58,248 nucleotides of DNA from an alpha proteobacterium SCGC AAA536-G10. Lineage in GTDB: Bacteria > Pseudomonadota > Alphaproteobacteria > Puniceispirillales > Marisalimonadaceae. How positions within the stretch are numbered: the first letter of the stretch is position 1; each line of letters starts with the position of its first letter. The stretch is taken from the NCBI GenBank assembly GCA_000384615.1, contig ARQU01000001.1, positions 306,246-364,493 on the forward strand. Reading direction: 5' to 3'. The position numbers were made by a program, and so were the translations under genes. Of this stretch, positions 1-58,248 are shown one piece after another. Under the pieces are notes generated by a model that saw only the letters and a program-made list of their open reading frames with translations, was not told where the DNA came from and did no database searches.

Positions 1-750
1 CATAATATTAGTTATGTTGCAATCTGTTCCAAAGAGTTGGAAATAATCGATAATATTCGAGTACCAAGTCATCTCGGCTTCCTTCGGAGACGTGACTTCA
101 AATGCTATGCGCTCCCTACCAAAGTATTCTATAACTTCACTTAGTACATCTTTTACTACTTCAGCTTGGAGTTCAATTTCTTCATGATCAATTAGTACTG
201 TGAATGCACCATGTTCTAAAAAAGGTTCTGCTGAGCTAATAATTTGTTTGGCGTTGGATGCTTTGGCTTTTTCTACCTTTCTCCAACCGCTTTCAGGATG
301 ATGTTCATATATCAAACTCATTCCGCAATCGATGGCGCGTTGTCGCCAGGCTTTTAATTGCCAGCTAGGAACGTCATCAAACGTATTCATGAACTCCATT
401 ACTGAGAAGCCTATATTAGCCGCAGCCTCTATAGCTTCATCAACAACACTTTTTCTATAAGCCCTTAAGAAAAAACCATGATCTAAATAGGGTTGAATTG
501 AATAACGTTTATAAAGAGCAATCTTGCGTTTTAGCCAAGCCTCGGGGTGCCCAAGAATTTGGGGAGTAGTTATTTTTACATAGTCAATTTTCTCTCCCGC
601 TACATCAAGAAAATCCTCCAGTTCAATCAAGCCCATCCGTTCATGATACCATGGCGCTTCATCAAAACCGACATCTTTGATCCAAATTTGGTTTTTGGAT
701 CTAGGTTTGGGCTCAGTATGACTTAGATCGAATAGTTTTCTGATAGACAT
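1..750 (-). CDS. ComA-like (phosphosulfolactate synthase family) protein, 3' end cut by window
   Basis: The frame is open from ATG at 750 to the window edge (250 codons, no stop reached). It resembles ComA, the TIM-barrel enzyme adding sulfite to phosphoenolpyruvate. Around residues 46-60 a stretch reads like the family's 'EDYL..CGD.IDFVK' strand, here EDFLDVAGEKIDYVK. It is followed by KIALYKRYSIQPY and, near the end, IAFEVTSPKEAEM and NITNI, which match the C-terminal ComA strands. The usual GGT after the second strand is replaced by DHG, so the substrate may differ. It is transcribed away from the LacI gene, with a LacI-type operator 135 bp upstream. A second, more AT-rich family member lies at 5292-6086. 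The family assignment is by eye and the reaction is not established. Confidence 0.6.
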   Translation of the reverse strand, partial: MSIRKLFDLSHTEPKPRSKNQIWIKDVGFDEAPWYHERMGLIELEDFLDVAGEKIDYVKITTPQILGHPEAWLKRKIALYKRYSIQPYLDHGFFLRAYRKSVVDEAIEAAANIGFSVMEFMNTFDDVPSWQLKAWRQRAIDCGMSLIYEHHPESGWRKVEKAKASNAKQIISSAEPFLEHGAFTVLIDHEEIELQAEVVKDVLSEVIEYFGRERIAFEVTSPKEAEMTWYSNIIDYFQLFGTDCNITNIM

Positions 751-884
751 GGGTCTCTTTCTTATAATTTATCGAGTGCCAAAGCCTTAAGTTAATAAAT
801 ATGAAGCTTACTCGCCACCAATCATACCTGGAAATTATTCTGGTACTTTCATTAAACTTTGATTTACACGAAACAATAATTAAA

Positions 885-898
885 TGATAACGTTATCA
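885..898. promoter_or_regulatory. LacI-type operator upstream of the ComA-like gene
   Basis: TGATAACGTTATCA is a perfect 14-bp palindrome with the central CG typical of LacI/GalR operators. The same 14 bp recur at 2083-2096 upstream of tctC. On the minus strand a possible promoter for the ComA-like gene (TTGATT, 17 bp, TAATTA) would overlap this site, which fits repression. Confidence 0.8.
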
Positions 899-922
899 AA
901 ATCAAGTTCAAATGATAGCTTA

Positions 923-1963
923 TTATTTTTTTTCCCTAACTGGTCCTGAAGAACCGCGTTCAATTAGTTTACAAGGCAGTATTATTTTTTTTGTTTGCCA
1001 CTCAACTGGGGCTTCGATCTTTTCTATTAATGACTTGGCCGCAAGACTTCCAATTTGTAACCGGTTTTTTTCTACGGTTGTGAGCGTTGGATAGCTTATT
1101 TCTCCAGATAGAATGCCATCCATACCAATGATGGAAAGTTCATCTGGAACTTTTATCCCTTTTTCATTTGCAACATGTAAGGCTGCCAAAGCAAGAATAT
1201 CATTTGATGCAAAAATGGCTGTTGCCGGGGTATCCTTGCTTAAGAACTTTCTCATAGCAGTTCTGGCCTGAGAAAATGAGTCCAAAGAGCTTACACTCAT
1301 ATCACATTTTATACACAAGTCTTCCGAGAAAAACATATTCCGGTTAGAGCAAAAATCTTTCATTATTTGCAAACGCCACGATGAATCGGCGCTCATCATG
1401 GAACCGCCCATAAATAGTGCTATATTGCGATGCCCAAATTCAAAGAGCCGTTCAAGTGCTAAAACCATGCCGCCCTTACTATCATTTGCAATTGTGTCGT
1501 ATCCTAAGAACTCGTCAGAATTTGTAAGTAAGATAATCGGTAAACTTTCTAAAACTTTTAAATCAGCTCTCGGATGAGATGGTGATATTATAGCTCCTTC
1601 TACTCGGGATTGAATCATGTATTTAAAGTTATCTTGCTCAATTTTTGGATTCCATTCATTGTTAAGTTGAACAATGCTGTACCCATATTCTCTGATCTTG
1701 TTTTGAATTCCCTTTATTAATTCTGGAAAGAAAGGATTGGTTAAATCTGCAATAGAAATAGCTATGCTTTTTGTCTTCTGGCGTCGAAAGTTTGCGGCTA
1801 AAATATTTCTTTCATAACCTATCTTCCTTGCGGCCGACAAAACTTTTTTTCGAGTCTTTTCTTTTACTTGAATTTCTTTTTGCCCATTTAAAACCCTAGC
1901 AACAGTGGCTTGGGATAAATTACACTCTCTGGCAACATCCACAATTGTTGCTTTACTGCTCAT
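923..1963 (-). CDS. LacI/GalR-family transcriptional regulator
   Basis: This 346-aa protein has the full LacI layout. An N-terminal helix-turn-helix spans about residues 8-28 (VDVARECNLSQATVARVLNG) and a hinge helix follows at 40-55. A periplasmic-binding-protein-like effector domain runs from about 65 to 340, with 'SIADLTNPFFPEL' and 'GMDG' near the ends of its lobes. The start is supported by AAGGAGG upstream of ATG 1963. It is flanked by two identical palindromes (885-898 and 2083-2096) that are its likely operators, so it probably controls the ComA-like gene, the TTT transporter genes and perhaps itself. The effector is unknown; a small carboxylate or sulfonate taken up by the transporter is an inference. 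GC content is visibly higher than in the tct genes next to it. Confidence 0.92.
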   Translation of the reverse strand: MSSKATIVDVARECNLSQATVARVLNGQKEIQVKEKTRKKVLSAARKIGYERNILAANFRRQKTKSIAISIADLTNPFFPELIKGIQNKIREYGYSIVQLNNEWNPKIEQDNFKYMIQSRVEGAIISPSHPRADLKVLESLPIILLTNSDEFLGYDTIANDSKGGMVLALERLFEFGHRNIALFMGGSMMSADSSWRLQIMKDFCSNRNMFFSEDLCIKCDMSVSSLDSFSQARTAMRKFLSKDTPATAIFASNDILALAALHVANEKGIKVPDELSIIGMDGILSGEISYPTLTTVEKNRLQIGSLAAKSLIEKIEAPVEWQTKKIILPCKLIERGSSGPVREKK

Positions 1964-2071
1964 TTAAATGGACCTCCTTTATTAAAATTGTGAGTTGGAA
2001 AATCGTTAAAGTCAACCCAGAAGCTAAATATATATTTAAGGCATTATAAATAAAATTATAGTAAAAAAATA

Positions 2072-2102
2072 TTGACATAAAATGATAACGTTATCATATT
2101 AT
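2072..2102 (+). promoter_or_regulatory. Promoter of the tctC operon, overlapped by operator
   Basis: TTGACA at 2072-2077 is a consensus -35. TATTAT at 2097-2102 (19-bp spacing) or CATATT at 2095-2100 (17 bp) can serve as the -10. The LacI-type palindrome lies between the two boxes, so bound regulator would block RNA polymerase directly. Confidence 0.65.
2082..2097. promoter_or_regulatory. LacI-type operator upstream of tctC
   Basis: ATGATAACGTTATCAT is a perfect 16-bp palindrome sharing its 14-bp core with the site at 885-898. It lies between the -35 and -10 of the tctC promoter and 119 bp upstream of the LacI start codon. Confidence 0.85.
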
Positions 2103-2162
2103 TTTTAATGTAACAAAAACTAAAACCAGAATTTTAAATAGTTATTATTAGGAGGTTAAACT

Positions 2163-3239
2163 ATGCGTAAATTTTTGATATTATTTGTCGTGTCCTTTTT
2201 CTCACTAACATCAGTTGTCAGTGCTGAAGTGGATTTCTCGGGTAAAACTATTACTTGGGTTGTCCCTTTTAAAGAAGGTGGTGGTACAAGTAGATTTTCT
2301 AGGTTTATTGAGCCATTTTTAACAAAATATCTACCAGGTAATCCTACAATTAAGATCATGCATATTCCTGGTGGTGGCGCTATCAAAGGGTCAAATTATT
2401 TTCAAAAAAATGCTAAACCAGATGGCACATATATTTTTGGCTGCTCAACATCCGTAATTGTAAATGTGGCAACAGGTAACCCTCTTGTTAAATATAACCT
2501 AAGTTCTTACAAACCAGTACTTTTGTTGCCTCAAAATACACATTGGTTTACTAGAAGCGATTTAATAGATGAAGCTCACGACATTAGTAAATTACAAAAG
2601 AGAAAACTTGTTTTATATGGTTTAAAAACTCCTGCTTCGGCTGATCTATTTCATATTTGGGTTTTTGATAAAATTGGTATCAAAGGGGCTAAGCCTATAC
2701 CAGGATTATCCTCCTCAGGAGCATGGCAAGCATTCCAAAGAGGAGAAATACATCTTAATTCTCAGGGTGCAGCTAAATATATCAAAAATGTTAAGCCCCA
2801 AATTGAAAAAGGTAAAATTTTAGATATTATGACACTTGGACTTGTTGACGCAAATGGCAATATTTCAAGAAATCCATTAGCTCCAAATGCACCTACATTT
2901 GCTGAGATGTACGAAAAAGTTAATAGTAAAAAATTATCTGGAGATGATTTGGAAGCTTTCTATTCAATTGCGGCTGCTTGGTCTCAAGCATCAAAATCAA
3001 TGTTATTACCTGAAAATACACCAGACGATATTGTTAAAGTGTATAGAGATGCAGCAAAAAAAATGGTAAATGACCCTGATTTCAAAGCAAAAGCAACAAA
3101 GGTATTAGGACCATATCCTTTGACTGTTGGTGAGGAAGCTGGTGCTATTATAAAAAAGGCAGCTATTTTTTCTGAAAATACAAAAAAACAGCTTAACAAA
3201 GTTTTAAAGAAACATAAATTTACTTATAGAGTTAAGTAA
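2163..3239 (+). CDS. TTT-family solute-binding protein (TctC-like)
   Basis: This 358-aa protein starts with a signal peptide (about residues 1-21, ending VVSA before EVDF), so it is exported to the periplasm. The mature part has the Bug/TctC features: a first strand 'TITWVVPFKEGGG' (residues 29-41) and the glycine loop 'HIPGGGAIKGSNY' (about 68-80). It binds the substrate and presents it to the membrane unit encoded next. GGAGG lies 7 bp before ATG 2163. The gene follows an operator-controlled promoter and is separated from the membrane gene by a hairpin that may set a higher level for the binding protein. The substrate is not predictable from sequence; the ComA-like neighbours hint at a sulfonated or phosphorylated carboxylate, which is inference only. 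Confidence 0.85.
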   Translation: MRKFLILFVVSFFSLTSVVSAEVDFSGKTITWVVPFKEGGGTSRFSRFIEPFLTKYLPGNPTIKIMHIPGGGAIKGSNYFQKNAKPDGTYIFGCSTSVIVNVATGNPLVKYNLSSYKPVLLLPQNTHWFTRSDLIDEAHDISKLQKRKLVLYGLKTPASADLFHIWVFDKIGIKGAKPIPGLSSSGAWQAFQRGEIHLNSQGAAKYIKNVKPQIEKGKILDIMTLGLVDANGNISRNPLAPNAPTFAEMYEKVNSKKLSGDDLEAFYSIAAAWSQASKSMLLPENTPDDIVKVYRDAAKKMVNDPDFKAKATKVLGPYPLTVGEEAGAIIKKAAIFSENTKKQLNKVLKKHKFTYRVK

Positions 3240-3250
3240 GTTTTAAAAAT

Positions 3251-3274
3251 AACTGCCGTTTATAAACGGCGGTT
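3251..3274 (+). terminator. Hairpin between binding-protein and membrane genes
   Basis: AACTGCCGTTT and AAACGGCGGTT form an 11-bp stem with one G-T pair around a very short loop, 11 bp after the tctC stop. There is no long T tract, so it looks like an mRNA-stabilising or partial-termination hairpin rather than a full terminator. Such hairpins often keep a binding protein in excess over its membrane partner. Confidence 0.55.
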
Positions 3275-3289
3275 ATTGAATATTTTAAT

Positions 3290-5275
3290 ATGGAACAATT
3301 TGTCTCTGCTTTTTTTCAATTATTTGAATTAACACACCTTTTATTTTTATTTGGTGGCACTTTACTTGGCCTTATAGTTGGCATATTACCAGGTTTAGGA
3401 GGAACCTCTGGATTAGCGCTTGTATTGCCCTTTGTATATAGTCTAGAACCATCTTATGCATTAGCAATGATGATAGGTGTTTTAGCACCTACTACTACTT
3501 CAGACACATTTCCAGCAGTTTTAATGGGGATACCAGGTACTGCTGGTTCTCAAGCAACTGTAATGGATGGTTTTCCTTTGTCCAAAAAAGGAATGGCTGC
3601 AAGAGCTTTAAGTGCTGCCTTTTGTTCCTCTCTAATGGGAGGTGTTTTTGGAGCATTAATATTATCTATTTCTATTTATTATGCCATACCAATTATAATG
3701 GCTTTTGGATTTGGAGAACAGTTTTTACTTATTATTCTTGCCCTTCTAATGGTTGGTGCTTTAACTGGCGAAAATTTTATTAAAGGTGTTACTGCGTGTA
3801 TTTTAGGTTTAATTATTGGTTCTATTGGTTCAGCTCCCATTACAGGTGATCTAAGATTTACATTTGGTACTCTGTATTTAGTTGAGGGAGTTCCAATTGT
3901 AATTGTAGGATTAGGTTTATTTGCATTGCCAGAAATTGTTGGGCTTCTTGATTCTAAAGGAGCAATAGCAAAAGCATTAAAAAATGAAGAAGGTTGGTTT
4001 AGAGGTATCAAAGATGTTTTTAAAAATTGGTTTCTTGTACTTCGTTGTTCTTCAATTGGCTGTATTGTTGGAGCACTTCCAGGGTTAGGTGGAACAGTTG
4101 TTGATTGGATTGCATACAGTCATTTAAAACAAACATCAAAGGATACTTCGAACATAGGAAAAGGAGATGTAAGAGGTGTTATAGCACCAGAATCTGCAAA
4201 CAATGCCAAAGAAGGAGGTGCTTTAATACCTACATTGCTATTTGGTATACCTGGTTCTGGAAATAAGGTTTTACTTCTAGGTGGCTTTATTTTAATTGGT
4301 ATTGAACCAGGTTTAGAAATGGTAACCACTCACTTAGATCTCACTTACCTCATGATTTGGTCTTTGGCAATTGCTAATATACTTGGTGCAGGATTGTGCA
4401 TCGGATTTGCATCACATATTTCTAAATTAACACTAGTGAGATATTATATACTTGCACCTGTAATGATCGTTTTAATTTTTTTTGCTACTTTTAATATCAA
4501 TAGAGATTGGTATGATTTTATTGGATTACTTGGTTTTGGGCTAATTGGAATAACTTTTAAGGCATTTGGATGGTCTAGACCTGCTTTATTGATAGGTTTT
4601 TTTCTTTCCACTAAAGTTGAATTACTAAGTTATCAGACACAAGCTGTTTACGGACTAACTTTTCTTACAAGACCAGTATCAATTATTCTTATAGTTTTAT
4701 GTTTTGGAACAATTTTATTGCTTTTAAGACAAAAATTTAAACAAAGTTATACTTCAAGTGCATTAAAAAATAAAAAAAATCAAATTTACTATGTATTAAT
4801 TTTACTTGTTTTACCGATATTAATGATTTCTTTGATATCGTCTTTGGATTATAGGGCAAGTTTATTTCCTATTAGTCTATGTGTTGTTTCAATATTACTT
4901 TTGACGATTATATTTTTTGTAAAAATTATTGATTATAATAATCATCATTTATTAAAATATTCTTTTGTTAAATTTGTAAATATGAATATTTATGAACAAA
5001 ATAGTGGCTTTAATAATCAATTTTTCTATTACTTAAGCTTTATAGGTTACTTAATAATGAACTATATTGTGGGGTTTCCAATTGCTTCTGTCATTTTTAT
5101 AAATGCATTTATTATTTTTCATGATAAGCGAGATTATAAAATCTCAATTATAATTTCTTTTGTGTTATTAGTAATACTTTGGTTTCTATCGTATATGTTG
5201 ACACTCCAATTTCCCAATGGTCTAATTGGATTGTTGATAGATATGCCATGGTGGTTAGGTGGCGAATTTAACTAA
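3290..5275 (+). CDS. Fused TctA-TctB membrane component of a TTT transporter
   Basis: This 661-aa polytopic membrane protein has two parts. Residues 1 to about 490 are TctA, with the family's glycine motif twice: GILPGLGGTSG near residue 32 and ALPGLGGTVVDW near 263. From about 500 to 650 a second block of hydrophobic segments (DYRASLFPISLCVV, YLIMNYIVGFPIA, LSYMLTLQFPNGLI) resembles TctB, the small four-helix subunit that normally has its own gene between tctC and tctA. No separate tctB is present, so this looks like a natural TctA-TctB fusion (inferred). It forms the secondary-transport unit for the TctC protein encoded upstream. No alternative start is needed; ATG 3290 begins directly with the first amphipathic segment. 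Confidence 0.85.
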   Translation: MEQFVSAFFQLFELTHLLFLFGGTLLGLIVGILPGLGGTSGLALVLPFVYSLEPSYALAMMIGVLAPTTTSDTFPAVLMGIPGTAGSQATVMDGFPLSKKGMAARALSAAFCSSLMGGVFGALILSISIYYAIPIIMAFGFGEQFLLIILALLMVGALTGENFIKGVTACILGLIIGSIGSAPITGDLRFTFGTLYLVEGVPIVIVGLGLFALPEIVGLLDSKGAIAKALKNEEGWFRGIKDVFKNWFLVLRCSSIGCIVGALPGLGGTVVDWIAYSHLKQTSKDTSNIGKGDVRGVIAPESANNAKEGGALIPTLLFGIPGSGNKVLLLGGFILIGIEPGLEMVTTHLDLTYLMIWSLAIANILGAGLCIGFASHISKLTLVRYYILAPVMIVLIFFATFNINRDWYDFIGLLGFGLIGITFKAFGWSRPALLIGFFLSTKVELLSYQTQAVYGLTFLTRPVSIILIVLCFGTILLLLRQKFKQSYTSSALKNKKNQIYYVLILLVLPILMISLISSLDYRASLFPISLCVVSILLLTIIFFVKIIDYNNHHLLKYSFVKFVNMNIYEQNSGFNNQFFYYLSFIGYLIMNYIVGFPIASVIFINAFIIFHDKRDYKISIIISFVLLVILWFLSYMLTLQFPNGLIGLLIDMPWWLGGEFN

Positions 5276-5291
5276 AATTTAAAGGAATATT

Positions 5292-6086
5292 ATGTCCAAA
5301 AAACCATTTCCATATCTTCCATTTATTAAAAGAGATAAAAAACCCAGAGAAACAGGTATTAACTATGTAAGATCACCTGTGTTGGTAGGTAGAACCGTAG
5401 AAGACTATCTTGAAGCATATGGGGACATGGTTGACATATTTAAGCTTTCAGGAAAACAAGCGGCTCAAATTAATGAAAAATCATTAATTGATTTCATTTC
5501 TACATGTAAAAAATTCAATGTCATGGTTTCTATAGGTAATCCTGTCATGGACGTTGCTTTAATAGGTGGTAGAAAAGCTGTTGATGATTATATAAATAAA
5601 TGTGTAGATTTAGGTGTTGATATAATTGAAATATCAAGTATTGCGCGATCAATTGATGATGACGATGTTTGTACATTAATTGAAAAAGTTTCTAAGAAAA
5701 GTATTAAAGTCCTTAATGAAATTGGTGTGGCTTTTGCTCACTCTGAAGTAAATGAAGAATCTATCTTTGTACAAAGATTAATCAATCAATCAAAAAAGTT
5801 TCTCAATGCCGGCTCGTGGAAGATCTTGTTAGAATCTGAGGGATTAACAGAAAATATGAATAAAGAAAATTATAGATGGAATATTATTGACAGAATTATT
5901 AGCCCTCTAAAATTATCTCAATTTATGGTTGAAGCAGATGATCAAGATGTCTTTTGTAAATATATAGAAATATATGGCCCAAATATTAATATGATGATCG
6001 ACTATTCACGTCTCTTGAAAATGGAGGATGCGAGAATTGGTTACGGTCCTTCGCAATTTCTTTGGGGAAAAGTTGTTAAATACTAA
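5292..6086 (+). CDS. ComA-like (phosphosulfolactate synthase family) protein
   Basis: This 264-aa protein closes the TTT operon, 16 bp after the transporter stop, with AAAGGA as ribosome site. It has ComA-type segments in order: 'VEDYLEAYGDMVDIFKLSG' (about 36-54), 'VDIIEISS' (about 110-117), 'KILLESEGLTEN' (about 177-188), and 'FMVEADDQDVF' then 'INMMIDYS' near the C terminus. In the family these strands carry the substrate and Mg-binding residues, including the EAxD-like pair. It is longer and more divergent at the N terminus than archaeal ComA (about 250 aa). Presence beside a regulated transporter suggests use in catabolism of the imported compound rather than coenzyme M synthesis. Exact reaction unknown. 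Confidence 0.65.
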   Translation: MSKKPFPYLPFIKRDKKPRETGINYVRSPVLVGRTVEDYLEAYGDMVDIFKLSGKQAAQINEKSLIDFISTCKKFNVMVSIGNPVMDVALIGGRKAVDDYINKCVDLGVDIIEISSIARSIDDDDVCTLIEKVSKKSIKVLNEIGVAFAHSEVNEESIFVQRLINQSKKFLNAGSWKILLESEGLTENMNKENYRWNIIDRIISPLKLSQFMVEADDQDVFCKYIEIYGPNINMMIDYSRLLKMEDARIGYGPSQFLWGKVVKY

Positions 6087-6148
6087 ATTAATTAAATACC
6101 CTAATTAATTCAAGTTATATTTTAAAGGTATTTTATTTTTGGTAGAAA

Positions 6149-6223
6149 TGGTGGGACTAACTGGGATTGAACCAGTGACCCCTTCGATGTCAACGAAGTG
6201 CTCTCCCGCTGAGCTATAGTCCC
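6149..6223 (-). tRNA. tRNA-Val (GAC), complete
   Basis: Minus-strand cloverleaf with acceptor GGGACTA (6223-6217) pairing perfectly with TAGTCCC (6159-6153), anticodon arm CTTCG-TTGACAT-CGAAG giving anticodon GAC, a T arm containing GGTTCAATC, and an encoded CCA at 6151-6149. A TATATT box lies 28 bp upstream (6257-6252). Its 5' 60-odd bases plus 9 bp of upstream sequence are repeated exactly 12,000 bp away, marking it as the attachment site of the neighbouring element. Confidence 0.97.
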
Positions 6224-6232
6224 ATTATCAAA
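6160..6232. repeat. Left 73-bp direct repeat (attachment site)
   Basis: Identical over 73 bp to 18160-18232. It covers the tRNA-Val gene from the T arm through the 5' end plus 9 bp of upstream flank. Beyond it, the next 40 bp on the right still match the other copy at about 26 of 40 positions, including the -10 box. Confidence 0.95.
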
Positions 6233-6580
6233 ATGTTGATTAAATGCTTGTAATATAGTCTACCTTAAACGTTGCTGTAAGGATTATATATATATAAATT
6301 TATGGGATTATCAATGATTTTTCATTAAAAGTGTGACACCAGTGTGACAGAAATTATCTCCCAAAAAGATGCGCCAAACTCTTATCCAAATAGATAAGTT
6401 TTATTTAAAATCAATTTAACCAATGGAATTTAATGCATTCAAATGGTCTTCATTTAGTACCTAAGACCCTATTTACTTGAATTAATATGATATGATTAAG
6501 ATAAACTACGGTAAACATCTTAATAATATTAAAGTTGAAACTTCCAAAATTATATAGAATGATAACTTGTTAAATGCTTA
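6233..6580. other. Left end of the element, non-coding
   Basis: This 348-bp stretch holds no convincing gene. It contains the upstream region of the tRNA-Val gene (TATATT at 6252-6257) and a pair of GTGAC repeats at 6333-6337 and 6344-6348. The rest is AT-rich sequence leading to the coiled-coil gene; no strong promoter for that gene stands out. Confidence 0.6.
6331..6349 (+). repeat. Paired GTGTGACA repeats, possible recombinase arm sites
   Basis: GTGTGACA occurs at 6331-6338 and 6342-6349, an 11-bp offset, one helical turn. A matching GTGAC pair with the same 11-bp offset and orientation lies at 18085-18100 near the other end. Lambda-type integrases bind such paired arm sites near both att cores; the assignment here is inferred. 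Confidence 0.45.
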
Positions 6581-8860
6581 ATGTGGATTGTTATGGCAGA
6601 AAATAGTTTATTGCAAAAAGGATTTTCAGACAATATTGATACAATATTTGATGAAGATACATTTAAAGAGAAACAAAAATACGCAACTTTTATTTTTTGG
6701 GTTGCAATAATTGTTGAAGTTTTTGCATCTGCTATAGGGTTGTTTTTTGCAACTTCTACCGGCTTTAATGCATATAATCAAATTCCTGAAAATGAAAGAT
6801 CTACTTCTACACTATTATACGCCATTCAAGGTTCACTTCCATTTTTTCTTATAGCAATAATTGAACCTCTAAAAATACCACTAGCGGGTGGTCTTTATAT
6901 GGTTCAGAGTTTTTGGTGGAAATTATTAATTTTTTTGTCTCTTTTAGGTTTGACTTTTGTAACTTTTGAAACTTTTTTGGCAAGTTTTGAACAAAATTTA
7001 AATAACATCACTGTTCAAGTTATTAAACAAGACAATCTTATAAGAAAAATTAATAAAAAATTATCTATTCTTGAAGAAGATAAGAACGTACTTAATACTG
7101 AGACAGAGGATGGTGTGTCAAAAAAAATTAAAAAATTAAACGATGACCTCTCCATTCAACAAAAAGAAAAATTAGAGGAAATAGCAAATAGATATAAGTC
7201 AAATTTAGAGCCTCTTCAGAAGAGAAGAGAGCAAAATACATTTAAACTTGCTAGTTTAAACACAAATATCAATACAGCTGACAAATTAAAAATTGATGAC
7301 CTAAAAAAACAAGTTGAAGAAAGACAAAATGAAAAAAATATAGTCATTAAGAAAGCATCAGACGATATTGAAAAATATCTTAAGTCGATACAAGGTGCCA
7401 GTGATCAAAAGCAAAAAGAAATAACAAAAAAGATAAATGACTATAAGAGAGACATAGAAAAGAAGAAAGGTGAGAGTAATATATTACAAAATGATGTTCT
7501 TTCTTTAAAAAGCCAATTGGCAACAAATTTAAATAAAATTGATGATGAAGAAAAAACAATCATTAGCGATCTAGATTCTAAAGAGAAAGATGAAATTGAA
7601 GAGCTAAAAAAAGGTTGGTTTCCGGGCAAAGAAATAAAAGAAGCTAAAGATTATTATTCTTCTCAAAAAAATGAGGAAAGACTTAACTTTGAAAATAAAA
7701 GAAATAGAGAAAAATCGAGATTAGATACTTCAATAAATAATAAAGTCGAAGTTATTAATAAAAATAAAGTGGATATAAATAATTTAGAACAATTAATCTT
7801 AAAACTTCAAGGTACAAATGTAGATATCAAACCCGCTGATCAAGAAAAAATTAATGAAATCAACAAAGAAAGAGACAAAAAAATTGAAGTTATTGAAAAT
7901 CAAATAAAAAAATTTAATAAATCAATTTCTCAAAAAGTGGATAGTACACTTGGGAAAAATAATGCTGAAATTAACGAATTAAACACCGCAAATAAAATTA
8001 TTGATGAAAAAATAGATGAACAAAGAAAGAGTAAAATCGTTGAAGAACAGAGAATAGCCAAAGAATTTGGTGAAAAAATAGAAGATAATAATAATACATT
8101 GAATTCAGAAATAAAAAGGCTTGCTGATAATAGATCTCAAAGAATACCTAATATTGAAAAAGAGATTAACAGTCTAAATATCCAAAAAGCAAAGGCTGAA
8201 GAAGAAAAAAGGATGAAGGCACAACGAAATCAAGTTTATAGATTTGCCGCCTTACTTGCTGGGAAAAATGACGTTATTGATTTAACAAAGGAAGAGATTA
8301 CATTCGCAACGACTTTGTGGTTTGGTTCATTAGCATTTGTTGCAGCTACTATTGGAACTGTTTTAGCTTTTACTCATTATATAATGAAAGATCCAAAAAA
8401 TTACACTTTAAGGAAAAAACTAAGTCCTTTTAGAAGATTATATTTTGCATTTTTTGTAATTATAAGAAAATTAACAAAACTTCTTTGGACTTTAATTAAA
8501 GTACTAGCTTCAATTTCAAGAGTGATTTTATCATTTGTAGAAATATTTAGAGGATTGATCGGAAGACCATTTCTTAGAACCCTTAGACTATTAGGCGTTG
8601 CAATCAGAAAAAGGTTAAATAAACCTATAATCAAAGAGAAAATTGTAGAAAAAGAAGTTGAAGTTATAAAAGAAGTTGAAGTTATAAAAGAAGTTGAAAA
8701 GCCAGTTGAAGTTATAAAAGAAGTACCAGTTCAAAAAATTGAAATAAAAGAGGTACCAAAAGAAGTCATACGAAAAGAAATTAGGTACGTCCCACTTTAT
8801 TCTTCTGAATCTGGTCTGGTTGACGCACCTAAAAATATTAAAGAAGATAAAAAAAAGTAG
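6581..8860 (+). CDS. Large membrane-anchored coiled-coil protein, unknown function
   Basis: This 759-aa protein is not recognised. Three hydrophobic helices lie at about 37-58, 77-97 and 115-135. They are followed by a long, highly charged coiled coil (about 140-555) rich in Lys, Glu, Asp and Asn, then another membrane helix at about 575-601 and an amphipathic hydrophobic stretch at about 615-650. The tail (685-745) is built of VEVIKEV-type repeats. The shape suggests an inner-membrane protein with a long cytoplasmic or periplasmic rod, such as a sensor or scaffold. The protein encoded at 9331-10137 has a similar VEV.KE stalk, suggesting a partnership. Its stop abuts the convergent TerB-like gene with no spacer. 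Translation could begin at ATG 6581 or at ATG 6593. Confidence 0.8.
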   Translation: MWIVMAENSLLQKGFSDNIDTIFDEDTFKEKQKYATFIFWVAIIVEVFASAIGLFFATSTGFNAYNQIPENERSTSTLLYAIQGSLPFFLIAIIEPLKIPLAGGLYMVQSFWWKLLIFLSLLGLTFVTFETFLASFEQNLNNITVQVIKQDNLIRKINKKLSILEEDKNVLNTETEDGVSKKIKKLNDDLSIQQKEKLEEIANRYKSNLEPLQKRREQNTFKLASLNTNINTADKLKIDDLKKQVEERQNEKNIVIKKASDDIEKYLKSIQGASDQKQKEITKKINDYKRDIEKKKGESNILQNDVLSLKSQLATNLNKIDDEEKTIISDLDSKEKDEIEELKKGWFPGKEIKEAKDYYSSQKNEERLNFENKRNREKSRLDTSINNKVEVINKNKVDINNLEQLILKLQGTNVDIKPADQEKINEINKERDKKIEVIENQIKKFNKSISQKVDSTLGKNNAEINELNTANKIIDEKIDEQRKSKIVEEQRIAKEFGEKIEDNNNTLNSEIKRLADNRSQRIPNIEKEINSLNIQKAKAEEEKRMKAQRNQVYRFAALLAGKNDVIDLTKEEITFATTLWFGSLAFVAATIGTVLAFTHYIMKDPKNYTLRKKLSPFRRLYFAFFVIIRKLTKLLWTLIKVLASISRVILSFVEIFRGLIGRPFLRTLRLLGVAIRKRLNKPIIKEKIVEKEVEVIKEVEVIKEVEKPVEVIKEVPVQKIEIKEVPKEVIRKEIRYVPLYSSESGLVDAPKNIKEDKKK
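8654..8726 (+). repeat. Short tandem repeats encoding VEVIKE units
   Basis: The 18-bp unit GAAGTTGAAGTTATAAAA occurs twice in tandem (8654-8671, 8672-8689), and most of it recurs after 8704. It encodes the EVEVIK stalk repeats in the C-terminal tail of the coiled-coil protein and may vary in copy number. Confidence 0.7.
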
Positions 8861-9259
8861 TTATAATTCTGTTGAGTATCTTAACATTGCAGAACCTTTA
8901 ACCTTTTCTATCGTATCTTTATCAATATTAAAAATTTTTTCCATGAGTTTGATAAAATCATTTTCAGGTGGAACTAATTCAAAATTAACACAACATAACT
9001 CAACGCCTAGAGCGTAAGCAGTTTCTAACTCTTTTTTACTCAAATTATCTTTTATTCCACTTAAAATATATTTTGTGTCTATACCAGATTGAATTTTAGC
9101 ACTTAAATTTTTAAGCTCTTTTTTAATTTCATCTGATGAAATCTTTTTTAGTATTGGATAACTTTTTGTATATTGAGAAATAATAATCTTTTCTTCTTCA
9201 TGAAGCACTCCATCTGAAAGTGCTGCTAAAAATAAAACTTGAATTATTTCATTATGCAT
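8861..9259 (-). CDS. TerB-like protein
   Basis: This 132-aa acidic, all-helical protein resembles the TerB family of tellurite-resistance and stress-response proteins. Near the start is 'LFLAALSDGVLHEEEKIII', the TerB signature of a helix with an acidic turn (DG.l..eE), which is implicated in metal binding in the family. A second helical half follows with 'KKELETAYALGVELCC' and 'VPPENDFI'. There is no signal peptide, so it is cytoplasmic. It is convergent with the coiled-coil gene and divergent from the YfaP-like gene (71-bp gap). TerB domains often work with membrane and vWA partners in Ter-type stress systems. A link to its membrane-protein neighbours is inferred from that and from position. 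Confidence 0.65.
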   Translation of the reverse strand: MHNEIIQVLFLAALSDGVLHEEEKIIISQYTKSYPILKKISSDEIKKELKNLSAKIQSGIDTKYILSGIKDNLSKKELETAYALGVELCCVNFELVPPENDFIKLMEKIFNIDKDTIEKVKGSAMLRYSTEL

Positions 9260-9330
9260 TTTTTGTCCTAAAAAAGATTAGACTATTAAAGATAAATGCT
9301 TTTAGATAAATTTATCAAGTTAAATATTTA

Positions 9331-10137
9331 GTGAGTTATACTTTGGCAAAAAAGGAACCTGACGAATATACTATCCGAGATTATTCAGCTATTGATAGAC
9401 AAATCAACGAAATAGCCAATAGAGAAAGCGTACTTACTAATAAATTAAAACAAGATAACTTAAGAAAACTAGCTATAACTTCTTTTATTTTTGCAGGAGC
9501 CCTAAGTGCTATTATAATTGCTTCAGGGATTACTGTTTGGTTGATTAAAGATCAGAAAATAGTTGAAGTTGTAAAAGAAAAAATAGTGGAAGTTACAAAA
9601 GAACCAAAGATCATAATAGAACCTCACCATCATAATCATTCACAAAACTCATCATCTAATAACATTTCCAATCTAAATCCAAATGCAAAAATAATTGATA
9701 ATTCTAATAATAACCAATTAAATAAAGAGATAAATGATAGACTACCAAACATTCAAGGGTCAATTGGTAAAAAACTTAATTTCTCTCTAATTTGGAACAA
9801 TTATGATGACCTTGACTTACATGTTAAGACGCCTTCAGGACAAATTATTAATTATCGAAAAAAACAGTCTTCAGGCGGACACCTTGATGCTGATAAGAAT
9901 GTAATAACGAAAATACTTAATCCCATAGAAAATATAAGATGGGATAGCAACCCACCTAAAGGAAAGTATGAAGTATTTACAAAACTTTATAAAAAAGATA
10001 ACCGAAATAAATTTCAGAATACTAATTTCAAAATAATTATTCATAAAGATCAGCAAATTGTAAATTCTTATGAAAATACCTTACCTCCAAATAGTACTGG
10101 TAGAATGGTGAAATTATTTGATTATAATGTTGATTAA
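9331..10137 (+). CDS. Single-pass membrane protein with YfaP-like beta domain
   Basis: This 268-aa protein starts at GTG 9331. A cytoplasmic N terminus (1-45) precedes one membrane helix (about 47-72), a VEVVKE/VEVTKE stalk (75-92), a His cluster and an Asn-rich linker (97-135). The C-terminal domain (about 144-268) carries WNNYDDLDLHV (155-165), SGGHLDAD (181-188), PIENIRW and PKGKYEV. This is the pattern of the YfaP/DUF2135-type beta-sandwich seen in secreted or vWA-linked proteins. The stalk matches the tail of the coiled-coil protein upstream. It overlaps nothing and is followed after 6 bp by the YHYH gene, so the two are probably co-transcribed. Role unknown; an envelope sensor or binding unit is a guess. 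Confidence 0.7.
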   Translation: MSYTLAKKEPDEYTIRDYSAIDRQINEIANRESVLTNKLKQDNLRKLAITSFIFAGALSAIIIASGITVWLIKDQKIVEVVKEKIVEVTKEPKIIIEPHHHNHSQNSSSNNISNLNPNAKIIDNSNNNQLNKEINDRLPNIQGSIGKKLNFSLIWNNYDDLDLHVKTPSGQIINYRKKQSSGGHLDADKNVITKILNPIENIRWDSNPPKGKYEVFTKLYKKDNRNKFQNTNFKIIIHKDQQIVNSYENTLPPNSTGRMVKLFDYNVD

Positions 10138-10143
10138 TTAAAT

Positions 10144-10674
10144 ATGTTTCTTTGCAAAATAATATTAATTATTTTTATATTTTCCTTTCCCTTAAAAGCT
10201 TATTCTCATGGCGGTGGGCTGAATAAATCTGGGTGTCATAATAATAGAATCACAGGAGATTATCATTGTCATAGAGGAGGAAACTCCAGCAAAAGCATTC
10301 AAAAATTTTCAGGAATTAAATTAAATGAAGACTACTATAATATGTGGCTTGCAAATCAATTAGGCGGACGTACAGAAGTTACTTTCAACTACAACTATAA
10401 TCTTGAAAGCTCATCTCCACTTATCGCGTCAGTAAGAGTAGATGTAGTTACCAATGAGTATGTCATTGAAGGTGGTCTAGATAAAAGAAGTAGCCTAGAT
10501 AGTATTCAACAAGCAGTTTTTGCATCTACAATTACTGGCAAAAAACCAGCTGTAGCCATATATGATACAAATGGAATGTGGGGAAAATTTGAGCATAGAA
10601 TCTGGTCAGCTGCTAAAAAATTAAATGTTAAATTTTTTTGGGTAAGTGGTAATGAAATAAAGGATGTTTATTAA
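10144..10674 (+). CDS. Secreted YHYH protein with PD-(D/E)XK nuclease-like tail
   Basis: This 176-aa protein has a signal peptide (1-21) and then a YHYH motif (22-46) with the family pattern HGGGLNKSGCHNNR..GDYHCHRG. The C-terminal half (about 75-176) shows RVDVVT (D100), YVIEGG (E109), LDKRSS (K114) and SIQQAVFAS (Q122-Q123). This is the D...E...K plus Q arrangement of PD-(D/E)XK-like domains found in small secreted proteins, where the corresponding segment reads 'E.....W.E.IGQ..YYA'. It is therefore a candidate periplasmic or extracellular nuclease, or an inactive relative. It lies 6 bp after the YfaP-like gene and ends at a hairpin shared with the convergent small gene. The nuclease reading is inferred from motifs. 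Confidence 0.65.
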   Translation: MFLCKIILIIFIFSFPLKAYSHGGGLNKSGCHNNRITGDYHCHRGGNSSKSIQKFSGIKLNEDYYNMWLANQLGGRTEVTFNYNYNLESSSPLIASVRVDVVTNEYVIEGGLDKRSSLDSIQQAVFASTITGKKPAVAIYDTNGMWGKFEHRIWSAAKKLNVKFFWVSGNEIKDVY

Positions 10675-10691
10675 CTTGAATAAAGCTAGTT

Positions 10692-10708
10692 GGTTAACTT
10701 AGTTAACC
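10692..10708. terminator. Bidirectional hairpin between convergent genes
   Basis: GGTTAAC-TTA-GTTAACC forms a perfect 7-bp stem with a 3-nt loop, followed by ATTTATTT on the plus strand. It overlaps the stop codon of the minus-strand gene at 10703. Confidence 0.6.
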
Positions 10709-10909
10709 ATTTATTTCTATGGATTTGTTTTTCTTTTTTTCTATTCTCCACAAAGTGAAAAAAAGAACAATCAAGGCAGGTTGTAACAACACAAAAATTA
10801 TTAAATTTGCTAGATAATATCCATGTCCAAACTCACCCGGCTTACCCCCTATTACTTGAAGGACATAAACACAAAGCATAAAAATTTCTTTTATAATTTC
10901 TTCAAACAT
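10703..10909 (-). CDS. Small membrane protein, unknown function
   Basis: This 68-aa protein has two hydrophobic segments (about 8-20 and 33-55) and a basic C terminus (RIEKKKNKSI). It is not recognised. It lies 17 bp downstream of the secreted-protein gene at 10927-11454 on the same strand, so it is likely co-transcribed with it. Confidence 0.6.
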   Translation of the reverse strand: MFEEIIKEIFMLCVYVLQVIGGKPGEFGHGYYLANLIIFVLLQPALIVLFFTLWRIEKKKNKSIEING

Positions 10910-10926
10910 TATTTAATCCATTAGTT

Positions 10927-11454
10927 TTACTTATGTTTAAACATATCAAAGAAAGATGATTCATAATATCCTTTAATATTCCTAGATAAATCTTTTAGAA
11001 ATCTTGAAATTGGTACATTTATTGTTTTTACGTCATCTATTGCAGCAACATTAATATGTGTCATAAGACCACTATCTCTTAGCATAAGATCTGCTGCAAT
11101 TGTTTTAGTAACTTCCGAGCTTTTGCTATCTTTTTTAAAAACTTCTTTTGTTAGCTCAACAATTCTTCGCTTATTAACGTGTGTCGAAGAGAGGATTATT
11201 GTATCTTTAGAATTATTGCTATTTTTATGCCTAAGCGCATAAATAAATAGTTGAACAAAAACTCTTCCATCTTTGTCTTCTCTTAACGTTAAATTAGGAA
11301 AATTAGAAACCAATTTTTTAGTTTTAGTCCTAACTAAATTTTTTAGGCTTTTATCTTCACCAACTATATTTAAATAAAAAGGGAATTTTGTTTCTGCATA
11401 TGAGAATGATGAAAATAATAATAGTTTTAATGTTAATAAAAATAAAAATCTCAT
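10927..11454 (-). CDS. Secreted protein of unknown function
   Basis: This 175-aa protein has a clear signal peptide (about 1-20, ending SYA before ETKF). The mature part is basic and helical-beta mixed, with 'DGRVFVQLFIYALRH' and 'IILSSTHVNKRRIVEL'; no family is recognised. AAGGAG lies just upstream of ATG 11454. It is the first gene of a two-gene minus-strand unit with the small membrane protein and is divergent from the polymerase-like gene. Confidence 0.65.
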   Translation of the reverse strand: MRFLFLLTLKLLLFSSFSYAETKFPFYLNIVGEDKSLKNLVRTKTKKLVSNFPNLTLREDKDGRVFVQLFIYALRHKNSNNSKDTIILSSTHVNKRRIVELTKEVFKKDSKSSEVTKTIAADLMLRDSGLMTHINVAAIDDVKTINVPISRFLKDLSRNIKGYYESSFFDMFKHK

Positions 11455-11751
11455 ATTTTTCTCCTTAATTATTTTTCAAAATACAAAACATTTTTGTTTA
11501 AAAATTGTTAGGAAAAAGGCAGAAATCACAATTGTCATAAAAATGCAGCATTAATAAATTATAATTAAATAATCAAAGATGATCTATCAAGACCTCTAGA
11601 TGTTCATAGATGGTCAGAATATCCCGAAATAAATAAATCAATTAACCTAATCTATGAGAATTATTTCAAGTGGCAAAATCCTTATCTTGTAAAAAAACAT
11701 ATTAAGGTAGTTTTACTAGATTTATATATTGCATGGACAGAACACCAAAAT

Positions 11752-12978
11752 ATGAAACTTGGAGTACATATGTATCGAAATGCTTATAAAACTAAGTCTA
11801 GATATAATGAGTTGCACATTTCTCAAAAAACAATTGATGTTGTAAAACGGTTAAAAGAGGTTGGGTTAATTAACCTGACTAATGGTTTTTATGATCCAAC
11901 TGGTTTGCACAGCAGAATAACACGAATTTGGTCAACAAAAAAACTTATAAAGCAATTTAAAATTACAAAAATGAAGAAACATATAATTGTTAATAATTCG
12001 AATAGAGAAACAATTATCTTACGTAATGAAAATAAAAAAAATATTGAGTATATTGATAACGAAAAATCGATAAAAATGAGAGCTTCACTACAAGAATATA
12101 ACCGCTTACTTGCCAAAACATTCATTGATATACCCGAACTTGATAAACCGCTAATAAACTATAAGGAAAAGTACATTCCCATATCTTCCAGTGATTGTTT
12201 TATTACAAGAATTTTTAATAATGGTAGATGGAGTGATGGAGGGAGATTTTATGGAGGGTGGTGGCAGAGAATTCCTTCATTTTATAGATCAAAAATATAT
12301 ATTAATGATGAACCAACTATTGAGGATGATTACAAGTCACTTCATCCAATCCTGTTATATGCAAAAAAAGGTTTAGACTATAACAAACTTAATCGAGGGG
12401 ATGCATATGACATAAATATCCCCCAGATGAAATGTAAAGATGATTCACGAAAACTTGTAAAAAGACTCATGCTAATTGCTATAAATGCAAAAGATGAACC
12501 TTCAACTTTTAGAGCCTTGAAGAATGAACTCCAAGATCAATTACCTAATTATTCTTTCAACTTTAAAGAATTAAGATCAATACTTAACAAGATTAGAGGG
12601 AAGCATATTGAGATTGCTGGTGATTTTTGTTCTGGTAAAGGTTTACTTTTAATGAATATTGATGGGCAAATAAGCGAATACATCATTAACAAATTTACCC
12701 AAAATAATATTCCTATTTTATGCATTCATGACAGTTTCATAGTTTCATATAAACATGATAACTATCTAAGAAAAATTATGACTGAGGCTATTTTTAATAT
12801 TTCACAAGTTGATCTTCCAAGTATTGATCGTAATGGTATAGGTCTTACTCAATTGAACTCAACTAAATACTTAGACAGAGATTATTATTTAGAAAATATA
12901 AAATATCTTAGTAAACAAAACCAAAACAAATCAAATGGATATATATATAGAAAACAAATATTTAACAAATATTTATAA
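11752..12978 (+). CDS. Polymerase-like protein with palm-domain motifs A, B and C
   Basis: The 408-aa frame from ATG 11752 has a winged-helix-like N-terminal part (about 18-68, 'ISQKTIDVVKRLKEVGLI', then 'HSRITRIW'). A core follows: NGRWSDGGRFYGGWWQ (157-172), motif A-like DYKSLHPILLY (193-203), motif B-like R233-K237 in RKLVKRLML, and motif C-like CIHDSF (324-329). HDSF is the motif C of T7-type RNA polymerases, and HD is the motif C core of family A DNA polymerases. No exonuclease domain is visible. It is probably the replication polymerase or initiator of the element (inference). The frame is open upstream to ATA 11569, adding 61 plausible codons (DLSRPLDVHRW...), so the true start may be non-ATG or mutated. 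No ribosome site is obvious at either point. Confidence 0.7.
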   Translation: MKLGVHMYRNAYKTKSRYNELHISQKTIDVVKRLKEVGLINLTNGFYDPTGLHSRITRIWSTKKLIKQFKITKMKKHIIVNNSNRETIILRNENKKNIEYIDNEKSIKMRASLQEYNRLLAKTFIDIPELDKPLINYKEKYIPISSSDCFITRIFNNGRWSDGGRFYGGWWQRIPSFYRSKIYINDEPTIEDDYKSLHPILLYAKKGLDYNKLNRGDAYDINIPQMKCKDDSRKLVKRLMLIAINAKDEPSTFRALKNELQDQLPNYSFNFKELRSILNKIRGKHIEIAGDFCSGKGLLLMNIDGQISEYIINKFTQNNIPILCIHDSFIVSYKHDNYLRKIMTEAIFNISQVDLPSIDRNGIGLTQLNSTKYLDRDYYLENIKYLSKQNQNKSNGYIYRKQIFNKYL

Positions 12979-13029
12979 CTTAATAAATTAATATACTAAA
13001 TATCTAGGCTACTACTACTTAGACCACCT

Positions 13030-13050
13030 CTTTCCATTACTAATACTTTT
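13030..13050 (+). repeat. 21-bp direct repeat, copy 1
   Basis: CTTTCCATTACTAATACTTTT is identical to 13519-13539. The two copies bracket the single gene at 13083-13487. Confidence 0.85.
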
Positions 13051-13082
13051 GACCATTATATTTGTTTACGGATAATTATTAG

Positions 13083-13487
13083 TTAATTACAAGAATAATC
13101 TAAACCGTTAAAAGCATATGCGTCTAGTCCAAGTGCATCTATTTCTTGAAGTCTTTTCTCTGGCTGCGGCTGTATATTAAGCCATGTTGGTATTTTCTTT
13201 TTGTATTTAGAGCAATCATATGGTGAATAATCAAGATATTCGTAAACACTTAAATAGAAGTCATGAAAATGAATAGTATCATTTATTAACTCAGGTGGTC
13301 TAAAACCATATTCTATAAGTTTTTCTACTATGATATACATATATCTTCCATCCATAGTTGAAAACCTAGTTAATTTACCATCATCATCGTCAGACATTCT
13401 ATCGTTAAGCCACCCTACCCAGCCATTTGGATATTTAGCACGGACGATATCTTTACTTGTAAACAAACTCTCGAATTGACTCCTCAT
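13083..13487 (-). CDS. Hypothetical 134-aa protein bracketed by 21-bp repeats
   Basis: This soluble, acidic and aromatic-rich protein is not recognised. It has no signal peptide or membrane helix. Visible features are 'YPNGWVGWLNDRM' (about 19-31), a DDDDGK loop and 'TIHFHDFYLSVYEYLDY' in the middle. AAGGGGAT lies about 10 bp before ATG 13487, so it is a believable gene. The gene is flanked by perfect 21-bp direct repeats, which suggests it arrived or could leave as a single-gene cassette. Confidence 0.6.
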   Translation of the reverse strand: MRSQFESLFTSKDIVRAKYPNGWVGWLNDRMSDDDDGKLTRFSTMDGRYMYIIVEKLIEYGFRPPELINDTIHFHDFYLSVYEYLDYSPYDCSKYKKKIPTWLNIQPQPEKRLQEIDALGLDAYAFNGLDYSCN

Positions 13488-13518
13488 TCTATATAAATCC
13501 CCTTACTCTATACCTCAT

Positions 13519-13539
13519 CTTTCCATTACTAATACTTTT
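13519..13539 (+). repeat. 21-bp direct repeat, copy 2
   Basis: Second copy of CTTTCCATTACTAATACTTTT, 489 bp after the first. It lies in the spacer between the genes at 13083-13487 and 13529-14062 and overlaps the 3' end of the latter. Confidence 0.85.
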
Positions 13540-14062
13540 TATAGCTTTTATTTATTTTGATATAACTTCTTAAAACAAAGATAGAAAATGCCACATAAAA
13601 CAATCCTATACATAAATAATGTAAGTTATTTGTTGAAATTATACTATGCAATTGATTTAGACCAGAAATAGGAAAAAAAGGCATCATATCCCGATGCATT
13701 ACACTATCAAGAAGCAATTGTGAATAAGCACCCACAAAGGCTCCACACCAAGCAGATAATCTTGTTATTTTAATCTCAACCTCAAATAAAGAAAACTTTT
13801 TGGTGTATAAAATTATATTCCATAATTTCAAGCCTACCTCACAGAAAGATCTGCAAAATAAAGCAACAAATATAGCTATTAAAGACACACCTAAAAAAGT
13901 ATGAAAAAATTTATGAGAAGGAATTCCAGTCGTATATATATAAAATAAAACTTCTGAGTCAATTATGATGTTTGTTAAAGTAAAAATTGAAAAACTAAAA
14001 TATTTTGGAAATAAAGATTTAACTGAAGTACCTGCCATTAAATGAAAAGGTGTAAAAGGCAA
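13529..14062 (-). CDS. Membrane protein of the YdjM/DUF4184-like type
   Basis: This 177-aa protein begins MPFTPFHLMAG, the classic start of membrane-embedded putative metal-dependent hydrolases (YdjM/DUF457 and DUF4184 groups). Conserved polar spots follow: NIIIDSEVLF (about 31-40), HKFFHTFLG (about 50-58), and a second half with WCGAFVGAYSQLLLDSVMHRDMMPF (about 110-134), where family members have H/D metal-ligand positions. Four hydrophobic helices are visible. The function of the family is poorly known. The usual 'SH' before LLDS is SQ here. It stands alone on the minus strand inside the element. Confidence 0.6.
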   Translation of the reverse strand: MPFTPFHLMAGTSVKSLFPKYFSFSIFTLTNIIIDSEVLFYIYTTGIPSHKFFHTFLGVSLIAIFVALFCRSFCEVGLKLWNIILYTKKFSLFEVEIKITRLSAWCGAFVGAYSQLLLDSVMHRDMMPFFPISGLNQLHSIISTNNLHYLCIGLFYVAFSIFVLRSYIKINKSYKKY

Positions 14063-14167
14063 AAATCAAATCTCCTTGAATTAAAAATTATTAATTTATA
14101 AATCCAATGACATGTAGTTAATTTATAAATATTTTAATAATATTATTAATATGATAGTGTCTATATT

Positions 14168-14668
14168 ATGACTGATCAAATATTGCTTATGGGTAAACTT
14201 AGAAAGTGGTTTTGGTATTATGGTGTTCTGCCATTAGTTTTTGCTTATTTAACATGCCTAAACTTTTCTGCTGAGTTTGTAAATATTCTTCTCATTGAAA
14301 ACAGATCTATAACTTTATACTACATGGCTGAATTATTATATTATTCAACTTTATGCATAGGTTGCTTGATGATAATTTGGTGCATAATAAATGCAATTCG
14401 TGTTTACATAATATCATCAAAGATTACTGCTCTTGAACTTAAAGGTAAAAAGTACTCTTTCAATACATCAGTAATTTTGTTTCCAATTATTGCTTTTTTC
14501 GGATTTATTCCTCTTGCATTAATTTTAAGTAAAACAAAAATATATTTTCCATTATTTCCTTTAATTGAACCAATAGCCCAAGACTTAACTCCTTACCTTT
14601 TCCCAATCTATCTGTTAATTACAAATGCTTCAGAATATATGTTTGGAAACTTTTCTTATTCTTATTAA
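14168..14668 (+). CDS. Four-helix membrane protein, unknown function
   Basis: This 166-aa protein has four hydrophobic segments at about 16-38, 58-86, 100-122 and 137-155, with few charged residues. No family is recognised. It stands between a divergent membrane-protein gene and the broken secreted-protein gene. An AT-rich spacer precedes ATG 14168 without a strong ribosome site, so the start is tentative. Confidence 0.5.
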   Translation: MTDQILLMGKLRKWFWYYGVLPLVFAYLTCLNFSAEFVNILLIENRSITLYYMAELLYYSTLCIGCLMIIWCIINAIRVYIISSKITALELKGKKYSFNTSVILFPIIAFFGFIPLALILSKTKIYFPLFPLIEPIAQDLTPYLFPIYLLITNASEYMFGNFSYSY

Positions 14669-14752
14669 TACATTTCTTAATTTTTACTATTTGCCACGAA
14701 CTTACCTTATTTCATACATAATCAAGTCTTAATTAGGCTTATAAATGTTATT

Positions 14753-15897
14753 ATGAACCTAAAAGTATTTTGTGTTTCATTTATAAATCTCCTAGTTGCA
14801 TTAGCAGTTCCCGCTGCTAATGCCTCCCCCTCTAATCCTGAAAGTTTCTTATCACAATCAACTATAGAGTATAAAAACTCCAATTTCTATAAATCTGATT
14901 ATCTCATTGCTAAATATTTAGGTAGTGAGAATTCAAATATTACGAAGGTCATAAAAACTATTCATAAAAGGAAAAGTAAACCAACACCAACATCCTTTAT
15001 CGATGGCGAATTTTCAAATGAATTTCTACAATTTTTTTCACAAGACCACTTCATCAATGGGGATCACAAAAGAGCGATAATGATAATAATATTCTTATAA
15101 AAATTAATGGGAATGAAAATCAATATGTTTCGGTTTGGGCAAAGCCATATATAGAAACATGGTACATTTTAGCAAAAGATAAAGAAAAACAAATTGCTTA
15201 TACTGTGGGTATGCATAATGCTAAAATAAGAATTGGAAAAATTCATAAAACTGATCGATTACTAAAACCTTGTGATACATTTGATATCAACGGACCTATT
15301 CAATATTTTTATGAACCAATTTTTGAAGATATTAACAACAATGGTAAAAAAGAACTTTTACTAAAATATAACGTAACTGTTGCAGACGGATATATTCAAG
15401 TTTTAGATATTTTTGTTCCAATAGTAAAAAATAATTATTGTTATTTAAGTCATAAGAAAAGTTATTATGGAAGAAATGGGTTCGCTATCTTTGAAAATGG
15501 AAAAATTGTTGTGAGTCATCAAACTAGTAAAAAGGGGGAATCAGTTTTGGGATCATCACTTCAAATAGAAAAAATATACAGTTCCAATGGCGAATTAATT
15601 AATGAGAGAAAAAAATCCAATTTTCTAAAAAGTTCAAATATAACCATACTTGATCCATATAAAAAAGCTGAAGAAACAAATAACATAAAAATGTATCAAG
15701 CCGTCTTAATGGTCTGTATCAAAGGAAAAGATAAGTCAAAAAATAATTGTGAAGAACTTGCTGATACTAGAGGTCCGTACAAAACTGAAGATCAGTGTAA
15801 AGATAGGATTTTAGAAATAAGTGAAGATCTTCCAAAGTACAAACCTAATTTTGAAGCTAGAGGCTATTTATGTGAAGAACAATTAGTTAAAGATTGA
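14753..15897 (+). pseudogene. Secreted protein gene split by a frameshift in a T7 run
   Basis: Two frames, 14753-15100 and one ending at 15897, join into a single coherent protein of about 380 aa. The first begins with a signal peptide (about 1-24, ending ANA before SPSN). The second frame stays open well upstream of its first ATG at 15205 and reads sensibly back to the T7 run at 15032-15038 (TRPLHQWGSQKSDNDNN, VSVWAKPYIETWY). Adding one T restores a continuous frame: LQFF then TRPLHQWG. The C terminus has spaced cysteines and a 'DTRGPYKTEDQC' segment typical of small secreted alphaproteobacterial domains. Function unknown. The break may be a sequencing error, a true mutation or transcriptional slippage. 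Confidence 0.8.
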
Positions 15898-15903
15898 ACA
15901 TCT

Positions 15904-16791
15904 TTAGTTTTCTACACACCCGTAAATATATGATGATTTAGGGTCACTAGACTGAGGATACATTGATAGCAAAGGCTCTTTCGAAAACAAAATTTTAAAT
16001 TTTCTATAACATTCGTCTTTATTTGAATAAATTGTATTATATGGGAAAATCATCTTTTTCCTTCTCTCACTACCTGAAAAAAGAGCATAATCCATCATAC
16101 TAATGACATAACCTATCCAACCATTACTTCTTGAAGTTTTTTGTAAATTTTTTATATCAAATCTTTTAATTAATCTTATACTAATCATATCGTTGATTAA
16201 TTGAACTTGGGGAAATGTATTTTCAGTCTCTAAAGTGAGCAAAGCGCTGTTCATTAGATCAATAAAAAAATTAGAGGCTGAAGTGTTACGTAGAAGCATA
16301 GACCCTATCTCAGGCCCCATCATACTAGAACCAGCCAATGCACTTACATCGACTGCATTAAAAAATCTATTTTCGTCAAATAATAATTGAGTATTCAATT
16401 CAAATGGTAAGTTTAATTTATCATCCATTTTACAATTTATTTTATAATCAAAATCTTTAAGAAACTGATGTTTGTTAGAGTAGATATTTGAGTTTCCACA
16501 GCTAAGTTGACCATTATCAATCTTTTTATATACAAAATCTTCTATTTGGAATTTTTTTGTTTTATATTTTGAAAATTCGTTTGATAATGTTGCAAGTAAA
16601 GGTGCAAATTTTTTTTCAAATTCAGGAGCAAATTTTAAAAAAACAACATCACAAAATTCGCTTGTAATTTTAGTAATGTTGCCTTGAATTGTTATTTGTT
16701 TCCCAACATATTTATTACAAAATTGTTTATGATTTTCTCTAAAATTACCTGCAAATGAAGGATTTAAAAAAGAATTACAAATCGTAAACAA
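15904..16791 (-). CDS. Secreted protein of unknown function, start uncertain
   Basis: The frame from TTG 16791 gives 295 aa. It begins with the end of a signal peptide (FTICNSFLNPSFA before GNF). Four spaced cysteines occur (for example FCNKY, EFCDVV, SCGN, NCKMD) and the C terminus ends YIYGCVEN. No family is recognised. The start is suspicious. Just upstream lies a T9 run (A9 at 16790-16798 on the plus strand); in the shifted frame a TTG preceded by AAGG would give MNLIFPKNLKIFLLFF running into this signal peptide. One base fewer in the run would join them. It is convergent with the broken gene upstream, with a 6-bp gap. Confidence 0.55.
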   Translation of the reverse strand: MFTICNSFLNPSFAGNFRENHKQFCNKYVGKQITIQGNITKITSEFCDVVFLKFAPEFEKKFAPLLATLSNEFSKYKTKKFQIEDFVYKKIDNGQLSCGNSNIYSNKHQFLKDFDYKINCKMDDKLNLPFELNTQLLFDENRFFNAVDVSALAGSSMMGPEIGSMLLRNTSASNFFIDLMNSALLTLETENTFPQVQLINDMISIRLIKRFDIKNLQKTSRSNGWIGYVISMMDYALFSGSERRKKMIFPYNTIYSNKDECYRKFKILFSKEPLLSMYPQSSDPKSSYIYGCVEN

Positions 16792-17119
16792 AAAAAAATA
16801 ATAGAAATATTTTTAAATTCTTTGGAAAAATTAAATTCAATTAATTAACCTTATGAAGTTTATAAGTATATTTTATACATAATATAATTTATTTAAAGTT
16901 TAAATTTTAAGTTACCTGTACAGGTTATGGTGTAAAATAAAAGGCTATCTCTTTTACGTGCCATAGTACGTGTACCCCCAGTGTCCCTTGCATACCCTTT
17001 ATATTCTCATAAATATAATTTAAAACACCATTTAAAAGCGATTTAAGAGTCACTGAGTCTATATAATTTCATGAATCCTTACGTTTACTTATCTCACAAA
17101 CTTTGACTCTGTATGTGTC
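16792..17119. other. Non-coding spacer downstream of integrase
   Basis: No gene is visible in these 328 bp. The spacer holds a 12-bp perfect palindrome, ACCTGTACAGGT at 16914-16925, about 125 bp upstream of the secreted-protein gene's start, which may be an operator. Nearby is the imperfect repeat TACGTG...TACGTG (16957-16975). Confidence 0.5.
16914..16925. promoter_or_regulatory. 12-bp palindrome ACCTGTACAGGT, possible operator
   Basis: A perfect palindrome in the only long spacer between the integrase and the secreted-protein gene. Its size and symmetry suit a dimeric regulator, but no regulator gene is seen in the element. Confidence 0.35.
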
Positions 17120-18070
17120 TTATTTCAAGCCTTTATAATGAGCATATCTGAATAGCTGCGATATTGTTCTGTGCCCACTAATTGACGCAATGTGAGGTAT
17201 AGAAAGATTCTGCTCAAATAGACGACTAATGGCTTCATGCCTAAAATCATGGAACCTTATTTTTATATTCAGTTTGTTGCACAACCTTTGATAACAAAGC
17301 CTCAAACTATTAACGCTTATTGGAAATATTTTGTCATTAACCATATCTAAGTTTTTTAAAACTATTCTAACATCATTATTGATTTTGATGGATCGAGCAT
17401 AACCAGTCTTTGTATTATCAATGTTAATAAGACTGCGTTTTAAATCTATATCAGACCATTTAAGAGATAGTATTTCTCCCCTTCTCATAGCTGTATATAA
17501 GGCTATTAAAATAATGGGTTTAAGATACATATTACTGTGCTTTGAAGCCTCTTCTAGTAACATTTTAATATCATGATCATTTATACGCCGAACAGCTCTT
17601 TGATGGATCTGTGGGAGTCTAATGCCTGCAAAAAGGTCAAAAGGTACGTCCCAGTCCCATTCTAGTTTTGCAACTTGCAGCGCATGTTTTACAATGCCAA
17701 ATTCACGTATAATTGTTGATGGCTTGACGCTCAATAATCTCTTATCTCTGTATTCAGCTATCTGCGCTGCTGATAGCATATTAAGAGGTAATGCAACACA
17801 TTTGTTTTTCATAAAGGCATTAATCATAAAGGTTTCAGATGAAGCTGATTTCTTATGCGGAATTACAGTATCTTTATATTTTACTAAAATCTCTTGAAGT
17901 GTTTTGGGACGGTATTGCATCCCTACTTTTATATTTTTTTCGAGCTCTATTTCTTTGGATCTTGCCCACCGTCTTGCAAGATCAAGGGTATGAAAAGTTG
18001 CAGATGTCCCCTTTCCTCTTATTCTTACTTGTACTTGATACTTGTTATTTCGTTTACGAATTGTTGCCAT
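17120..18070 (-). CDS. Tyrosine recombinase (integrase) of the tRNA-Val element
   Basis: This 316-aa site-specific recombinase has a short N-terminal arm-binding-like domain (1-50, MATIRKRNNKYQVQVRIRGKG), a core-binding helical domain (about 55-150) and a C-terminal catalytic domain. Catalytic residues are in place: R196 in TAMRRGE, K221 in TKTG, H274 and R277 in HDFRH, H300 in SGHRT, and the nucleophile Y309 in RYAH. Length is slightly short for phage integrases but complete. It lies 89 bp inside the right repeat and reads away from it. A GTGAC pair at 18085-18100 sits directly upstream of its start and could both bind the protein and let it control its own promoter. It should catalyse recombination between the two 73-bp repeats. 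Confidence 0.95.
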   Translation of the reverse strand: MATIRKRNNKYQVQVRIRGKGTSATFHTLDLARRWARSKEIELEKNIKVGMQYRPKTLQEILVKYKDTVIPHKKSASSETFMINAFMKNKCVALPLNMLSAAQIAEYRDKRLLSVKPSTIIREFGIVKHALQVAKLEWDWDVPFDLFAGIRLPQIHQRAVRRINDHDIKMLLEEASKHSNMYLKPIILIALYTAMRRGEILSLKWSDIDLKRSLINIDNTKTGYARSIKINNDVRIVLKNLDMVNDKIFPISVNSLRLCYQRLCNKLNIKIRFHDFRHEAISRLFEQNLSIPHIASISGHRTISQLFRYAHYKGLK

Positions 18071-18084
18071 ATGTCTCTCCTATT

Positions 18085-18100
18085 GTGACTGTAGAGTGAC
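18085..18100 (+). repeat. Paired GTGAC repeats upstream of integrase
   Basis: GTGAC at 18085-18089 and 18096-18100, an 11-bp offset identical to that of the left-end pair (6333, 6344). They are candidate integrase arm sites or an int operator. Confidence 0.45.
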
Positions 18101-18159
18101 AACAACGAAAAATATGACTTACATTTGTAGCTAAACTGTTGATATTATGGTAAAAACCT

Positions 18160-18232
18160 ACTGGGATTGAACCAGTGACCCCTTCGATGTCAACGAAGTG
18201 CTCTCCCGCTGAGCTATAGTCCCATTATCAAA
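18160..18232. repeat. Right 73-bp direct repeat, truncated tRNA-Val copy
   Basis: Identical to 6160-6232. On the minus strand it contains the tRNA-Val 5' end through the T arm but then reads AGGTTTTT instead of the acceptor TAGTCCC, so the acceptor stem cannot form and the copy is not functional. An ACCA happens to follow (18151-18148). A TATATT box lies upstream at the same distance as in the complete gene. Confidence 0.95.
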
Positions 18233-18294
18233 TTATTCATTATGTGGTACTAATATAAATAATGTTAAACGACCAAATGTAAAGTTAAATAATC

Positions 18295-18666
18295 ATGAGA
18301 AAAGTTATTTTGAAATGTAAGGGAAAAGAATTAGTTTTCGAGTTAAGAGATACATTAACTGCTGACATAATTTATAATTCATTGCCGCTAAAATCAAAAA
18401 TACAGAAATGGGGAGAAGAAATTTATTTTGAAACTGGATTAAGCATTAAATTAGAAAAAAACGCTAAATCAGTTGTAAATATTGGTGAAATTGCTTTTTG
18501 GAATAGTGGATCTGCTATAGCCATAGGATATGGAAAAACTCCAATTTCTAATGGCAACGAAATAAGACTAATCTCACCTTGCAATATATGGGCAGACTGC
18601 AAATTTGATAAAACTTACGTTGAAAACATAAAAGAAAATGAGACAATTATTTTAGAAAAGTTTTAA
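18295..18666 (+). CDS. Cyclophilin-like fold protein (TM1367/DUF3830-like)
   Basis: This 123-aa soluble protein has the signature of the small cyclophilin-like family: 'TADIIYNSLPLKSKIQKWGEEIYFET' spread over about 23-48, 'GEIAFWNSGSAIAIGYGKTP' (about 63-82) and a C-terminal 'ISPCNIWADC'. In the family the WG.EIYF and G.iayW segments form the beta barrel. Peptidyl-prolyl isomerase activity is not established for these proteins. It is the first gene right of the tRNA-Val element, 62 bp from the repeat, so it is the original chromosomal neighbour. Its stop is 2 bp from the convergent thioesterase gene. Confidence 0.8.
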   Translation: MRKVILKCKGKELVFELRDTLTADIIYNSLPLKSKIQKWGEEIYFETGLSIKLEKNAKSVVNIGEIAFWNSGSAIAIGYGKTPISNGNEIRLISPCNIWADCKFDKTYVENIKENETIILEKF

Positions 18667-18668
18667 AT

Positions 18669-19106
18669 TTATAGTTCTACAAATATAGTATCTAATGTTT
18701 TTTTGAAATCATAATTTAGAGGTATTGGGGTATTTGTTTCTCTATTTACATATACATGTACAAAAAAACCATCCGCAGAAGAAATTTCATCATTTCCATG
18801 AAATAAACCTACTTCATATCTTACTGAACTAGTTCCAATTTTGGTTACTCTTATCCCCGCATCGATTTCTTCTGGATATTGAAAAGAAGAAAAATAATTG
18901 CAACCTGATTGAACAATTAAACCGATATTTTTACCATACTTTATATCAATTAAATTGTTTTGAATTAGCCATTTATTAACTGCAGTATCAAATAATGCGT
19001 AATAAACAATATTATTCATATGGCCATAAATATCATTATCATTCCACCTTGTGCTTATTTTAGAAAAAAAATTATATTCACTTCTATTAGAGGGTTTTTT
19101 TTTCAA
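18669..19106 (-). CDS. Acyl-CoA thioesterase, 4HBT hotdog family
   Basis: A hotdog-fold thioesterase of about 145 aa. The 4HBT motif is clear: 'STRWNDNDIYGHMNNIVYYALFD', with the catalytic Asp in DNDIYGH, followed by 'IGTSSVRYEVGLF' strands. It hydrolyses short or aromatic acyl-CoA esters in the cytoplasm (family knowledge). The frame is open to TTG 19136, but that would overlap the repaired end of the aminotransferase. TTG 19106, giving LKKKPSNR, starts just at that gene's restored stop and is preferred. No strong ribosome site is visible; translational coupling to the upstream aminotransferase is likely. Confidence 0.8.
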   Translation of the reverse strand: MKKKPSNRSEYNFFSKISTRWNDNDIYGHMNNIVYYALFDTAVNKWLIQNNLIDIKYGKNIGLIVQSGCNYFSSFQYPEEIDAGIRVTKIGTSSVRYEVGLFHGNDEISSADGFFVHVYVNRETNTPIPLNYDFKKTLDTIFVEL

Positions 19107-19107
19107 T

Positions 19108-20324
19108 TTAAATTCCTTTGCCCTTAAATTCTTCAAGAGAACATATTTTAGATGAAATAAAATCTATTTTGTTTTCAGGCAAAGAAGCGATATTCACACG
19201 ACCATCCGGCATAAGGTATATTCCATTTTTTTTCTCAAGATCATTATACCTTCACGGGATATAGGTAAAAGAGAAAACATACCATTTTGAACTTTTAAAA
19301 AACTAAAATAATCTGTTTGTTGCTTTTCTTGTAAAGAATTTGCAAGTTTATGTCTCAGAGACACAATTCTGTTCTGCATTGTTCTAATTTCTTCAAGCCA
19401 GGCTTTTTTTAAAACTTTATGTTTTAACAAAGTATTAATTATTTCTGCAGCATGATCGGGTGGATGAAAATAAAGTTCTCGCGCTATCTCACTTAACATA
19501 GTTTCTAAAGATTTGCTTTTAACTTTATCGACATCAGTTATTACCGCAATCATTCCACATCGATCTCTATATACACCAAACGTTTTACTGGATGAAACTG
19601 TGATAATTACCTCTGGTACTATTTGGACTAATTTTCTAATTCCAAGAACATCATCTATTATACTTTTCCCAAATCCTTGATATACTAAATCAATAAACGG
19701 TAATATCCCTTTTTTAAGACAAATATTGGCGACTTGTTCCCATTGTTCTAAAGATAAATCTGCACCAGTTGGGTTATGACAACATCCATGTAATAACAAT
19801 GAATCTCCTGATTTGAGTTTATTCAAGTCATTAATCATATTATCAAAATCTAAGAAATTATTTTGTTCATTATAATAAGTATGTTTGGAAATTTTCAATC
19901 CAGCTTTTTCAAACATAAATGGCTGTTGTCCCCAAGTAGGATCAGGTATAGATATAAGTTTATTTTGTACATTATTTTTTATCAATTCACCTGCGATACG
20001 TAATCCAGAACCAGCACCTGGTATTTGTATAGCGCCAACTTTGTCTTTTCGTTCAGAAAGAAGATCTTTACCAAGAACTAAATCTAAAATATTTTTGCAA
20101 TATTCACTATTACCTACGGGAGTTTTATAAGATTTTGACTTTTCATTTTGATACAAAATACCTTCAGCTTTTTTTACAGCTTTAAAAATTGGAGCCTTAC
20201 CTTTTTCATCCCTATAAATTCCAATGCCCAAATCAATTTTTGTATCTCTTACATCATTTTCTAAATCTTTAAACATTTGTCTGGTTGAATCAAGTAACGG
20301 ATCTGGAATGTTAAAATGTCTCAT
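19108..20324 (-). pseudogene. Aromatic/aspartate aminotransferase with C-terminal frameshift
   Basis: This class I PLP-dependent aminotransferase transfers amino groups between aspartate or aromatic amino acids and 2-oxo acids. Family features are present: 'IPDPTWGQQPF', 'LLHGCCHNPTGADLS', 'PFIDLVYQGFG', and the PLP lysine in VSSSKTFGVYRDRCG. As read, the frame ends early at 19194 with ILRKKMEYTLCRMVV. In the next frame the expected C terminus continues from the poly-A run: NGIYLMPDGRVNIASLPENK, to a stop at 19108. One extra A in the run (T8 at 19226-19233 on the plus strand) restores the normal length of about 400 aa. This is either a sequencing error or a recent mutation. Confidence 0.85.
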
Positions 20325-20429
20325 AATAAACTTTCAATAATTATTAATTAGTTTTTAAAATAAATTAATATAAAGTAAATACATTTAATTAATAAATAAA
20401 AACAAATTATATTGATTTAGAAATTTACT

Positions 20430-21257
20430 ATGCTAGAAAAATTTATTAGGACTAATCCCAAAAATCCAGTATTATTAACTGTTCCGCATGCTGGAGATTT
20501 TTATCCTAATAGTTTCATGCAAAACTTAAAATTAAAATTAAATAAAGTTAGAAAAATTGAAGATTTTCAATCTAATAGAATATTAGATTTAATGGATTTT
20601 AAAAATGCAGATGTTATTATAGCTAAATGCTCTAGAGTAGTTGTAGACTTAAATAGATCTAGAAATGCTATAGATAACGATATGTTTATTAATAGGGTAA
20701 ACACTCATCATATAGATGAAAAAAAAATGATTTCATTTGGCCTAGGTGTTTTCCCAAAAATTATTTTAAGTGAAAATATATTTAAGAATAAATTACCAGT
20801 TTCATATGCTAATTCAATTTTAGAAAATTACTATGATCCTTTTCATAAAATTTTATCAAACCAAATAAATAAATTATTAAAAAGATTTGGGATTTGTTAT
20901 CACTTTGATTTACATTCCATGCCATCCAATGCTCTAAAACGGTTCAAGAAAAAACCAGATATTGTCTTAGGAAATAATCATGGAAGAAGCTCTTCGAGTG
21001 AATTAATAGATTATATGCGAAAGAATTTTGAAAATAATGGTTTAATTGTTCAATTAAATAATCCTTATGCAGGTGGGTTTATTACTAGAAACTACGGTAA
21101 TCCATCAAAAGGCGTTGAGACTATACAAATAGAAGTTAATAGATCCTTATATATGAGTGAAGAAAAGCTTTTAATAAGTGATTTAAAGCCATTGCAAGAA
21201 GTCTTTAAAAAAACTTTTGAAAATTTTAATCTTTATACAAAATATGCTGCTGAGTAA
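20430..21257 (+). CDS. N-formylglutamate amidohydrolase family protein
   Basis: This 275-aa protein of the FGase family hydrolyses N-formylglutamate or similar N-acyl amino acids to glutamate and formate. The metal-site motifs are seen in order: 'VPHAGDFYP' (about 19-27), 'VVDLNRSRNAID' (about 70-81), 'HFDLHSMP' (about 153-160) and 'IQIEVNRSLYM' near the C terminus. There is no hut operon nearby, so a histidine-degradation role is not supported by context. The gene is divergent from the aminotransferase and its stop abuts that of mnmC on the other strand with no spacer. Confidence 0.85.
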   Translation: MLEKFIRTNPKNPVLLTVPHAGDFYPNSFMQNLKLKLNKVRKIEDFQSNRILDLMDFKNADVIIAKCSRVVVDLNRSRNAIDNDMFINRVNTHHIDEKKMISFGLGVFPKIILSENIFKNKLPVSYANSILENYYDPFHKILSNQINKLLKRFGICYHFDLHSMPSNALKRFKKKPDIVLGNNHGRSSSSELIDYMRKNFENNGLIVQLNNPYAGGFITRNYGNPSKGVETIQIEVNRSLYMSEEKLLISDLKPLQEVFKKTFENFNLYTKYAAE

Positions 21258-23063
21258 TTACAGCAATCTTTCAATCGTTAATAGTTTCTTAAGTTTGCTG
21301 TTAATTACTAATTGGTCATTTATGATTTTTGTTACCAAAAGTTCCGCATAAAATGGTGCATAAACAAATCCCCATGCACCCATACCACCTAATATATATA
21401 TATTATTTGATTTTTTACCTCTTAACGAATTTAAATCACCAAAAAATGGCATTCTATCTTTAGTACTCGCTCTTACACTTACTCTGTGACCACTTTCATT
21501 AATATTATAATAAATATTTTTTCTTAAAAATTCTGGTATGGAGTTTATATTAGTATTTTGGTCAATTTCTCTAAAACATTTATTGGCATTTCTATTAAAT
21601 GAAGCTCCTATTTGGTAATACCCCTTGAAAGCTTGGGAGATATGATGACCATAGCTGAAATTGATTTTTAAATTTGAACTTAACTCATTTGCTTTTAAGT
21701 AAGTTACTTGGCCTGAAATTGGGTTTATTGGTAAATTTTGACTAAGATTAGTCATCTCAAATCCATTGGCCCAAATTACTGTTTTCGCTTTCAATCTGTT
21801 ACCAAATTTATCAATAATAATGTTAAGACCATCCTTTGAAGTTATTTTTTTAACATCAAATTTCGATATAAATTCTACATCTTTTATAAGATTTTGAATG
21901 AATTTACTATTGTCTACTATACCACTAGATTTCATATAGATATGATTAATAAATTTTAAAAAATTAAGTTTGTCATAATTATTATTAAGCAAGTCTAAGG
22001 GCCAATTATTTTCTAATAGTTTTTTAAATTTAATTATATCTCTGCCTCTAGAAGGGATTAGAACAAGACCATCTGATCTTGGGATTGCATTTAAATTTTT
22101 TGCAATTTTCCTTGAATATAGAAAAGCTTCAAGTGATAACAAACCATAAGGAGAATCATCCATAGTTAATTTTGGCATTTGTAGAGCTAATTTATTTCCA
22201 CTTGCTCCATTAGCAAGTTTATAAGACTTATCAATTATAAAACACTCAATGTTTCTTTTCCTTAAAGCATAAGCTAAGGAAGCACCAGAGATACCTGATC
22301 CAATTACAGCAACTGGACCTATATTTTTTTCACAGCTAAATTTGTTTTGATTACTACTAATTAAATCCTTTTTAGTGGCATAAGAAATTTCTTTTTTGTT
22401 ACCGTATCCACTTACTTTTGAAACTTTAAAACCAGCCTTCAATAAACCTCTTCTGATGTGACCTGCAACAGAAAATGTGCTTAAAGATCCATCTAAATTA
22501 GTAAAATTATAAAGTTGTTTAAAAAGTTTATCAGTCCACACCAATGGATTTTTTTTTGGAGAAAAGCCGTCTAAAAACCAAGTATCTGCTTTAAAATTAA
22601 AATTTATTAAAGAAGTAATATCGTCATAAATTAAAATTAAATTTATATTATCAGCTTTTATAAAAATTCTATGAGTTGATTTACATCTTTCGGGAATATT
22701 TTTTAAAAGAAATCTTGAATATCCATCCAAATTTTTGAATTTTTTGTATACTCTTTCAATATCTTTTTTAGACAGAGGAGCATTTTCAAAACTTATATAT
22801 GTTAAAGATCCATTATTTTTTCTATTTTCTTTCCACAATTTCCAGGTTAAAAGAAAATTTAAACCTGTACCAAAACCTATCTCAGCAATGACAAATTTTT
22901 GTTTATTTTTAAATTTTTTGGATAAATTATTTGTGTTGAGATAAACATGCTCAGTCTCTTTTGGTCCATTCAATTTATCAAAATATATATCATTATAAGA
23001 TTTTGAATAAATTCCTAATTTCGATGAAATTGAAAATCTAGGATTTATTAAGTTATTTTTCAT
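21258..23063 (-). CDS. mnmC: Bifunctional tRNA mnm5s2U biosynthesis protein MnmC
   Basis: This 601-aa protein carries out the last two steps of mnm5s2U34 formation in tRNA. Residues 1 to about 235 are the MnmD-type SAM methyltransferase (KFVIAEIGFGTGLNFL near 56-71, then DTWFLDGFSPKKNP near 160). Residues about 250-601 are the FAD-dependent MnmC oxidoreductase, starting with VIGSGISGASLAYAL and ending with 'ILGGMGAWGFVYAP'. The order matches E. coli MnmC (668 aa), with some shortening in loops. It is transcribed alone on the minus strand and is convergent with the FGase gene. The first residues (MKNNLINPRFS) fit the family start, and 76 bp separate it from the divergent YcgN gene. Confidence 0.95.
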   Translation of the reverse strand: MKNNLINPRFSISSKLGIYSKSYNDIYFDKLNGPKETEHVYLNTNNLSKKFKNKQKFVIAEIGFGTGLNFLLTWKLWKENRKNNGSLTYISFENAPLSKKDIERVYKKFKNLDGYSRFLLKNIPERCKSTHRIFIKADNINLILIYDDITSLINFNFKADTWFLDGFSPKKNPLVWTDKLFKQLYNFTNLDGSLSTFSVAGHIRRGLLKAGFKVSKVSGYGNKKEISYATKKDLISSNQNKFSCEKNIGPVAVIGSGISGASLAYALRKRNIECFIIDKSYKLANGASGNKLALQMPKLTMDDSPYGLLSLEAFLYSRKIAKNLNAIPRSDGLVLIPSRGRDIIKFKKLLENNWPLDLLNNNYDKLNFLKFINHIYMKSSGIVDNSKFIQNLIKDVEFISKFDVKKITSKDGLNIIIDKFGNRLKAKTVIWANGFEMTNLSQNLPINPISGQVTYLKANELSSNLKINFSYGHHISQAFKGYYQIGASFNRNANKCFREIDQNTNINSIPEFLRKNIYYNINESGHRVSVRASTKDRMPFFGDLNSLRGKKSNNIYILGGMGAWGFVYAPFYAELLVTKIINDQLVINSKLKKLLTIERLL

Positions 23064-23139
23064 TTTAGATCTTTATAAATGAATAAAAATTTATTAAAAC
23101 AATTTTATACATTATATAAGCTAGAGATTTTAATAATAT

Positions 23140-23565
23140 ATGTTTTGGGAAACAAAAAAATTAAAAGACATGTCATCAAGTGAGTGGGAGTCATTATGTG
23201 ATAAATGTGGTAAATGTTGTGTGATCAAACTGGAGGATTTTGATACTCAGGATATTTATTATACAAACGTATCATGCAAATTGTTATGTGAAAAAACTGC
23301 ATTGTGCAAAGACTATATTAATAGAAAATCAATAGTACCAGATTGTACAATTTTATCTTCAGAAAATTTAAAAAACCTGAAATGGATGCCTGAAACATGC
23401 GCATACAAGCTTGTAGATCAAGGAAAAAAATTACCGAAATGGCATCCTCTTATATCTGGAAATGAAGAAGAAATCGTAAAAAGTGGAAATAGTGTAAAAA
23501 ATAGAGTAACTAATGAAAAAAATATAAAAATTAAAAACTTACCTAATTATATTTATGATTGGTAA
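23140..23565 (+). CDS. YcgN-type cysteine-cluster protein (UPF0260)
   Basis: This 141-aa protein has the hallmark start 'FWETKKLKDMSSSEWESLCDKCGKCC', a cysteine cluster (CDKCGKCC at about 20-27), further Cys at 'VSCKLLC' and 'ALCKDY', and 'WMPETCAYKLV' in the C-terminal half. The cysteines probably bind a metal or Fe-S cluster. The molecular role is unknown although the family is widespread in Proteobacteria. It is divergent from mnmC and overlaps nothing; the small membrane peptide gene follows after 17 bp. Confidence 0.85.
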   Translation: MFWETKKLKDMSSSEWESLCDKCGKCCVIKLEDFDTQDIYYTNVSCKLLCEKTALCKDYINRKSIVPDCTILSSENLKNLKWMPETCAYKLVDQGKKLPKWHPLISGNEEEIVKSGNSVKNRVTNEKNIKIKNLPNYIYDW

Positions 23566-23582
23566 AAATTATAGGTACAAAT

Positions 23583-23759
23583 ATGTCAAAGAATATGTGG
23601 ATTTTAGCAGCACTAATTTCTATTTTAGTTATAGCTTCGATTTATCGTGAGCAATCAGGTATGAAAATGCCAGATCATTTAAATTGTAAAGAATCAATGT
23701 TACAACAAATGTTTTCAGATCAATGTACGCCAAGATCTGGATTAATAAAGAAACAATAA
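23583..23759 (+). CDS. Small single-pass membrane or exported peptide
   Basis: This 58-aa protein from ATG 23583 has one hydrophobic helix (about 5-18, MWILAALISILVIA) followed by a short soluble part with two cysteines (LNCKES and DQCTPR). The frame could begin at TTG 23559, but that start overlaps the YcgN gene, so ATG is preferred. Not recognised; one helix plus two Cys suits a periplasmic-facing anchor. Confidence 0.5.
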   Translation: MSKNMWILAALISILVIASIYREQSGMKMPDHLNCKESMLQQMFSDQCTPRSGLIKKQ

Positions 23760-23784
23760 AAATCTAATATAGAGTTCCTAATAA

Positions 23785-25050
23785 ATGAAAATTGCAATAA
23801 TTGGTTCTGGTATATCAGGGCTTTCTTCGGCTTTACTTTTGTCACAAAAACATAATATTACTTTATTTGAAATTAACAAAAGATTTGGAGGCCATGCAAA
23901 CACAGTTGATATAATGTATAAACAAAATTTAATTCCAGTTGATACAGGCTTTATTGTTTATAACAAGTTAAACTATCCTAATTTAATAGGTTTTTTTGAT
24001 TTTTTGAAAATAGAAACAATAAATTCAGACATGTCCTTTGCTGTTTCAGCAAGAGATGGACAATTAGAGTACTCTGGATCAATGACAGGAATATTTGCTC
24101 AAAAAAGAAATTTACTTAATATTAAATTTTATAAAATGCTTAAAGATATTGTTGTGTTTTTTTTATTTGGTTACAAATATGCTTTTCAAGTTAATGAAAA
24201 TGAAAGTTTAGGTGAATACGTAAAAAGATGTAAATTTAGTAATGAGTTTATAAATGATCATCTTATTCCAATGTCCTCTGCTATATGGTCTTGTCCAGAA
24301 AAGGAAATATTGAATTTTCCCGCGAAAACTCTTCTTACTTTTTTTAAAAATCATCAGTTAATTAATTTTATATTTCGACCAAAATGGAGAACGGTTAAGG
24401 GTGGTTCAAGACAATATGTGAATAAAGTTATAGAAAAACTTAAAAAGAACAAAAAAAATAAATTAGTCTTAAATTCAAAAATTAAATCTATTTTTTCTGA
24501 AAATAATAAAATTGAAATCAACTTTGAAAAAAATACTGAAATATTTGATAAAGTTATTATGGCAACACATCCAGATCAAACGATCAGATTAATTAAAAAC
24601 CTAGATAAACAATCAACTAACATTTTAAGTAAATTTAAATATCAAAAAAACACAGTTTATTTACATTCCGATAAGAACTTGATGCCTAAAAATAAAAAAA
24701 CATGGTCTAGCTGGAATTATATATCCAGTAAAAAAGAAAAAAAGTCTTCCGTGACATATTGGATGAACTTACTACAAAACATTAACAATTCTCTAAATGT
24801 ATTTGTTAGTTTAAACCCATACATAATTCCTTCTAAATCGTTGACTTACAAAAAAATTATTTATGAACACCCTATTTTTAATTCTAAAACTAATGAAGCT
24901 CAAAGAAAAGTAATTGAAATACAGGGAAGAAATAATATTTTTTATGTAGGAGCATGGTTAAAATATGGTTTTCATGAGGACGGTATTGCATCTGCTGTAA
25001 AAATAAGTAAGACCTTTAAAGTTGATGTGCCCTGGGAACAAAGAAATTGA
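23785..25050 (+). CDS. FAD-dependent amine-oxidase-type oxidoreductase of a lipid-modification cluster
   Basis: This 421-aa flavoprotein has an N-terminal dinucleotide-binding motif (IAIIGSGISGLSSALLL, about 3-19) with the acidic end 'TLFEINKRFGGHANTVD', and a C-terminal FAD segment 'FYVGAWLKYGFHEDGIASA' (about 390-408). It belongs to the amine-oxidase/phytoene-desaturase-like group that regularly sits with DUF1365 and a cyclopropane-fatty-acid-synthase-like methyltransferase. In Rhodobacter, comparable flavoproteins act as desaturases on methylated fatty acids in furan fatty acid synthesis (family knowledge, recalled with moderate certainty). Here that role is inferred from gene order. The next gene begins 9 bp later. 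Confidence 0.85.
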   Translation: MKIAIIGSGISGLSSALLLSQKHNITLFEINKRFGGHANTVDIMYKQNLIPVDTGFIVYNKLNYPNLIGFFDFLKIETINSDMSFAVSARDGQLEYSGSMTGIFAQKRNLLNIKFYKMLKDIVVFFLFGYKYAFQVNENESLGEYVKRCKFSNEFINDHLIPMSSAIWSCPEKEILNFPAKTLLTFFKNHQLINFIFRPKWRTVKGGSRQYVNKVIEKLKKNKKNKLVLNSKIKSIFSENNKIEINFEKNTEIFDKVIMATHPDQTIRLIKNLDKQSTNILSKFKYQKNTVYLHSDKNLMPKNKKTWSSWNYISSKKEKKSSVTYWMNLLQNINNSLNVFVSLNPYIIPSKSLTYKKIIYEHPIFNSKTNEAQRKVIEIQGRNNIFYVGAWLKYGFHEDGIASAVKISKTFKVDVPWEQRN

Positions 25051-25059
25051 GTTTATATA

Positions 25060-25869
25060 ATGATATTAAATACAGGTAGTGTTAAATTTTATAATGGATT
25101 TATATATCATTCAAGAAAAGGTGACAAAGAACATTTTTTTAAAAATAAAATGAATGCTATTTTTATAGAATTAAATAATGATAAATCCGAAAAGAAATAT
25201 AAATACCCAACTTTATTTTCTATAAATAAGTTTAATTTATTAGCCTGGCATTCATCAAGTCATGGAGGTCAATTAAAGTGCTCAGAAAACCGAAATTTGT
25301 ATCAATTTATTTTACATTTAATCCAAAAATCTGGTGCTCAAGAGAATAAAGTGCATAAGATTAAATTATTAACATTCCCAAAAGTACTTGGTTGGGGGTT
25401 TAATCCTTTATCAATTTATTTTTGTTATGATTCCAAACGGTCATTATTACATTCTGTTTTTGAAGTAAGAAACACGTTTGGAGATATACACCATTACGTA
25501 TTAAATAATATAAATAAAAATAATAAAGTCCAAAAAACATTGAAAAAACTTTTTGTATCCCCTTTTTATCCACAAAAAGGTTACTACTACCTATATGCAA
25601 ATGAACTAAATGATAAAATTTTAACTTCTGTAGATTATATAATTAATAAAAAAAAAGTTTTTTCTGCTTCCATGGATTTAAAAGAAATAAAATTTGATAA
25701 TTTTAATATTTTAAGAGCTTTTGTGAAACTTTATTTGTTTCCTGGCAAAATTTGGATAAATATTCATTTACAAGCCTTTTTTCTTTGGTTAAAAAAAATT
25801 AAACTTTATAAAATTCCTTCTAGTCAAAAAATCAAGCATTCATTCGGCATCAAAATAAAAAAAAAATAA
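25060..25869 (+). CDS. DUF1365 family protein
   Basis: This 269-aa protein shows the DUF1365 pattern: an N-terminal 'FYNGFIYHSRKG' (early 'G.v.H.R..P' motif), 'LLTFPKVLGWGFNPLSIYFCYD' (about 106-127), which is the family's most conserved block, then 'EVRNTFGDIHHYVL' and 'VSPFYPQKGYYY'. Its biochemical role is unknown, but it almost always sits between the flavin oxidoreductase and the cyclopropane-fatty-acid-synthase-like gene, as here. The C terminus is very basic (KIKKKK). It starts 9 bp after its upstream neighbour and ends 38 bp before the methyltransferase. Confidence 0.9.
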   Translation: MILNTGSVKFYNGFIYHSRKGDKEHFFKNKMNAIFIELNNDKSEKKYKYPTLFSINKFNLLAWHSSSHGGQLKCSENRNLYQFILHLIQKSGAQENKVHKIKLLTFPKVLGWGFNPLSIYFCYDSKRSLLHSVFEVRNTFGDIHHYVLNNINKNNKVQKTLKKLFVSPFYPQKGYYYLYANELNDKILTSVDYIINKKKVFSASMDLKEIKFDNFNILRAFVKLYLFPGKIWINIHLQAFFLWLKKIKLYKIPSSQKIKHSFGIKIKKK

Positions 25870-25907
25870 CACATTTATTTTAATTTATAATAGGAAAACA
25901 ATCTTAA

Positions 25908-27080
25908 ATGAAATTTTGGAATAAATTATTTTTAAATGGAGTACAAAAATTTCCTTATGGATCTATTATTATAGAATGGCCGAACGGAATTACAAACAAA
26001 ATTGATGCTATCAATAATGGTCCACATGCACATTTAAAAATAGCCGATAACAATGTTATAAAAGAAATTATTCATGGCGGCGCAGTTAAATTTGCCGAAT
26101 TGTATATAGATAAAAGAATATCATCTAAAAATCTGACATCACTTATGTATTATTGTGCCCTAAATAATGATCAAGCTGAAGAAACATTTAAAATTTCTTT
26201 AACAAAATATCTTTATAATAAATTTTTACATTTCAAAAATAGAAACACTAAAATACAAGCAAAGAAAAATATCTCATATCATTACGATTTAGGTAATCAA
26301 TTTTATAAATATTGGTTAGATAAATCTATGACTTACTCTTCAGCAATATTTTCTAATCAACATGACAAACTAGAACTTGCTCAAAAAAATAAATATAAAA
26401 AACTAGCTGAATTATCAAATATAAAAAATGGGGACACAATATTAGAAATTGGATGTGGGTGGGGTGGTTTTTCTGAATTTTTAGGAAATAATTATGATTG
26501 TAAAGTAACGGCTATTACTATTTCTAAGGAACAATTTCACTTTGCCAAGAAAAGAATTGAAGAAGCAAATTTGTCAAAAAAAGTAATAGTTTTATTCTGC
26601 GATTATCGTAACATTGAAGGTAAATTTGATAAAATCGTATCCATAGAAATGTTTGAAGCAGTAGGTAAGGATTACTGGAATGTTTTTTTTGATAAAATTG
26701 AAAGTATATTAAAACCTAATGGTAATATTGGGCTTCAACTAATTACAATTGACGACAAAATTTATGATGTTTATAAAAAAAATCCAGATTTTATTCAAAA
26801 ATATATTTTCCCTGGTGGAATGTTACCTTCATTCAAAATACTTGAAAATACTTTAAGTAATAACTCTTTATATATAGAAAACGTAAATAGTTATGCTAAT
26901 GACTATGCAAAAACTTTAAGTTTGTGGAAACAAGAATTTAATAAAAATTGGGAAAATATTGAAAAACTTGGTTTTGATGAAACGTTCAATCGAATGTGGA
27001 ATTATTATCTTTCATATTGTGAGGGAGGATTTCTCTCTAAAAACATAGACCTAAAACAAATTAATTTAAAATTTAATTAA
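25908..27080 (+). CDS. Cyclopropane-fatty-acyl-phospholipid synthase family methyltransferase
   Basis: This 390-aa SAM-dependent methyltransferase acts on unsaturated acyl chains of membrane lipids. It has an N-terminal lipid-binding-like region (1-115) with 'GGAVKFAELYIDKRI'. The methyltransferase part starts at 'ISYHYDLGNQFYKYWLDKSMTYSSAIF' (about 123-149). The SAM loop is 'ILEIGCGWGGFSEF' (about 178-191), and 'IVSIEMFEAVGKDYW' carries the Glu/His-region residues of CFA synthases; later comes 'YIFPGGMLPS'. All family motifs are intact. It is the third gene of the flavin oxidoreductase-DUF1365 operon, so the product may be a methylated, cyclopropane or furan fatty acid. Its end overlaps the convergent NTF2-like gene by 8 bp. 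Confidence 0.9.
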   Translation: MKFWNKLFLNGVQKFPYGSIIIEWPNGITNKIDAINNGPHAHLKIADNNVIKEIIHGGAVKFAELYIDKRISSKNLTSLMYYCALNNDQAEETFKISLTKYLYNKFLHFKNRNTKIQAKKNISYHYDLGNQFYKYWLDKSMTYSSAIFSNQHDKLELAQKNKYKKLAELSNIKNGDTILEIGCGWGGFSEFLGNNYDCKVTAITISKEQFHFAKKRIEEANLSKKVIVLFCDYRNIEGKFDKIVSIEMFEAVGKDYWNVFFDKIESILKPNGNIGLQLITIDDKIYDVYKKNPDFIQKYIFPGGMLPSFKILENTLSNNSLYIENVNSYANDYAKTLSLWKQEFNKNWENIEKLGFDETFNRMWNYYLSYCEGGFLSKNIDLKQINLKFN

Positions 27081-27501
27081 TTTTAACTTTAAACATTCGC
27101 AAACTAATTTTATATAAAAAACCAAGTAAAGGTAATTTTATAAATATACCATTTGAAGAATCCCAATAATCTAAATGGGATATAACTTTACCTTCTTTAT
27201 TAAGTGTTATATCACTCATTCCTTCAATAGTTTGCAAACCTTTAAAAGCATAAAAAGTCATTTTCCATTTTAAAAAAATATGATCTTTGTTCTGGGCATA
27301 ATTTACAATAGAAAATTTTGGGTCTTCAACTTTATCAAACATATGATAAAAAATTTTTTTGAAATTATCTAAACCCTTAATGTTGTTAAATGGATCAGAA
27401 AAAATTACATCATTTATAACTAAATTATCAAAATTTTTTATATTTTCCTTATTCAAATTGGCAAATAAATTAAGATATTTTTTTATATAATTTTTTTTCA
27501 T
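27073..27501 (-). CDS. NTF2-like (SnoaL-type) protein
   Basis: This 142-aa cone-fold protein has a short N-terminal helix pair, then 'DPFNNIKGLDNFKKIFYHMFDKVEDPKF' (about 36-63), and strands ending 'GMSDITLNKEGKVISHLDYWDS' (about 93-114), as in NTF2-like proteins found with DUF1365/SDR lipid clusters. Such proteins bind small hydrophobic ligands or stabilise partner enzymes; none is a proven catalyst here. It is encoded 10 bp downstream of the SDR gene on the same strand, so the pair form one transcript facing the methyltransferase operon. Confidence 0.75.
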   Translation of the reverse strand: MKKNYIKKYLNLFANLNKENIKNFDNLVINDVIFSDPFNNIKGLDNFKKIFYHMFDKVEDPKFSIVNYAQNKDHIFLKWKMTFYAFKGLQTIEGMSDITLNKEGKVISHLDYWDSSNGIFIKLPLLGFLYKISLRMFKVKIN

Positions 27502-27511
27502 ATATTTTTTT

Positions 27512-28255
27512 TTAACATATAAATTTTTTAATAAGTAGAGACGTCAGCTTATCTGGTAACATGCTGAAGATTTTCATGAAAATTGAAAAATTTAGTGGGA
27601 ATGAAAATTCAAATTTATTAGATTTCATCTGGTTGTAAATAATTTTTGCTGCATCATCTGCTTTCATTAATCCTGGCATGTAAAAATCATTTAAAGATGT
27701 AGCAGGTGTTTCTACAAAACCTGGACTGCATACCTGTACCTTAATACCTTTTAAGGTTAAATCATATCTGATGGATTGTGCAAAAGATCTTAATGCTGCT
27801 TTTGTAGGCCCATATGCGGCTGCTTTTGGTAATCCTATCCATCCTGATATACTTGACATTATAATTATATGACCTTTCTTTGTACTAATCATCCTAGGTA
27901 AAAAAGCCTCATAACTATTTATAACTCCCAAATAATTGATTAAACAATGTTGTTTATAATGTTCGAGATTATTTTTACTTGCATCTATAGGTAAATATAT
28001 TCCCGCATTTAAAAATAACAAATCAGGGGGGGCATTTTTTTTTGCTATTGATTTTAATTTAACAAAGTCTTGAACGTCACAGGCATAAATTTTCAAAAAG
28101 TGTTTGTTTGTTAGCAGACTATTTTGTAACAATTTTAATTTTTCTAAATTACGACTTAATCCAATTACTTTCCACTCATATTGTATAAGTAACTTTGTTA
28201 AAGCAGCGCCTATACCTTCGCTAGCACCTGTTATTATTGCAGTATTTTGTTTCAT
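27512..28255 (-). CDS. Short-chain dehydrogenase/reductase (SDR)
   Basis: This 247-aa classical SDR has the cofactor motif TGASEGIGAAL (about 9-19), NAG in FLNAGIYLP (about 83-91), the catalytic Ser in MSSISGW (about 135-141) and YGPTKAA (about 149-155) with Tyr and Lys. The C-terminal part is extended with a hydrophobic, basic end that suits a membrane-lipid substrate. It reduces or oxidises a carbonyl or hydroxyl with NAD(P). It sits with the NTF2-like gene opposite the methyltransferase operon, so it probably belongs to the same lipid pathway (inferred). Confidence 0.9.
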   Translation of the reverse strand: MKQNTAIITGASEGIGAALTKLLIQYEWKVIGLSRNLEKLKLLQNSLLTNKHFLKIYACDVQDFVKLKSIAKKNAPPDLLFLNAGIYLPIDASKNNLEHYKQHCLINYLGVINSYEAFLPRMISTKKGHIIIMSSISGWIGLPKAAAYGPTKAALRSFAQSIRYDLTLKGIKVQVCSPGFVETPATSLNDFYMPGLMKADDAAKIIYNQMKSNKFEFSFPLNFSIFMKIFSMLPDKLTSLLIKKFIC

Positions 28256-28274
28256 TCTAAAATTTTTTATTTTA

Positions 28275-28976
28275 TTAAACCTTACAAGTTTGATAACTAA
28301 CTATAACTGCACCCCTCACTTTTGATGCTAATATTTTTAAGTTTACTGAAAACTTTCCAGCCATAATATTTTTACTTATTGGTAAATTGCCTTCAACAAT
28401 GTCATTATTACCTAAATAAATAAAAATTACTCTTAAAGGTTTAGATGGATCAAAATGTGGTCCTTTATTAATTGTATCAGTTATGTTACCTTCTGCTTTT
28501 ACTTTTAAGCTTCCAGACAATAATAATAATGTATTTTCAGGTGGTATAAAAGATTCTGTTGAAACGGGCAATTCTTTATATTGAAAACTATTACAAATCT
28601 TGTTTTTTCCTAATAATCTTAGGTTATTAATGATATCTTGTTCTCCAACTCCATTTGCTAAACTCGAAGCAAGGATATTTTTAGCATCTCTACCAAAGTC
28701 AGAATTTTGATTACTAATATTTTTCGTGTTTAAAGCTAAATTTGCCTCTTTTAATTTAAGAATAGTATCTGTTAACTTTCTATCGAGTTCAATTTTTTGG
28801 TTATTAAAATCATTGATAATTTTTTCATTTTCTTGTATTAGTATTAATTTGTCACCATTACCTAACCACCATCCAACAAAAAAGATTGATGTAAAGATTA
28901 AGATCTTAAAAGAAAAATTCAAAATAAATTTTAATTGTTTCTTTCTATATTTATTTTGTGCTTGATAATAATCCAA
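28275..28976 (-). CDS. Membrane-anchored coiled-coil protein, unknown function
   Basis: From TTG 28976 this is a protein of about 233 aa; AAGGA lies 5 bp before that codon, and a longer frame to TTG 29033 is possible but lacks a ribosome site. It has a basic N terminus (NKYRKKQLKF), one membrane helix ('ILIFTSIFFVGWWLGNG'), a short coiled coil of about 50 residues (ENEKIINDFNNQKIELDRKL) and a C-terminal beta domain with 'TLLLLSGSLKV' and 'VIVSYQTCKV' at the end. No family is recognised with certainty. The layout suggests a single-pass envelope protein. It lies upstream of the SDR gene with a 19-bp gap and may share its transcript. Confidence 0.65.
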   Translation of the reverse strand: MDYYQAQNKYRKKQLKFILNFSFKILIFTSIFFVGWWLGNGDKLILIQENEKIINDFNNQKIELDRKLTDTILKLKEANLALNTKNISNQNSDFGRDAKNILASSLANGVGEQDIINNLRLLGKNKICNSFQYKELPVSTESFIPPENTLLLLSGSLKVKAEGNITDTINKGPHFDPSKPLRVIFIYLGNNDIVEGNLPISKNIMAGKFSVNLKILASKVRGAVIVSYQTCKV

Positions 28977-29107
28977 ATTAAGTCCTTGAATAAAAAATTT
29001 TTTTCTTTTTATATCTAATATGCAATAAATCAATATTTTTCTTAATAATAAGGAATCTATAAATAATTAGAAATTTAAAAAGTAGAAATAAAAGAGCTTG
29101 GCAAAGG

Positions 29108-29659
29108 ATGCTTTCAGGTCGAAGGCTTGATATTTTATCTCCTTCACCTTTTGACATAGAAATAGAAGACATAGCCTTAGGTTTGTCCCGAGTTACCAGG
29201 TGGAATGGTCAAACCACTGGTCAACATGCATATTCTGTTGCACAACATTCAATGTTAGTTGAAGAAATTTTTAGTCTTGAATACCCAAATTTGAATAAAA
29301 AATGGAGTCTGGCAGCACTTTTACATGATGCACCTGAATATGTAATTGGCGATTTAATAACACCATTTAAAAACGCTCTTAATAACAGCTATATGTCTGT
29401 TGAAGACAATTTAATGAAATCTATCAATATCAGATTTGGATTACCCGCTATAATTCCTAAAAATGTTGAAATTAAAATAAAAAGAATTGATAAAGCTGTT
29501 GCTTGGTTTGAAGCAATTGACATTGCTGGATATAGCGAGGATGAAGCATTGCTAATATTAAAAAAACCAAGAATAAAGCGTCAAAATAAAAAAATTGTTT
29601 CTTTAAAACCTAACGATATTGCCAGAAAGTTTCTAAACAGATTTATAGAGCTTTATTAA
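29108..29659 (+). CDS. HD-domain phosphohydrolase (YfbR-like)
   Basis: This 183-aa HD-superfamily protein probably removes phosphate from nucleoside monophosphates, as YfbR does with dNMPs. Metal ligands are visible: H in 'GQHAYSVAQHSML', the HD pair in 'AALLHDAPEYVIGDL' (about 76-90), and a later Asp in 'IKRIDKAVAWFEAIDIAGY'. The family start normally includes 'RAWQRMLSGRRLD'. Here RAWQR is encoded upstream of ATG 29108, and the frame is open to ATA 29063, which has AAGGAA 7 bp before it. Translation may therefore start at ATA or ATT upstream; ATG 29108 is the conservative call. It is convergent with the hydroxy-acid dehydrogenase gene. Confidence 0.85.
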   Translation: MLSGRRLDILSPSPFDIEIEDIALGLSRVTRWNGQTTGQHAYSVAQHSMLVEEIFSLEYPNLNKKWSLAALLHDAPEYVIGDLITPFKNALNNSYMSVEDNLMKSINIRFGLPAIIPKNVEIKIKRIDKAVAWFEAIDIAGYSEDEALLILKKPRIKRQNKKIVSLKPNDIARKFLNRFIELY

Positions 29660-29666
29660 ATAATAT

Positions 29667-30767
29667 TTAGTAACCTTCGTCAATTAATGGAAATGCACTT
29701 AAAGCATTTAATTTACCAAATGAATAATCTTTGCTTAAATATGTTTCATTTAAATCAAAAATTGAATTAGCACCTAACAACCTTAAAGCCGTTGAAATTT
29801 CTAATTCTAGTAATTCTAACATTCTTACTATAGCTTTTGATCCACCTGCTGCCGCAGCAAATCCTTGAAGTCTTCCTATTCCTACACAATCAGCTCCTAA
29901 GGCAATAGCTTTTAAAACATCTGTACCTCTCATAATACCACCGTCAAAAATAACTTTAGCTTTATTTCCTATTGCTTCAGATATTTCTGGAAGTACATTT
30001 AGACCGCCTAAACCATAATCTAACTGTCTTCCACCATGATTAGAAACGTAAACAACCTCAACGCCATGTTCAACTGCTAATGTAGCATCTTCTTTAGTTG
30101 CAATTCCTTTTATTATTATTGGCAAATCACAATAGGATTTTATTCTATCTATATCTTTCCAAGAAAATCTCATTTGATGTTCGAAACCACTTGCTGACTG
30201 TCGAGACGTAGTTCTATATCTTTTAGCTAAATCTCTTTCTCTTCTACCATACGCATCAAGGTCTACAGTTAGACATATTCCAGCATAATTGTGGTCCATT
30301 GCACTTTTAATATTATTATCCACCCAATTTTTGTCCCCTCTAACATATAATTGGAATAACTTTGGGTAATTAACACTTTTAGCAACCTCCTCTAATCCAG
30401 GCATGCATGTTGAACTTATCATATGCATTATGCCAAACTCAGATGCAGCTAAAGTAGGAGCAATACCAGCTCCATCGACAAAATCTTGCATTGAACCGAT
30501 GGGCGCAAGAATTACAGGCATTTTAAGTTTATGCCCAAATAGAACTACTGACAAATCTATATTTTCAACATCTCTTAACACTCTAGGTCGAAAGGCAATA
30601 TTATCCAGAGCAAACCTATTTCTCTTAAAAGTTGTTTCTGTTTCAGAAGCTCCAATAAGATAATCCCAAGTTTCTTTGGAAAGTTTTTCTTTAGCCTTTT
30701 TAACAAATTCATGAAGTACTAAATATTCTTCTCCTTCGATTTTGCTACCTAATTTTTTTTCAGTCAT
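29667..30767 (-). CDS. FMN-dependent alpha-hydroxy-acid dehydrogenase
   Basis: This 366-aa (beta/alpha)8 flavoenzyme oxidises 2-hydroxy acids such as lactate or glycolate. The start ATG 30767 is chosen because GGAG lies 8 bp upstream; the longer frame to 30821 has none. Family features: 'ILAPIGSMQDFVDGAG', 'KLFQLYVRGDK', 'VDLDAYGRRERDL', Lys in 'IIIKGIATKEDA', and the active-site block 'VVYVSNHGGRQLDYG' with catalytic His and Arg, then 'VIFDGGIMRGTDVLKAIALGAD', which holds the FMN phosphate. All key residues are intact. The exact substrate cannot be told. A tRNA-Leu gene lies divergently about 100 bp upstream. Confidence 0.92.
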   Translation of the reverse strand: MTEKKLGSKIEGEEYLVLHEFVKKAKEKLSKETWDYLIGASETETTFKRNRFALDNIAFRPRVLRDVENIDLSVVLFGHKLKMPVILAPIGSMQDFVDGAGIAPTLAASEFGIMHMISSTCMPGLEEVAKSVNYPKLFQLYVRGDKNWVDNNIKSAMDHNYAGICLTVDLDAYGRRERDLAKRYRTTSRQSASGFEHQMRFSWKDIDRIKSYCDLPIIIKGIATKEDATLAVEHGVEVVYVSNHGGRQLDYGLGGLNVLPEISEAIGNKAKVIFDGGIMRGTDVLKAIALGADCVGIGRLQGFAAAAGGSKAIVRMLELLELEISTALRLLGANSIFDLNETYLSKDYSFGKLNALSAFPLIDEGY

Positions 30768-30873
30768 ATAATTCTCCGAGTGTTCAAATTGAACTATATA
30801 AAAATTAATCTTAAAAGCCATAAAAAACTTGCCTTAGCCAAAAAGCTAAGTTACACAAAAAACATATGGTTTT

Positions 30874-30960
30874 GCGAGCGTGGCGGAATGGTAGACGCAC
30901 TGGACTTAAAATCCAGAGTCCGATAAGGACGTGGGGGTTCAAGTCCCCCCGCTCGTACCA
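30874..30960 (+). tRNA. tRNA-Leu (UAA)
   Basis: An 87-nt cloverleaf with a long variable arm. Acceptor GCGAGCG pairs with CGCTCGT (one G-U at the end), the anticodon arm is CTGGA-CTTAAAA-TCCAG with anticodon TAA, the T arm contains GGTTCAAGTCC, and an encoded ACCA ends at 30960. Confidence 0.95.
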
Positions 30961-31007
30961 TATAATTATTTTTTTGAGCTTAATATAGTACACAGGCCAT
31001 TATATAA

Positions 31008-31850
31008 ATGATTATTGCCCGTACAAGAAAAGATCTTATTAAAACTTTACAACAATTCTCTCAAAAGCCTGGCAAGTTAGCTTTAATTCCAACCATGGGT
31101 AACTTGCATGATGGGCACCTATCATTAATAAGATTAGCTAAATTAAATGCTGAGAAAACAATTACAACAATTTTTGTCAACCCACTTCAGTTTGGAAAAA
31201 ACGAAGACTATAACCAATATCCAAGAACAGAAGAAATAGATATCCTGAAATTAACTAAAGAAAAGTGTGATATTTTATTTATACCAATAAATAAAAATGA
31301 AGTGTTTCCACAATATGAAAAGTTGAAAAAAATTGAAACTGGGAAACTTGGAGATGAGCTTTGCGGTAAAATAAGACCAGGTCATTTTAACGGCGTTTTG
31401 ACAGTAGTTAATAAAATCTTTGAAATGATAAAACCTGATATTGCAATTTTTGGAGCAAAAGATTACCAACAACAAATTTTAATAAAACAAATGGCGGAAA
31501 ATTTACATCCTTCTTTGTCTTTATTAAAGGCTCCAATTATAAGATCTAAAAATGGTGTTGCCTTATCTTCAAGAAATAATTATTTGTCTGAAAAAGAAAT
31601 TAAACTGGCCTCTAACTTATTTAAATGTCTTAAAAAGAGTGTAGAATCTTATAAAAAAAATATTTCCTTATACGAAATTATAGAAAATGCAAAAAAATTT
31701 TTAATTTCAAAAAATCTTGATCCTGACTATTTCGAACTTAGAGACACAGAACTTAATAGTGTTAGAGATAATAATTTTAAAGGAAACAAAATTTTTTTAA
31801 GTTCAGTAAAGATAAATAATACGCGATTAATTGATAATATTGAATTTTAA
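31008..31850 (+). CDS. panC: Pantoate-beta-alanine ligase
   Basis: PanC condenses pantoate and beta-alanine with ATP to pantothenate, the precursor of coenzyme A. The 280-aa protein is of normal length. Visible motifs are the HIGH-like 'IPTMGNLHDGHLSLI' (about 27-41), 'TIFVNPLQFGKNEDYNQYPR' (about 53-72), 'KIRPGHFNGVLTVVNK' (about 121-136), 'IFGAKDYQQQ' (about 146-155) and KMSKS-like 'GVALSSRNNYLS' (about 180-191). All catalytic regions are intact. The rhomboid gene starts immediately after the stop (no gap). No panB neighbour is in the window. Confidence 0.97.
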   Translation: MIIARTRKDLIKTLQQFSQKPGKLALIPTMGNLHDGHLSLIRLAKLNAEKTITTIFVNPLQFGKNEDYNQYPRTEEIDILKLTKEKCDILFIPINKNEVFPQYEKLKKIETGKLGDELCGKIRPGHFNGVLTVVNKIFEMIKPDIAIFGAKDYQQQILIKQMAENLHPSLSLLKAPIIRSKNGVALSSRNNYLSEKEIKLASNLFKCLKKSVESYKKNISLYEIIENAKKFLISKNLDPDYFELRDTELNSVRDNNFKGNKIFLSSVKINNTRLIDNIEF

Positions 31851-32570
31851 ATGTTTTTTTTTCCTTTTGCTGATGAAAACCCAACGAAAACAAAACCAAT
31901 TGTAAGTTGGAGCGTAATTTTAATTTGTTCTATAATTTTTTTAAATTATATTTTTGAACAAGAATATATAAAAGAACAAATTTTTTTAAGCTTCGGAATG
32001 ATACCTGCCATTTTATTTGGTTATTCTGAATTATCTACTAGCTTAAAAGTTGTTCCAGCTTTTATTTCAATTATCACATCTATGTTTTTACATGGTAGTT
32101 GGATGCATTTAATTGGTAATATGACTTATCTATATATTTTTGGAGATAATATTGAAGAGAACTTAGGCAAAATAAAGTTTATTATATTTTATTTATTAAC
32201 TGGAGGATTTGCAGCGCTTTCACAAGCCTTATTTGATACTAGTTCTACAATCCCTATGATTGGAGCATCTGGAGCAATTGCTGGGGTCTTAGGCGCATAT
32301 TTAGTTCTTTTTCCAAAGGCAAAAATTAAGGTTTTCTTTTGGTTTATAATTATTTTTAAAATATTTAAAATAAGAGCTTTCATAGTTCTTGGAGGATGGA
32401 TTTTAATACAGTTTTTAAGTTTTAGTGGAGATGATTTGAATTCTGGAGGCGTTGCTTATGCAGCTCATATTGGAGGCTTCATTTCTGGGGTTGTTTTAAT
32501 TAACTTTATGAAAAATAAAACAGGAATAAAGCACAAACCATCAAGAAGCTCAGTACCTAATTCTAAATAA
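31851..32570 (+). CDS. Rhomboid-family intramembrane serine protease
   Basis: This 239-aa polytopic protein cleaves membrane-spanning substrates. The catalytic pair is present: Ser in IGASGAIAGVLGAY (about 137-150) and His in 'AAHIGGFISG' (about 204-213). The earlier family motif around the second helix is 'MFLHGSWMHLIGNM' (about 79-92). Six hydrophobic segments fit a bacterial rhomboid. The C terminus is short and basic. It directly abuts panC (stop then ATG) and is convergent with the CinA-like gene; the substrate is unknown. Confidence 0.93.
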   Translation: MFFFPFADENPTKTKPIVSWSVILICSIIFLNYIFEQEYIKEQIFLSFGMIPAILFGYSELSTSLKVVPAFISIITSMFLHGSWMHLIGNMTYLYIFGDNIEENLGKIKFIIFYLLTGGFAALSQALFDTSSTIPMIGASGAIAGVLGAYLVLFPKAKIKVFFWFIIIFKIFKIRAFIVLGGWILIQFLSFSGDDLNSGGVAYAAHIGGFISGVVLINFMKNKTGIKHKPSRSSVPNSK

Positions 32571-32573
32571 GTT

Positions 32574-33347
32574 TTAAAACGATCTTTCATCAAATTCATT
32601 TTCTTCAACAATTTTACCTTTACCTCCTAGTATAATTATTGCTGACAAAACTGCTTTCGATGCTTCCTCAAGTAACTCTTCATTTTCTGATCTCAAAACT
32701 ATTGAAGTGCCAAAATTTCCTGGTTTGAAATAAGGATAGGATCCAATTTTAATAGTTTTAAATTTTTTTTCAATTTTTTCCAAATCTTTTGCAATTAAAC
32801 CTTCTCCAACATTACTAGAAACTGTTTTGGACTTAAGTTTTATTCCACCAATGAGATCATTTAAGATGGTATGAAACATTCCTTGCATAATTCTGGGAAC
32901 ACCAGCAAAAACAAATAAATTTTCAATTTTATAACCTGGTGCTGCCGAAACAGGATTATCAATTAAAATTGAATTTGATGGAATTATAGCCATTTTTTGA
33001 CGAGATTCATTAAACTCAACATCAGTACCTTCATAATGTATCTTTAATCTCCTAATAGCTTCAGGATCTTTAATTAGTTTTTGATTAAAGGCTTTTGCAA
33101 CAGATTCTGTAGTAATATCGTCATGAGTAGGACCTATACCTCCACAAGAAAAAACATATGTGAATTTTTTTGTGAAATTTTTTATAGTTTCAATAATAGT
33201 TTCAGAATCATCAGAAATTATTCTCGCCTCAATTAACCTTACTCCAATATTATTTAATTCGGTTGCAATCCAATTAATATTGGTATCTTTAGTCCTACCT
33301 GATAATATTTCATCACCTATTATAATAATACCTGCTGTTGAAACCAT
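32574..33347 (-). CDS. Competence/damage-inducible protein A-like (molybdopterin-binding domain)
   Basis: This 257-aa protein has the CinA N-terminal/MoCF-biosynthesis domain: 'GIIIIGDEILSGRTKDTN' (about 6-23) and 'YVFSCGGIGPTHDDITTESVAKAF' (about 70-93), then 'PGYKIENLFVFAGVP'. The C-terminal nicotinamide-nucleotide amidase part of full CinA is absent, as in many stand-alone family members. Possible roles are ADP-ribose or NAD-related pyrophosphatase activity, or molybdopterin binding; context does not decide. It is convergent with the rhomboid gene (3-bp gap) and divergent from map. Confidence 0.88.
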   Translation of the reverse strand: MVSTAGIIIIGDEILSGRTKDTNINWIATELNNIGVRLIEARIISDDSETIIETIKNFTKKFTYVFSCGGIGPTHDDITTESVAKAFNQKLIKDPEAIRRLKIHYEGTDVEFNESRQKMAIIPSNSILIDNPVSAAPGYKIENLFVFAGVPRIMQGMFHTILNDLIGGIKLKSKTVSSNVGEGLIAKDLEKIEKKFKTIKIGSYPYFKPGNFGTSIVLRSENEELLEEASKAVLSAIIILGGKGKIVEENEFDERSF

Positions 33348-33430
33348 AAATAGTTACCTTTAAAAAAATTAATATTGTACGTAAATAGTTATAATAATAT
33401 ATATAACATATAACTTAATAATTGGTCATA

Positions 33431-34219
33431 ATGAATAATCAAATTGAAATACATAATAAAAATGCATTTAAGAAAATGCATAATGCAGGTGCTTTAGCTG
33501 CAGATGTATTAGATTATATTACACAGTATGTGAAAAAAGGTGTTTCTACAGGACGATTAAATGATCTATGCCATGATTATATAATTAAAAATGACGCTGT
33601 ACCTGCACCTCTTAATTATAGAGGTTTTCCAAAATCCACATGTATCTCTGTGAATCATGTTGTTTGTCATGGTATACCTGGTGATAAAATTCTTGATGAA
33701 GGGGATATCTTAAATATTGATATTACCGTTATTCTAGACGGATGGTATGGAGACACTAGTAGGATGTATTTTGTAGGTGAACCTTCTAAAAAAGCGAAGT
33801 TTCTAACAAAGATCACATATGAATGTTTATGGTTAGGTATTGAAACTGTAAAACCAGGAAGTACAACTGGTGACATAGGTCATGCAATTCAAATGCATGC
33901 AGAAAAAAATGGTCTATCAGTAGTTAGAGATTTTACTGGGCATGGTTTAGGTAAGGTTTTTCACTCACCTCCAACAATTTTACATTATGGACAGCCAAAT
34001 ACTGGTGATACACTTGAAGAGGGAATGATATTTACAATAGAACCAATGATTAATTCAGGTAAATATGATGTTAAAATTTTGTCTGATGGGTGGACAGCTG
34101 TTACACGTGACAAAAGTTTATCTGCACAATTTGAGCATAGTATCGGGGTTACTGCTGATGGCTATGAGGTATTTACTATTTCTCCCAAAGGATATACACA
34201 ACCTGAATATCCAATTTAA
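33431..34219 (+). CDS. map: Type I methionine aminopeptidase
   Basis: This enzyme removes the initiator methionine from new proteins. The frame opens at TTG 33422, but ATG 33431 is preferred, giving 262 aa, the usual type I length. Metal-site residues: D in 'ILNIDITVILDGWYGDTSRM' (two Asp, about 95-114), H in 'FTGHGLGKVFHSPP' (about 174-187), E in 'IFTIEPMINSG' (about 206-216) and 'FEHSIGVT' near the end. 'CISVNHVVCHGIP' (about 74-86) is the conserved substrate loop. All ligands are intact. It is divergent from the CinA-like gene and monocistronic. Confidence 0.96.
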   Translation: MNNQIEIHNKNAFKKMHNAGALAADVLDYITQYVKKGVSTGRLNDLCHDYIIKNDAVPAPLNYRGFPKSTCISVNHVVCHGIPGDKILDEGDILNIDITVILDGWYGDTSRMYFVGEPSKKAKFLTKITYECLWLGIETVKPGSTTGDIGHAIQMHAEKNGLSVVRDFTGHGLGKVFHSPPTILHYGQPNTGDTLEEGMIFTIEPMINSGKYDVKILSDGWTAVTRDKSLSAQFEHSIGVTADGYEVFTISPKGYTQPEYPI

Positions 34220-34241
34220 CGATAAAAGCTTTTATAGAATG

Positions 34242-34409
34242 TTATTTTAATTTTTTTTCTAAAGTTTTTTTTATAGCTTTAGAGGTTTCTTTAATTACAG
34301 GTTTAGCCTTTTTATATGCTTTAAAAGCGACTTCTCCTGCCTTTTTTCTTGCTGTAGGATTAGTTGCTAAAATTTTGATCGTATTTTTTAAAATTGAACC
34401 AATAATCAT
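34242..34409 (-). CDS. Small basic protein, 55 aa
   Basis: In the 316-bp space between map and purB the minus strand carries a 55-aa frame from ATG 34409, starting MIIGSILKN and containing 'LATNPTARKKAGEVAFKAYKKAKP', followed by a Lys-rich helical tail ending KKLK. It is helical and strongly basic with a short hydrophobic N terminus. It has clear codon-like bias and no internal stops. I recall similar small proteins in other Alphaproteobacteria but cannot name a family. Function unknown; nucleic-acid binding or membrane association is possible. Confidence 0.55.
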   Translation of the reverse strand: MIIGSILKNTIKILATNPTARKKAGEVAFKAYKKAKPVIKETSKAIKKTLEKKLK

Positions 34410-34535
34410 AAAAATCTCATATTAAAATTAAAAAGAAAATATGTATATCTTAGTATATTTTTTAAGTATAAGGAAGTTGTATAAGATAAATTCTATTATT
34501 ATTTTTGAATACAAACTACTTCACTAGGTTTTAAT

Positions 34536-35852
34536 ATGATTGAAAGATATTCAAGAAAAGAAATGGTTCAAATTTGGTCTCCTAAAGAAAAATTTAATAT
34601 TTGGTTCCAAATAGAAGCGCATGCTTGTGACGCCCAAGCTGAATTAGGGGTTATACCAAAAGAAGCAGCTAAAGTAATTTGGAAAAAAGGTAAATTTGAT
34701 ATAGATAAAATTGATGAGATTGAAAAAACAACTAAGCACGATGTAATTGCTTTTTTAACAAATTTGGCTGAATATGTTGGAGAGGATGCCAGATTTATAC
34801 ATCAAGGAATGACATCATCTGATGTCCTTGACACTACACTTTCAATACAATTAAAAAAAGCATCTGATATTTTGTTAAGAGACATGGATCAGTTGCTTGA
34901 AACGCTAAAAAAACGCTCTCTTGAGCACAAAAAAACTGTGACTATTGGGAGGTCACATGCTATTCACGCTGAACCAGTTACATTTGGCTTAAAGTTAGCC
35001 GGATATTATGCTGAGTTTAAAAGAAATAAAAAAAGATTACTCAATGCCAAAAAAGAAATAAGCACTTGCGCAATTTCCGGTGCTGTAGGCACTTTTGCAC
35101 ACATTGATCCATATGTGGAAAATTATGTTTCACAAAAATTAGGATTAATTCCAGAAGAAGTTTCAACTCAAATTATTCCAAGAGATAGACACGCAATGTT
35201 TTTTTCTACTCTTGGTGTAATAGCTTCGAGTGTTGAACGATTATCTACTGAAATTAGGCATCTGCAAAGAACAGAAGTAAGAGAAGCAGAAGAATATTTC
35301 TCTCAAGGTCAAAAAGGTTCAAGCGCTATGCCTCATAAAAGAAACCCCGTACTTACAGAAAATCTAACTGGACTTGCTAGATTAATTAGATCTTGTGTAA
35401 CACCAGCTTTAGAAAATGTAACATTGTGGCATGAACGAGATATTTCTCATTCGTCTGTTGAAAGAATGATAGCTCCAGATGCAACAATAACTTTGGATTT
35501 TGCACTTTACAGGTTAAATAACGTTATTCAAAACTTGCTTATATATCCTAAAGCAATGCTATCTAATTTAGAAAAGTTGGGTGGTTTGGTTCATTCTCAA
35601 CAAGTATTATTGGCACTTACTCAAAAAGGTGCAAGTAGAGAAAATGCTTATGAAATGGTCCAGAGCAATGCTATGAAGGTTTGGGAAACTCCAGAGCATA
35701 AAAGAAAAAATGTTTATAAAGATTTACTTAAGAAGGATGCTAAAGTGTTAGAGTTTCTCAATGAACGGGAAATAGATCATTTATTTAATCTTGATCAACA
35801 CTTTGTTCATGTAGACACAATCTTTGATAGAGTTTTTGGTAAAGAGGAATAA
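34536..35852 (+). CDS. purB: Adenylosuccinate lyase
   Basis: PurB cleaves SAICAR to AICAR in IMP synthesis and adenylosuccinate to AMP. The 438-aa protein is of bacterial type. Markers are 'RYSRKEMVQIWSPKEKF' at the start, 'TKHDVIAFLTNLAEYVG', 'FIHQGMTSSDVLDTTL' (about 87-102), 'GRSHAIHAEPVTFG' (about 138-151) and the fumarase/lyase signature 'GSSAMPHKRNPVLTEN' (about 263-278) with the flexible-loop serine. It heads the purB-purC-purS-purQ-purL cluster and is 4 bp from purC, which suggests one transcript. No PurR box or purine riboswitch was seen upstream. Confidence 0.97.
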   Translation: MIERYSRKEMVQIWSPKEKFNIWFQIEAHACDAQAELGVIPKEAAKVIWKKGKFDIDKIDEIEKTTKHDVIAFLTNLAEYVGEDARFIHQGMTSSDVLDTTLSIQLKKASDILLRDMDQLLETLKKRSLEHKKTVTIGRSHAIHAEPVTFGLKLAGYYAEFKRNKKRLLNAKKEISTCAISGAVGTFAHIDPYVENYVSQKLGLIPEEVSTQIIPRDRHAMFFSTLGVIASSVERLSTEIRHLQRTEVREAEEYFSQGQKGSSAMPHKRNPVLTENLTGLARLIRSCVTPALENVTLWHERDISHSSVERMIAPDATITLDFALYRLNNVIQNLLIYPKAMLSNLEKLGGLVHSQQVLLALTQKGASRENAYEMVQSNAMKVWETPEHKRKNVYKDLLKKDAKVLEFLNEREIDHLFNLDQHFVHVDTIFDRVFGKEE

Positions 35853-35856
35853 TTTT

Positions 35857-36624
35857 ATGTCCAAAAAGAAAATTTTATATGAAGGAAAAGCCAAAACTAT
35901 ACTTGAAGGTCCTACTCAAGATACAGTAATACAATATTTCAAAGATGATGCTACCGCAAATAATGCTGAAAAACACTCAATAATTAACGGAAAAGGAGTT
36001 TTAAATAATTCTATTTCAGATTTTTTAATGAATAGAATCAATGAGATTGGAATACCAACCCATTACATTAAAAAATTAAATATGAGGGAACAACTTGTAA
36101 GAAAAGTTGAAATTATTCCTGTTGAATTTGTTGTTAGAAACATTGCTGCTGGATCTATTGTAAAGAGATTAGGATTAAAAGAAGGTAGGGTTTTTTCCAG
36201 ACCTCTAATAGAGTATTATTTAAAAAAAGACGAATTAGGTGATCCTCTAATTAATGAAGATCATATTGTTAATTTTGAATGGGGCACTCGCGATGAATTA
36301 GATGAAATGAATGAATATGGACTTCGTATAAATGATTTTCTAAGAGGATTATTTTTAGGAATTGGTCTTAAACTTATAGACTTTAAAATCGAATTTGGCC
36401 GATATTATTCTGATGATGGTAATTCTATATTATTGTTAGCTGACGAAATAAGTCCGGACAATTGTAGATTATGGGATGTAAGTACAAATCACAAAATGGA
36501 TAAAGATTTATTTCGTCAAGATATAGGCAGTTTAAAAGAGGCATATCAAGAAGTTGCAGACAGATTAGGAATTCTTCCTGAAAAGAAAAAGTACTCGAAT
36601 GCTAAAACTGAAATTGTTAAATAA
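35857..36624 (+). CDS. purC: Phosphoribosylaminoimidazole-succinocarboxamide (SAICAR) synthase
   Basis: PurC joins CAIR and aspartate using ATP. ATG 35857 is chosen, just after the purB stop; the longer frame runs into purB. It gives 255 aa. Family motifs: 'LYEGKAKTILEG' (ATP loop, about 7-18), 'FKDDATANN', 'GVLNNSISDFLMNRI', 'VEFVVRNIAAGSIVKRLG' (about 88-105), and 'LADEISPDNCRLWD' (about 188-201) with the conserved acidic residues. Complete. It is the second gene of the pur cluster; purS follows after 11 bp. Confidence 0.97.
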   Translation: MSKKKILYEGKAKTILEGPTQDTVIQYFKDDATANNAEKHSIINGKGVLNNSISDFLMNRINEIGIPTHYIKKLNMREQLVRKVEIIPVEFVVRNIAAGSIVKRLGLKEGRVFSRPLIEYYLKKDELGDPLINEDHIVNFEWGTRDELDEMNEYGLRINDFLRGLFLGIGLKLIDFKIEFGRYYSDDGNSILLLADEISPDNCRLWDVSTNHKMDKDLFRQDIGSLKEAYQEVADRLGILPEKKKYSNAKTEIVK

Positions 36625-36635
36625 AGAGAGCTTTA

Positions 36636-36881
36636 ATGAAAGTTATAGTAAATATATCCCTTAAAGAAGGTGTGTTAGACCCAGAGGGACAAGCTATTAA
36701 AACTTCCTTATCAAACCTAGGTTTTGAAAATTTAAATGATGTACGCACCGGAAAACAAATTATTTTGAATTTTGTAAATTTAGAAGAGAATGAAGCTGTT
36801 TTAGAGGCTAAAAAAATGTGCGAGGATTTATTAGTAAATAGTGTTATCGAAAAATATAAAATTAATATTTTAAGGAATTGA
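36636..36881 (+). CDS. purS: FGAM synthase small subunit PurS
   Basis: PurS bridges PurQ and PurL in the three-part formylglycinamidine ribonucleotide synthase. The 81-aa protein shows the family pattern: 'KVIVNISLKEGVLDPEGQAI' at the start, then 'LGFENLNDVRTGKQI' and 'CEDLLVNSVIEKYKI' at the end. It lies between purC (11 bp) and purQ (7 bp), the normal order in bacteria with small PurL. Confidence 0.96.
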   Translation: MKVIVNISLKEGVLDPEGQAIKTSLSNLGFENLNDVRTGKQIILNFVNLEENEAVLEAKKMCEDLLVNSVIEKYKINILRN

Positions 36882-36888
36882 TAGGACA

Positions 36889-37581
36889 GTGCGCTCAGGG
36901 GTTACAATATTTCCAGGTTCAAATTGTGATAGAGACATAATTGTTGCTCTAAAAAATATCACAGGTAAAGCACCTATTAAAATGTGGCATAAAGATACAG
37001 AATTTCCAAATTTAGATCTAATTGTAATTCCTGGTGGATTTAGCTTTGGTGATTATCTTAGATGTGGAGCTTTAGCTGCAAGATCTCCAGTGATTAAAAA
37101 TATAAAAAATCATATAAGTCGCGGAGGTGCTGTTCTTGGTATATGCAACGGATTTCAAATATTGATCGAAGCAGGAATACTTCCTGGTTCATTAATTAGG
37201 AATAAAAAATTACTTTTCACCTGTAGAGATACAATGTTAGAAATACAGAACACCATTAAAAGTCCCTTTCTTTCTGGTTTAAAAAAAGAGCATCATTTAA
37301 ATATACCTGTAGCTCATAACGAAGGTAATTTTTTTGCATCAGAAACACTCTTAAACGAATTAAAAAATGATGGAAGAATAGCTTTTAAATACATAAAAGA
37401 GGTAAATAATAATACTGATTATAATCCTAACGGTTCATCTAATGATATCGCAGGAATATTGTCAAAAAATGGAAGAGTTTTGGGTATGATGCCTCACCCT
37501 GAAAGGGCCATCAACAATCTATATGGTGGAACAGACGGTTTGAAATTTCTAACCAAAAGTTTTGAACAAATAATTGGTTAA
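36889..37581 (+). CDS. purQ: FGAM synthase glutaminase subunit PurQ
   Basis: PurQ supplies ammonia from glutamine to PurL. The 230-aa class I glutamine amidotransferase starts at GTG 36889 with AGGA nearby. The nucleophile Cys lies in 'AVLGICNGFQIL' (about 80-91); the catalytic His and Glu are in 'MPHPERA' near the end (about 204-210). 'VIPGGFSFGDYLRCGALAA' (about 46-64) is the family's oxyanion strand. Complete. It sits 7 bp after purS and 3 bp before purL. Confidence 0.97.
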   Translation: MRSGVTIFPGSNCDRDIIVALKNITGKAPIKMWHKDTEFPNLDLIVIPGGFSFGDYLRCGALAARSPVIKNIKNHISRGGAVLGICNGFQILIEAGILPGSLIRNKKLLFTCRDTMLEIQNTIKSPFLSGLKKEHHLNIPVAHNEGNFFASETLLNELKNDGRIAFKYIKEVNNNTDYNPNGSSNDIAGILSKNGRVLGMMPHPERAINNLYGGTDGLKFLTKSFEQIIG

Positions 37582-37584
37582 ATT

Positions 37585-39876
37585 ATGAAAATTTCAAATC
37601 AAACCCTTTACAATATAAATAAAAATGAATACCGCGCCCAGCTAGAAAGCACACTTAAAGATGCTATGGAAATGGGATTAACAGAAGATGAATTCAATTT
37701 AATTTGTAAAAAAATCAAAAAAATTCCAAATAAAACTGAATTAGGTATTTTTTCGGCTATGTTTTCAGAACATTGTTCTTACAAAAGTTCAAAAAAATGG
37801 CTTAAAACCATGCCTACTAGAGCAAAGCACGTAATTCAAGGACCTGGTGAAAATGCCGGGGTCATCGATATTGGGGACAACTTAGCTGCCGTCTTTAAAA
37901 TAGAATCTCATAACCATCCATCATTTATAGAGCCTTATCAAGGAGCTGCAACCGGTGTTGGGGGCATTTTAAGAGATGTTTTTACTATGGGTGCAAGACC
38001 TATTGCTTTATTAAATGCATTAAGATTTGGTTCTCCATCTGAACTTTTAACAAAACATCATGTCTCAGGAGTAGTAAAAGGAATTGGAGGGTATGGAAAT
38101 TGTATTGGTATTCCTACAGTTGGAGGAGAAACAAACTTTGATAAATCATATGATGGAAATATCTTAGTAAATGCAATGGCAGTTGGCCTCGCAAATAAAA
38201 ATAGAATATTTTACTCCGCGGCAACTGGGGCCGGCAACCCTGTTATTTATGTAGGAGCCAAAACTGGAAGAGATGGGATACATGGCGCCACTATGGCATC
38301 AACTGAATTTACAGATAATAGTTCTGAAAAAAGACCAACAGTTCAAGTAGGTGATCCTTTTACTGGAAAGTTGCTCTTAGAATCCTGTCTTGAATTAATG
38401 AGCACAGATGCTGTCTTATCTATTCAAGATATGGGAGCTGCTGGATTAACAAGTTCAAGTGTTGAAATGGCTTCAAAAGGATCATTGGGCATGTATTTAA
38501 ATCTAGATTTGGTTCCTACAAGAGAGGATAAAATGACCAGTTACGAAATCATGCTCTCTGAAAGTCAAGAGAGAATGCTGATGATTTTAAAACCAGGTTC
38601 AGAAGAAAATGCAAAATCAATTTTTGATAAATGGGATTTAGACTTTGCTGTTATAGGTGAAGTAACTAAAACAGGTAGACTTATTTTAGATAAAGATGGT
38701 TTTGAAGCATGTAATATTCCGATCAACCCCCTTGTGGAAGATGCTCCTGAGTATGATCGACCTTATGAAATCATTCAAAATAAAAATACTATTAAAGTAA
38801 ATGAATTAAATATCAACTATGCAGTAGATGAAATTTTAGCCAAAATTTTTGAAAATCCTAATATATCAAGTAAAAGGTGGATTTGGGAACAGTATGATAG
38901 CTCTGTAATGGGTGATACAATTTCTTCAAATGGCAAAAGTGATGCTTCCATAGTTAAAATACATGGAACTAAAAATAGTAAAAGTCTTGGCAAAGGAATT
39001 GCCATGACAACTGATTGTACACCAAGATATGTAAAATCAGATCCAATTAATGGAGGAATGCAAGCAGTATGTGAAGCAGCAAGAAATATTGCTGCCTCTG
39101 GAGCCAAACCTTTAGCAATTACAAATAATTTAAATTTTGGTAATCCTGAGAAAAAAAATATTATGGGTGAAATAGTAGGATCAATTAAAGGAATTTCTAA
39201 AGCTGCATCCTTTTTAAATACTCCAATTGTTTCTGGAAATGTTTCTCTTTATAATGAAACCAATGGAAAAGGGATTCTTCCAACACCAGTGATAGGTATG
39301 GTAGGTGTTATAGATGAGGTGGAAAATTGTTTAGAAATGAACGCAAAAGAAGACAATACTCTATTAATTTTAGGTCAATCAGAAAATTTTACCGAAGGTT
39401 GGATTGGCTGTAGTATTTATCAGGAAATAGAAAATAAGAAAATTGACGCGGCTCCTCCTCCTGTTAATTTAGAAAAAGAAAAGAAAATCATCGACATATT
39501 ATTACAATTACATACTAAAAACCTTTTGACAGCTGCACATGATATTTCTGATGGTGGTTTATTAACAACGATCTGTGAAATGTTATTTAAAAATAATTTG
39601 GGTTTAAATCTCAACCTACCTAAATCGTTGTTAAAGAGTGATAGTAAAGACCCTACACTTCACTCATGGTGTTTTGGTGAGGACCAAGGAAGAATTATAG
39701 TAGCCACCGATGAAATCGATAAAGTTAATTTTTTTTTAAAAGATAGTAATTTAGATTATTTTGTTCTTGGGAAGACTAACGCAAGCAATATCTTGAATTT
39801 AAAAGATATTACTACTATATATATTAAAAGTTTAAAAAACTCGTTTGAAAAAACGTTACCTCTGATAATGGGTTAA
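37585..39876 (+). CDS. purL: FGAM synthase subunit PurL (small type)
   Basis: PurL uses ATP and PurQ-derived ammonia to convert FGAR to FGAM. At 763 aa this is the small PurL that needs PurS and PurQ, both encoded just upstream. Features: '[13 protein letters not shown]' (about 66-78, catalytic His region), '[13 protein letters not shown]', '[24 protein letters not shown]' (about 105-128), '[16 protein letters not shown]' in the first half, '[11 protein letters not shown]' and '[11 protein letters not shown]' in the second half. The two repeated halves of the PurM-like fold are complete. bolA follows after 23 bp, so the cluster may extend to bolA and grxD. Confidence 0.97.
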
Positions 39877-39899
39877 TATAAATAATTTTAGGTTTTAAC

Positions 39900-40136
39900 A
39901 TGGCTATGACAGCTGCTGAAATTGAGAAACTTATTCTTAAATCTTTTCCAGATGCAAAAGTTACTATTGATGACTTAAGAGGTGATGGAGATCATTATGC
40001 CGCTCAAATAGTCTCTGAACAATTTAGAGGATTAACAAGAGTTCAGCAGCATAAAATGGTTTATAGCGCTATGGACGGAAAAATGGGAAATGAGCTACAT
40101 GCGTTAGCTTTAAATACATCAGCACCGAAAAATTAA
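39900..40136 (+). CDS. BolA family protein
   Basis: This 78-aa protein has the BolA fold: 'MTAAEIEKLILKSFPDAKVTIDDLRGDGDHYAAQIVSEQF', in short pieces VTIDDLRGDGDHY with the conserved His, then 'GLTRVQQHKMVYSAM' (about 44-58), whose conserved His is a cluster ligand with monothiol glutaredoxins. The genuine partner, a monothiol glutaredoxin, is the next gene 12 bp downstream. The pair works in iron-sulfur cluster handling. The sequence is closer to the short IbaG/BolA2 type than to E. coli BolA itself, so no symbol is assigned. Confidence 0.93.
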   Translation: MAMTAAEIEKLILKSFPDAKVTIDDLRGDGDHYAAQIVSEQFRGLTRVQQHKMVYSAMDGKMGNELHALALNTSAPKN

Positions 40137-40148
40137 AGGAGACCTATA

Positions 40149-40475
40149 ATGAAACAAGATACAAAAGAAAAAATCGAAAATATAATAAATGATAATGAAG
40201 TTTTATTATTTATGAAGGGTACCCCAGTAATGCCACAATGTGGCTTTTCGGCTGCTGTGGTTGGTGTTTTAAGCCATATGGGTATTAAATTTAATAGTGT
40301 AAATGTTCTTGAAGATTCTGAAATAAGAGAAGGAATAAAGGAGTTTTCAGACTGGCCAACTATACCACAACTTTATGTTAAAAAAGAATTTGTAGGTGGT
40401 TGTGATATAATTAGGGAAATGCATGAAAATGGAGAGCTCACCGAATATTTTCAAGAAGCAGGTATCAACTCTTAA
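40149..40475 (+). CDS. grxD: Monothiol glutaredoxin, Grx4 family
   Basis: GrxD holds a [2Fe-2S] cluster with glutathione and delivers it to acceptor proteins, often with BolA. The 108-aa protein has the monothiol site '[14 protein letters not shown]' (about 28-41, CGFS), '[13 protein letters not shown]', '[19 protein letters not shown]' (about 70-88) with the cis-Pro TIPQ and GG.D motifs. AAAGGAGAC lies just before ATG 40149. It is translated right after bolA and ends at a hairpin shared with the convergent rpsD. Confidence 0.97.
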
Positions 40476-40492
40476 TTAAATAAACATTAAAC

Positions 40493-40513
40493 ACAATATT
40501 ATAATTATATTGT
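40493..40513. terminator. Bidirectional terminator between grxD and rpsD
   Basis: ACAATAT and ATATTGT form a perfect 7-bp stem around TATAATT, followed by TTTT on the plus strand; A-rich sequence on the other side serves rpsD. The genes converge here. Confidence 0.6.
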
Positions 40514-40529
40514 TTTAGGTAAATATTTT

Positions 40530-41156
40530 TTAACGTGAGTAAAACTCAATAACAAGATTTGTTTCCATTTGCACTGGATATGGAACATCATCAGGCATAG
40601 GTATTCTTAAAAGTGAACCTGTAAACTTTGAATGATCAACTTCTACGTATTCAGGAACATCTCTTTCAGGTAATGTTGTAGCTTCAATAACAGCTGGAAT
40701 TCCTTTAGCCTTTTCTTTTAATGCAATGACTTCACCAACATTAATCATTCTTGAAGGAATGTTACATCTATTCCCATTAACCATTACATGACCATGATTA
40801 ATTAATTGTCTACATGCAAAAACAGTTGGAGCCAATTTCATTCGGTATAAAATAGCATCGAGTCTACATTCTAAAATACCAATTAAATTAGCACCTGTAT
40901 CACCTTTTTTTCTTACTGCAGCAGTATAGTATTTTTTGAACTGCTTTTCACCTATATTACCATAATAACCTTTTAATTTCTGTTTAGCCATTAATTGAAC
41001 ACCAAAATCAGTAGGTTTTTTTCTTCTCTGACCATGTTGTCCTGGAGCGTATTCTCTGTCATTTAAGGGAGATTTTGGTCTTCCCCATAAATTAACCCCT
41101 AATCTTCTATCAATTTTATGTTTTGAACATGTTCTTTTATGATCTGACTTAGGCAT
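40530..41156 (-). CDS. rpsD: 30S ribosomal protein S4
   Basis: S4 binds 16S rRNA and starts assembly of the small subunit. The 208-aa protein matches the normal length (about 205). Conserved parts: N-terminal '[19 protein letters not shown]', '[20 protein letters not shown]', and the S4 RNA-binding domain '[32 protein letters not shown]' seen in pieces about 100-131. It ends 'LVIEFYSR', the standard S4 C terminus. The gene stands alone on the minus strand with its own promoter inside the end of trmJ. It is not in an alpha-operon here, which is common in Alphaproteobacteria. Confidence 0.98.
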
Positions 41157-41270
41157 TTTTTAAACCTTTGTATTTACTACTAAGAAAGTAGTTTATTATT
41201 CCAATCAGAAGTTAAAACTTCGGGATAGATAACACCACGTTATAATCCGCATTATCGGAACTGAGATTGA

Positions 41271-41298
41271 AAAATACTATTTAAATGTTAAAAGTCAA
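41271..41298 (-). promoter_or_regulatory. rpsD promoter overlapping the trmJ stop codon
   Basis: On the minus strand TTGACT (41298-41293) and TATTTT (41276-41271) are spaced 16 bp. The -35 contains the trmJ stop. The leader to rpsD is about 115 nt and has two short hairpins (GAAGTT/AACTTC and CTACT/AGTAG) that could serve S4 autoregulation, which is unproven. Confidence 0.5.
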
Positions 41299-42086
41299 GT
41301 ACGATTTGAACTTCCTGACAAAGATCTAATAATCCCATGAAGTGTTCTTAAATCCTGATGAGTCAAGGACGCTCTGTTAAATAAACTTCTTATGTTTCTT
41401 TTCACAACAGGCGCCATTTCTGGTGAGTGAAAAAAACCTGACTTACTAAGTAAAAGATCTAATTGTTGATAAAAATACTCTCTGTCGCCAACATTAGAAA
41501 TTTTAGTGCTTTTTTTTAATTTTTTGTTTACTTTAATAGGTACATTATCTTGTTTAAAATGGGATATTTTAACCTTATTCCATTCCCAACAAATCAACAA
41601 TACTGCTTGAGATAAATTTAAAGATGAAAAGTTTTGGTTTAGTGGAATTGAAATTGTATAATCAGCTTTTACTACATCGTCATTTGATAAACCTGACTGT
41701 TCAGGACCAAACAGAAAACCTACTTTTCCACCATTAACAACATGATGAAAAGATTTATCTATTGCTTCAAATACATCTAAAGATTTTGTGCCAATAACAC
41801 GTTTTCTGGCCGTAGTGGCAAATAATAAAGAAATATCTTTAGTTGCTTCTTCTAAAGATTTATAAACATTTGTTTTATTTAATACGTCATCAGCTCCAGC
41901 TGAAATGGCATATGCAGAGCTATTTGGCCAGCCATCTCTAGGTTCTATCAGTCTAAGCTTTTCGATACCAAAATTTTTCATTGCTCGAGCTGAAGAACCG
42001 ATATTTTCTCCAAGTTGTGGCTTAGACAAAATTATATTAGGAGTTAAATCAATCATATAAGGACATATATTTAATTTTTTCTCCAT
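41295..42086 (-). CDS. tRNA (cytidine/uridine-2'-O-)-methyltransferase TrmJ-like
   Basis: This 263-aa SPOUT methyltransferase modifies ribose at tRNA position 32 in the family. Visible: 'PQLGENIGSSARAMKNFGI' (about 24-42), 'LLFATTARKRV' (about 92-102), and the knot region 'GKVGFLFGPEQSGLSNDDVVKADYTISIPLN' in pieces about 122-152, followed by 'SSLNLSQAVLLICWEWNK'. The C-terminal helical extension (about 195-263) ending in 'LRTLHGIIRSLSG' fits TrmJ rather than plain TrmH. ATG 42086 overlaps the cysS 3' end by 16 bp; ATG 42056 is an alternative without overlap. Confidence 0.88.
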   Translation of the reverse strand: MEKKLNICPYMIDLTPNIILSKPQLGENIGSSARAMKNFGIEKLRLIEPRDGWPNSSAYAISAGADDVLNKTNVYKSLEEATKDISLLFATTARKRVIGTKSLDVFEAIDKSFHHVVNGGKVGFLFGPEQSGLSNDDVVKADYTISIPLNQNFSSLNLSQAVLLICWEWNKVKISHFKQDNVPIKVNKKLKKSTKISNVGDREYFYQQLDLLLSKSGFFHSPEMAPVVKRNIRSLFNRASLTHQDLRTLHGIIRSLSGSSNRT

Positions 42087-43444
42087 ATCGTTTTATCTGC
42101 TCTATCTTCTAATACAATATCGAGTTTAAGTAATTTCTCTCTTATTTGATCTGCTTTAGAATAATCTTTGCTATCTTTGGCAGTTTTACGTTCTAGTATA
42201 AGTTCTTCAATTTCTTTTTCGGTTATATTGATTTCAAAACTTTGACTTTGATTCAATTCTTTTCGAAACTTAAACCATTCTTCAGTCGATTGAGATAAAA
42301 TACCCAAAAGTTTACTTGAGTTTTTTAATTTTTGAGCACACTCTTTACTTCCTTTATTCGCTTCATCAGTTAGATAATGAGCTCTGGCAAGAGCTTTAGG
42401 AGTGTTTATATCATCACATAGATTAATAATAAGCTCCTCATCTGGCTTACCATTAACTTCAAAACCTTCAACAGCTCTGTAGAGTCTAGACAATGACTTT
42501 TTAGCTTCTTCCAAAGATTTTTTACTAAAGCTAAGGGGAGCTCTGTAATGAGCTTGTAATAGAGCATATCTAATAGCTTCACTGTCAAAATGAAAAAGAA
42601 GTTCATTAATCGTAGTAAAGTTTCCAAGTGACTTTGACATTTTTTCACCATCATAAGTTACATAACCATTATGAAGCCAAAAATTAGCCATAACTTCTGA
42701 ATCATTTGCACAACAAGATTGAGCAATTTCATTCTCATGGTGCGGGAAAATTAAATCTAAACCACCAGCGTGTATATCAAACTGCTCACCTAAATACTTT
42801 TTACTCATTGCAGAACATTCAATATGCCAACCCGGTCGTCCTCTTCCCCAAGGACTATCCCAACCTGGTAAATCCCCTGTAGAAGGTTTCCATAGAATGA
42901 AGTCTCCTGGTTTATCTTTATATTCTGCAATATCAACTCTTGAACCTGAGATCATATCCTTGAGCGACCTTCCTGATAACATTCCATATTTTTTAAATTT
43001 TCCAACCGAAAAAAGAACATTTCCTGAAGAAACATAAGCAAACCGTTTTGAAATTAATATTTCAATCATCTCAATTATTTCATTAATGTGATCTGTAGCC
43101 CTTGGTTCAAAATCAGGATTTAAATTACCTAATGATTTACAATCGCAATGAAAATTTTTTATCGTTTCTTTAGTCAATTCCGATATTTGTATTTCTTTCT
43201 CAGACGCTCTTTTGTTGATTTTGTCATCAATGTCAGTAATATTTCTAACATAAGTAACTTTAGGATACATCGTTCTAAGTAATCGAACTAAAACATCAAA
43301 TACAACTAAGGGTCTTGCGTTACCAATATGAATAAAATCATAAACTGTAGGTCCACATGCATACATTCTAACATTATTTTTATCAATGGGATTAAAAACA
43401 GATGTTTTTTTTTCAAGGGTATTATATAAATATAAGTTATTCAT
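42071..43444 (-). CDS. cysS: Cysteinyl-tRNA synthetase
   Basis: CysS charges tRNA-Cys. ATG 43444 (MNNLYLYN) is preferred to the longer frame at 43456, giving 457 aa, the usual size. Class I motifs are intact: the HIGH-like 'YACGPTVYDFIHIGNARP' with the first zinc-ligand Cys, 'WHIECSAMSKKYLG' with the second Cys, 'HHENEIAQSCC' with zinc-binding His and Glu, and KMSKS in 'GEKMSKSLGNF'. The C terminus has the DALR-like helices and ends 'LEDRADKTIWRKN'. It lies between gltX and trmJ on one strand; with 15-bp gaps and overlaps the three are probably one operon. Confidence 0.97.
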   Translation of the reverse strand: MNNLYLYNTLEKKTSVFNPIDKNNVRMYACGPTVYDFIHIGNARPLVVFDVLVRLLRTMYPKVTYVRNITDIDDKINKRASEKEIQISELTKETIKNFHCDCKSLGNLNPDFEPRATDHINEIIEMIEILISKRFAYVSSGNVLFSVGKFKKYGMLSGRSLKDMISGSRVDIAEYKDKPGDFILWKPSTGDLPGWDSPWGRGRPGWHIECSAMSKKYLGEQFDIHAGGLDLIFPHHENEIAQSCCANDSEVMANFWLHNGYVTYDGEKMSKSLGNFTTINELLFHFDSEAIRYALLQAHYRAPLSFSKKSLEEAKKSLSRLYRAVEGFEVNGKPDEELIINLCDDINTPKALARAHYLTDEANKGSKECAQKLKNSSKLLGILSQSTEEWFKFRKELNQSQSFEINITEKEIEELILERKTAKDSKDYSKADQIREKLLKLDIVLEDRADKTIWRKN

Positions 43445-43459
43445 AGTAACAACCACTAT

Positions 43460-44788
43460 TCAATTCGTTTTATTTAGTCGTTCAACAATTTTTTGTCTTC
43501 CCATTGTTAAAACTAGATTTGCCATTTCTGGACCATTATTTTGTCCTGTTAGACATAATCTAAGAGGTTTGAATAAATCTTTACCTTTTCTACCACTTTC
43601 CTTCATTAACAAACTTGTCCAAGTTGACCACGTATTTTTATCAAAACTATCATTTGGTAGAGTTTTCAACGCTAAATTTATGAACTCATGATCATCATTT
43701 ATGGTTTTAATTTTTCCATAAACAATATCCCACCAAAACTTAATATCATTAAAAGTATTAATATTTCCTTTAATTAAATTCCAAAATTCTGTGGTTATTT
43801 CAAAATCTAAAGTATTTAATTGATCACTAATATCATCAAAATTGATTAATTGAAAAAATTTACAATTTAGGTTTAACAATTCCACTTTATCAAATTTAGG
43901 TTTAGATTTTCCAAATTTATTTATATCAAAATCATCAATTATTTGATTTATATTTTTAAAAATATCTATCGCATCAGAGGTGCCAACCTTTGATAACAAT
44001 GATGATATTGCCATTGGTTGAAAACCTTCTTGTCTTAAGTCTTTTAGAGACAAACTACCAACTCTTTTAGAAAGACCTTCTCCTGAAATATCTGTTAATA
44101 ATGATAAATGCCCTAACCTAGGGGGAGAGTACCCTAAAGCTTCAAATAATTGAATTTGCGCAGCAGAATTTGTCATATGATCTTCACCTCTCAAAATATC
44201 TGTCACTGCAAAGTCAATGTCATCAACAACCGAGGCAAGGGTATATATAACTCTGCCATCTTCTCTTAAAATAACGGGGTCAGATAAATTGGACATATTA
44301 TATTTACTTTCACCTTTAACCAAATCATCCCAATTTACGTCAATGTGATTTAATAGAAATCTATAATGAGGTTTTTTTCCTTTAGATTTAAGGTCAGCAA
44401 TCTCTGAGTCTGACAATTTAAGAGAAGATCTGTCATAAATAGGCGGTTTTCCCGAAGATAATTGACTTTTTCTTTTTAAAGATAATTCATCAGCAGTTTC
44501 AAAACATGGATACGCTCTTTTTTTGTTGAGTAATATTTGTAAAGCATTGTCATAACAAGATAATCTAGATGATTGTTTTTCCAAACTGTCCCAGCCTATA
44601 TTCATCCAACTTAAATCTTCTTTAATTGCATTTTCATATTCTATAAACGATCTTTCTTGATCCGTGTCGTCTATTCTTAGCATAAAATGCCCATTATTTT
44701 TTCTAGCAAATAAAAAATTTACAAGTGCGGTTCTAAAGTTTCCAATATGCAAGTAACCAGTTGGACTTGGAGCAAAACGAACTTTCAT
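43460..44788 (-). CDS. gltX: Glutamyl-tRNA synthetase
   Basis: GltX charges tRNA-Glu (and, in many alphaproteobacteria with two copies, tRNA-Gln as a step to Gln-tRNA). The 442-aa protein starts with 'VRFAPSPTGYLHIGNFRTALVNF', which carries the HIGH motif, and has 'LRIDDTDQERS', 'DFAVTDILRGEDHMTNSAAQI' and the KMSKS variant 'LSKRVGSLSLKDL'. The zinc-binding cysteine cluster of the E. coli enzyme is not evident. It is slightly shorter than the E. coli enzyme (471 aa). The KRVGS form and length suit the second GltX paralog, but a lone copy cannot be excluded. It is the first gene of the gltX-cysS-trmJ unit. Confidence 0.95.
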   Translation of the reverse strand: MKVRFAPSPTGYLHIGNFRTALVNFLFARKNNGHFMLRIDDTDQERSFIEYENAIKEDLSWMNIGWDSLEKQSSRLSCYDNALQILLNKKRAYPCFETADELSLKRKSQLSSGKPPIYDRSSLKLSDSEIADLKSKGKKPHYRFLLNHIDVNWDDLVKGESKYNMSNLSDPVILREDGRVIYTLASVVDDIDFAVTDILRGEDHMTNSAAQIQLFEALGYSPPRLGHLSLLTDISGEGLSKRVGSLSLKDLRQEGFQPMAISSLLSKVGTSDAIDIFKNINQIIDDFDINKFGKSKPKFDKVELLNLNCKFFQLINFDDISDQLNTLDFEITTEFWNLIKGNINTFNDIKFWWDIVYGKIKTINDDHEFINLALKTLPNDSFDKNTWSTWTSLLMKESGRKGKDLFKPLRLCLTGQNNGPEMANLVLTMGRQKIVERLNKTN

Positions 44789-44844
44789 TACAACTTATTC
44801 CTAGTTTAAAATATATACTATATTTATCTCTACATACAGTTTGA

Positions 44845-46503
44845 TCAATTCCAATTTCTAAATCCACTAGTTAGAGGATATCTTCTATCTCTACCAAAGG
44901 CCTTTTCTGTGACTTTTGGTCCGGGTGCAGATTGAAATCTTTTATATTCAGATCTTGATAAAAGCATAGAGATTTTTTTTACATCTTCTACTTTATAACC
45001 CTCAGCAACTATTTGATCTATTGATAAATTATCTTCGACTAATTTTTTTAAAATTGCGTCAAGAATGTCATACTCAGGAAGACTGTCAGTATCTTTTTGA
45101 TCCTCTCTTAACTCGGCGCTAGGAGGTTTTGTTATTATTCTTTCAGGAATAACTTCACCATTTGGCCCTAAAAACTCAGGAGGTTGATTTGAATTTCTCC
45201 ATTTACATAATCTAAATACATCACTTTTCCACACGTCTTTTATAACTGCGAAACCTCCACACATATCTCCATATAAAGTAGCATAACCAACTGCATATTC
45301 AGATTTATTTCCTGTCGCTAATACCATTGATCCATATTTATTAGAAATTGCCATTAAAAGTAAGCCTCTTAATCTAGATTGAATATTTTCTTCAGTTATT
45401 CCTGGAGAAACATTGGGACCTTTAAATCCTAAAAGGATATTATCAACTGTTTCCATACCACTTTTAATATCTAAATACGAATAATCTATTCCTAAATTGT
45501 AAGACGCTGACTTTGCATCTTCCAAACTTTCTTGACTGGTATAAGGGCTTGGCATCATAACTGCTTTTACTAAATTTGGTCCTAGGGCATCAGTTGCAAT
45601 TGCCGCTACTAATGCAGAATCTATTCCACCAGACATTCCAAGAACAACCCCAGGAAAACCATTGTTTTGAACATAATCTCGTACACTTACAACTAGTGAT
45701 TTATATAAAGCTTCTATATTTGAAGAAACACTATTAATATTTTCTTTGAAGGTCCATTTATTATTAATTTTTTGTAAATCAATTTTTATTACATGTTCTT
45801 GAAAATCATTTAATTGGATATCTAACTTACCCTTATCACTTAAACAAAATGATGCACCATCAAATATTAATTCATCTTGGCCACCTACTCTATTTAAATA
45901 AATTAAAGGCAATTTCGACTCTAAAACTCGAGAAACAGCTACTGACATTCTTTGGTCAATTTTTTTTATAGAATAAGGTGATGCATTAATAGAAAGTATT
46001 ATTTCTGCTCCAGTTTCACACAAACATTCTATAACAGTTTCAGTCCAGATATCTTCGCAGATTGGTAATCCAATCAATACATCTCTTACTTTAACTGGAC
46101 CAGATAGTGAACCAGGAGAAAAAATTCTTTGTTCATCAAATACACCAGTATTTGGAAGATTATATTTATCTCTATAGGATAAAATTTCTCCTTTATCTAA
46201 AACAAAAACTGAGTTTTTAATTGATTTATTTTCTTTCCTGGGAGCACCTAGAATAATAGCTGCTTTACCATCATTAGTTAGTTTAGCTAGTGAAATTATT
46301 TCATTTTCAACAAGTTCTAAAAAATCATTTCTAAGAACTAAATCATCAATTGGATATCCAGTAACATATAATTCAGGAACAACAATTATATCAATTTCTT
46401 CACTTAAATTATCCCTAATTTTTATTAATTTGATAATATTACCCTTAACGTCACCAACTATCGGATTTAACTGAGCGAGAACTATTTTAAGATTGTTTTT
46501 CAT
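44845..46503 (-). CDS. nadE: NAD+ synthase, glutamine-hydrolysing
   Basis: NadE amidates deamido-NAD to NAD using glutamine. ATG 46503 (MKNNLKIVLAQLNP) is the family start; the longer frame runs into pncB. The resulting 552-aa protein has an N-terminal nitrilase-like glutaminase with its Glu in 'VVPELYVTGYP', Lys in 'YRDKYNLPN' and Cys in 'LPICEDIW'. The C-terminal synthetase has the P-loop 'VLGMSGGIDSALVAA', 'VMMPSPYTSQES', 'LATGNKSEYAVGY' and 'ELREDQKDTDSLP'. Length and all catalytic residues are normal. It follows the nicotinate phosphoribosyltransferase gene by 31 bp, so two adjacent NAD-salvage steps are co-transcribed. Confidence 0.97.
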   Translation of the reverse strand: MKNNLKIVLAQLNPIVGDVKGNIIKLIKIRDNLSEEIDIIVVPELYVTGYPIDDLVLRNDFLELVENEIISLAKLTNDGKAAIILGAPRKENKSIKNSVFVLDKGEILSYRDKYNLPNTGVFDEQRIFSPGSLSGPVKVRDVLIGLPICEDIWTETVIECLCETGAEIILSINASPYSIKKIDQRMSVAVSRVLESKLPLIYLNRVGGQDELIFDGASFCLSDKGKLDIQLNDFQEHVIKIDLQKINNKWTFKENINSVSSNIEALYKSLVVSVRDYVQNNGFPGVVLGMSGGIDSALVAAIATDALGPNLVKAVMMPSPYTSQESLEDAKSASYNLGIDYSYLDIKSGMETVDNILLGFKGPNVSPGITEENIQSRLRGLLLMAISNKYGSMVLATGNKSEYAVGYATLYGDMCGGFAVIKDVWKSDVFRLCKWRNSNQPPEFLGPNGEVIPERIITKPPSAELREDQKDTDSLPEYDILDAILKKLVEDNLSIDQIVAEGYKVEDVKKISMLLSRSEYKRFQSAPGPKVTEKAFGRDRRYPLTSGFRNWN

Positions 46504-46534
46504 AATTAACTCATCAAACAGATTATTATTATTA

Positions 46535-47716
46535 TTAACGCCTAAGAAGAAATTCTCTTCCAAGCTTAACTTGAGACTTACCACCATAAGAAATAATGTC
46601 AGCTGTCGCGTAAGTTTCAGACCATCTGCTTGGAAGATATGATCCAGTCCCAATGACATCTACAGGAACGTTCGCCAGAGAAAAAACTTTACATTTTTCT
46701 GGACCAAATCCACTAGAAGCAACAATTTTAACTTTTTGAAAGCCTGCATTATTTAGTATCTCTCTTAGATGCCAAACTGACGCCGCCGAAACACCAGTGC
46801 CAATTAAATAACGAAGCTCTTGCTCTGTTCTGTATCCTCTAATAGACTCAGGAGCATTTCTCTCTAAAACCGCATAAGAACCTGCTACATCTAATCCTTC
46901 AATATACCTTCCACCATGAGTATCTAATCTTAATGACAAAGTTCCATTGTTAGCCAAATGTTTGAACGATCTGCAAATCATAAGACCATCAGTTATTTCT
47001 TTACCAAAATAATCAATTAAAACAGTTAATGGTTGATCAGGCCAAGTGGAATGAAACATTTCTGCAGCTTTTAAGGTCGAACCAGCATAACCAACTAAAG
47101 CATGAGGCATAGTACCTAAACCCTTTGTGTTTTGAAACAGGTGGGCCGTCTTATCTGTAGCACATCCTATAAATCCAATCGCATTCATTTCAGATTTAAC
47201 TCTTTGAGATCCAATATATGCTCCATAAGCCATTAAATCGGCCATGTCTGTACCTGCACAATGACGAGCATCCATTGCTAGAAAAGATGTTTGACGTAAA
47301 CTTTCTACCATAGATCTAGCATTATAAGCAGCTACACAAGTCGCTCCAATTTTTTGAAGTAAAGCTGTTTCTAAATCTACTAATAATAACATAGAACCAG
47401 ATATATAGACCATTGGCTCTCCAGCTCCTACGTCACTACCTTCTTCAAAACATCGATTAATATTAACGTTACCTTTTCTTTCTTTTATAATATGTTGAAG
47501 CCAATCAAGTGCTGGATTTAAAGCCGATATCACAGGTCTGCGCATAAAAATTGCATAAGTAACTTCGGTATCACCAAACTCAGCTACAACATCTCTAGCT
47601 CTTAAAAAGTATGTGTCTGTAACAGACGATAACTGGTCAGGATTTGGCCTTAAGTCATTTGGCCAAGATACTTTTTTTATTAGATTAATATTAGGTTTCT
47701 TTTTATTTTCAGCCAA
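46535..47716 (-). CDS. pncB: Nicotinate phosphoribosyltransferase
   Basis: This enzyme joins nicotinate and PRPP to nicotinate mononucleotide. From TTG 47716 (LAENKKKPNIN) the protein has about 393 aa. That start lies 11 bp past the upstream stop with AGG in front; the longer frame to TTG 47776 overlaps the DAHP synthase gene by 50 bp and is less likely. Features: 'SVTDTYFLRARDV', 'GATCVAAYNARSM', 'RHCAGTDMADLMAYGAY', the catalytic-region 'LRLDTHGGRYIEG' and phosphate-binding 'DVIGTGSYLP'. It resembles the shorter archaeal-like NAPRTase branch rather than E. coli PncB. Next to nadE it forms the Preiss-Handler part of NAD synthesis. Confidence 0.85.
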   Translation of the reverse strand: MAENKKKPNINLIKKVSWPNDLRPNPDQLSSVTDTYFLRARDVVAEFGDTEVTYAIFMRRPVISALNPALDWLQHIIKERKGNVNINRCFEEGSDVGAGEPMVYISGSMLLLVDLETALLQKIGATCVAAYNARSMVESLRQTSFLAMDARHCAGTDMADLMAYGAYIGSQRVKSEMNAIGFIGCATDKTAHLFQNTKGLGTMPHALVGYAGSTLKAAEMFHSTWPDQPLTVLIDYFGKEITDGLMICRSFKHLANNGTLSLRLDTHGGRYIEGLDVAGSYAVLERNAPESIRGYRTEQELRYLIGTGVSAASVWHLREILNNAGFQKVKIVASSGFGPEKCKVFSLANVPVDVIGTGSYLPSRWSETYATADIISYGGKSQVKLGREFLLRR

Positions 47717-47726
47717 TTTCAAACCT

Positions 47727-49112
47727 TCAAGATACCGCCACAATTTTTTTTGCAAGGTTAGTTCTATTTTCTGCAAGCAAGTCAGCTACTAAAAACGCTA
47801 ACTCCAAGGATTGAGTTGCATTAAGTCTTGGATCACAATGAGTATGATATCTGTCAGCCAAGTTAGCTTCATTTACTTCATACACTCCACCAACACATTC
47901 AGTAACATTTTGTCCTGTCATTTCAAAATGGACTCCTCCAGGTACAGTATGCATTTCATTATGAACTTCAAAGAAACCTCTAACTTCAGCCATAATATCA
48001 TCCATTTTTCTTGTCTTAAATCCTGAAGATGCTTTTACCGTATTTCCATGCATTGGATCACAACACCAGCCAACGATCAAACCTGATTTTTTAACAGCTG
48101 TTAATAAAGGTTTTAATTTTTTATAGACGTCGGCAGAACCCATTCTAGCAATAAGAGTAAGTCGTCCAGCTTGATTTAATGGGTTTAGCTTTTCAATAAG
48201 TCTTAATAAATCGTCAGGATCTGTTGAAGGTCCACATTTTAAACCAATTGGGTTAGCTATGCCTCTCATATATTCTATGTGCGCTTCATCAATACTTCTA
48301 GTTCTATCTCCTACCCATAGCATATGTGCTGAAGTTGCAAACCATCCTTTTTCTTCAGTAATAGTGTCTTTTCTAGTGAGTGCTTCTTCGTAATTAAGTA
48401 AAAGACCTTCGTGCGAAGTATAAAATTCAGTTTCTCTAAGCTGAGCAGTATTCTCTGGTGTCATGCCACAAGCATTCATAAACTCTAATGCTGAAGTTAT
48501 TTGAGATGCAAGTTCTTTATATTTTATTGCTTCATTAGTTCCACTAACAAACTCAAGGTTCCATTCATGTAATTTAGTCAAATCTGCCATACCACCACCT
48601 GCAAAAGCTCTCAGCAAATTTAATGTAGAGGCAGATTTATCATAAACTTGAAGAAGCCTCTCTGGATTAGGTTCACGTGCTTTATCTTCAAAGGCCATAT
48701 CATTAACCATATCTCCACGATAACTTGGCAAAGAAACATCATTAATTACTTCAAAAGGGGAAGATCTAGGCTTAGAATATTGACCTGCCAATCTTCCTAT
48801 CTTTATAACAGGTAAAGCAGAACCAAAAGTAAGCACAACAGCCATTTGTAACAACACTCTAAAGCTATCCCTGATATTATTAGCATTATGTTCTGCAAAA
48901 GATTCAGCGCAGTCACCACCCTGAAGTAAAAAAGCTTTTCCCTCTGCAACATCTGCCATTCTTTTCCTAAGTCTCCTAGCTTCTTCGGCAAATACTAAAG
49001 GCGGTCTAATTGAAAGTTCTTTTTCAACAGAGGCCACTTTATCCATGTCACTATATTCAGGAACTTGCTTTATCGGAAATTTTCTCCAAGAATCTATTTT
49101 CCAGTCAATCAT
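47727..49112 (-). CDS. aroG: 3-deoxy-7-phosphoheptulonate (DAHP) synthase, class II
   Basis: This first enzyme of the shikimate pathway condenses phosphoenolpyruvate and erythrose 4-phosphate. ATG 49112 (MIDWKIDSWRKFPIKQ) is the class II start. The 461-aa protein shows the class II marks 'FLLQGGDCAESFAEHN', 'IGRLAGQYSKPRS', 'LWVGDRTRSIDEAHIEYMRGIANPIGLKCGP' in pieces, 'GWCCDPMHGN' with metal-binding Cys and His, and 'GGVHFEMTGQNVTECVGG'. All catalytic blocks are intact. It is the plant/Mycobacterium type, not the E. coli AroFGH type. It leads a unit with the nicotinate phosphoribosyltransferase and nadE genes. Confidence 0.95.
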   Translation of the reverse strand: MIDWKIDSWRKFPIKQVPEYSDMDKVASVEKELSIRPPLVFAEEARRLRKRMADVAEGKAFLLQGGDCAESFAEHNANNIRDSFRVLLQMAVVLTFGSALPVIKIGRLAGQYSKPRSSPFEVINDVSLPSYRGDMVNDMAFEDKAREPNPERLLQVYDKSASTLNLLRAFAGGGMADLTKLHEWNLEFVSGTNEAIKYKELASQITSALEFMNACGMTPENTAQLRETEFYTSHEGLLLNYEEALTRKDTITEEKGWFATSAHMLWVGDRTRSIDEAHIEYMRGIANPIGLKCGPSTDPDDLLRLIEKLNPLNQAGRLTLIARMGSADVYKKLKPLLTAVKKSGLIVGWCCDPMHGNTVKASSGFKTRKMDDIMAEVRGFFEVHNEMHTVPGGVHFEMTGQNVTECVGGVYEVNEANLADRYHTHCDPRLNATQSLELAFLVADLLAENRTNLAKKIVAVS

Positions 49113-49208
49113 CTTTTTTCCCTTTAAATAACTCAATATTAATTAATAATTAAACATTCCATTAACAGAATTTAGCCAAATCTTCAATTACTCAGTTAAA
49201 ATTCACTA

Positions 49209-50567
49209 TTAAGATCTCATCGTTACAAATTCTTCTGCAGCTGAAGGATGAATTCCAATAGTGCTGTCAAAATCTGACTTAAGAGCACCTGCTTTAATTG
49301 CGATTGCTATTCCTTGAATTATTTCTGCAGAATCTGGACCTATCATGTGGGCCCCTACTACCTTTTGTGAATTGTCATCAACTATCAATTTCATTAATGT
49401 TCTTTCAATATTTCCAGAAATAGTATTTTTTAATGCTCTGAACTCGCTTTTGTATTCTCTTGCTTTGATACCTTTTTTTACAGCGTCTTCATAGGTAATA
49501 CCAACTACTGCGATTGAAGGTTGACTAAAAACAGCGCTTGGAACATTACTATATGAAACATATCTGTTAATTTTTCCAAACTCACGGTCAGCAAAAGAAT
49601 GACCTTCTGCAATAGCAACAGGAGTTAGTGTGATTTTATCAGTAACATCCCCAATTGCAAATATAGAATTGATATTTGTTTGATTGAAATTATTTACCAA
49701 TACTTCTCCACGTTTACCTAAATGGACTCCAATCTCTTCCAAACCTAAATTGGAGACTTTAGGTAATCTTCCTGTGGCACCCATTACAGTTTCTACACTT
49801 AGGCTTTTGTTATTTGAAAGATGGATCTTATGCATTTGCCCTTTTTCTTCAATCTTTGAAATAGTAACTTTATTATGTATCGTTATTCCTTTTTGCTCCA
49901 TTGAAGTCATTAAATGTTGCCTAATATCTTTATCAAATCCTCTCAAAGCCATGTCAGCTCTAAAAATAAGATGAGTATCTACTCCAAATCCATTGAATAT
50001 ACCTGCAAATTCAACTGCAATATAGCCTGATCCATAAATCGCAATAGAATCTGGTAATTCAAGAAGATCTAAAGCTTTATCTGAGTTAATCATGTAATTA
50101 TTTCCTTCAAAGTTAGGAAAAGATGATTCACCACCAGCAGCTATCATGATTTTTTGAGAAGATAATTCAATTTTTTTATTATCTTCTTTTATTATTGAAA
50201 CAGTATTTGGTCCTGTGATTTTACCCCAACCTGAAATTAAGTGACAGCCTGAATTTTTTATTAAATTAACATAAATTTCATGCAGTCTATCTAATTCTTT
50301 ATTCTTTTTTAGAATAAGTTCATGCCAGTTACTTTGAAAATTACTTACTTGCCAGCAAAATCCTTCTGCATCTGATACTTGTTCAGAAAATTGAGACGCA
50401 TACACCAACAATTTTTTAGGTACACAACCTCTAAGTACGCATGTGCCCCCAGCTCTATCACCCTCTACAACTAATACTTTGGCACCATATGATGCAGCAA
50501 TTCTTGCTGTTCTAGTGCCTCCCGAACCAGCTCCAATAACAATTAAATCGTAATCAAATTTTGACAT
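49209..50567 (-). CDS. gor: Glutathione-disulfide reductase
   Basis: Gor reduces oxidised glutathione with NADPH. ATG 50567 (MSKFDYDLIVIG) is the family start; the frame extends to 50609 without support. The 452-aa protein has the FAD loop 'VIGAGSGGTRTARIAA', the redox-active pair in 'GGTCVLRGCVPKKLL', the NAD(P)H motif 'IAIYGSGYIAVEFAGIF' with Arg in 'LIFRADMALRGFD', 'IFAIGDVTDKITLTPVA' and the C-terminal catalytic 'IGIHPSAAEEFVTMR'. All are intact, so it is a true Gor rather than a lipoamide dehydrogenase. It follows the MaoC-like gene directly; the YghU-like and FrnE-like genes nearby would use glutathione or thiols. Confidence 0.95.
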   Translation of the reverse strand: MSKFDYDLIVIGAGSGGTRTARIAASYGAKVLVVEGDRAGGTCVLRGCVPKKLLVYASQFSEQVSDAEGFCWQVSNFQSNWHELILKKNKELDRLHEIYVNLIKNSGCHLISGWGKITGPNTVSIIKEDNKKIELSSQKIMIAAGGESSFPNFEGNNYMINSDKALDLLELPDSIAIYGSGYIAVEFAGIFNGFGVDTHLIFRADMALRGFDKDIRQHLMTSMEQKGITIHNKVTISKIEEKGQMHKIHLSNNKSLSVETVMGATGRLPKVSNLGLEEIGVHLGKRGEVLVNNFNQTNINSIFAIGDVTDKITLTPVAIAEGHSFADREFGKINRYVSYSNVPSAVFSQPSIAVVGITYEDAVKKGIKAREYKSEFRALKNTISGNIERTLMKLIVDDNSQKVVGAHMIGPDSAEIIQGIAIAIKAGALKSDFDSTIGIHPSAAEEFVTMRS

Positions 50568-50609
50568 AAAATCTCCAAAATTCCCTAAAAAGAGCTTGTT
50601 TATGTGCAA

Positions 50610-51467
50610 TCAAAAAATTGCCTCTGCTTTCATTGTCATACCTGCATCTTTTGTACTCGTAAAGCAATTAACACCACCATTTAATTTATTTTCAATATTT
50701 ATAAACAAATCATCATTAGCGTATACCGGTGCAATACCTCTGTGAGAAAAAGATTTAACCTTGGCTTTTTTATACTTTTCTGCAGCTCTTAGCATCAATG
50801 TTGCTTGTAATGGCCCATGAAAAACTAAATCTTTGTATCCTTCCTCATTAGTTGAGTAAGGGTAATCATAGTGTATTCTATGCCCGTTAAATGTTATTGC
50901 TGAATATCTAAATAACATTGTTGGATGCGTATATATTTTTTCTTCATAATCTGATTTTAAAAAGGGTAAATTATTTTTAATGAAAGTAGTATTATCATTT
51001 TTATTATAATCTCTATAAACAAGGTCATGATCTTCTTCGATCATTAATTTATTATCTACAAAGAATTCGTACTTTGCAGTTACAAAACATAATAGTCCAG
51101 ACTTCCCATTTTTTAAGTTTATATCAACTACCGTAGATTTTTTTTTAACTATGTCTCCAATTTTTAATGAATTTAAAAAATGAGTTCTACATCCTGCCCA
51201 CATTCTTCGAGGAAGCGGTATTGGAGGAAGAAATTCACCTTTTTGAGGATGAGAGTCTTTACCTAACAAAGATGATTTTACTATTGCAGGTGCCAGAGCC
51301 CAATGAAGACCTGATGAGGCTATGTCACCTTTTTGAGGGTCTCCTGGATCTTCATCAAGTGTTGCCCTAAATCTTGTTTCCAAACCTTGTGAGACTTCAT
51401 CAAATGCTATCTCATCATTACCTATCCATGATTTTAATTCATCAATATTTATTTTCATATCATCCAC
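50610..51467 (-). CDS. MaoC/FAS1-like dehydratase-domain protein (mesaconyl-CoA hydratase-like)
   Basis: This 285-aa protein has two hotdog halves as in HTD2/mesaconyl-C4-CoA hydratases. The N-terminal half has 'ALAPAIVKSSLLGKDSHPQKGEFLPPIPLPRRMWAG', a conserved block in pieces about 57-92; the C-terminal half has 'FRYSAITFNGHRIHYDYPYS' (about 186-205) with the Asp/His region, and 'LVFHGPLQATLMLRAAE' with 'HGP'. It hydrates enoyl-CoA compounds; the substrate could be mesaconyl-CoA or an itaconyl/citramalyl type (family knowledge). ATG 51467 or the next ATG 51458 are both possible. It lies just upstream of gor on the same strand and is divergent from the HIBADH-like gene. Confidence 0.85.
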   Translation of the reverse strand: MDDMKINIDELKSWIGNDEIAFDEVSQGLETRFRATLDEDPGDPQKGDIASSGLHWALAPAIVKSSLLGKDSHPQKGEFLPPIPLPRRMWAGCRTHFLNSLKIGDIVKKKSTVVDINLKNGKSGLLCFVTAKYEFFVDNKLMIEEDHDLVYRDYNKNDNTTFIKNNLPFLKSDYEEKIYTHPTMLFRYSAITFNGHRIHYDYPYSTNEEGYKDLVFHGPLQATLMLRAAEKYKKAKVKSFSHRGIAPVYANDDLFINIENKLNGGVNCFTSTKDAGMTMKAEAIF

Positions 51468-51555
51468 TTTATAATTTTTAATATAAGATTTAATTTAATA
51501 TATTGAAAATTATAATCTAAAACAAGATAACTGAAATAAATGTTTGAGGTTACAT

Positions 51556-52404
51556 ATGAATGACATTCTTAAATTAAACGTTGGCATTGCTGGATGTGGT
51601 ACAATGGGATTACCTATGTTGGAAGTTCTTTTAAAGAATGGAGTGAATGCTTTTGGTTATGATGTAAAATCAAAAGAAAATTTTCCAACGTTGAAAGAAA
51701 ATTTCATCTCTTCAAAAGTAAAATTTTTTGAAAAATCAGATGTTATTTTTAGTGCTGTTAGGGATATCAATCAAACCGTAGAACTTTGCGAGGGTAAGAA
51801 TGGACTTTTTAGAGTAAACACCCAAAAAATACTTATAATTAGTTCAACTTTATCACCAGCTTTTTTAAGTAACTTTATTAATAAAGTTCCTGAAAACATT
51901 ACAATTATTGAAGCTCCAATGTCTGGTGCGCCCGTGAGCGCCAAGAACGCAACATTAACATTTATGGTTGGATCTTCAAAAAAAGAATTTGATAAAATTT
52001 TACCAATTTTGAAGATTTTAGGTAAGAAAATTCATCATATTGGCGAATTTGGATCAGGAATGTCTGTCAAGGTATTAAATAATTTTGTTGCATCATGTTC
52101 TGTTGTTGCAGTAAGGCATGTTTTGTCTGAAGCTAAAAATCTTAATATTACTACAAAGCAGCTACTTAATATTCTTAATTGTTCATCTGGCCAAACGTGG
52201 TTCAGTGAGAACTTAGATAATATAGATTGGGCAAAAGAAAGATATACCCAAAACAATACAATTGCCATTTTGGAAAAAGATGTAAAGAGCTACCTAGATG
52301 GACTTGCAAATTCAAAAAATAAAACAAATAGTGCAATGGTCAATTTTCAAAATGCTCTTATAAAAGGATTACAAAACATTCCTAAATATCCAAATGATGA
52401 TTAA
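51556..52404 (+). CDS. NAD(P)-dependent beta-hydroxyacid dehydrogenase (HIBADH family)
   Basis: This 282-aa protein from ATG 51556 belongs to the 3-hydroxyisobutyrate/tartronate semialdehyde reductase family. It has the Rossmann loop 'VGIAGCGTMGLPMLE' (about 8-22), 'EAPMSGAPVSAKNATLTFMVGS' (substrate loop, about 121-142), and catalytic Lys in 'GSGMSVKVLNNFV' (about 170-182) with Asn four residues on. All family key residues are intact. The frame could start at TTG 51544, but ATG is preferred. It is divergent from the MaoC-like gene, and its stop overlaps the convergent FMN reductase gene by 4 bp. Substrate unknown. Confidence 0.9.
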   Translation: MNDILKLNVGIAGCGTMGLPMLEVLLKNGVNAFGYDVKSKENFPTLKENFISSKVKFFEKSDVIFSAVRDINQTVELCEGKNGLFRVNTQKILIISSTLSPAFLSNFINKVPENITIIEAPMSGAPVSAKNATLTFMVGSSKKEFDKILPILKILGKKIHHIGEFGSGMSVKVLNNFVASCSVVAVRHVLSEAKNLNITTKQLLNILNCSSGQTWFSENLDNIDWAKERYTQNNTIAILEKDVKSYLDGLANSKNKTNSAMVNFQNALIKGLQNIPKYPNDD

Positions 52405-52865
52405 TAAATTCCAAGTTCAATCCCATAGGCAAATGTTAAAACATATTCCTCTACTTGATTAATATAATTGTCACTCCAAGTACCTTGAAAAATGAGGGGA
52501 GGTAAAACTTGTTTCCAACGTAAGCCTGTTAAAATTTTATCTATAGCAAGTTTGCTACCTTCTCCATCTAATCCAGCACGAATATAATATACAATTGGAA
52601 GACCTTGTGTTTTTTCTTTTAACTCCTCATAACACCTATCAAAAAAATCTTTAGTTAAACCAGACATATAACCAAAATTTTCTGTAGTTCCAATAATAAC
52701 ACCATCTACTAAATTAAAAGAGGCAGTATTTGTTTCTAATGAATTTAACATTTTGAAATTAATATTTTGACTAAAATTGTAAAGAGTATTTTCAATTTTA
52801 TTGGATAATTTTATTGTATTAGCAGAGGGAGAATGATGAATAAATAAAATATTTTTAGATTTCAT
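52401..52865 (-). CDS. Flavodoxin-fold FMN reductase-like protein
   Basis: This 154-aa protein has a flavodoxin-like start 'NILFIHHSPSANTIKLSNKI' with the FMN phosphate loop, then 'GVIIGTTENFGYMSGLTKDFFDRC' (about 54-77), typical of NAD(P)H-dependent FMN reductases of the WrbA/NQO type. The loop HSPSANT replaces the more usual S..S.N. It reduces flavins or quinones in the cytoplasm. It is encoded 31 bp after the FrnE-like gene on the same strand. Confidence 0.8.
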   Translation of the reverse strand: MKSKNILFIHHSPSANTIKLSNKIENTLYNFSQNINFKMLNSLETNTASFNLVDGVIIGTTENFGYMSGLTKDFFDRCYEELKEKTQGLPIVYYIRAGLDGEGSKLAIDKILTGLRWKQVLPPLIFQGTWSDNYINQVEEYVLTFAYGIELGIY

Positions 52866-52896
52866 TTTTATATATAATCATAGGAATATTATTGAA

Positions 52897-53511
52897 TCAT
52901 CTTTTAGGAACATCAAAGTGATTTAAAAATTCTACTAAATTTTCGAGAGGTTGTGCTCCTACTATACTTTGTTTTTGGTATACATAAGTAGGCACTCCAG
53001 TAACCTCATAAGTTCTAGACTTATTCCAATCTTCGTCAATATTTTTCATAAAAAGTCGATTTTTAATAACATTTCTTGCCTCTTCAGGATCTAAACCAGA
53101 TTTAGAAACAACATCTAAAATTACACTTTCTAAGCCCACATTCAAACCTTTTACAAAATAAGCTTCAAAAAAATTATCATGAATAGATGTATTATTGTCT
53201 ATAGACTGGGCCCAGGCACCAATTTCTTGAGCTAATCTACTATTGTAAGTATGAGTTCTAGCGTTATATGGAAGTCCTTCATTTAACATCAGTGCCTTCA
53301 TTCTTTCATTTTTTTGATCAATATCATCTTGATTTGATCCAAAAAGTTCAAGTAAAGTTTTTCCTTCGGTTGGTGTTTCAGGATGAAGAGGAAAATGAAT
53401 TAATTGTATGTCAATTTTGAATTTTTTTTTGATTTTTTTAACTCTTGAGTCACCTAAGTAACACCATGGACAAACGTAGTCTGTAAAAACTTCTAGTATT
53501 CTTTTATTCAT
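52897..53511 (-). CDS. DsbA-family oxidoreductase (FrnE-like)
   Basis: From ATG 53511 (MNKRILEVFTDYVCPWC) this 204-aa thioredoxin-fold protein has the CPWC active site (about 13-16) in 'FTDYVCPWCYLGDSRVKK', a helical insertion (about 60-140) and the cis-Pro in 'YEVTGVPTYVYQKQSIVGAQP' (about 171-191). It lacks a signal peptide, so it works in the cytoplasm. FrnE-like proteins act in thiol exchange, and relatives isomerise 2-hydroxychromene-2-carboxylate with glutathione. The catalytic Cys pair here favours the oxidoreductase role. It is next to a broken cupin gene; the frame could be extended to 53538 but that start overlaps the cupin end. Confidence 0.88.
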   Translation of the reverse strand: MNKRILEVFTDYVCPWCYLGDSRVKKIKKKFKIDIQLIHFPLHPETPTEGKTLLELFGSNQDDIDQKNERMKALMLNEGLPYNARTHTYNSRLAQEIGAWAQSIDNNTSIHDNFFEAYFVKGLNVGLESVILDVVSKSGLDPEEARNVIKNRLFMKNIDEDWNKSRTYEVTGVPTYVYQKQSIVGAQPLENLVEFLNHFDVPKR

Positions 53512-53528
53512 TTGATTATTCACAAAAC

Positions 53529-54092
53529 CTAATTCCAACTAAATCCAGTTGTTCTGAGATAAAAATGAAGTCCTTCATCCTGCACAACAAAACTCATCAT
53601 TCTTTTAGAACCTCTGTTATGATGAGAATGCAGTTCAGTTCCTGGTGTAATTAAAACTACTCCATCTTCCCAATTTACTTTTTCATTTTCAATTTTTGAG
53701 TAAACTCTTTCCGCTTGTATTGCTAATGTAAGAGCGGCTCCATTATGTCTATGAGCCCTTTGATCTCCTCCAGCTTCAAGGGTGTTCAAAGCCGTATTAA
53801 TCATTGGTATTGTGTTTCTACTAGGTAATGTTTCTGGAGTAGAAAATTGAATAGCAACACCTGCTGTTTCTTTTGTTTTAGGTCTTTTATAAATTTTATT
53901 TAAATTTGATTGAATTTTATCATTTGTCCAATGTGTAGATTTAATAGAATTTATTCCATTAACGTTAGGTACTAGCTTTTCAAAAGACAGAATGGGCTCA
54001 TTAGTTACACAAAATAAAATTGAGTTTTCAGATAAGGTTCTATGTTTGGTTTTCTTACCTCCAGGTAAACAAAAAACGTCACCACATGACCA
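53529..54092 (-). pseudogene. 5'-truncated gentisate-1,2-dioxygenase-like cupin
   Basis: Only the C-terminal part (about 188 aa) of a bicupin protein is present. Recognisable are 'WSCGDVFCLPGGKKTKHR', 'SILFCVTNEPILSFEKL', then the second cupin 'RAHRHNGAALTLAI', 'DGVVLITPGTELHSHHN' and 'FVVQDEGLHFYLRTTGF', as in gentisate dioxygenase-like ring-cleavage enzymes (normally about 350 aa). Cupin similarity stops at about 54092, where the other strand becomes a GMC oxidoreductase fragment. The open frame continues to 54212, but those residues are the reverse of GMC coding sequence and not cupin. The 5' end and promoter are gone, so the gene is probably dead, or the join is an assembly artefact. Confidence 0.75.
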
Positions 54093-54840
54093 TTTTGCAC
54101 CTAGAATGACTGCAAGAGCTAAGAATGTTGAAACAGTTAATGAAAAATCCAGAGGGTTTAAACTCTTGAAAGAAATTGGTAAATATATTTTAGGAAAACA
54201 ATCAATTGTCAACTTAAGTCCAACTTTAGTTTATTGTTTTTGGCATTCTAACGAGTCTATAAGAAATCATGACCTGCAAATGACTTTTACACCTGCTTCA
54301 TATAAAGAAGGTGTACAATCAACTCTTGACACTGAACCAGGTTTTACGGTTGCTGCCTGGCAGCAAAGACCAGAATCATTAGGATGGGTTAAAGCTAAAA
54401 GTAATAATCCATTTGAAGCCCCAGAGATCCAACCAAATTATCTTGATGCAGAAGAAGATAAAAGGGTTGTAGTAGCTGGACTAAAATTATCAAGAAGGTT
54501 AATGCATTCAAAAGCTTTATCAAATTATTTTGATTATGAGGTTTATCCTGGATTAGATGCACAGTCTGATGAGGATTTATTACAAATCGCAAGAGAAAGA
54601 GGAACTACTACATATCACCAAATGGGGACATGTAGAATGGCACCAAAAACAGATCCAACTGCGGTTGTGGACAATAATTTAAAGGTTTATGGCATAAATA
54701 ATTTGCGAGTTGTCGATGCTTCTATTATGCCTACGATGTTATCTGCAAATTTGCACTCTGGAGCAACTTTAATTGGCGAAAAAGGTTCAGATTTAATTCT
54801 TGATAAAAAGCCATTAGAACTAATCGCTTTAAGTTATTAA
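54085..54840 (+). pseudogene. 5'-truncated GMC-family oxidoreductase (choline dehydrogenase-like)
   Basis: The C-terminal half (about 252 of some 530 aa) of a GMC flavoprotein starts at 'HDHFAPRMTARAKN' near 54085. It continues with 'LSPTLVYCFW', 'DLQMTFTPASYKEG', the substrate-domain 'PEIQPNYLDAEEDKRVVVAG', and the C-terminal FAD/active-site block 'TTTYHQMGTCRMA' (catalytic His) and 'LRVVDASIMPTMLSANLH'. The N-terminal FAD-binding GxGxxG half is missing, so the protein cannot bind FAD alone. The break falls where the cupin fragment begins on the other strand. The frame opens at 53992, but its first 30 residues are reverse cupin sequence. YghU follows after 28 bp. Confidence 0.8.
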
Positions 54841-54868
54841 CTATAATTATTTAAATAAGGAAACTCAA

Positions 54869-55738
54869 TTGTCAAAATCACAAAAATATACCCCTCCCAA
54901 TTTATGGGTTTGGGATAAAGAAAATGGTGGTAAATTTGCAAAAATTAATAGGCCTATTTCTGGCTTTACTCACGAAAAAGATCTGCCAAAAGGTATCCAT
55001 CCTTTTCAGTTATATTCTCAAGGTACCCCTAATGGTGTGAAAGTAACAGTAATGCTTGAAGAATTGTTAAATTTAGGCATTAAAGAAGCAGAGTATGATG
55101 CATGGCTTATTAGAATTGGAAAAGGGGATCAATTTAGTTCTGGGTTTGTAGATATTAATCCAAATTCAAAAATTCCTAGTTTAACAGACAATACAAATGG
55201 AACTTCAATCAAAGTTTTTGAATCTGGTTCAATTCTTTTATATTTGGCTGATAAATTTAAAAAATTTATTCCTAAATCTTTTGAAGCAAGGACAGAATGT
55301 TTAAACTGGTTATTTTGGCAAATGGCAAGTGCTCCATATCTTGGTGGAGGATTTGGCCATTTTTACGCTTATGCACCTGAAAAACTTGAATATCCGATAG
55401 ATCGTTTTTCTATGGAAGTAAAAAGACAACTAGACGTTCTAGATAAGTTATTATCAGACAAGACTTTTGTTTGTAATGATGAATATACTATTGCGGATAT
55501 CGCAATATGGTCATGGTACGGCGCATTGGTATTAGGCCGTTTATATGGAGCTGAGGAGTTCTTGGATGTTAAGTCTTATAAAAATGTTCTAAGATGGGCT
55601 AAATTCATTAACGAAAGACCTGCTGTGAAAAGAGGGAGGATGGTTAATAAAATTAGTGGCTATCCTGGTTCTCAACTCCATGAAAGGCATGACGCAAGTG
55701 ATTTTCAAAATAAGACACAAGATAAAATAGTAAATTGA
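54869..55738 (+). CDS. yghU: Glutathione-dependent disulfide-bond oxidoreductase (YghU-like)
   Basis: This 289-aa GST-fold protein starts at TTG 54869, with AAGGAAA 8 bp before. The YghU pattern is complete: 'KYTPPNLWVWDKENGGKFA', 'NRPISGFTHEKDLPKGIHPFQLYS', 'TPNGVKVTVMLEELL' and 'INPNSKIPSLTD', then the GST helical domain with 'VFESGSILLYLADKF' and 'NWLFWQMASAPYLGGGFGHFY'. Such proteins bind two glutathiones and reduce disulfides rather than conjugating (family knowledge). Neighbouring gor could regenerate its glutathione. It follows the truncated GMC gene on the same strand and is convergent with an SDR gene. Confidence 0.93.
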   Translation: MSKSQKYTPPNLWVWDKENGGKFAKINRPISGFTHEKDLPKGIHPFQLYSQGTPNGVKVTVMLEELLNLGIKEAEYDAWLIRIGKGDQFSSGFVDINPNSKIPSLTDNTNGTSIKVFESGSILLYLADKFKKFIPKSFEARTECLNWLFWQMASAPYLGGGFGHFYAYAPEKLEYPIDRFSMEVKRQLDVLDKLLSDKTFVCNDEYTIADIAIWSWYGALVLGRLYGAEEFLDVKSYKNVLRWAKFINERPAVKRGRMVNKISGYPGSQLHERHDASDFQNKTQDKIVN

Positions 55739-55747
55739 ATATTTAAA

Positions 55748-56506
55748 TCATAATTCCTCAATTCCAAGATCTGCTATATATCTTCTATGCCAGGTTGGAC
55801 TAATGGTTAATTCGTTAATACAAACATGTTTTGGCATTTGACATAAAAAAGCTATTGTTTCTCCCAAATCATCAGGTTGAAGCATCTTCTTTTTTTGTTC
55901 TAAAGAGAGCTTTTTAGGTCTTTTGTCTAAAATATCTGTAGCAACCTCACCAGGACATAAAGCACAAGCTCTAATACCCACACTACAATATTTCATGTTA
56001 ATAGTCTCAGTCATTGCATTTAAGGCGTGTTTTGATGATGTGTATGTAACACCTGATAAGAGACTAACATGGTTGCCTGACCAAGATGAAACGTTAATAA
56101 TCAAACCATCTTTTTTTTCTTTCATCATTGGAATAACAGATTTACAACAATAAAATAAGCCATTGACATTGGTCTGAATCACGTCATCCCACTCACTTTC
56201 ATTAATGTAATCCCAATCTCTATTTAAAATATTTATTCCAGCACAATTTACTAATACATCAATTTGTTGAAATTCGTTTTTTATTTGATTTACTGTTTCT
56301 TTAACTAATGTTTTATTAGTAACATCCATCATCTTTATTGAGGCTTTAGTTTTACAGTTTTTAGCGGTTTCTTCTAAATTTTTAATATTTCTTCCAGAAA
56401 GTATAACTTTCATTCCAAGTGTAGATAGCTTAACAGCAGCGTTTTGACCTATCCCAGAACCAGCACCTACAATCCAAGCAATTTTTTCTTTTAGATCTCT
56501 TTTCAT
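55748..56506 (-). CDS. Short-chain dehydrogenase/reductase (SDR)
   Basis: This 252-aa classical SDR has the cofactor motif 'WIVGAGSGIGQNAAV' (about 12-26), 'NCAGINIL' (about 87-94), the catalytic Ser in 'NVSSWSG' (about 138-144) and 'YTSSKHALN' (about 155-163) carrying Tyr and Lys, then 'CALCPGEVATDIL'. It is complete. TG at the cofactor loop is replaced by VG, a change also seen in some active SDRs. The gene is third in a minus-strand run with a second SDR and a TauD-like dioxygenase, probably a catabolic operon; substrate unknown. Confidence 0.9.
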   Translation of the reverse strand: MKRDLKEKIAWIVGAGSGIGQNAAVKLSTLGMKVILSGRNIKNLEETAKNCKTKASIKMMDVTNKTLVKETVNQIKNEFQQIDVLVNCAGINILNRDWDYINESEWDDVIQTNVNGLFYCCKSVIPMMKEKKDGLIINVSSWSGNHVSLLSGVTYTSSKHALNAMTETINMKYCSVGIRACALCPGEVATDILDKRPKKLSLEQKKKMLQPDDLGETIAFLCQMPKHVCINELTISPTWHRRYIADLGIEEL

Positions 56507-56545
56507 GGGTAAATTTTCTTTCTATTATTCAATTTTTAAATGTTA

Positions 56546-57373
56546 CTATTGAGCAGTTAATCCACCATCAACAACAAGACTAGAACCTGTCATAAAACTT
56601 GAGTCGTCTGATGATAAAAATAATATTGTTTTAGCGACTTCTTCTGCAGTACCTAGACGACCAAGAGGCGTTTGCAATATACCTGCTGAATATGAATCTT
56701 TTAGAGTCATACTTGGGTTTTGTTTAATTCTTGCTTCAGTAACTTGACTTCCCATATCTGTTTCAATAATACCAGGATGGACTTGATTAATTCTAATAGG
56801 ATATTTTTTTTTACCAAAATATATTGCCATTGATTTTGTAAAAGTTGTAATTCCACCTTTTGTCATTGAATATAATGGATCGAGTTGTGATCCTACTAAC
56901 CCAGCAACTGAGCTTAGATTAATAATTGAGCTTCCAAAATTAGATTTCTTCCCTGCTTTAGTAAGGAAGGGTATAAGGTGCTTAATACCTAAAAATACAC
57001 CGGTTAAATTAATTGATATCAATTTATGATATTCTTCGATTGAAACATTACTTACTTCTTTTCCTAACCAAATACCTGCATTATTTACCAAAATATCTAT
57101 TGATTTATTTTTTGTATCTAAATAAGTAACAAAATTAATCCATTCACTTTCTTGGGCTACATCTATCTCATAAAATTCAGCTTTAACATTTAATTTTATA
57201 ATTTCTTTTACTGTATTTAATCCTTGATCTTTATTTAAATCTAAAACATTAATATTAACTCCAGCATTGGCTAAAGCTAGGCAAACGCTTCTACCAATAC
57301 CTTTAGAACCTCCCGTAACAATAGCATTTTTACCTTGTAAATTTTGCAATTTATGTCCTTTCAAAGATTTCAT
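56546..57373 (-). CDS. SDR family oxidoreductase (glucose-1-dehydrogenase-like)
   Basis: This SDR of up to 275 aa has the 'IVTGGSKGIGRSVCLAL' cofactor loop (about 18-34), 'LVNNAGIWLGKEV' (about 95-107), catalytic Ser in 'INLSSVAGLVGS' (about 151-162), 'YSMTKGGITTFTKSMA' (about 168-183) and the C-terminal 'FMTGSSLVVDGGLTAQ', typical of the FabG/glucose dehydrogenase branch. ATG 57373 overlaps the TauD-like gene by 23 bp. The family start lies near residue 10 (LQNLQGKNAIVTGG), so a start nearer the cofactor loop may be used. It is likely co-translated with its upstream neighbour. Confidence 0.9.
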   Translation of the reverse strand: MKSLKGHKLQNLQGKNAIVTGGSKGIGRSVCLALANAGVNINVLDLNKDQGLNTVKEIIKLNVKAEFYEIDVAQESEWINFVTYLDTKNKSIDILVNNAGIWLGKEVSNVSIEEYHKLISINLTGVFLGIKHLIPFLTKAGKKSNFGSSIINLSSVAGLVGSQLDPLYSMTKGGITTFTKSMAIYFGKKKYPIRINQVHPGIIETDMGSQVTEARIKQNPSMTLKDSYSAGILQTPLGRLGTAEEVAKTILFLSSDDSSFMTGSSLVVDGGLTAQ

Positions 57374-58190
57374 TTTGGATCATAATTCTAAATAGATAGC
57401 GGTCTTCATTCATATCATAGTCACCGTTTGCTTTATGCATTAATATTCTATTATCCCATATGACAAAATCTCCGTTTAGCCATTTATGCCTATATTCATT
57501 TTCTTTTTTAAAAACATAACTCATTAGATTATCCAATAATGCAAGTGTTTCATTATCTGTCAAACCTATAATTTTCTCTATTCTAATGGGATTTATGTAT
57601 AGACAAATTTTATTATTTTCGGGATGTATCCTTACAAGAGGATGGATTACTTCTTTTATTTTTTCAGTAATTCTTGGTAATGACATCAATTTTCTTTTGC
57701 TATGAGTACTCTGATAAACATGCATTGCTTCTAAATTTTGTATGCTTTTTTTTAAATCATCGGGTAGTTGATTATATACAAGATGCATATTAACAAATTG
57801 GGTATCACCCCCATATGATGGTAATAATTTAGCATGTAGAATGGTAGCTTTAGGTGGACTTATATCATTGCTATGATCGGTATGGTATCCTTCACCTGGG
57901 ATATAAATTTTCCCATCTTCAAATTTGTCCTTGTTAGAAATATAATGAACTAAATCATTTTCTTTTAAAGCAAACTTTTTATTATGTTGTTTAAAAACTT
58001 TTCCAAATATTTTAGCACTTTCATAGAATTCGTTGGGTGATAGATTTTGATCTCTTATTACTAACACAGAGTAATTTGAAAAGGCCTTTGTAAGCTCATT
58101 AATAACTCTCTGATCTGAAATTGATTTCAGATCAACACCAATAACTTCTGCCCCAGTATGCTCGGATAGTTTATTAATTTTTATATTCAT
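57351..58190 (-). CDS. TauD/TfdA-family Fe(II)/2-oxoglutarate dioxygenase
   Basis: This 279-aa enzyme hydroxylates a small substrate using Fe(II), oxygen and 2-oxoglutarate; relatives release sulfite from taurine or degrade phenoxyacetates. Iron ligands are H103 and D105 in 'GYHTDHSN' and H252 in 'LMHKANGDYD', with the 2-oxoglutarate Arg nearby (R264 or R268 in 'NEDRYLFRI'). The first 30 residues ('SEHTGAEVIGVDLKSI') are the typical TauD start. GGGGGAG lies 5 bp upstream of ATG 58190 on the minus strand. It heads the TauD-SDR-SDR unit. The substrate cannot be told; nothing specific to taurine is seen. Confidence 0.9.
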   Translation of the reverse strand: MNIKINKLSEHTGAEVIGVDLKSISDQRVINELTKAFSNYSVLVIRDQNLSPNEFYESAKIFGKVFKQHNKKFALKENDLVHYISNKDKFEDGKIYIPGEGYHTDHSNDISPPKATILHAKLLPSYGGDTQFVNMHLVYNQLPDDLKKSIQNLEAMHVYQSTHSKRKLMSLPRITEKIKEVIHPLVRIHPENNKICLYINPIRIEKIIGLTDNETLALLDNLMSYVFKKENEYRHKWLNGDFVIWDNRILMHKANGDYDMNEDRYLFRIMIQNEIFERT

Positions 58191-58248
58191 AAACTCCCCC
58201 TTTTTCTAACATATAATTGTAATCGAAGAGGATCAATTAATTTTACAA
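58191..58248 (-). other. Upstream region of the TauD-like operon
   Basis: This AT-rich leader holds the ribosome site GGGGGAG for the TauD-like gene. The promoter probably lies partly beyond the window edge. Confidence 0.4.

Follow-up and report, generated by a model that had tools for sequence, protein, structure and literature searches.

A predicted divPolA2/TV-Pol-like family-A palm polymerase on a tRNA-Val-integrated element of a SAR116-cluster alphaproteobacterium and its probable role in element priming or replication

The present analysis of the window, a 58,248-nt stretch of DNA from an alphaproteobacterium placed in the SAR116 cluster by its named relatives L053 and L054, assigns the protein encoded at 11569–12978 (+ strand) to the PHROG 4756/divPolA2 family on the basis of its sequence. 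On balance, we favour the view that it is a minimal divPolA2/TV-Pol-type palm polymerase of family A, in which a probable winged helix precedes a fingers/palm core, and that it would prime and/or copy the excised form of the element that encodes it. The kind of protein is already known, the family being divPolA2/TV-Pol-like by its residue pattern and profile; new here are the bacterial integrative context with its empty site, the count of recombinase-linked loci, the N-terminal signal for a winged helix and the residues seen at the sugar-selecting positions. divPolA2 entered the literature as a phage protein whose role was unclear (PMC11348598, available part); here it is seen repeatedly beside tyrosine recombinases at alphaproteobacterial tRNA genes. 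This recurrent recombinase/tRNA context, together with the empty site, moves the balance of likely roles towards replicating or priming the element. The tRNA-integrated elements also represent small systems in which the role of divPolA2 can be tested. The literature searches, confined to open-licence papers, brought up no account of these SAR116 elements, without proving that there is none.

The window protein matches phrog_4756, labelled as of unknown function in PHROGs, at 2e-50 over 339 positions. PHROG 4756 is the phage group that was named divPolA2 in 2024 and that occurs in Rheinheimera barbaviruses and their relatives (PMC11348598, available part). The divPolA2 representative AUR84708 (L129:25472-26761) is matched both by the window protein in BLASTP (5e-9) and by a profile of 18 relatives (1.4e-26 in a one-sequence search, with 365 of its 430 residues aligned), which identifies the window protein as a divPolA2 homologue. 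Neither the whole protein nor its profile led to anything useful in sequence searches of Pfam, NCBIfam and the PDB: the three Pfam matches of the window protein were weak (0.038–0.2) and none was a polymerase, and neither an exonuclease model nor PF00476 (DNA polymerase I) nor RNA_pol was matched at E up to 10, in agreement with the lack of an exonuclease domain asserted in the initial annotation. A single-sequence scan of viral contigs with the polymerase was likewise unproductive. In tblastn searches (E up to 1e-3), 236 phage records were matched, 115 of them from Rheinheimera and 97 from Vibrio, with two covering at least 80% of the query, alongside four plasmid records. The distribution among bacteria is sporadic, with at least one match in 35 of 101 genomes, two to four copies in several of them and three in the window's own genome; across the class, phrog_4756 was matched in 24 of 289 genomes (both counts include the own genome). 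In the tree, the window protein sits beside its relative in L053 and viral and bacterial members are intermixed, the deep part being unsure because of long branches, of which that of AUR84708 is the longest. Besides, relatives occur in viral contigs (L069–L088), many of 83–93 kb, and in 11 viral loci a candidate DnaG-type primase gene, by the look of its sequence alone, lies near the polymerase relative.

The 408-aa, ATG-started ORF at 11752–12978 (+) was confirmed, and its frame is open from 11569, straight after a TAA at 11566–11568, giving 469 codons in all. In the eight best full-length matches, the alignment begins at residue 2–7 of this longer frame, so the wider span 11569–12978 given in the initial annotation is correct. 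The catalytic residues that it had named were also found where it placed them, namely motif A DYKSLHP at 12328–12348 (D193, codon 12328–12330), motif B RxxxK at 12448–12462 (R233, 12448–12450; K237, 12460–12462) and motif C IHDSF at 12724–12738 (H326–D327, 12727–12732), all on the + strand. Their conservation was assessed in a 73-row alignment of the 469-codon window frame and polymerase ORFs above 120 bits, in which identical copies were entered once, gapped rows were omitted per column, and near-copies as well as two broken-gene pieces (L106, L113) were retained; from a separate set of 44 extracted frames, five (L004, L011, L020, L021 and L053) were omitted as broken, partial or duplicate. 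Both palm aspartates are kept throughout (D193 in 73/73, D327 in 71/71), as are, nearly or entirely, the motif B residues (R233 in 71/72, K237 in 72/72), the motif C neighbours (H326 in 70/71, S328 and F329 in 66/71 each) and D217 (70/72). Upstream of motif A, a GGRFYGGWWQRIP...R segment (12238–12288, +) aligns with GRLSS..PNLQNIP of DNA polymerase I, and its G164, R165 and R179 are each present in 73/73 rows. After thinning to below 90% identity (64 rows), D193 was found in 64/64, D327 in 62/62, K237 in 63/63 and R233 in 62/63 rows. A chance motif pattern was rejected from the conservation in both alignments and from the profile controls given below.

The relation to DNA polymerase I was examined by hhalign against a set of 24 sequences (19 bacterial, 5 phage). 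The family profile scored 56.1 (probability 90.9, P 1.1e-6) over 197 columns, with the GR...Q.IP segment, motif A, RxxxK and motif C all in register, compared with at most 25.1 in 60 column shuffles, 12.1 for the reversed profile and at most 27.0 for 30 unrelated natural neighbour-gene clusters. Differences concern the missing exonuclease, the shorter motif spacing of the window protein and two positions, one lying five residues beyond the motif A Asp and the other (O helix) twelve beyond the motif B Arg, both of which we take to be sugar-selecting. At the former, DNA polymerases I have Glu in 24/24 and T7-type RNA polymerases Gly in 7/7, whereas 69 of the 73 family members carry His (56/73, the window included) or Asn (13/73). 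At the latter, Tyr is found in 24/24 and 7/7, respectively, in contrast to Asn (60/73, the window included) or Gln (9/73) in 69 of the 73; all nine Gln pair with Asn at the motif A position, a pairing that shared ancestry can explain. A relative in L084 keeps Tyr twelve residues after the motif B Arg, which supports the alignment register there. The His/Asn and Asn/Gln combination is unlike that of both polymerase classes.

As to the N-terminus, the winged-helix-like character noticed in the initial annotation is weakly supported. A profile (A4) of 23 N-terminal segments, corresponding to 11764–11991 (+) of the window, retrieved 13 sequences from the PDB (E up to 10). Transcriptional regulators take the top four places (1xma, 0.0046; 5e1w, a MarR-family protein, 0.034; 7el2 HpaR, 0.034; 9fa0 ScoC, 0.078), while a few unrelated proteins are among the remaining nine. 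Of these regulators, 1xma presumably belongs to the PadR family and HpaR and ScoC to the MarR family. Aligned by hhalign with 22 PadR domains, the segment scored 21.9 (P 2.5e-4, 23 columns) against at most 14.4 in 100 shuffles, and when ten windows along the protein were compared with PadR, the two overlapping the segment reached 22.1 and 20.8 and the others at most 10.6. When the N-termini of single members were searched against Pfam, 19 families were matched weakly, each by one member, and winged-helix families are among them. An N-terminal winged helix thus appears likely and hints at the function of the divPolA2 N-terminal domain, for which the available part of PMC11348598 gives no detectable similarity to known domains.

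The polymerase gene is part of a 12,000-bp element (6160–18159) integrated in a tRNA-Val gene and bounded by two copies of a 98-bp attachment repeat (6160–6257 and 18160–18257). In a congeneric contig (L166, G001:C21), the site is empty, in that window positions 5200–6257 (92%) and 18160–19166 (95%) are contiguous there with a 98-bp overlap. An intact tRNA-Val (gac) with a 3' end CCA, called by ARAGORN and by alignment, lies beside the left flank (6149–6223, − strand); a second, pseudo copy with a mismatched acceptor 3' side (ARAGORN; 18152–18223, −) lies beside the integrase, a tyrosine recombinase at 17120–18070 (−; PF00589 2.4e-24, phrog_1 8.4e-51). The intact tRNA-Val of the window is at the end away from the integrase, that of L170 and L171 at the end next to it. 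The tRNA-Val site (window 6149–18271) carries differing inserts within the genus; in G035 and G038, it holds inserts of ∼6.4 kb with a related integrase and no polymerase match on that contig. All element ORFs of at least 80 aa except two opposite the integrase were scanned with Pfam, and among them only the integrase and a TerB match (8861–9259; 3.7e-5, just at the curated cut-off) reached curated cut-offs. No helicase, primase, relaxase, SSB or virion gene was recognised in these ORFs by Pfam, and the early description as a non-phage island is borne out in that a tRNA-Val-integrated element is present and no phage structural gene exceeded the cut-off in the ORFs scanned.

The remaining cargo comprises, on the + strand, a 759-aa ORF at 6581–8860 without a Pfam family at E up to 0.1, a 268-aa ORF at 9331–10137 (phrog_1735 of unknown function, 3.7e-21; a tail-fibre assembly Pfam at 0.002, below cut-off) and ORFs of 115 and 230 aa at 14753–15897, whose counterparts in the same cluster are single, longer ORFs in L053, L054 and L092. 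The convergent neighbour of the polymerase (13083–13487, −) encodes a small 134-aa protein without a Pfam family, of which 21 copies were found in 18 of 101 genomes; 11 of the 21 genes lie within 1.3 kb of a polymerase match and the other 10 on contigs without one. A 31-bp direct repeat (90%) flanks this gene in the window (13020–13050 and 13509–13539). These repeats were dropped as a cassette signal: of the loci scanned, L053 alone shares their 22-nt core with the window. The 20-nt motif TTGTCATAAAAATGCAGCAT (11532–11551, +), located upstream of the polymerase gene, has one match in the window against 0.01 expected. It recurs in L054, L092 and, with one mismatch, L053, three of the four closest relatives; the fourth, L091, lacks it. 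A promoter scan of 11400–13150 was discarded since its seven sites were fewer than in shuffles (12.3).

Outside the window, the genomic context was surveyed in 43 bacterial loci, i.e. stretches fetched round polymerase copies (the window, L053, L054 and L089–L128) that were chosen from the matches and are not all of them; several are clipped by contig ends, some contain broken copies, some come from one genome, and a locus without a recombinase counts as a miss. Within 8 kb of the polymerase, a tyrosine recombinase is encoded in 30 of these loci, a serine recombinase in four and either of the two in 31. In 21 of the 30 tyrosine-recombinase loci, a tRNA gene lies no more than 300 bp from the recombinase. 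The own genome has seven PF00589 matches in 2.16 Mb, from which ∼0.06 would be expected per 17.4-kb stretch, a figure based on one genome and on a different model from the locus count. Several individual loci are worth describing. In a viral contig (L084, IMGVR_UViG_3300037296_000253, 1–11377), a 3.37-kb unit is present in three identical copies, two of them in direct tandem with a 24-bp overlap; of its two large ORFs, one encodes a distant relative of the polymerase and the other a short tyrosine recombinase (PF00589 6e-37). The own genome's second polymerase element (L089, G000:C13, 4868–16553) lies next to a tRNA-Arg gene and carries three caspase-domain proteins (Peptidase_C14) and a trypsin-TPR protein as cargo. 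In L123 (G205:C14, 1–20000), a unit of ∼8.95 kb encoding a polymerase relative, a plasmid RepA, a ParA-like ATPase, a resolvase and an adenine methyltransferase is repeated at ≥99% identity, perhaps reflecting a circular plasmid assembled more than once round. The idea that the polymerase is the sole replication protein of the latter unit was dropped, as the unit also encodes a RepA_C protein; with RepA adjoining it, the polymerase need not be the initiator there.

Taken together, the protein probably serves primer or DNA synthesis for the excised element, with excision, origin binding and priming as inferred steps. In this scheme, the recombinase would excise the element from the tRNA-Val site, the winged helix would bind element DNA after excision, the palm would make a primer and/or a new strand with D193 and D327 as metal ligands, and host enzymes would supply the remaining replication functions. 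The proposal follows the TV-Pol argument of 2008 (PMC2579912) and the biochemistry of the distant primase CcPol-MP as reported in the available part of PMC10061031, and the recombinase linkage (30/43), the empty site in L166 and the RepA/ParA-like unit that includes a relative speak for it. Against an element role stand the lack of a recognised helicase or SSB, unlike in the helicase-linked PolA-SSB primases (PMC10061031, available part), the polymerase-less inserts at the same tRNA-Val site, the 134-aa genes without a polymerase match (10/21) and, in the window copy and its nearest relative, the missing usual start codon and a frameshift, respectively. A bolder version, in which a winged-helix initiator and a minimal family-A palm would be joined in one chain that recognises the origin, primes and extends, appears rather unlikely to us; were it true, small tRNA-integrated elements of marine alphaproteobacteria would replicate without a helicase or primase of their own, and the divergent sugar-selecting positions might reflect a new mode of nucleotide selection or a de novo start.

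Other roles for the palm have to be weighed against priming or copying of the element. The initial annotation had left the choice between a DNA and an RNA enzyme, and its minimal single-subunit polymerase stands as far as a family-A-like palm is predicted; the family is, however, an already known one and its profile is nearer to DNA polymerase I. That the protein transcribes the element, playing the part that the single-subunit RNA polymerase of T7 plays for its phage, we consider improbable, although the authors of the divPolA2 study leave transcription open (PMC11348598, available part). As the initial annotation had pointed out, the HDSF motif C is a likeness to T7-type enzymes; six of the seven compared have HDS, yet HDS is also found in 2 of the 24 DNA polymerases I, so that this spelling alone is not diagnostic. 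In hhalign against the seven T7-type RNA polymerases, the family scored 39.3 (shuffles at most 20.2; reversed profile 19.4; DNA polymerase I against RNA polymerase 22.6), but over only 53 columns around motif C, and by profile the family is closer to DNA polymerase I. Moreover, the Gly that all seven have five residues after the motif A Asp is replaced by His or Asn in the family, and the distance from K237 to D327, 90 residues in the window protein and 82–126 in the five relatives shown, compares with 121–125 in 18 DNA polymerases I and 161–183 in six RNA polymerases. The spacing rows were picked by patterns requiring motif A residues, so that 18 of 24 and six of seven are listed, while the residue counts were repeated on the full alignments (24/24 and 7/7). 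T7-type RNA polymerases have a specificity loop between motifs B and C, for which a spacing about half as long leaves little room, and no promoter-recognition N-terminus was recognised in the window protein. Membership in the T7-type family (PF00940) was therefore rejected from the absent Pfam match, the absent motif A Gly and the spacing; in 190 alphaproteobacterial genomes, that family had no match, with the controls likewise blank.

An accessory DNA polymerase for repair, gap filling or translesion synthesis, distinct from the element's replicase, is a possibility to which we give limited weight. According to the available part of PMC11348598, barbaviruses with divPolA2 carry a separate PolB, and the authors do not regard divPolA2 as their replicative enzyme, suggesting repair or transcription instead; its neighbourhoods there are variable. 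The two to four copies in several genomes fit this reading too, while its recurrent association with site-specific recombinases and tRNA sites in bacteria speaks against it. The sporadic distribution and the caspase-domain cargo of one related element are reminiscent of a regulatory or defence protein on a polymerase fold, performing for instance untemplated synthesis on phage sensing, but the polymerase had no PADLOC match at E up to 0.1 and is also present in the phage records, and we regard this as very unlikely. A further explanation concerns the window copy itself and is compatible with every role proposed for the family. Its frame has no ATG, GTG or TTG upstream of 11752, and relatives start ∼60 codons earlier: the ORFs of L053, L091, L092 and L093 begin with a Met a few codons before a conserved RPLDV segment, and a Met also precedes this segment in L054. 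With no usual start codon at the homologous start, three cases are conceivable: initiation at a rare codon, a shortened product starting at 11752, or decay of the copy. Decay, with the full protein no longer made, is a possibility to be taken seriously, if not the one we prefer: the nearest relative (L053), 95% identical to the window protein, is broken by a frameshift. On the other hand, all 469 codons are open, rare start codons exist, and dN/dS is below 1 (0.35 against L053 over 419 codons, 0.26 against L054 over 468 codons), which speaks for purifying selection, albeit in the past.

Returning to the predicted family-A palm polymerase acting on the element, the window protein and divPolA2 as described in the available part of PMC11348598 are alike in their palm motifs, the lack of an exonuclease, the extra N-terminal domain and the existence of paralogues. 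They differ in the carrier, which for the window gene is a tRNA-integrated element of the chromosome with a tyrosine recombinase next to the polymerase rather than a tailed-phage genome, and in the weak winged-helix similarity, as opposed to none to known domains; AUR84708 itself has FDEV where the window protein has HDSF. With the PolA-SSB primases (CcPol-MP; PMC10061031, available part), it has in common an A-family catalytic domain and a carrier element that encodes a site-specific recombinase. In contrast to those analysed in that source, which are all helicase-linked, no helicase or OB-fold partner was recognised here, the 134-aa neighbour being convergent and without a Pfam family; CcPol is near housekeeping Pol I, whereas the window protein was unmatched by the Pfam DNA_pol_A model. 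In Microcystis phage LMM01, tried as a TV-Pol reference, profile A2 matched nothing in a search without a positive control, and no link could be made between the PF00476 matches of this phage and the published TV-Pol. A D5-like helicase, fused or adjacent in a subset of TV-Pols (PMC2579912), was not recognised among the element ORFs scanned. Otherwise, the likeness to TV-Pol extends to invariant Arg residues before motif A, two Asp, and a fingers Asp plus RxxxK, a pattern represented here by R165, R179, D193, D217, R233, K237 and D327, with R179 or R165 as hairpin Arg and D217 as fingers Asp being inferred roles. Lastly, TV-Pols, further characterised by a bi-helical coiled-coil thumb, are linked to integrase, resolvase or transposase genes, occur on integrase- or resolvase-bearing elements and count alphaproteobacteria among their hosts (PMC2579912), just as a tyrosine or serine recombinase accompanies the present family in 31 of the 43 loci.
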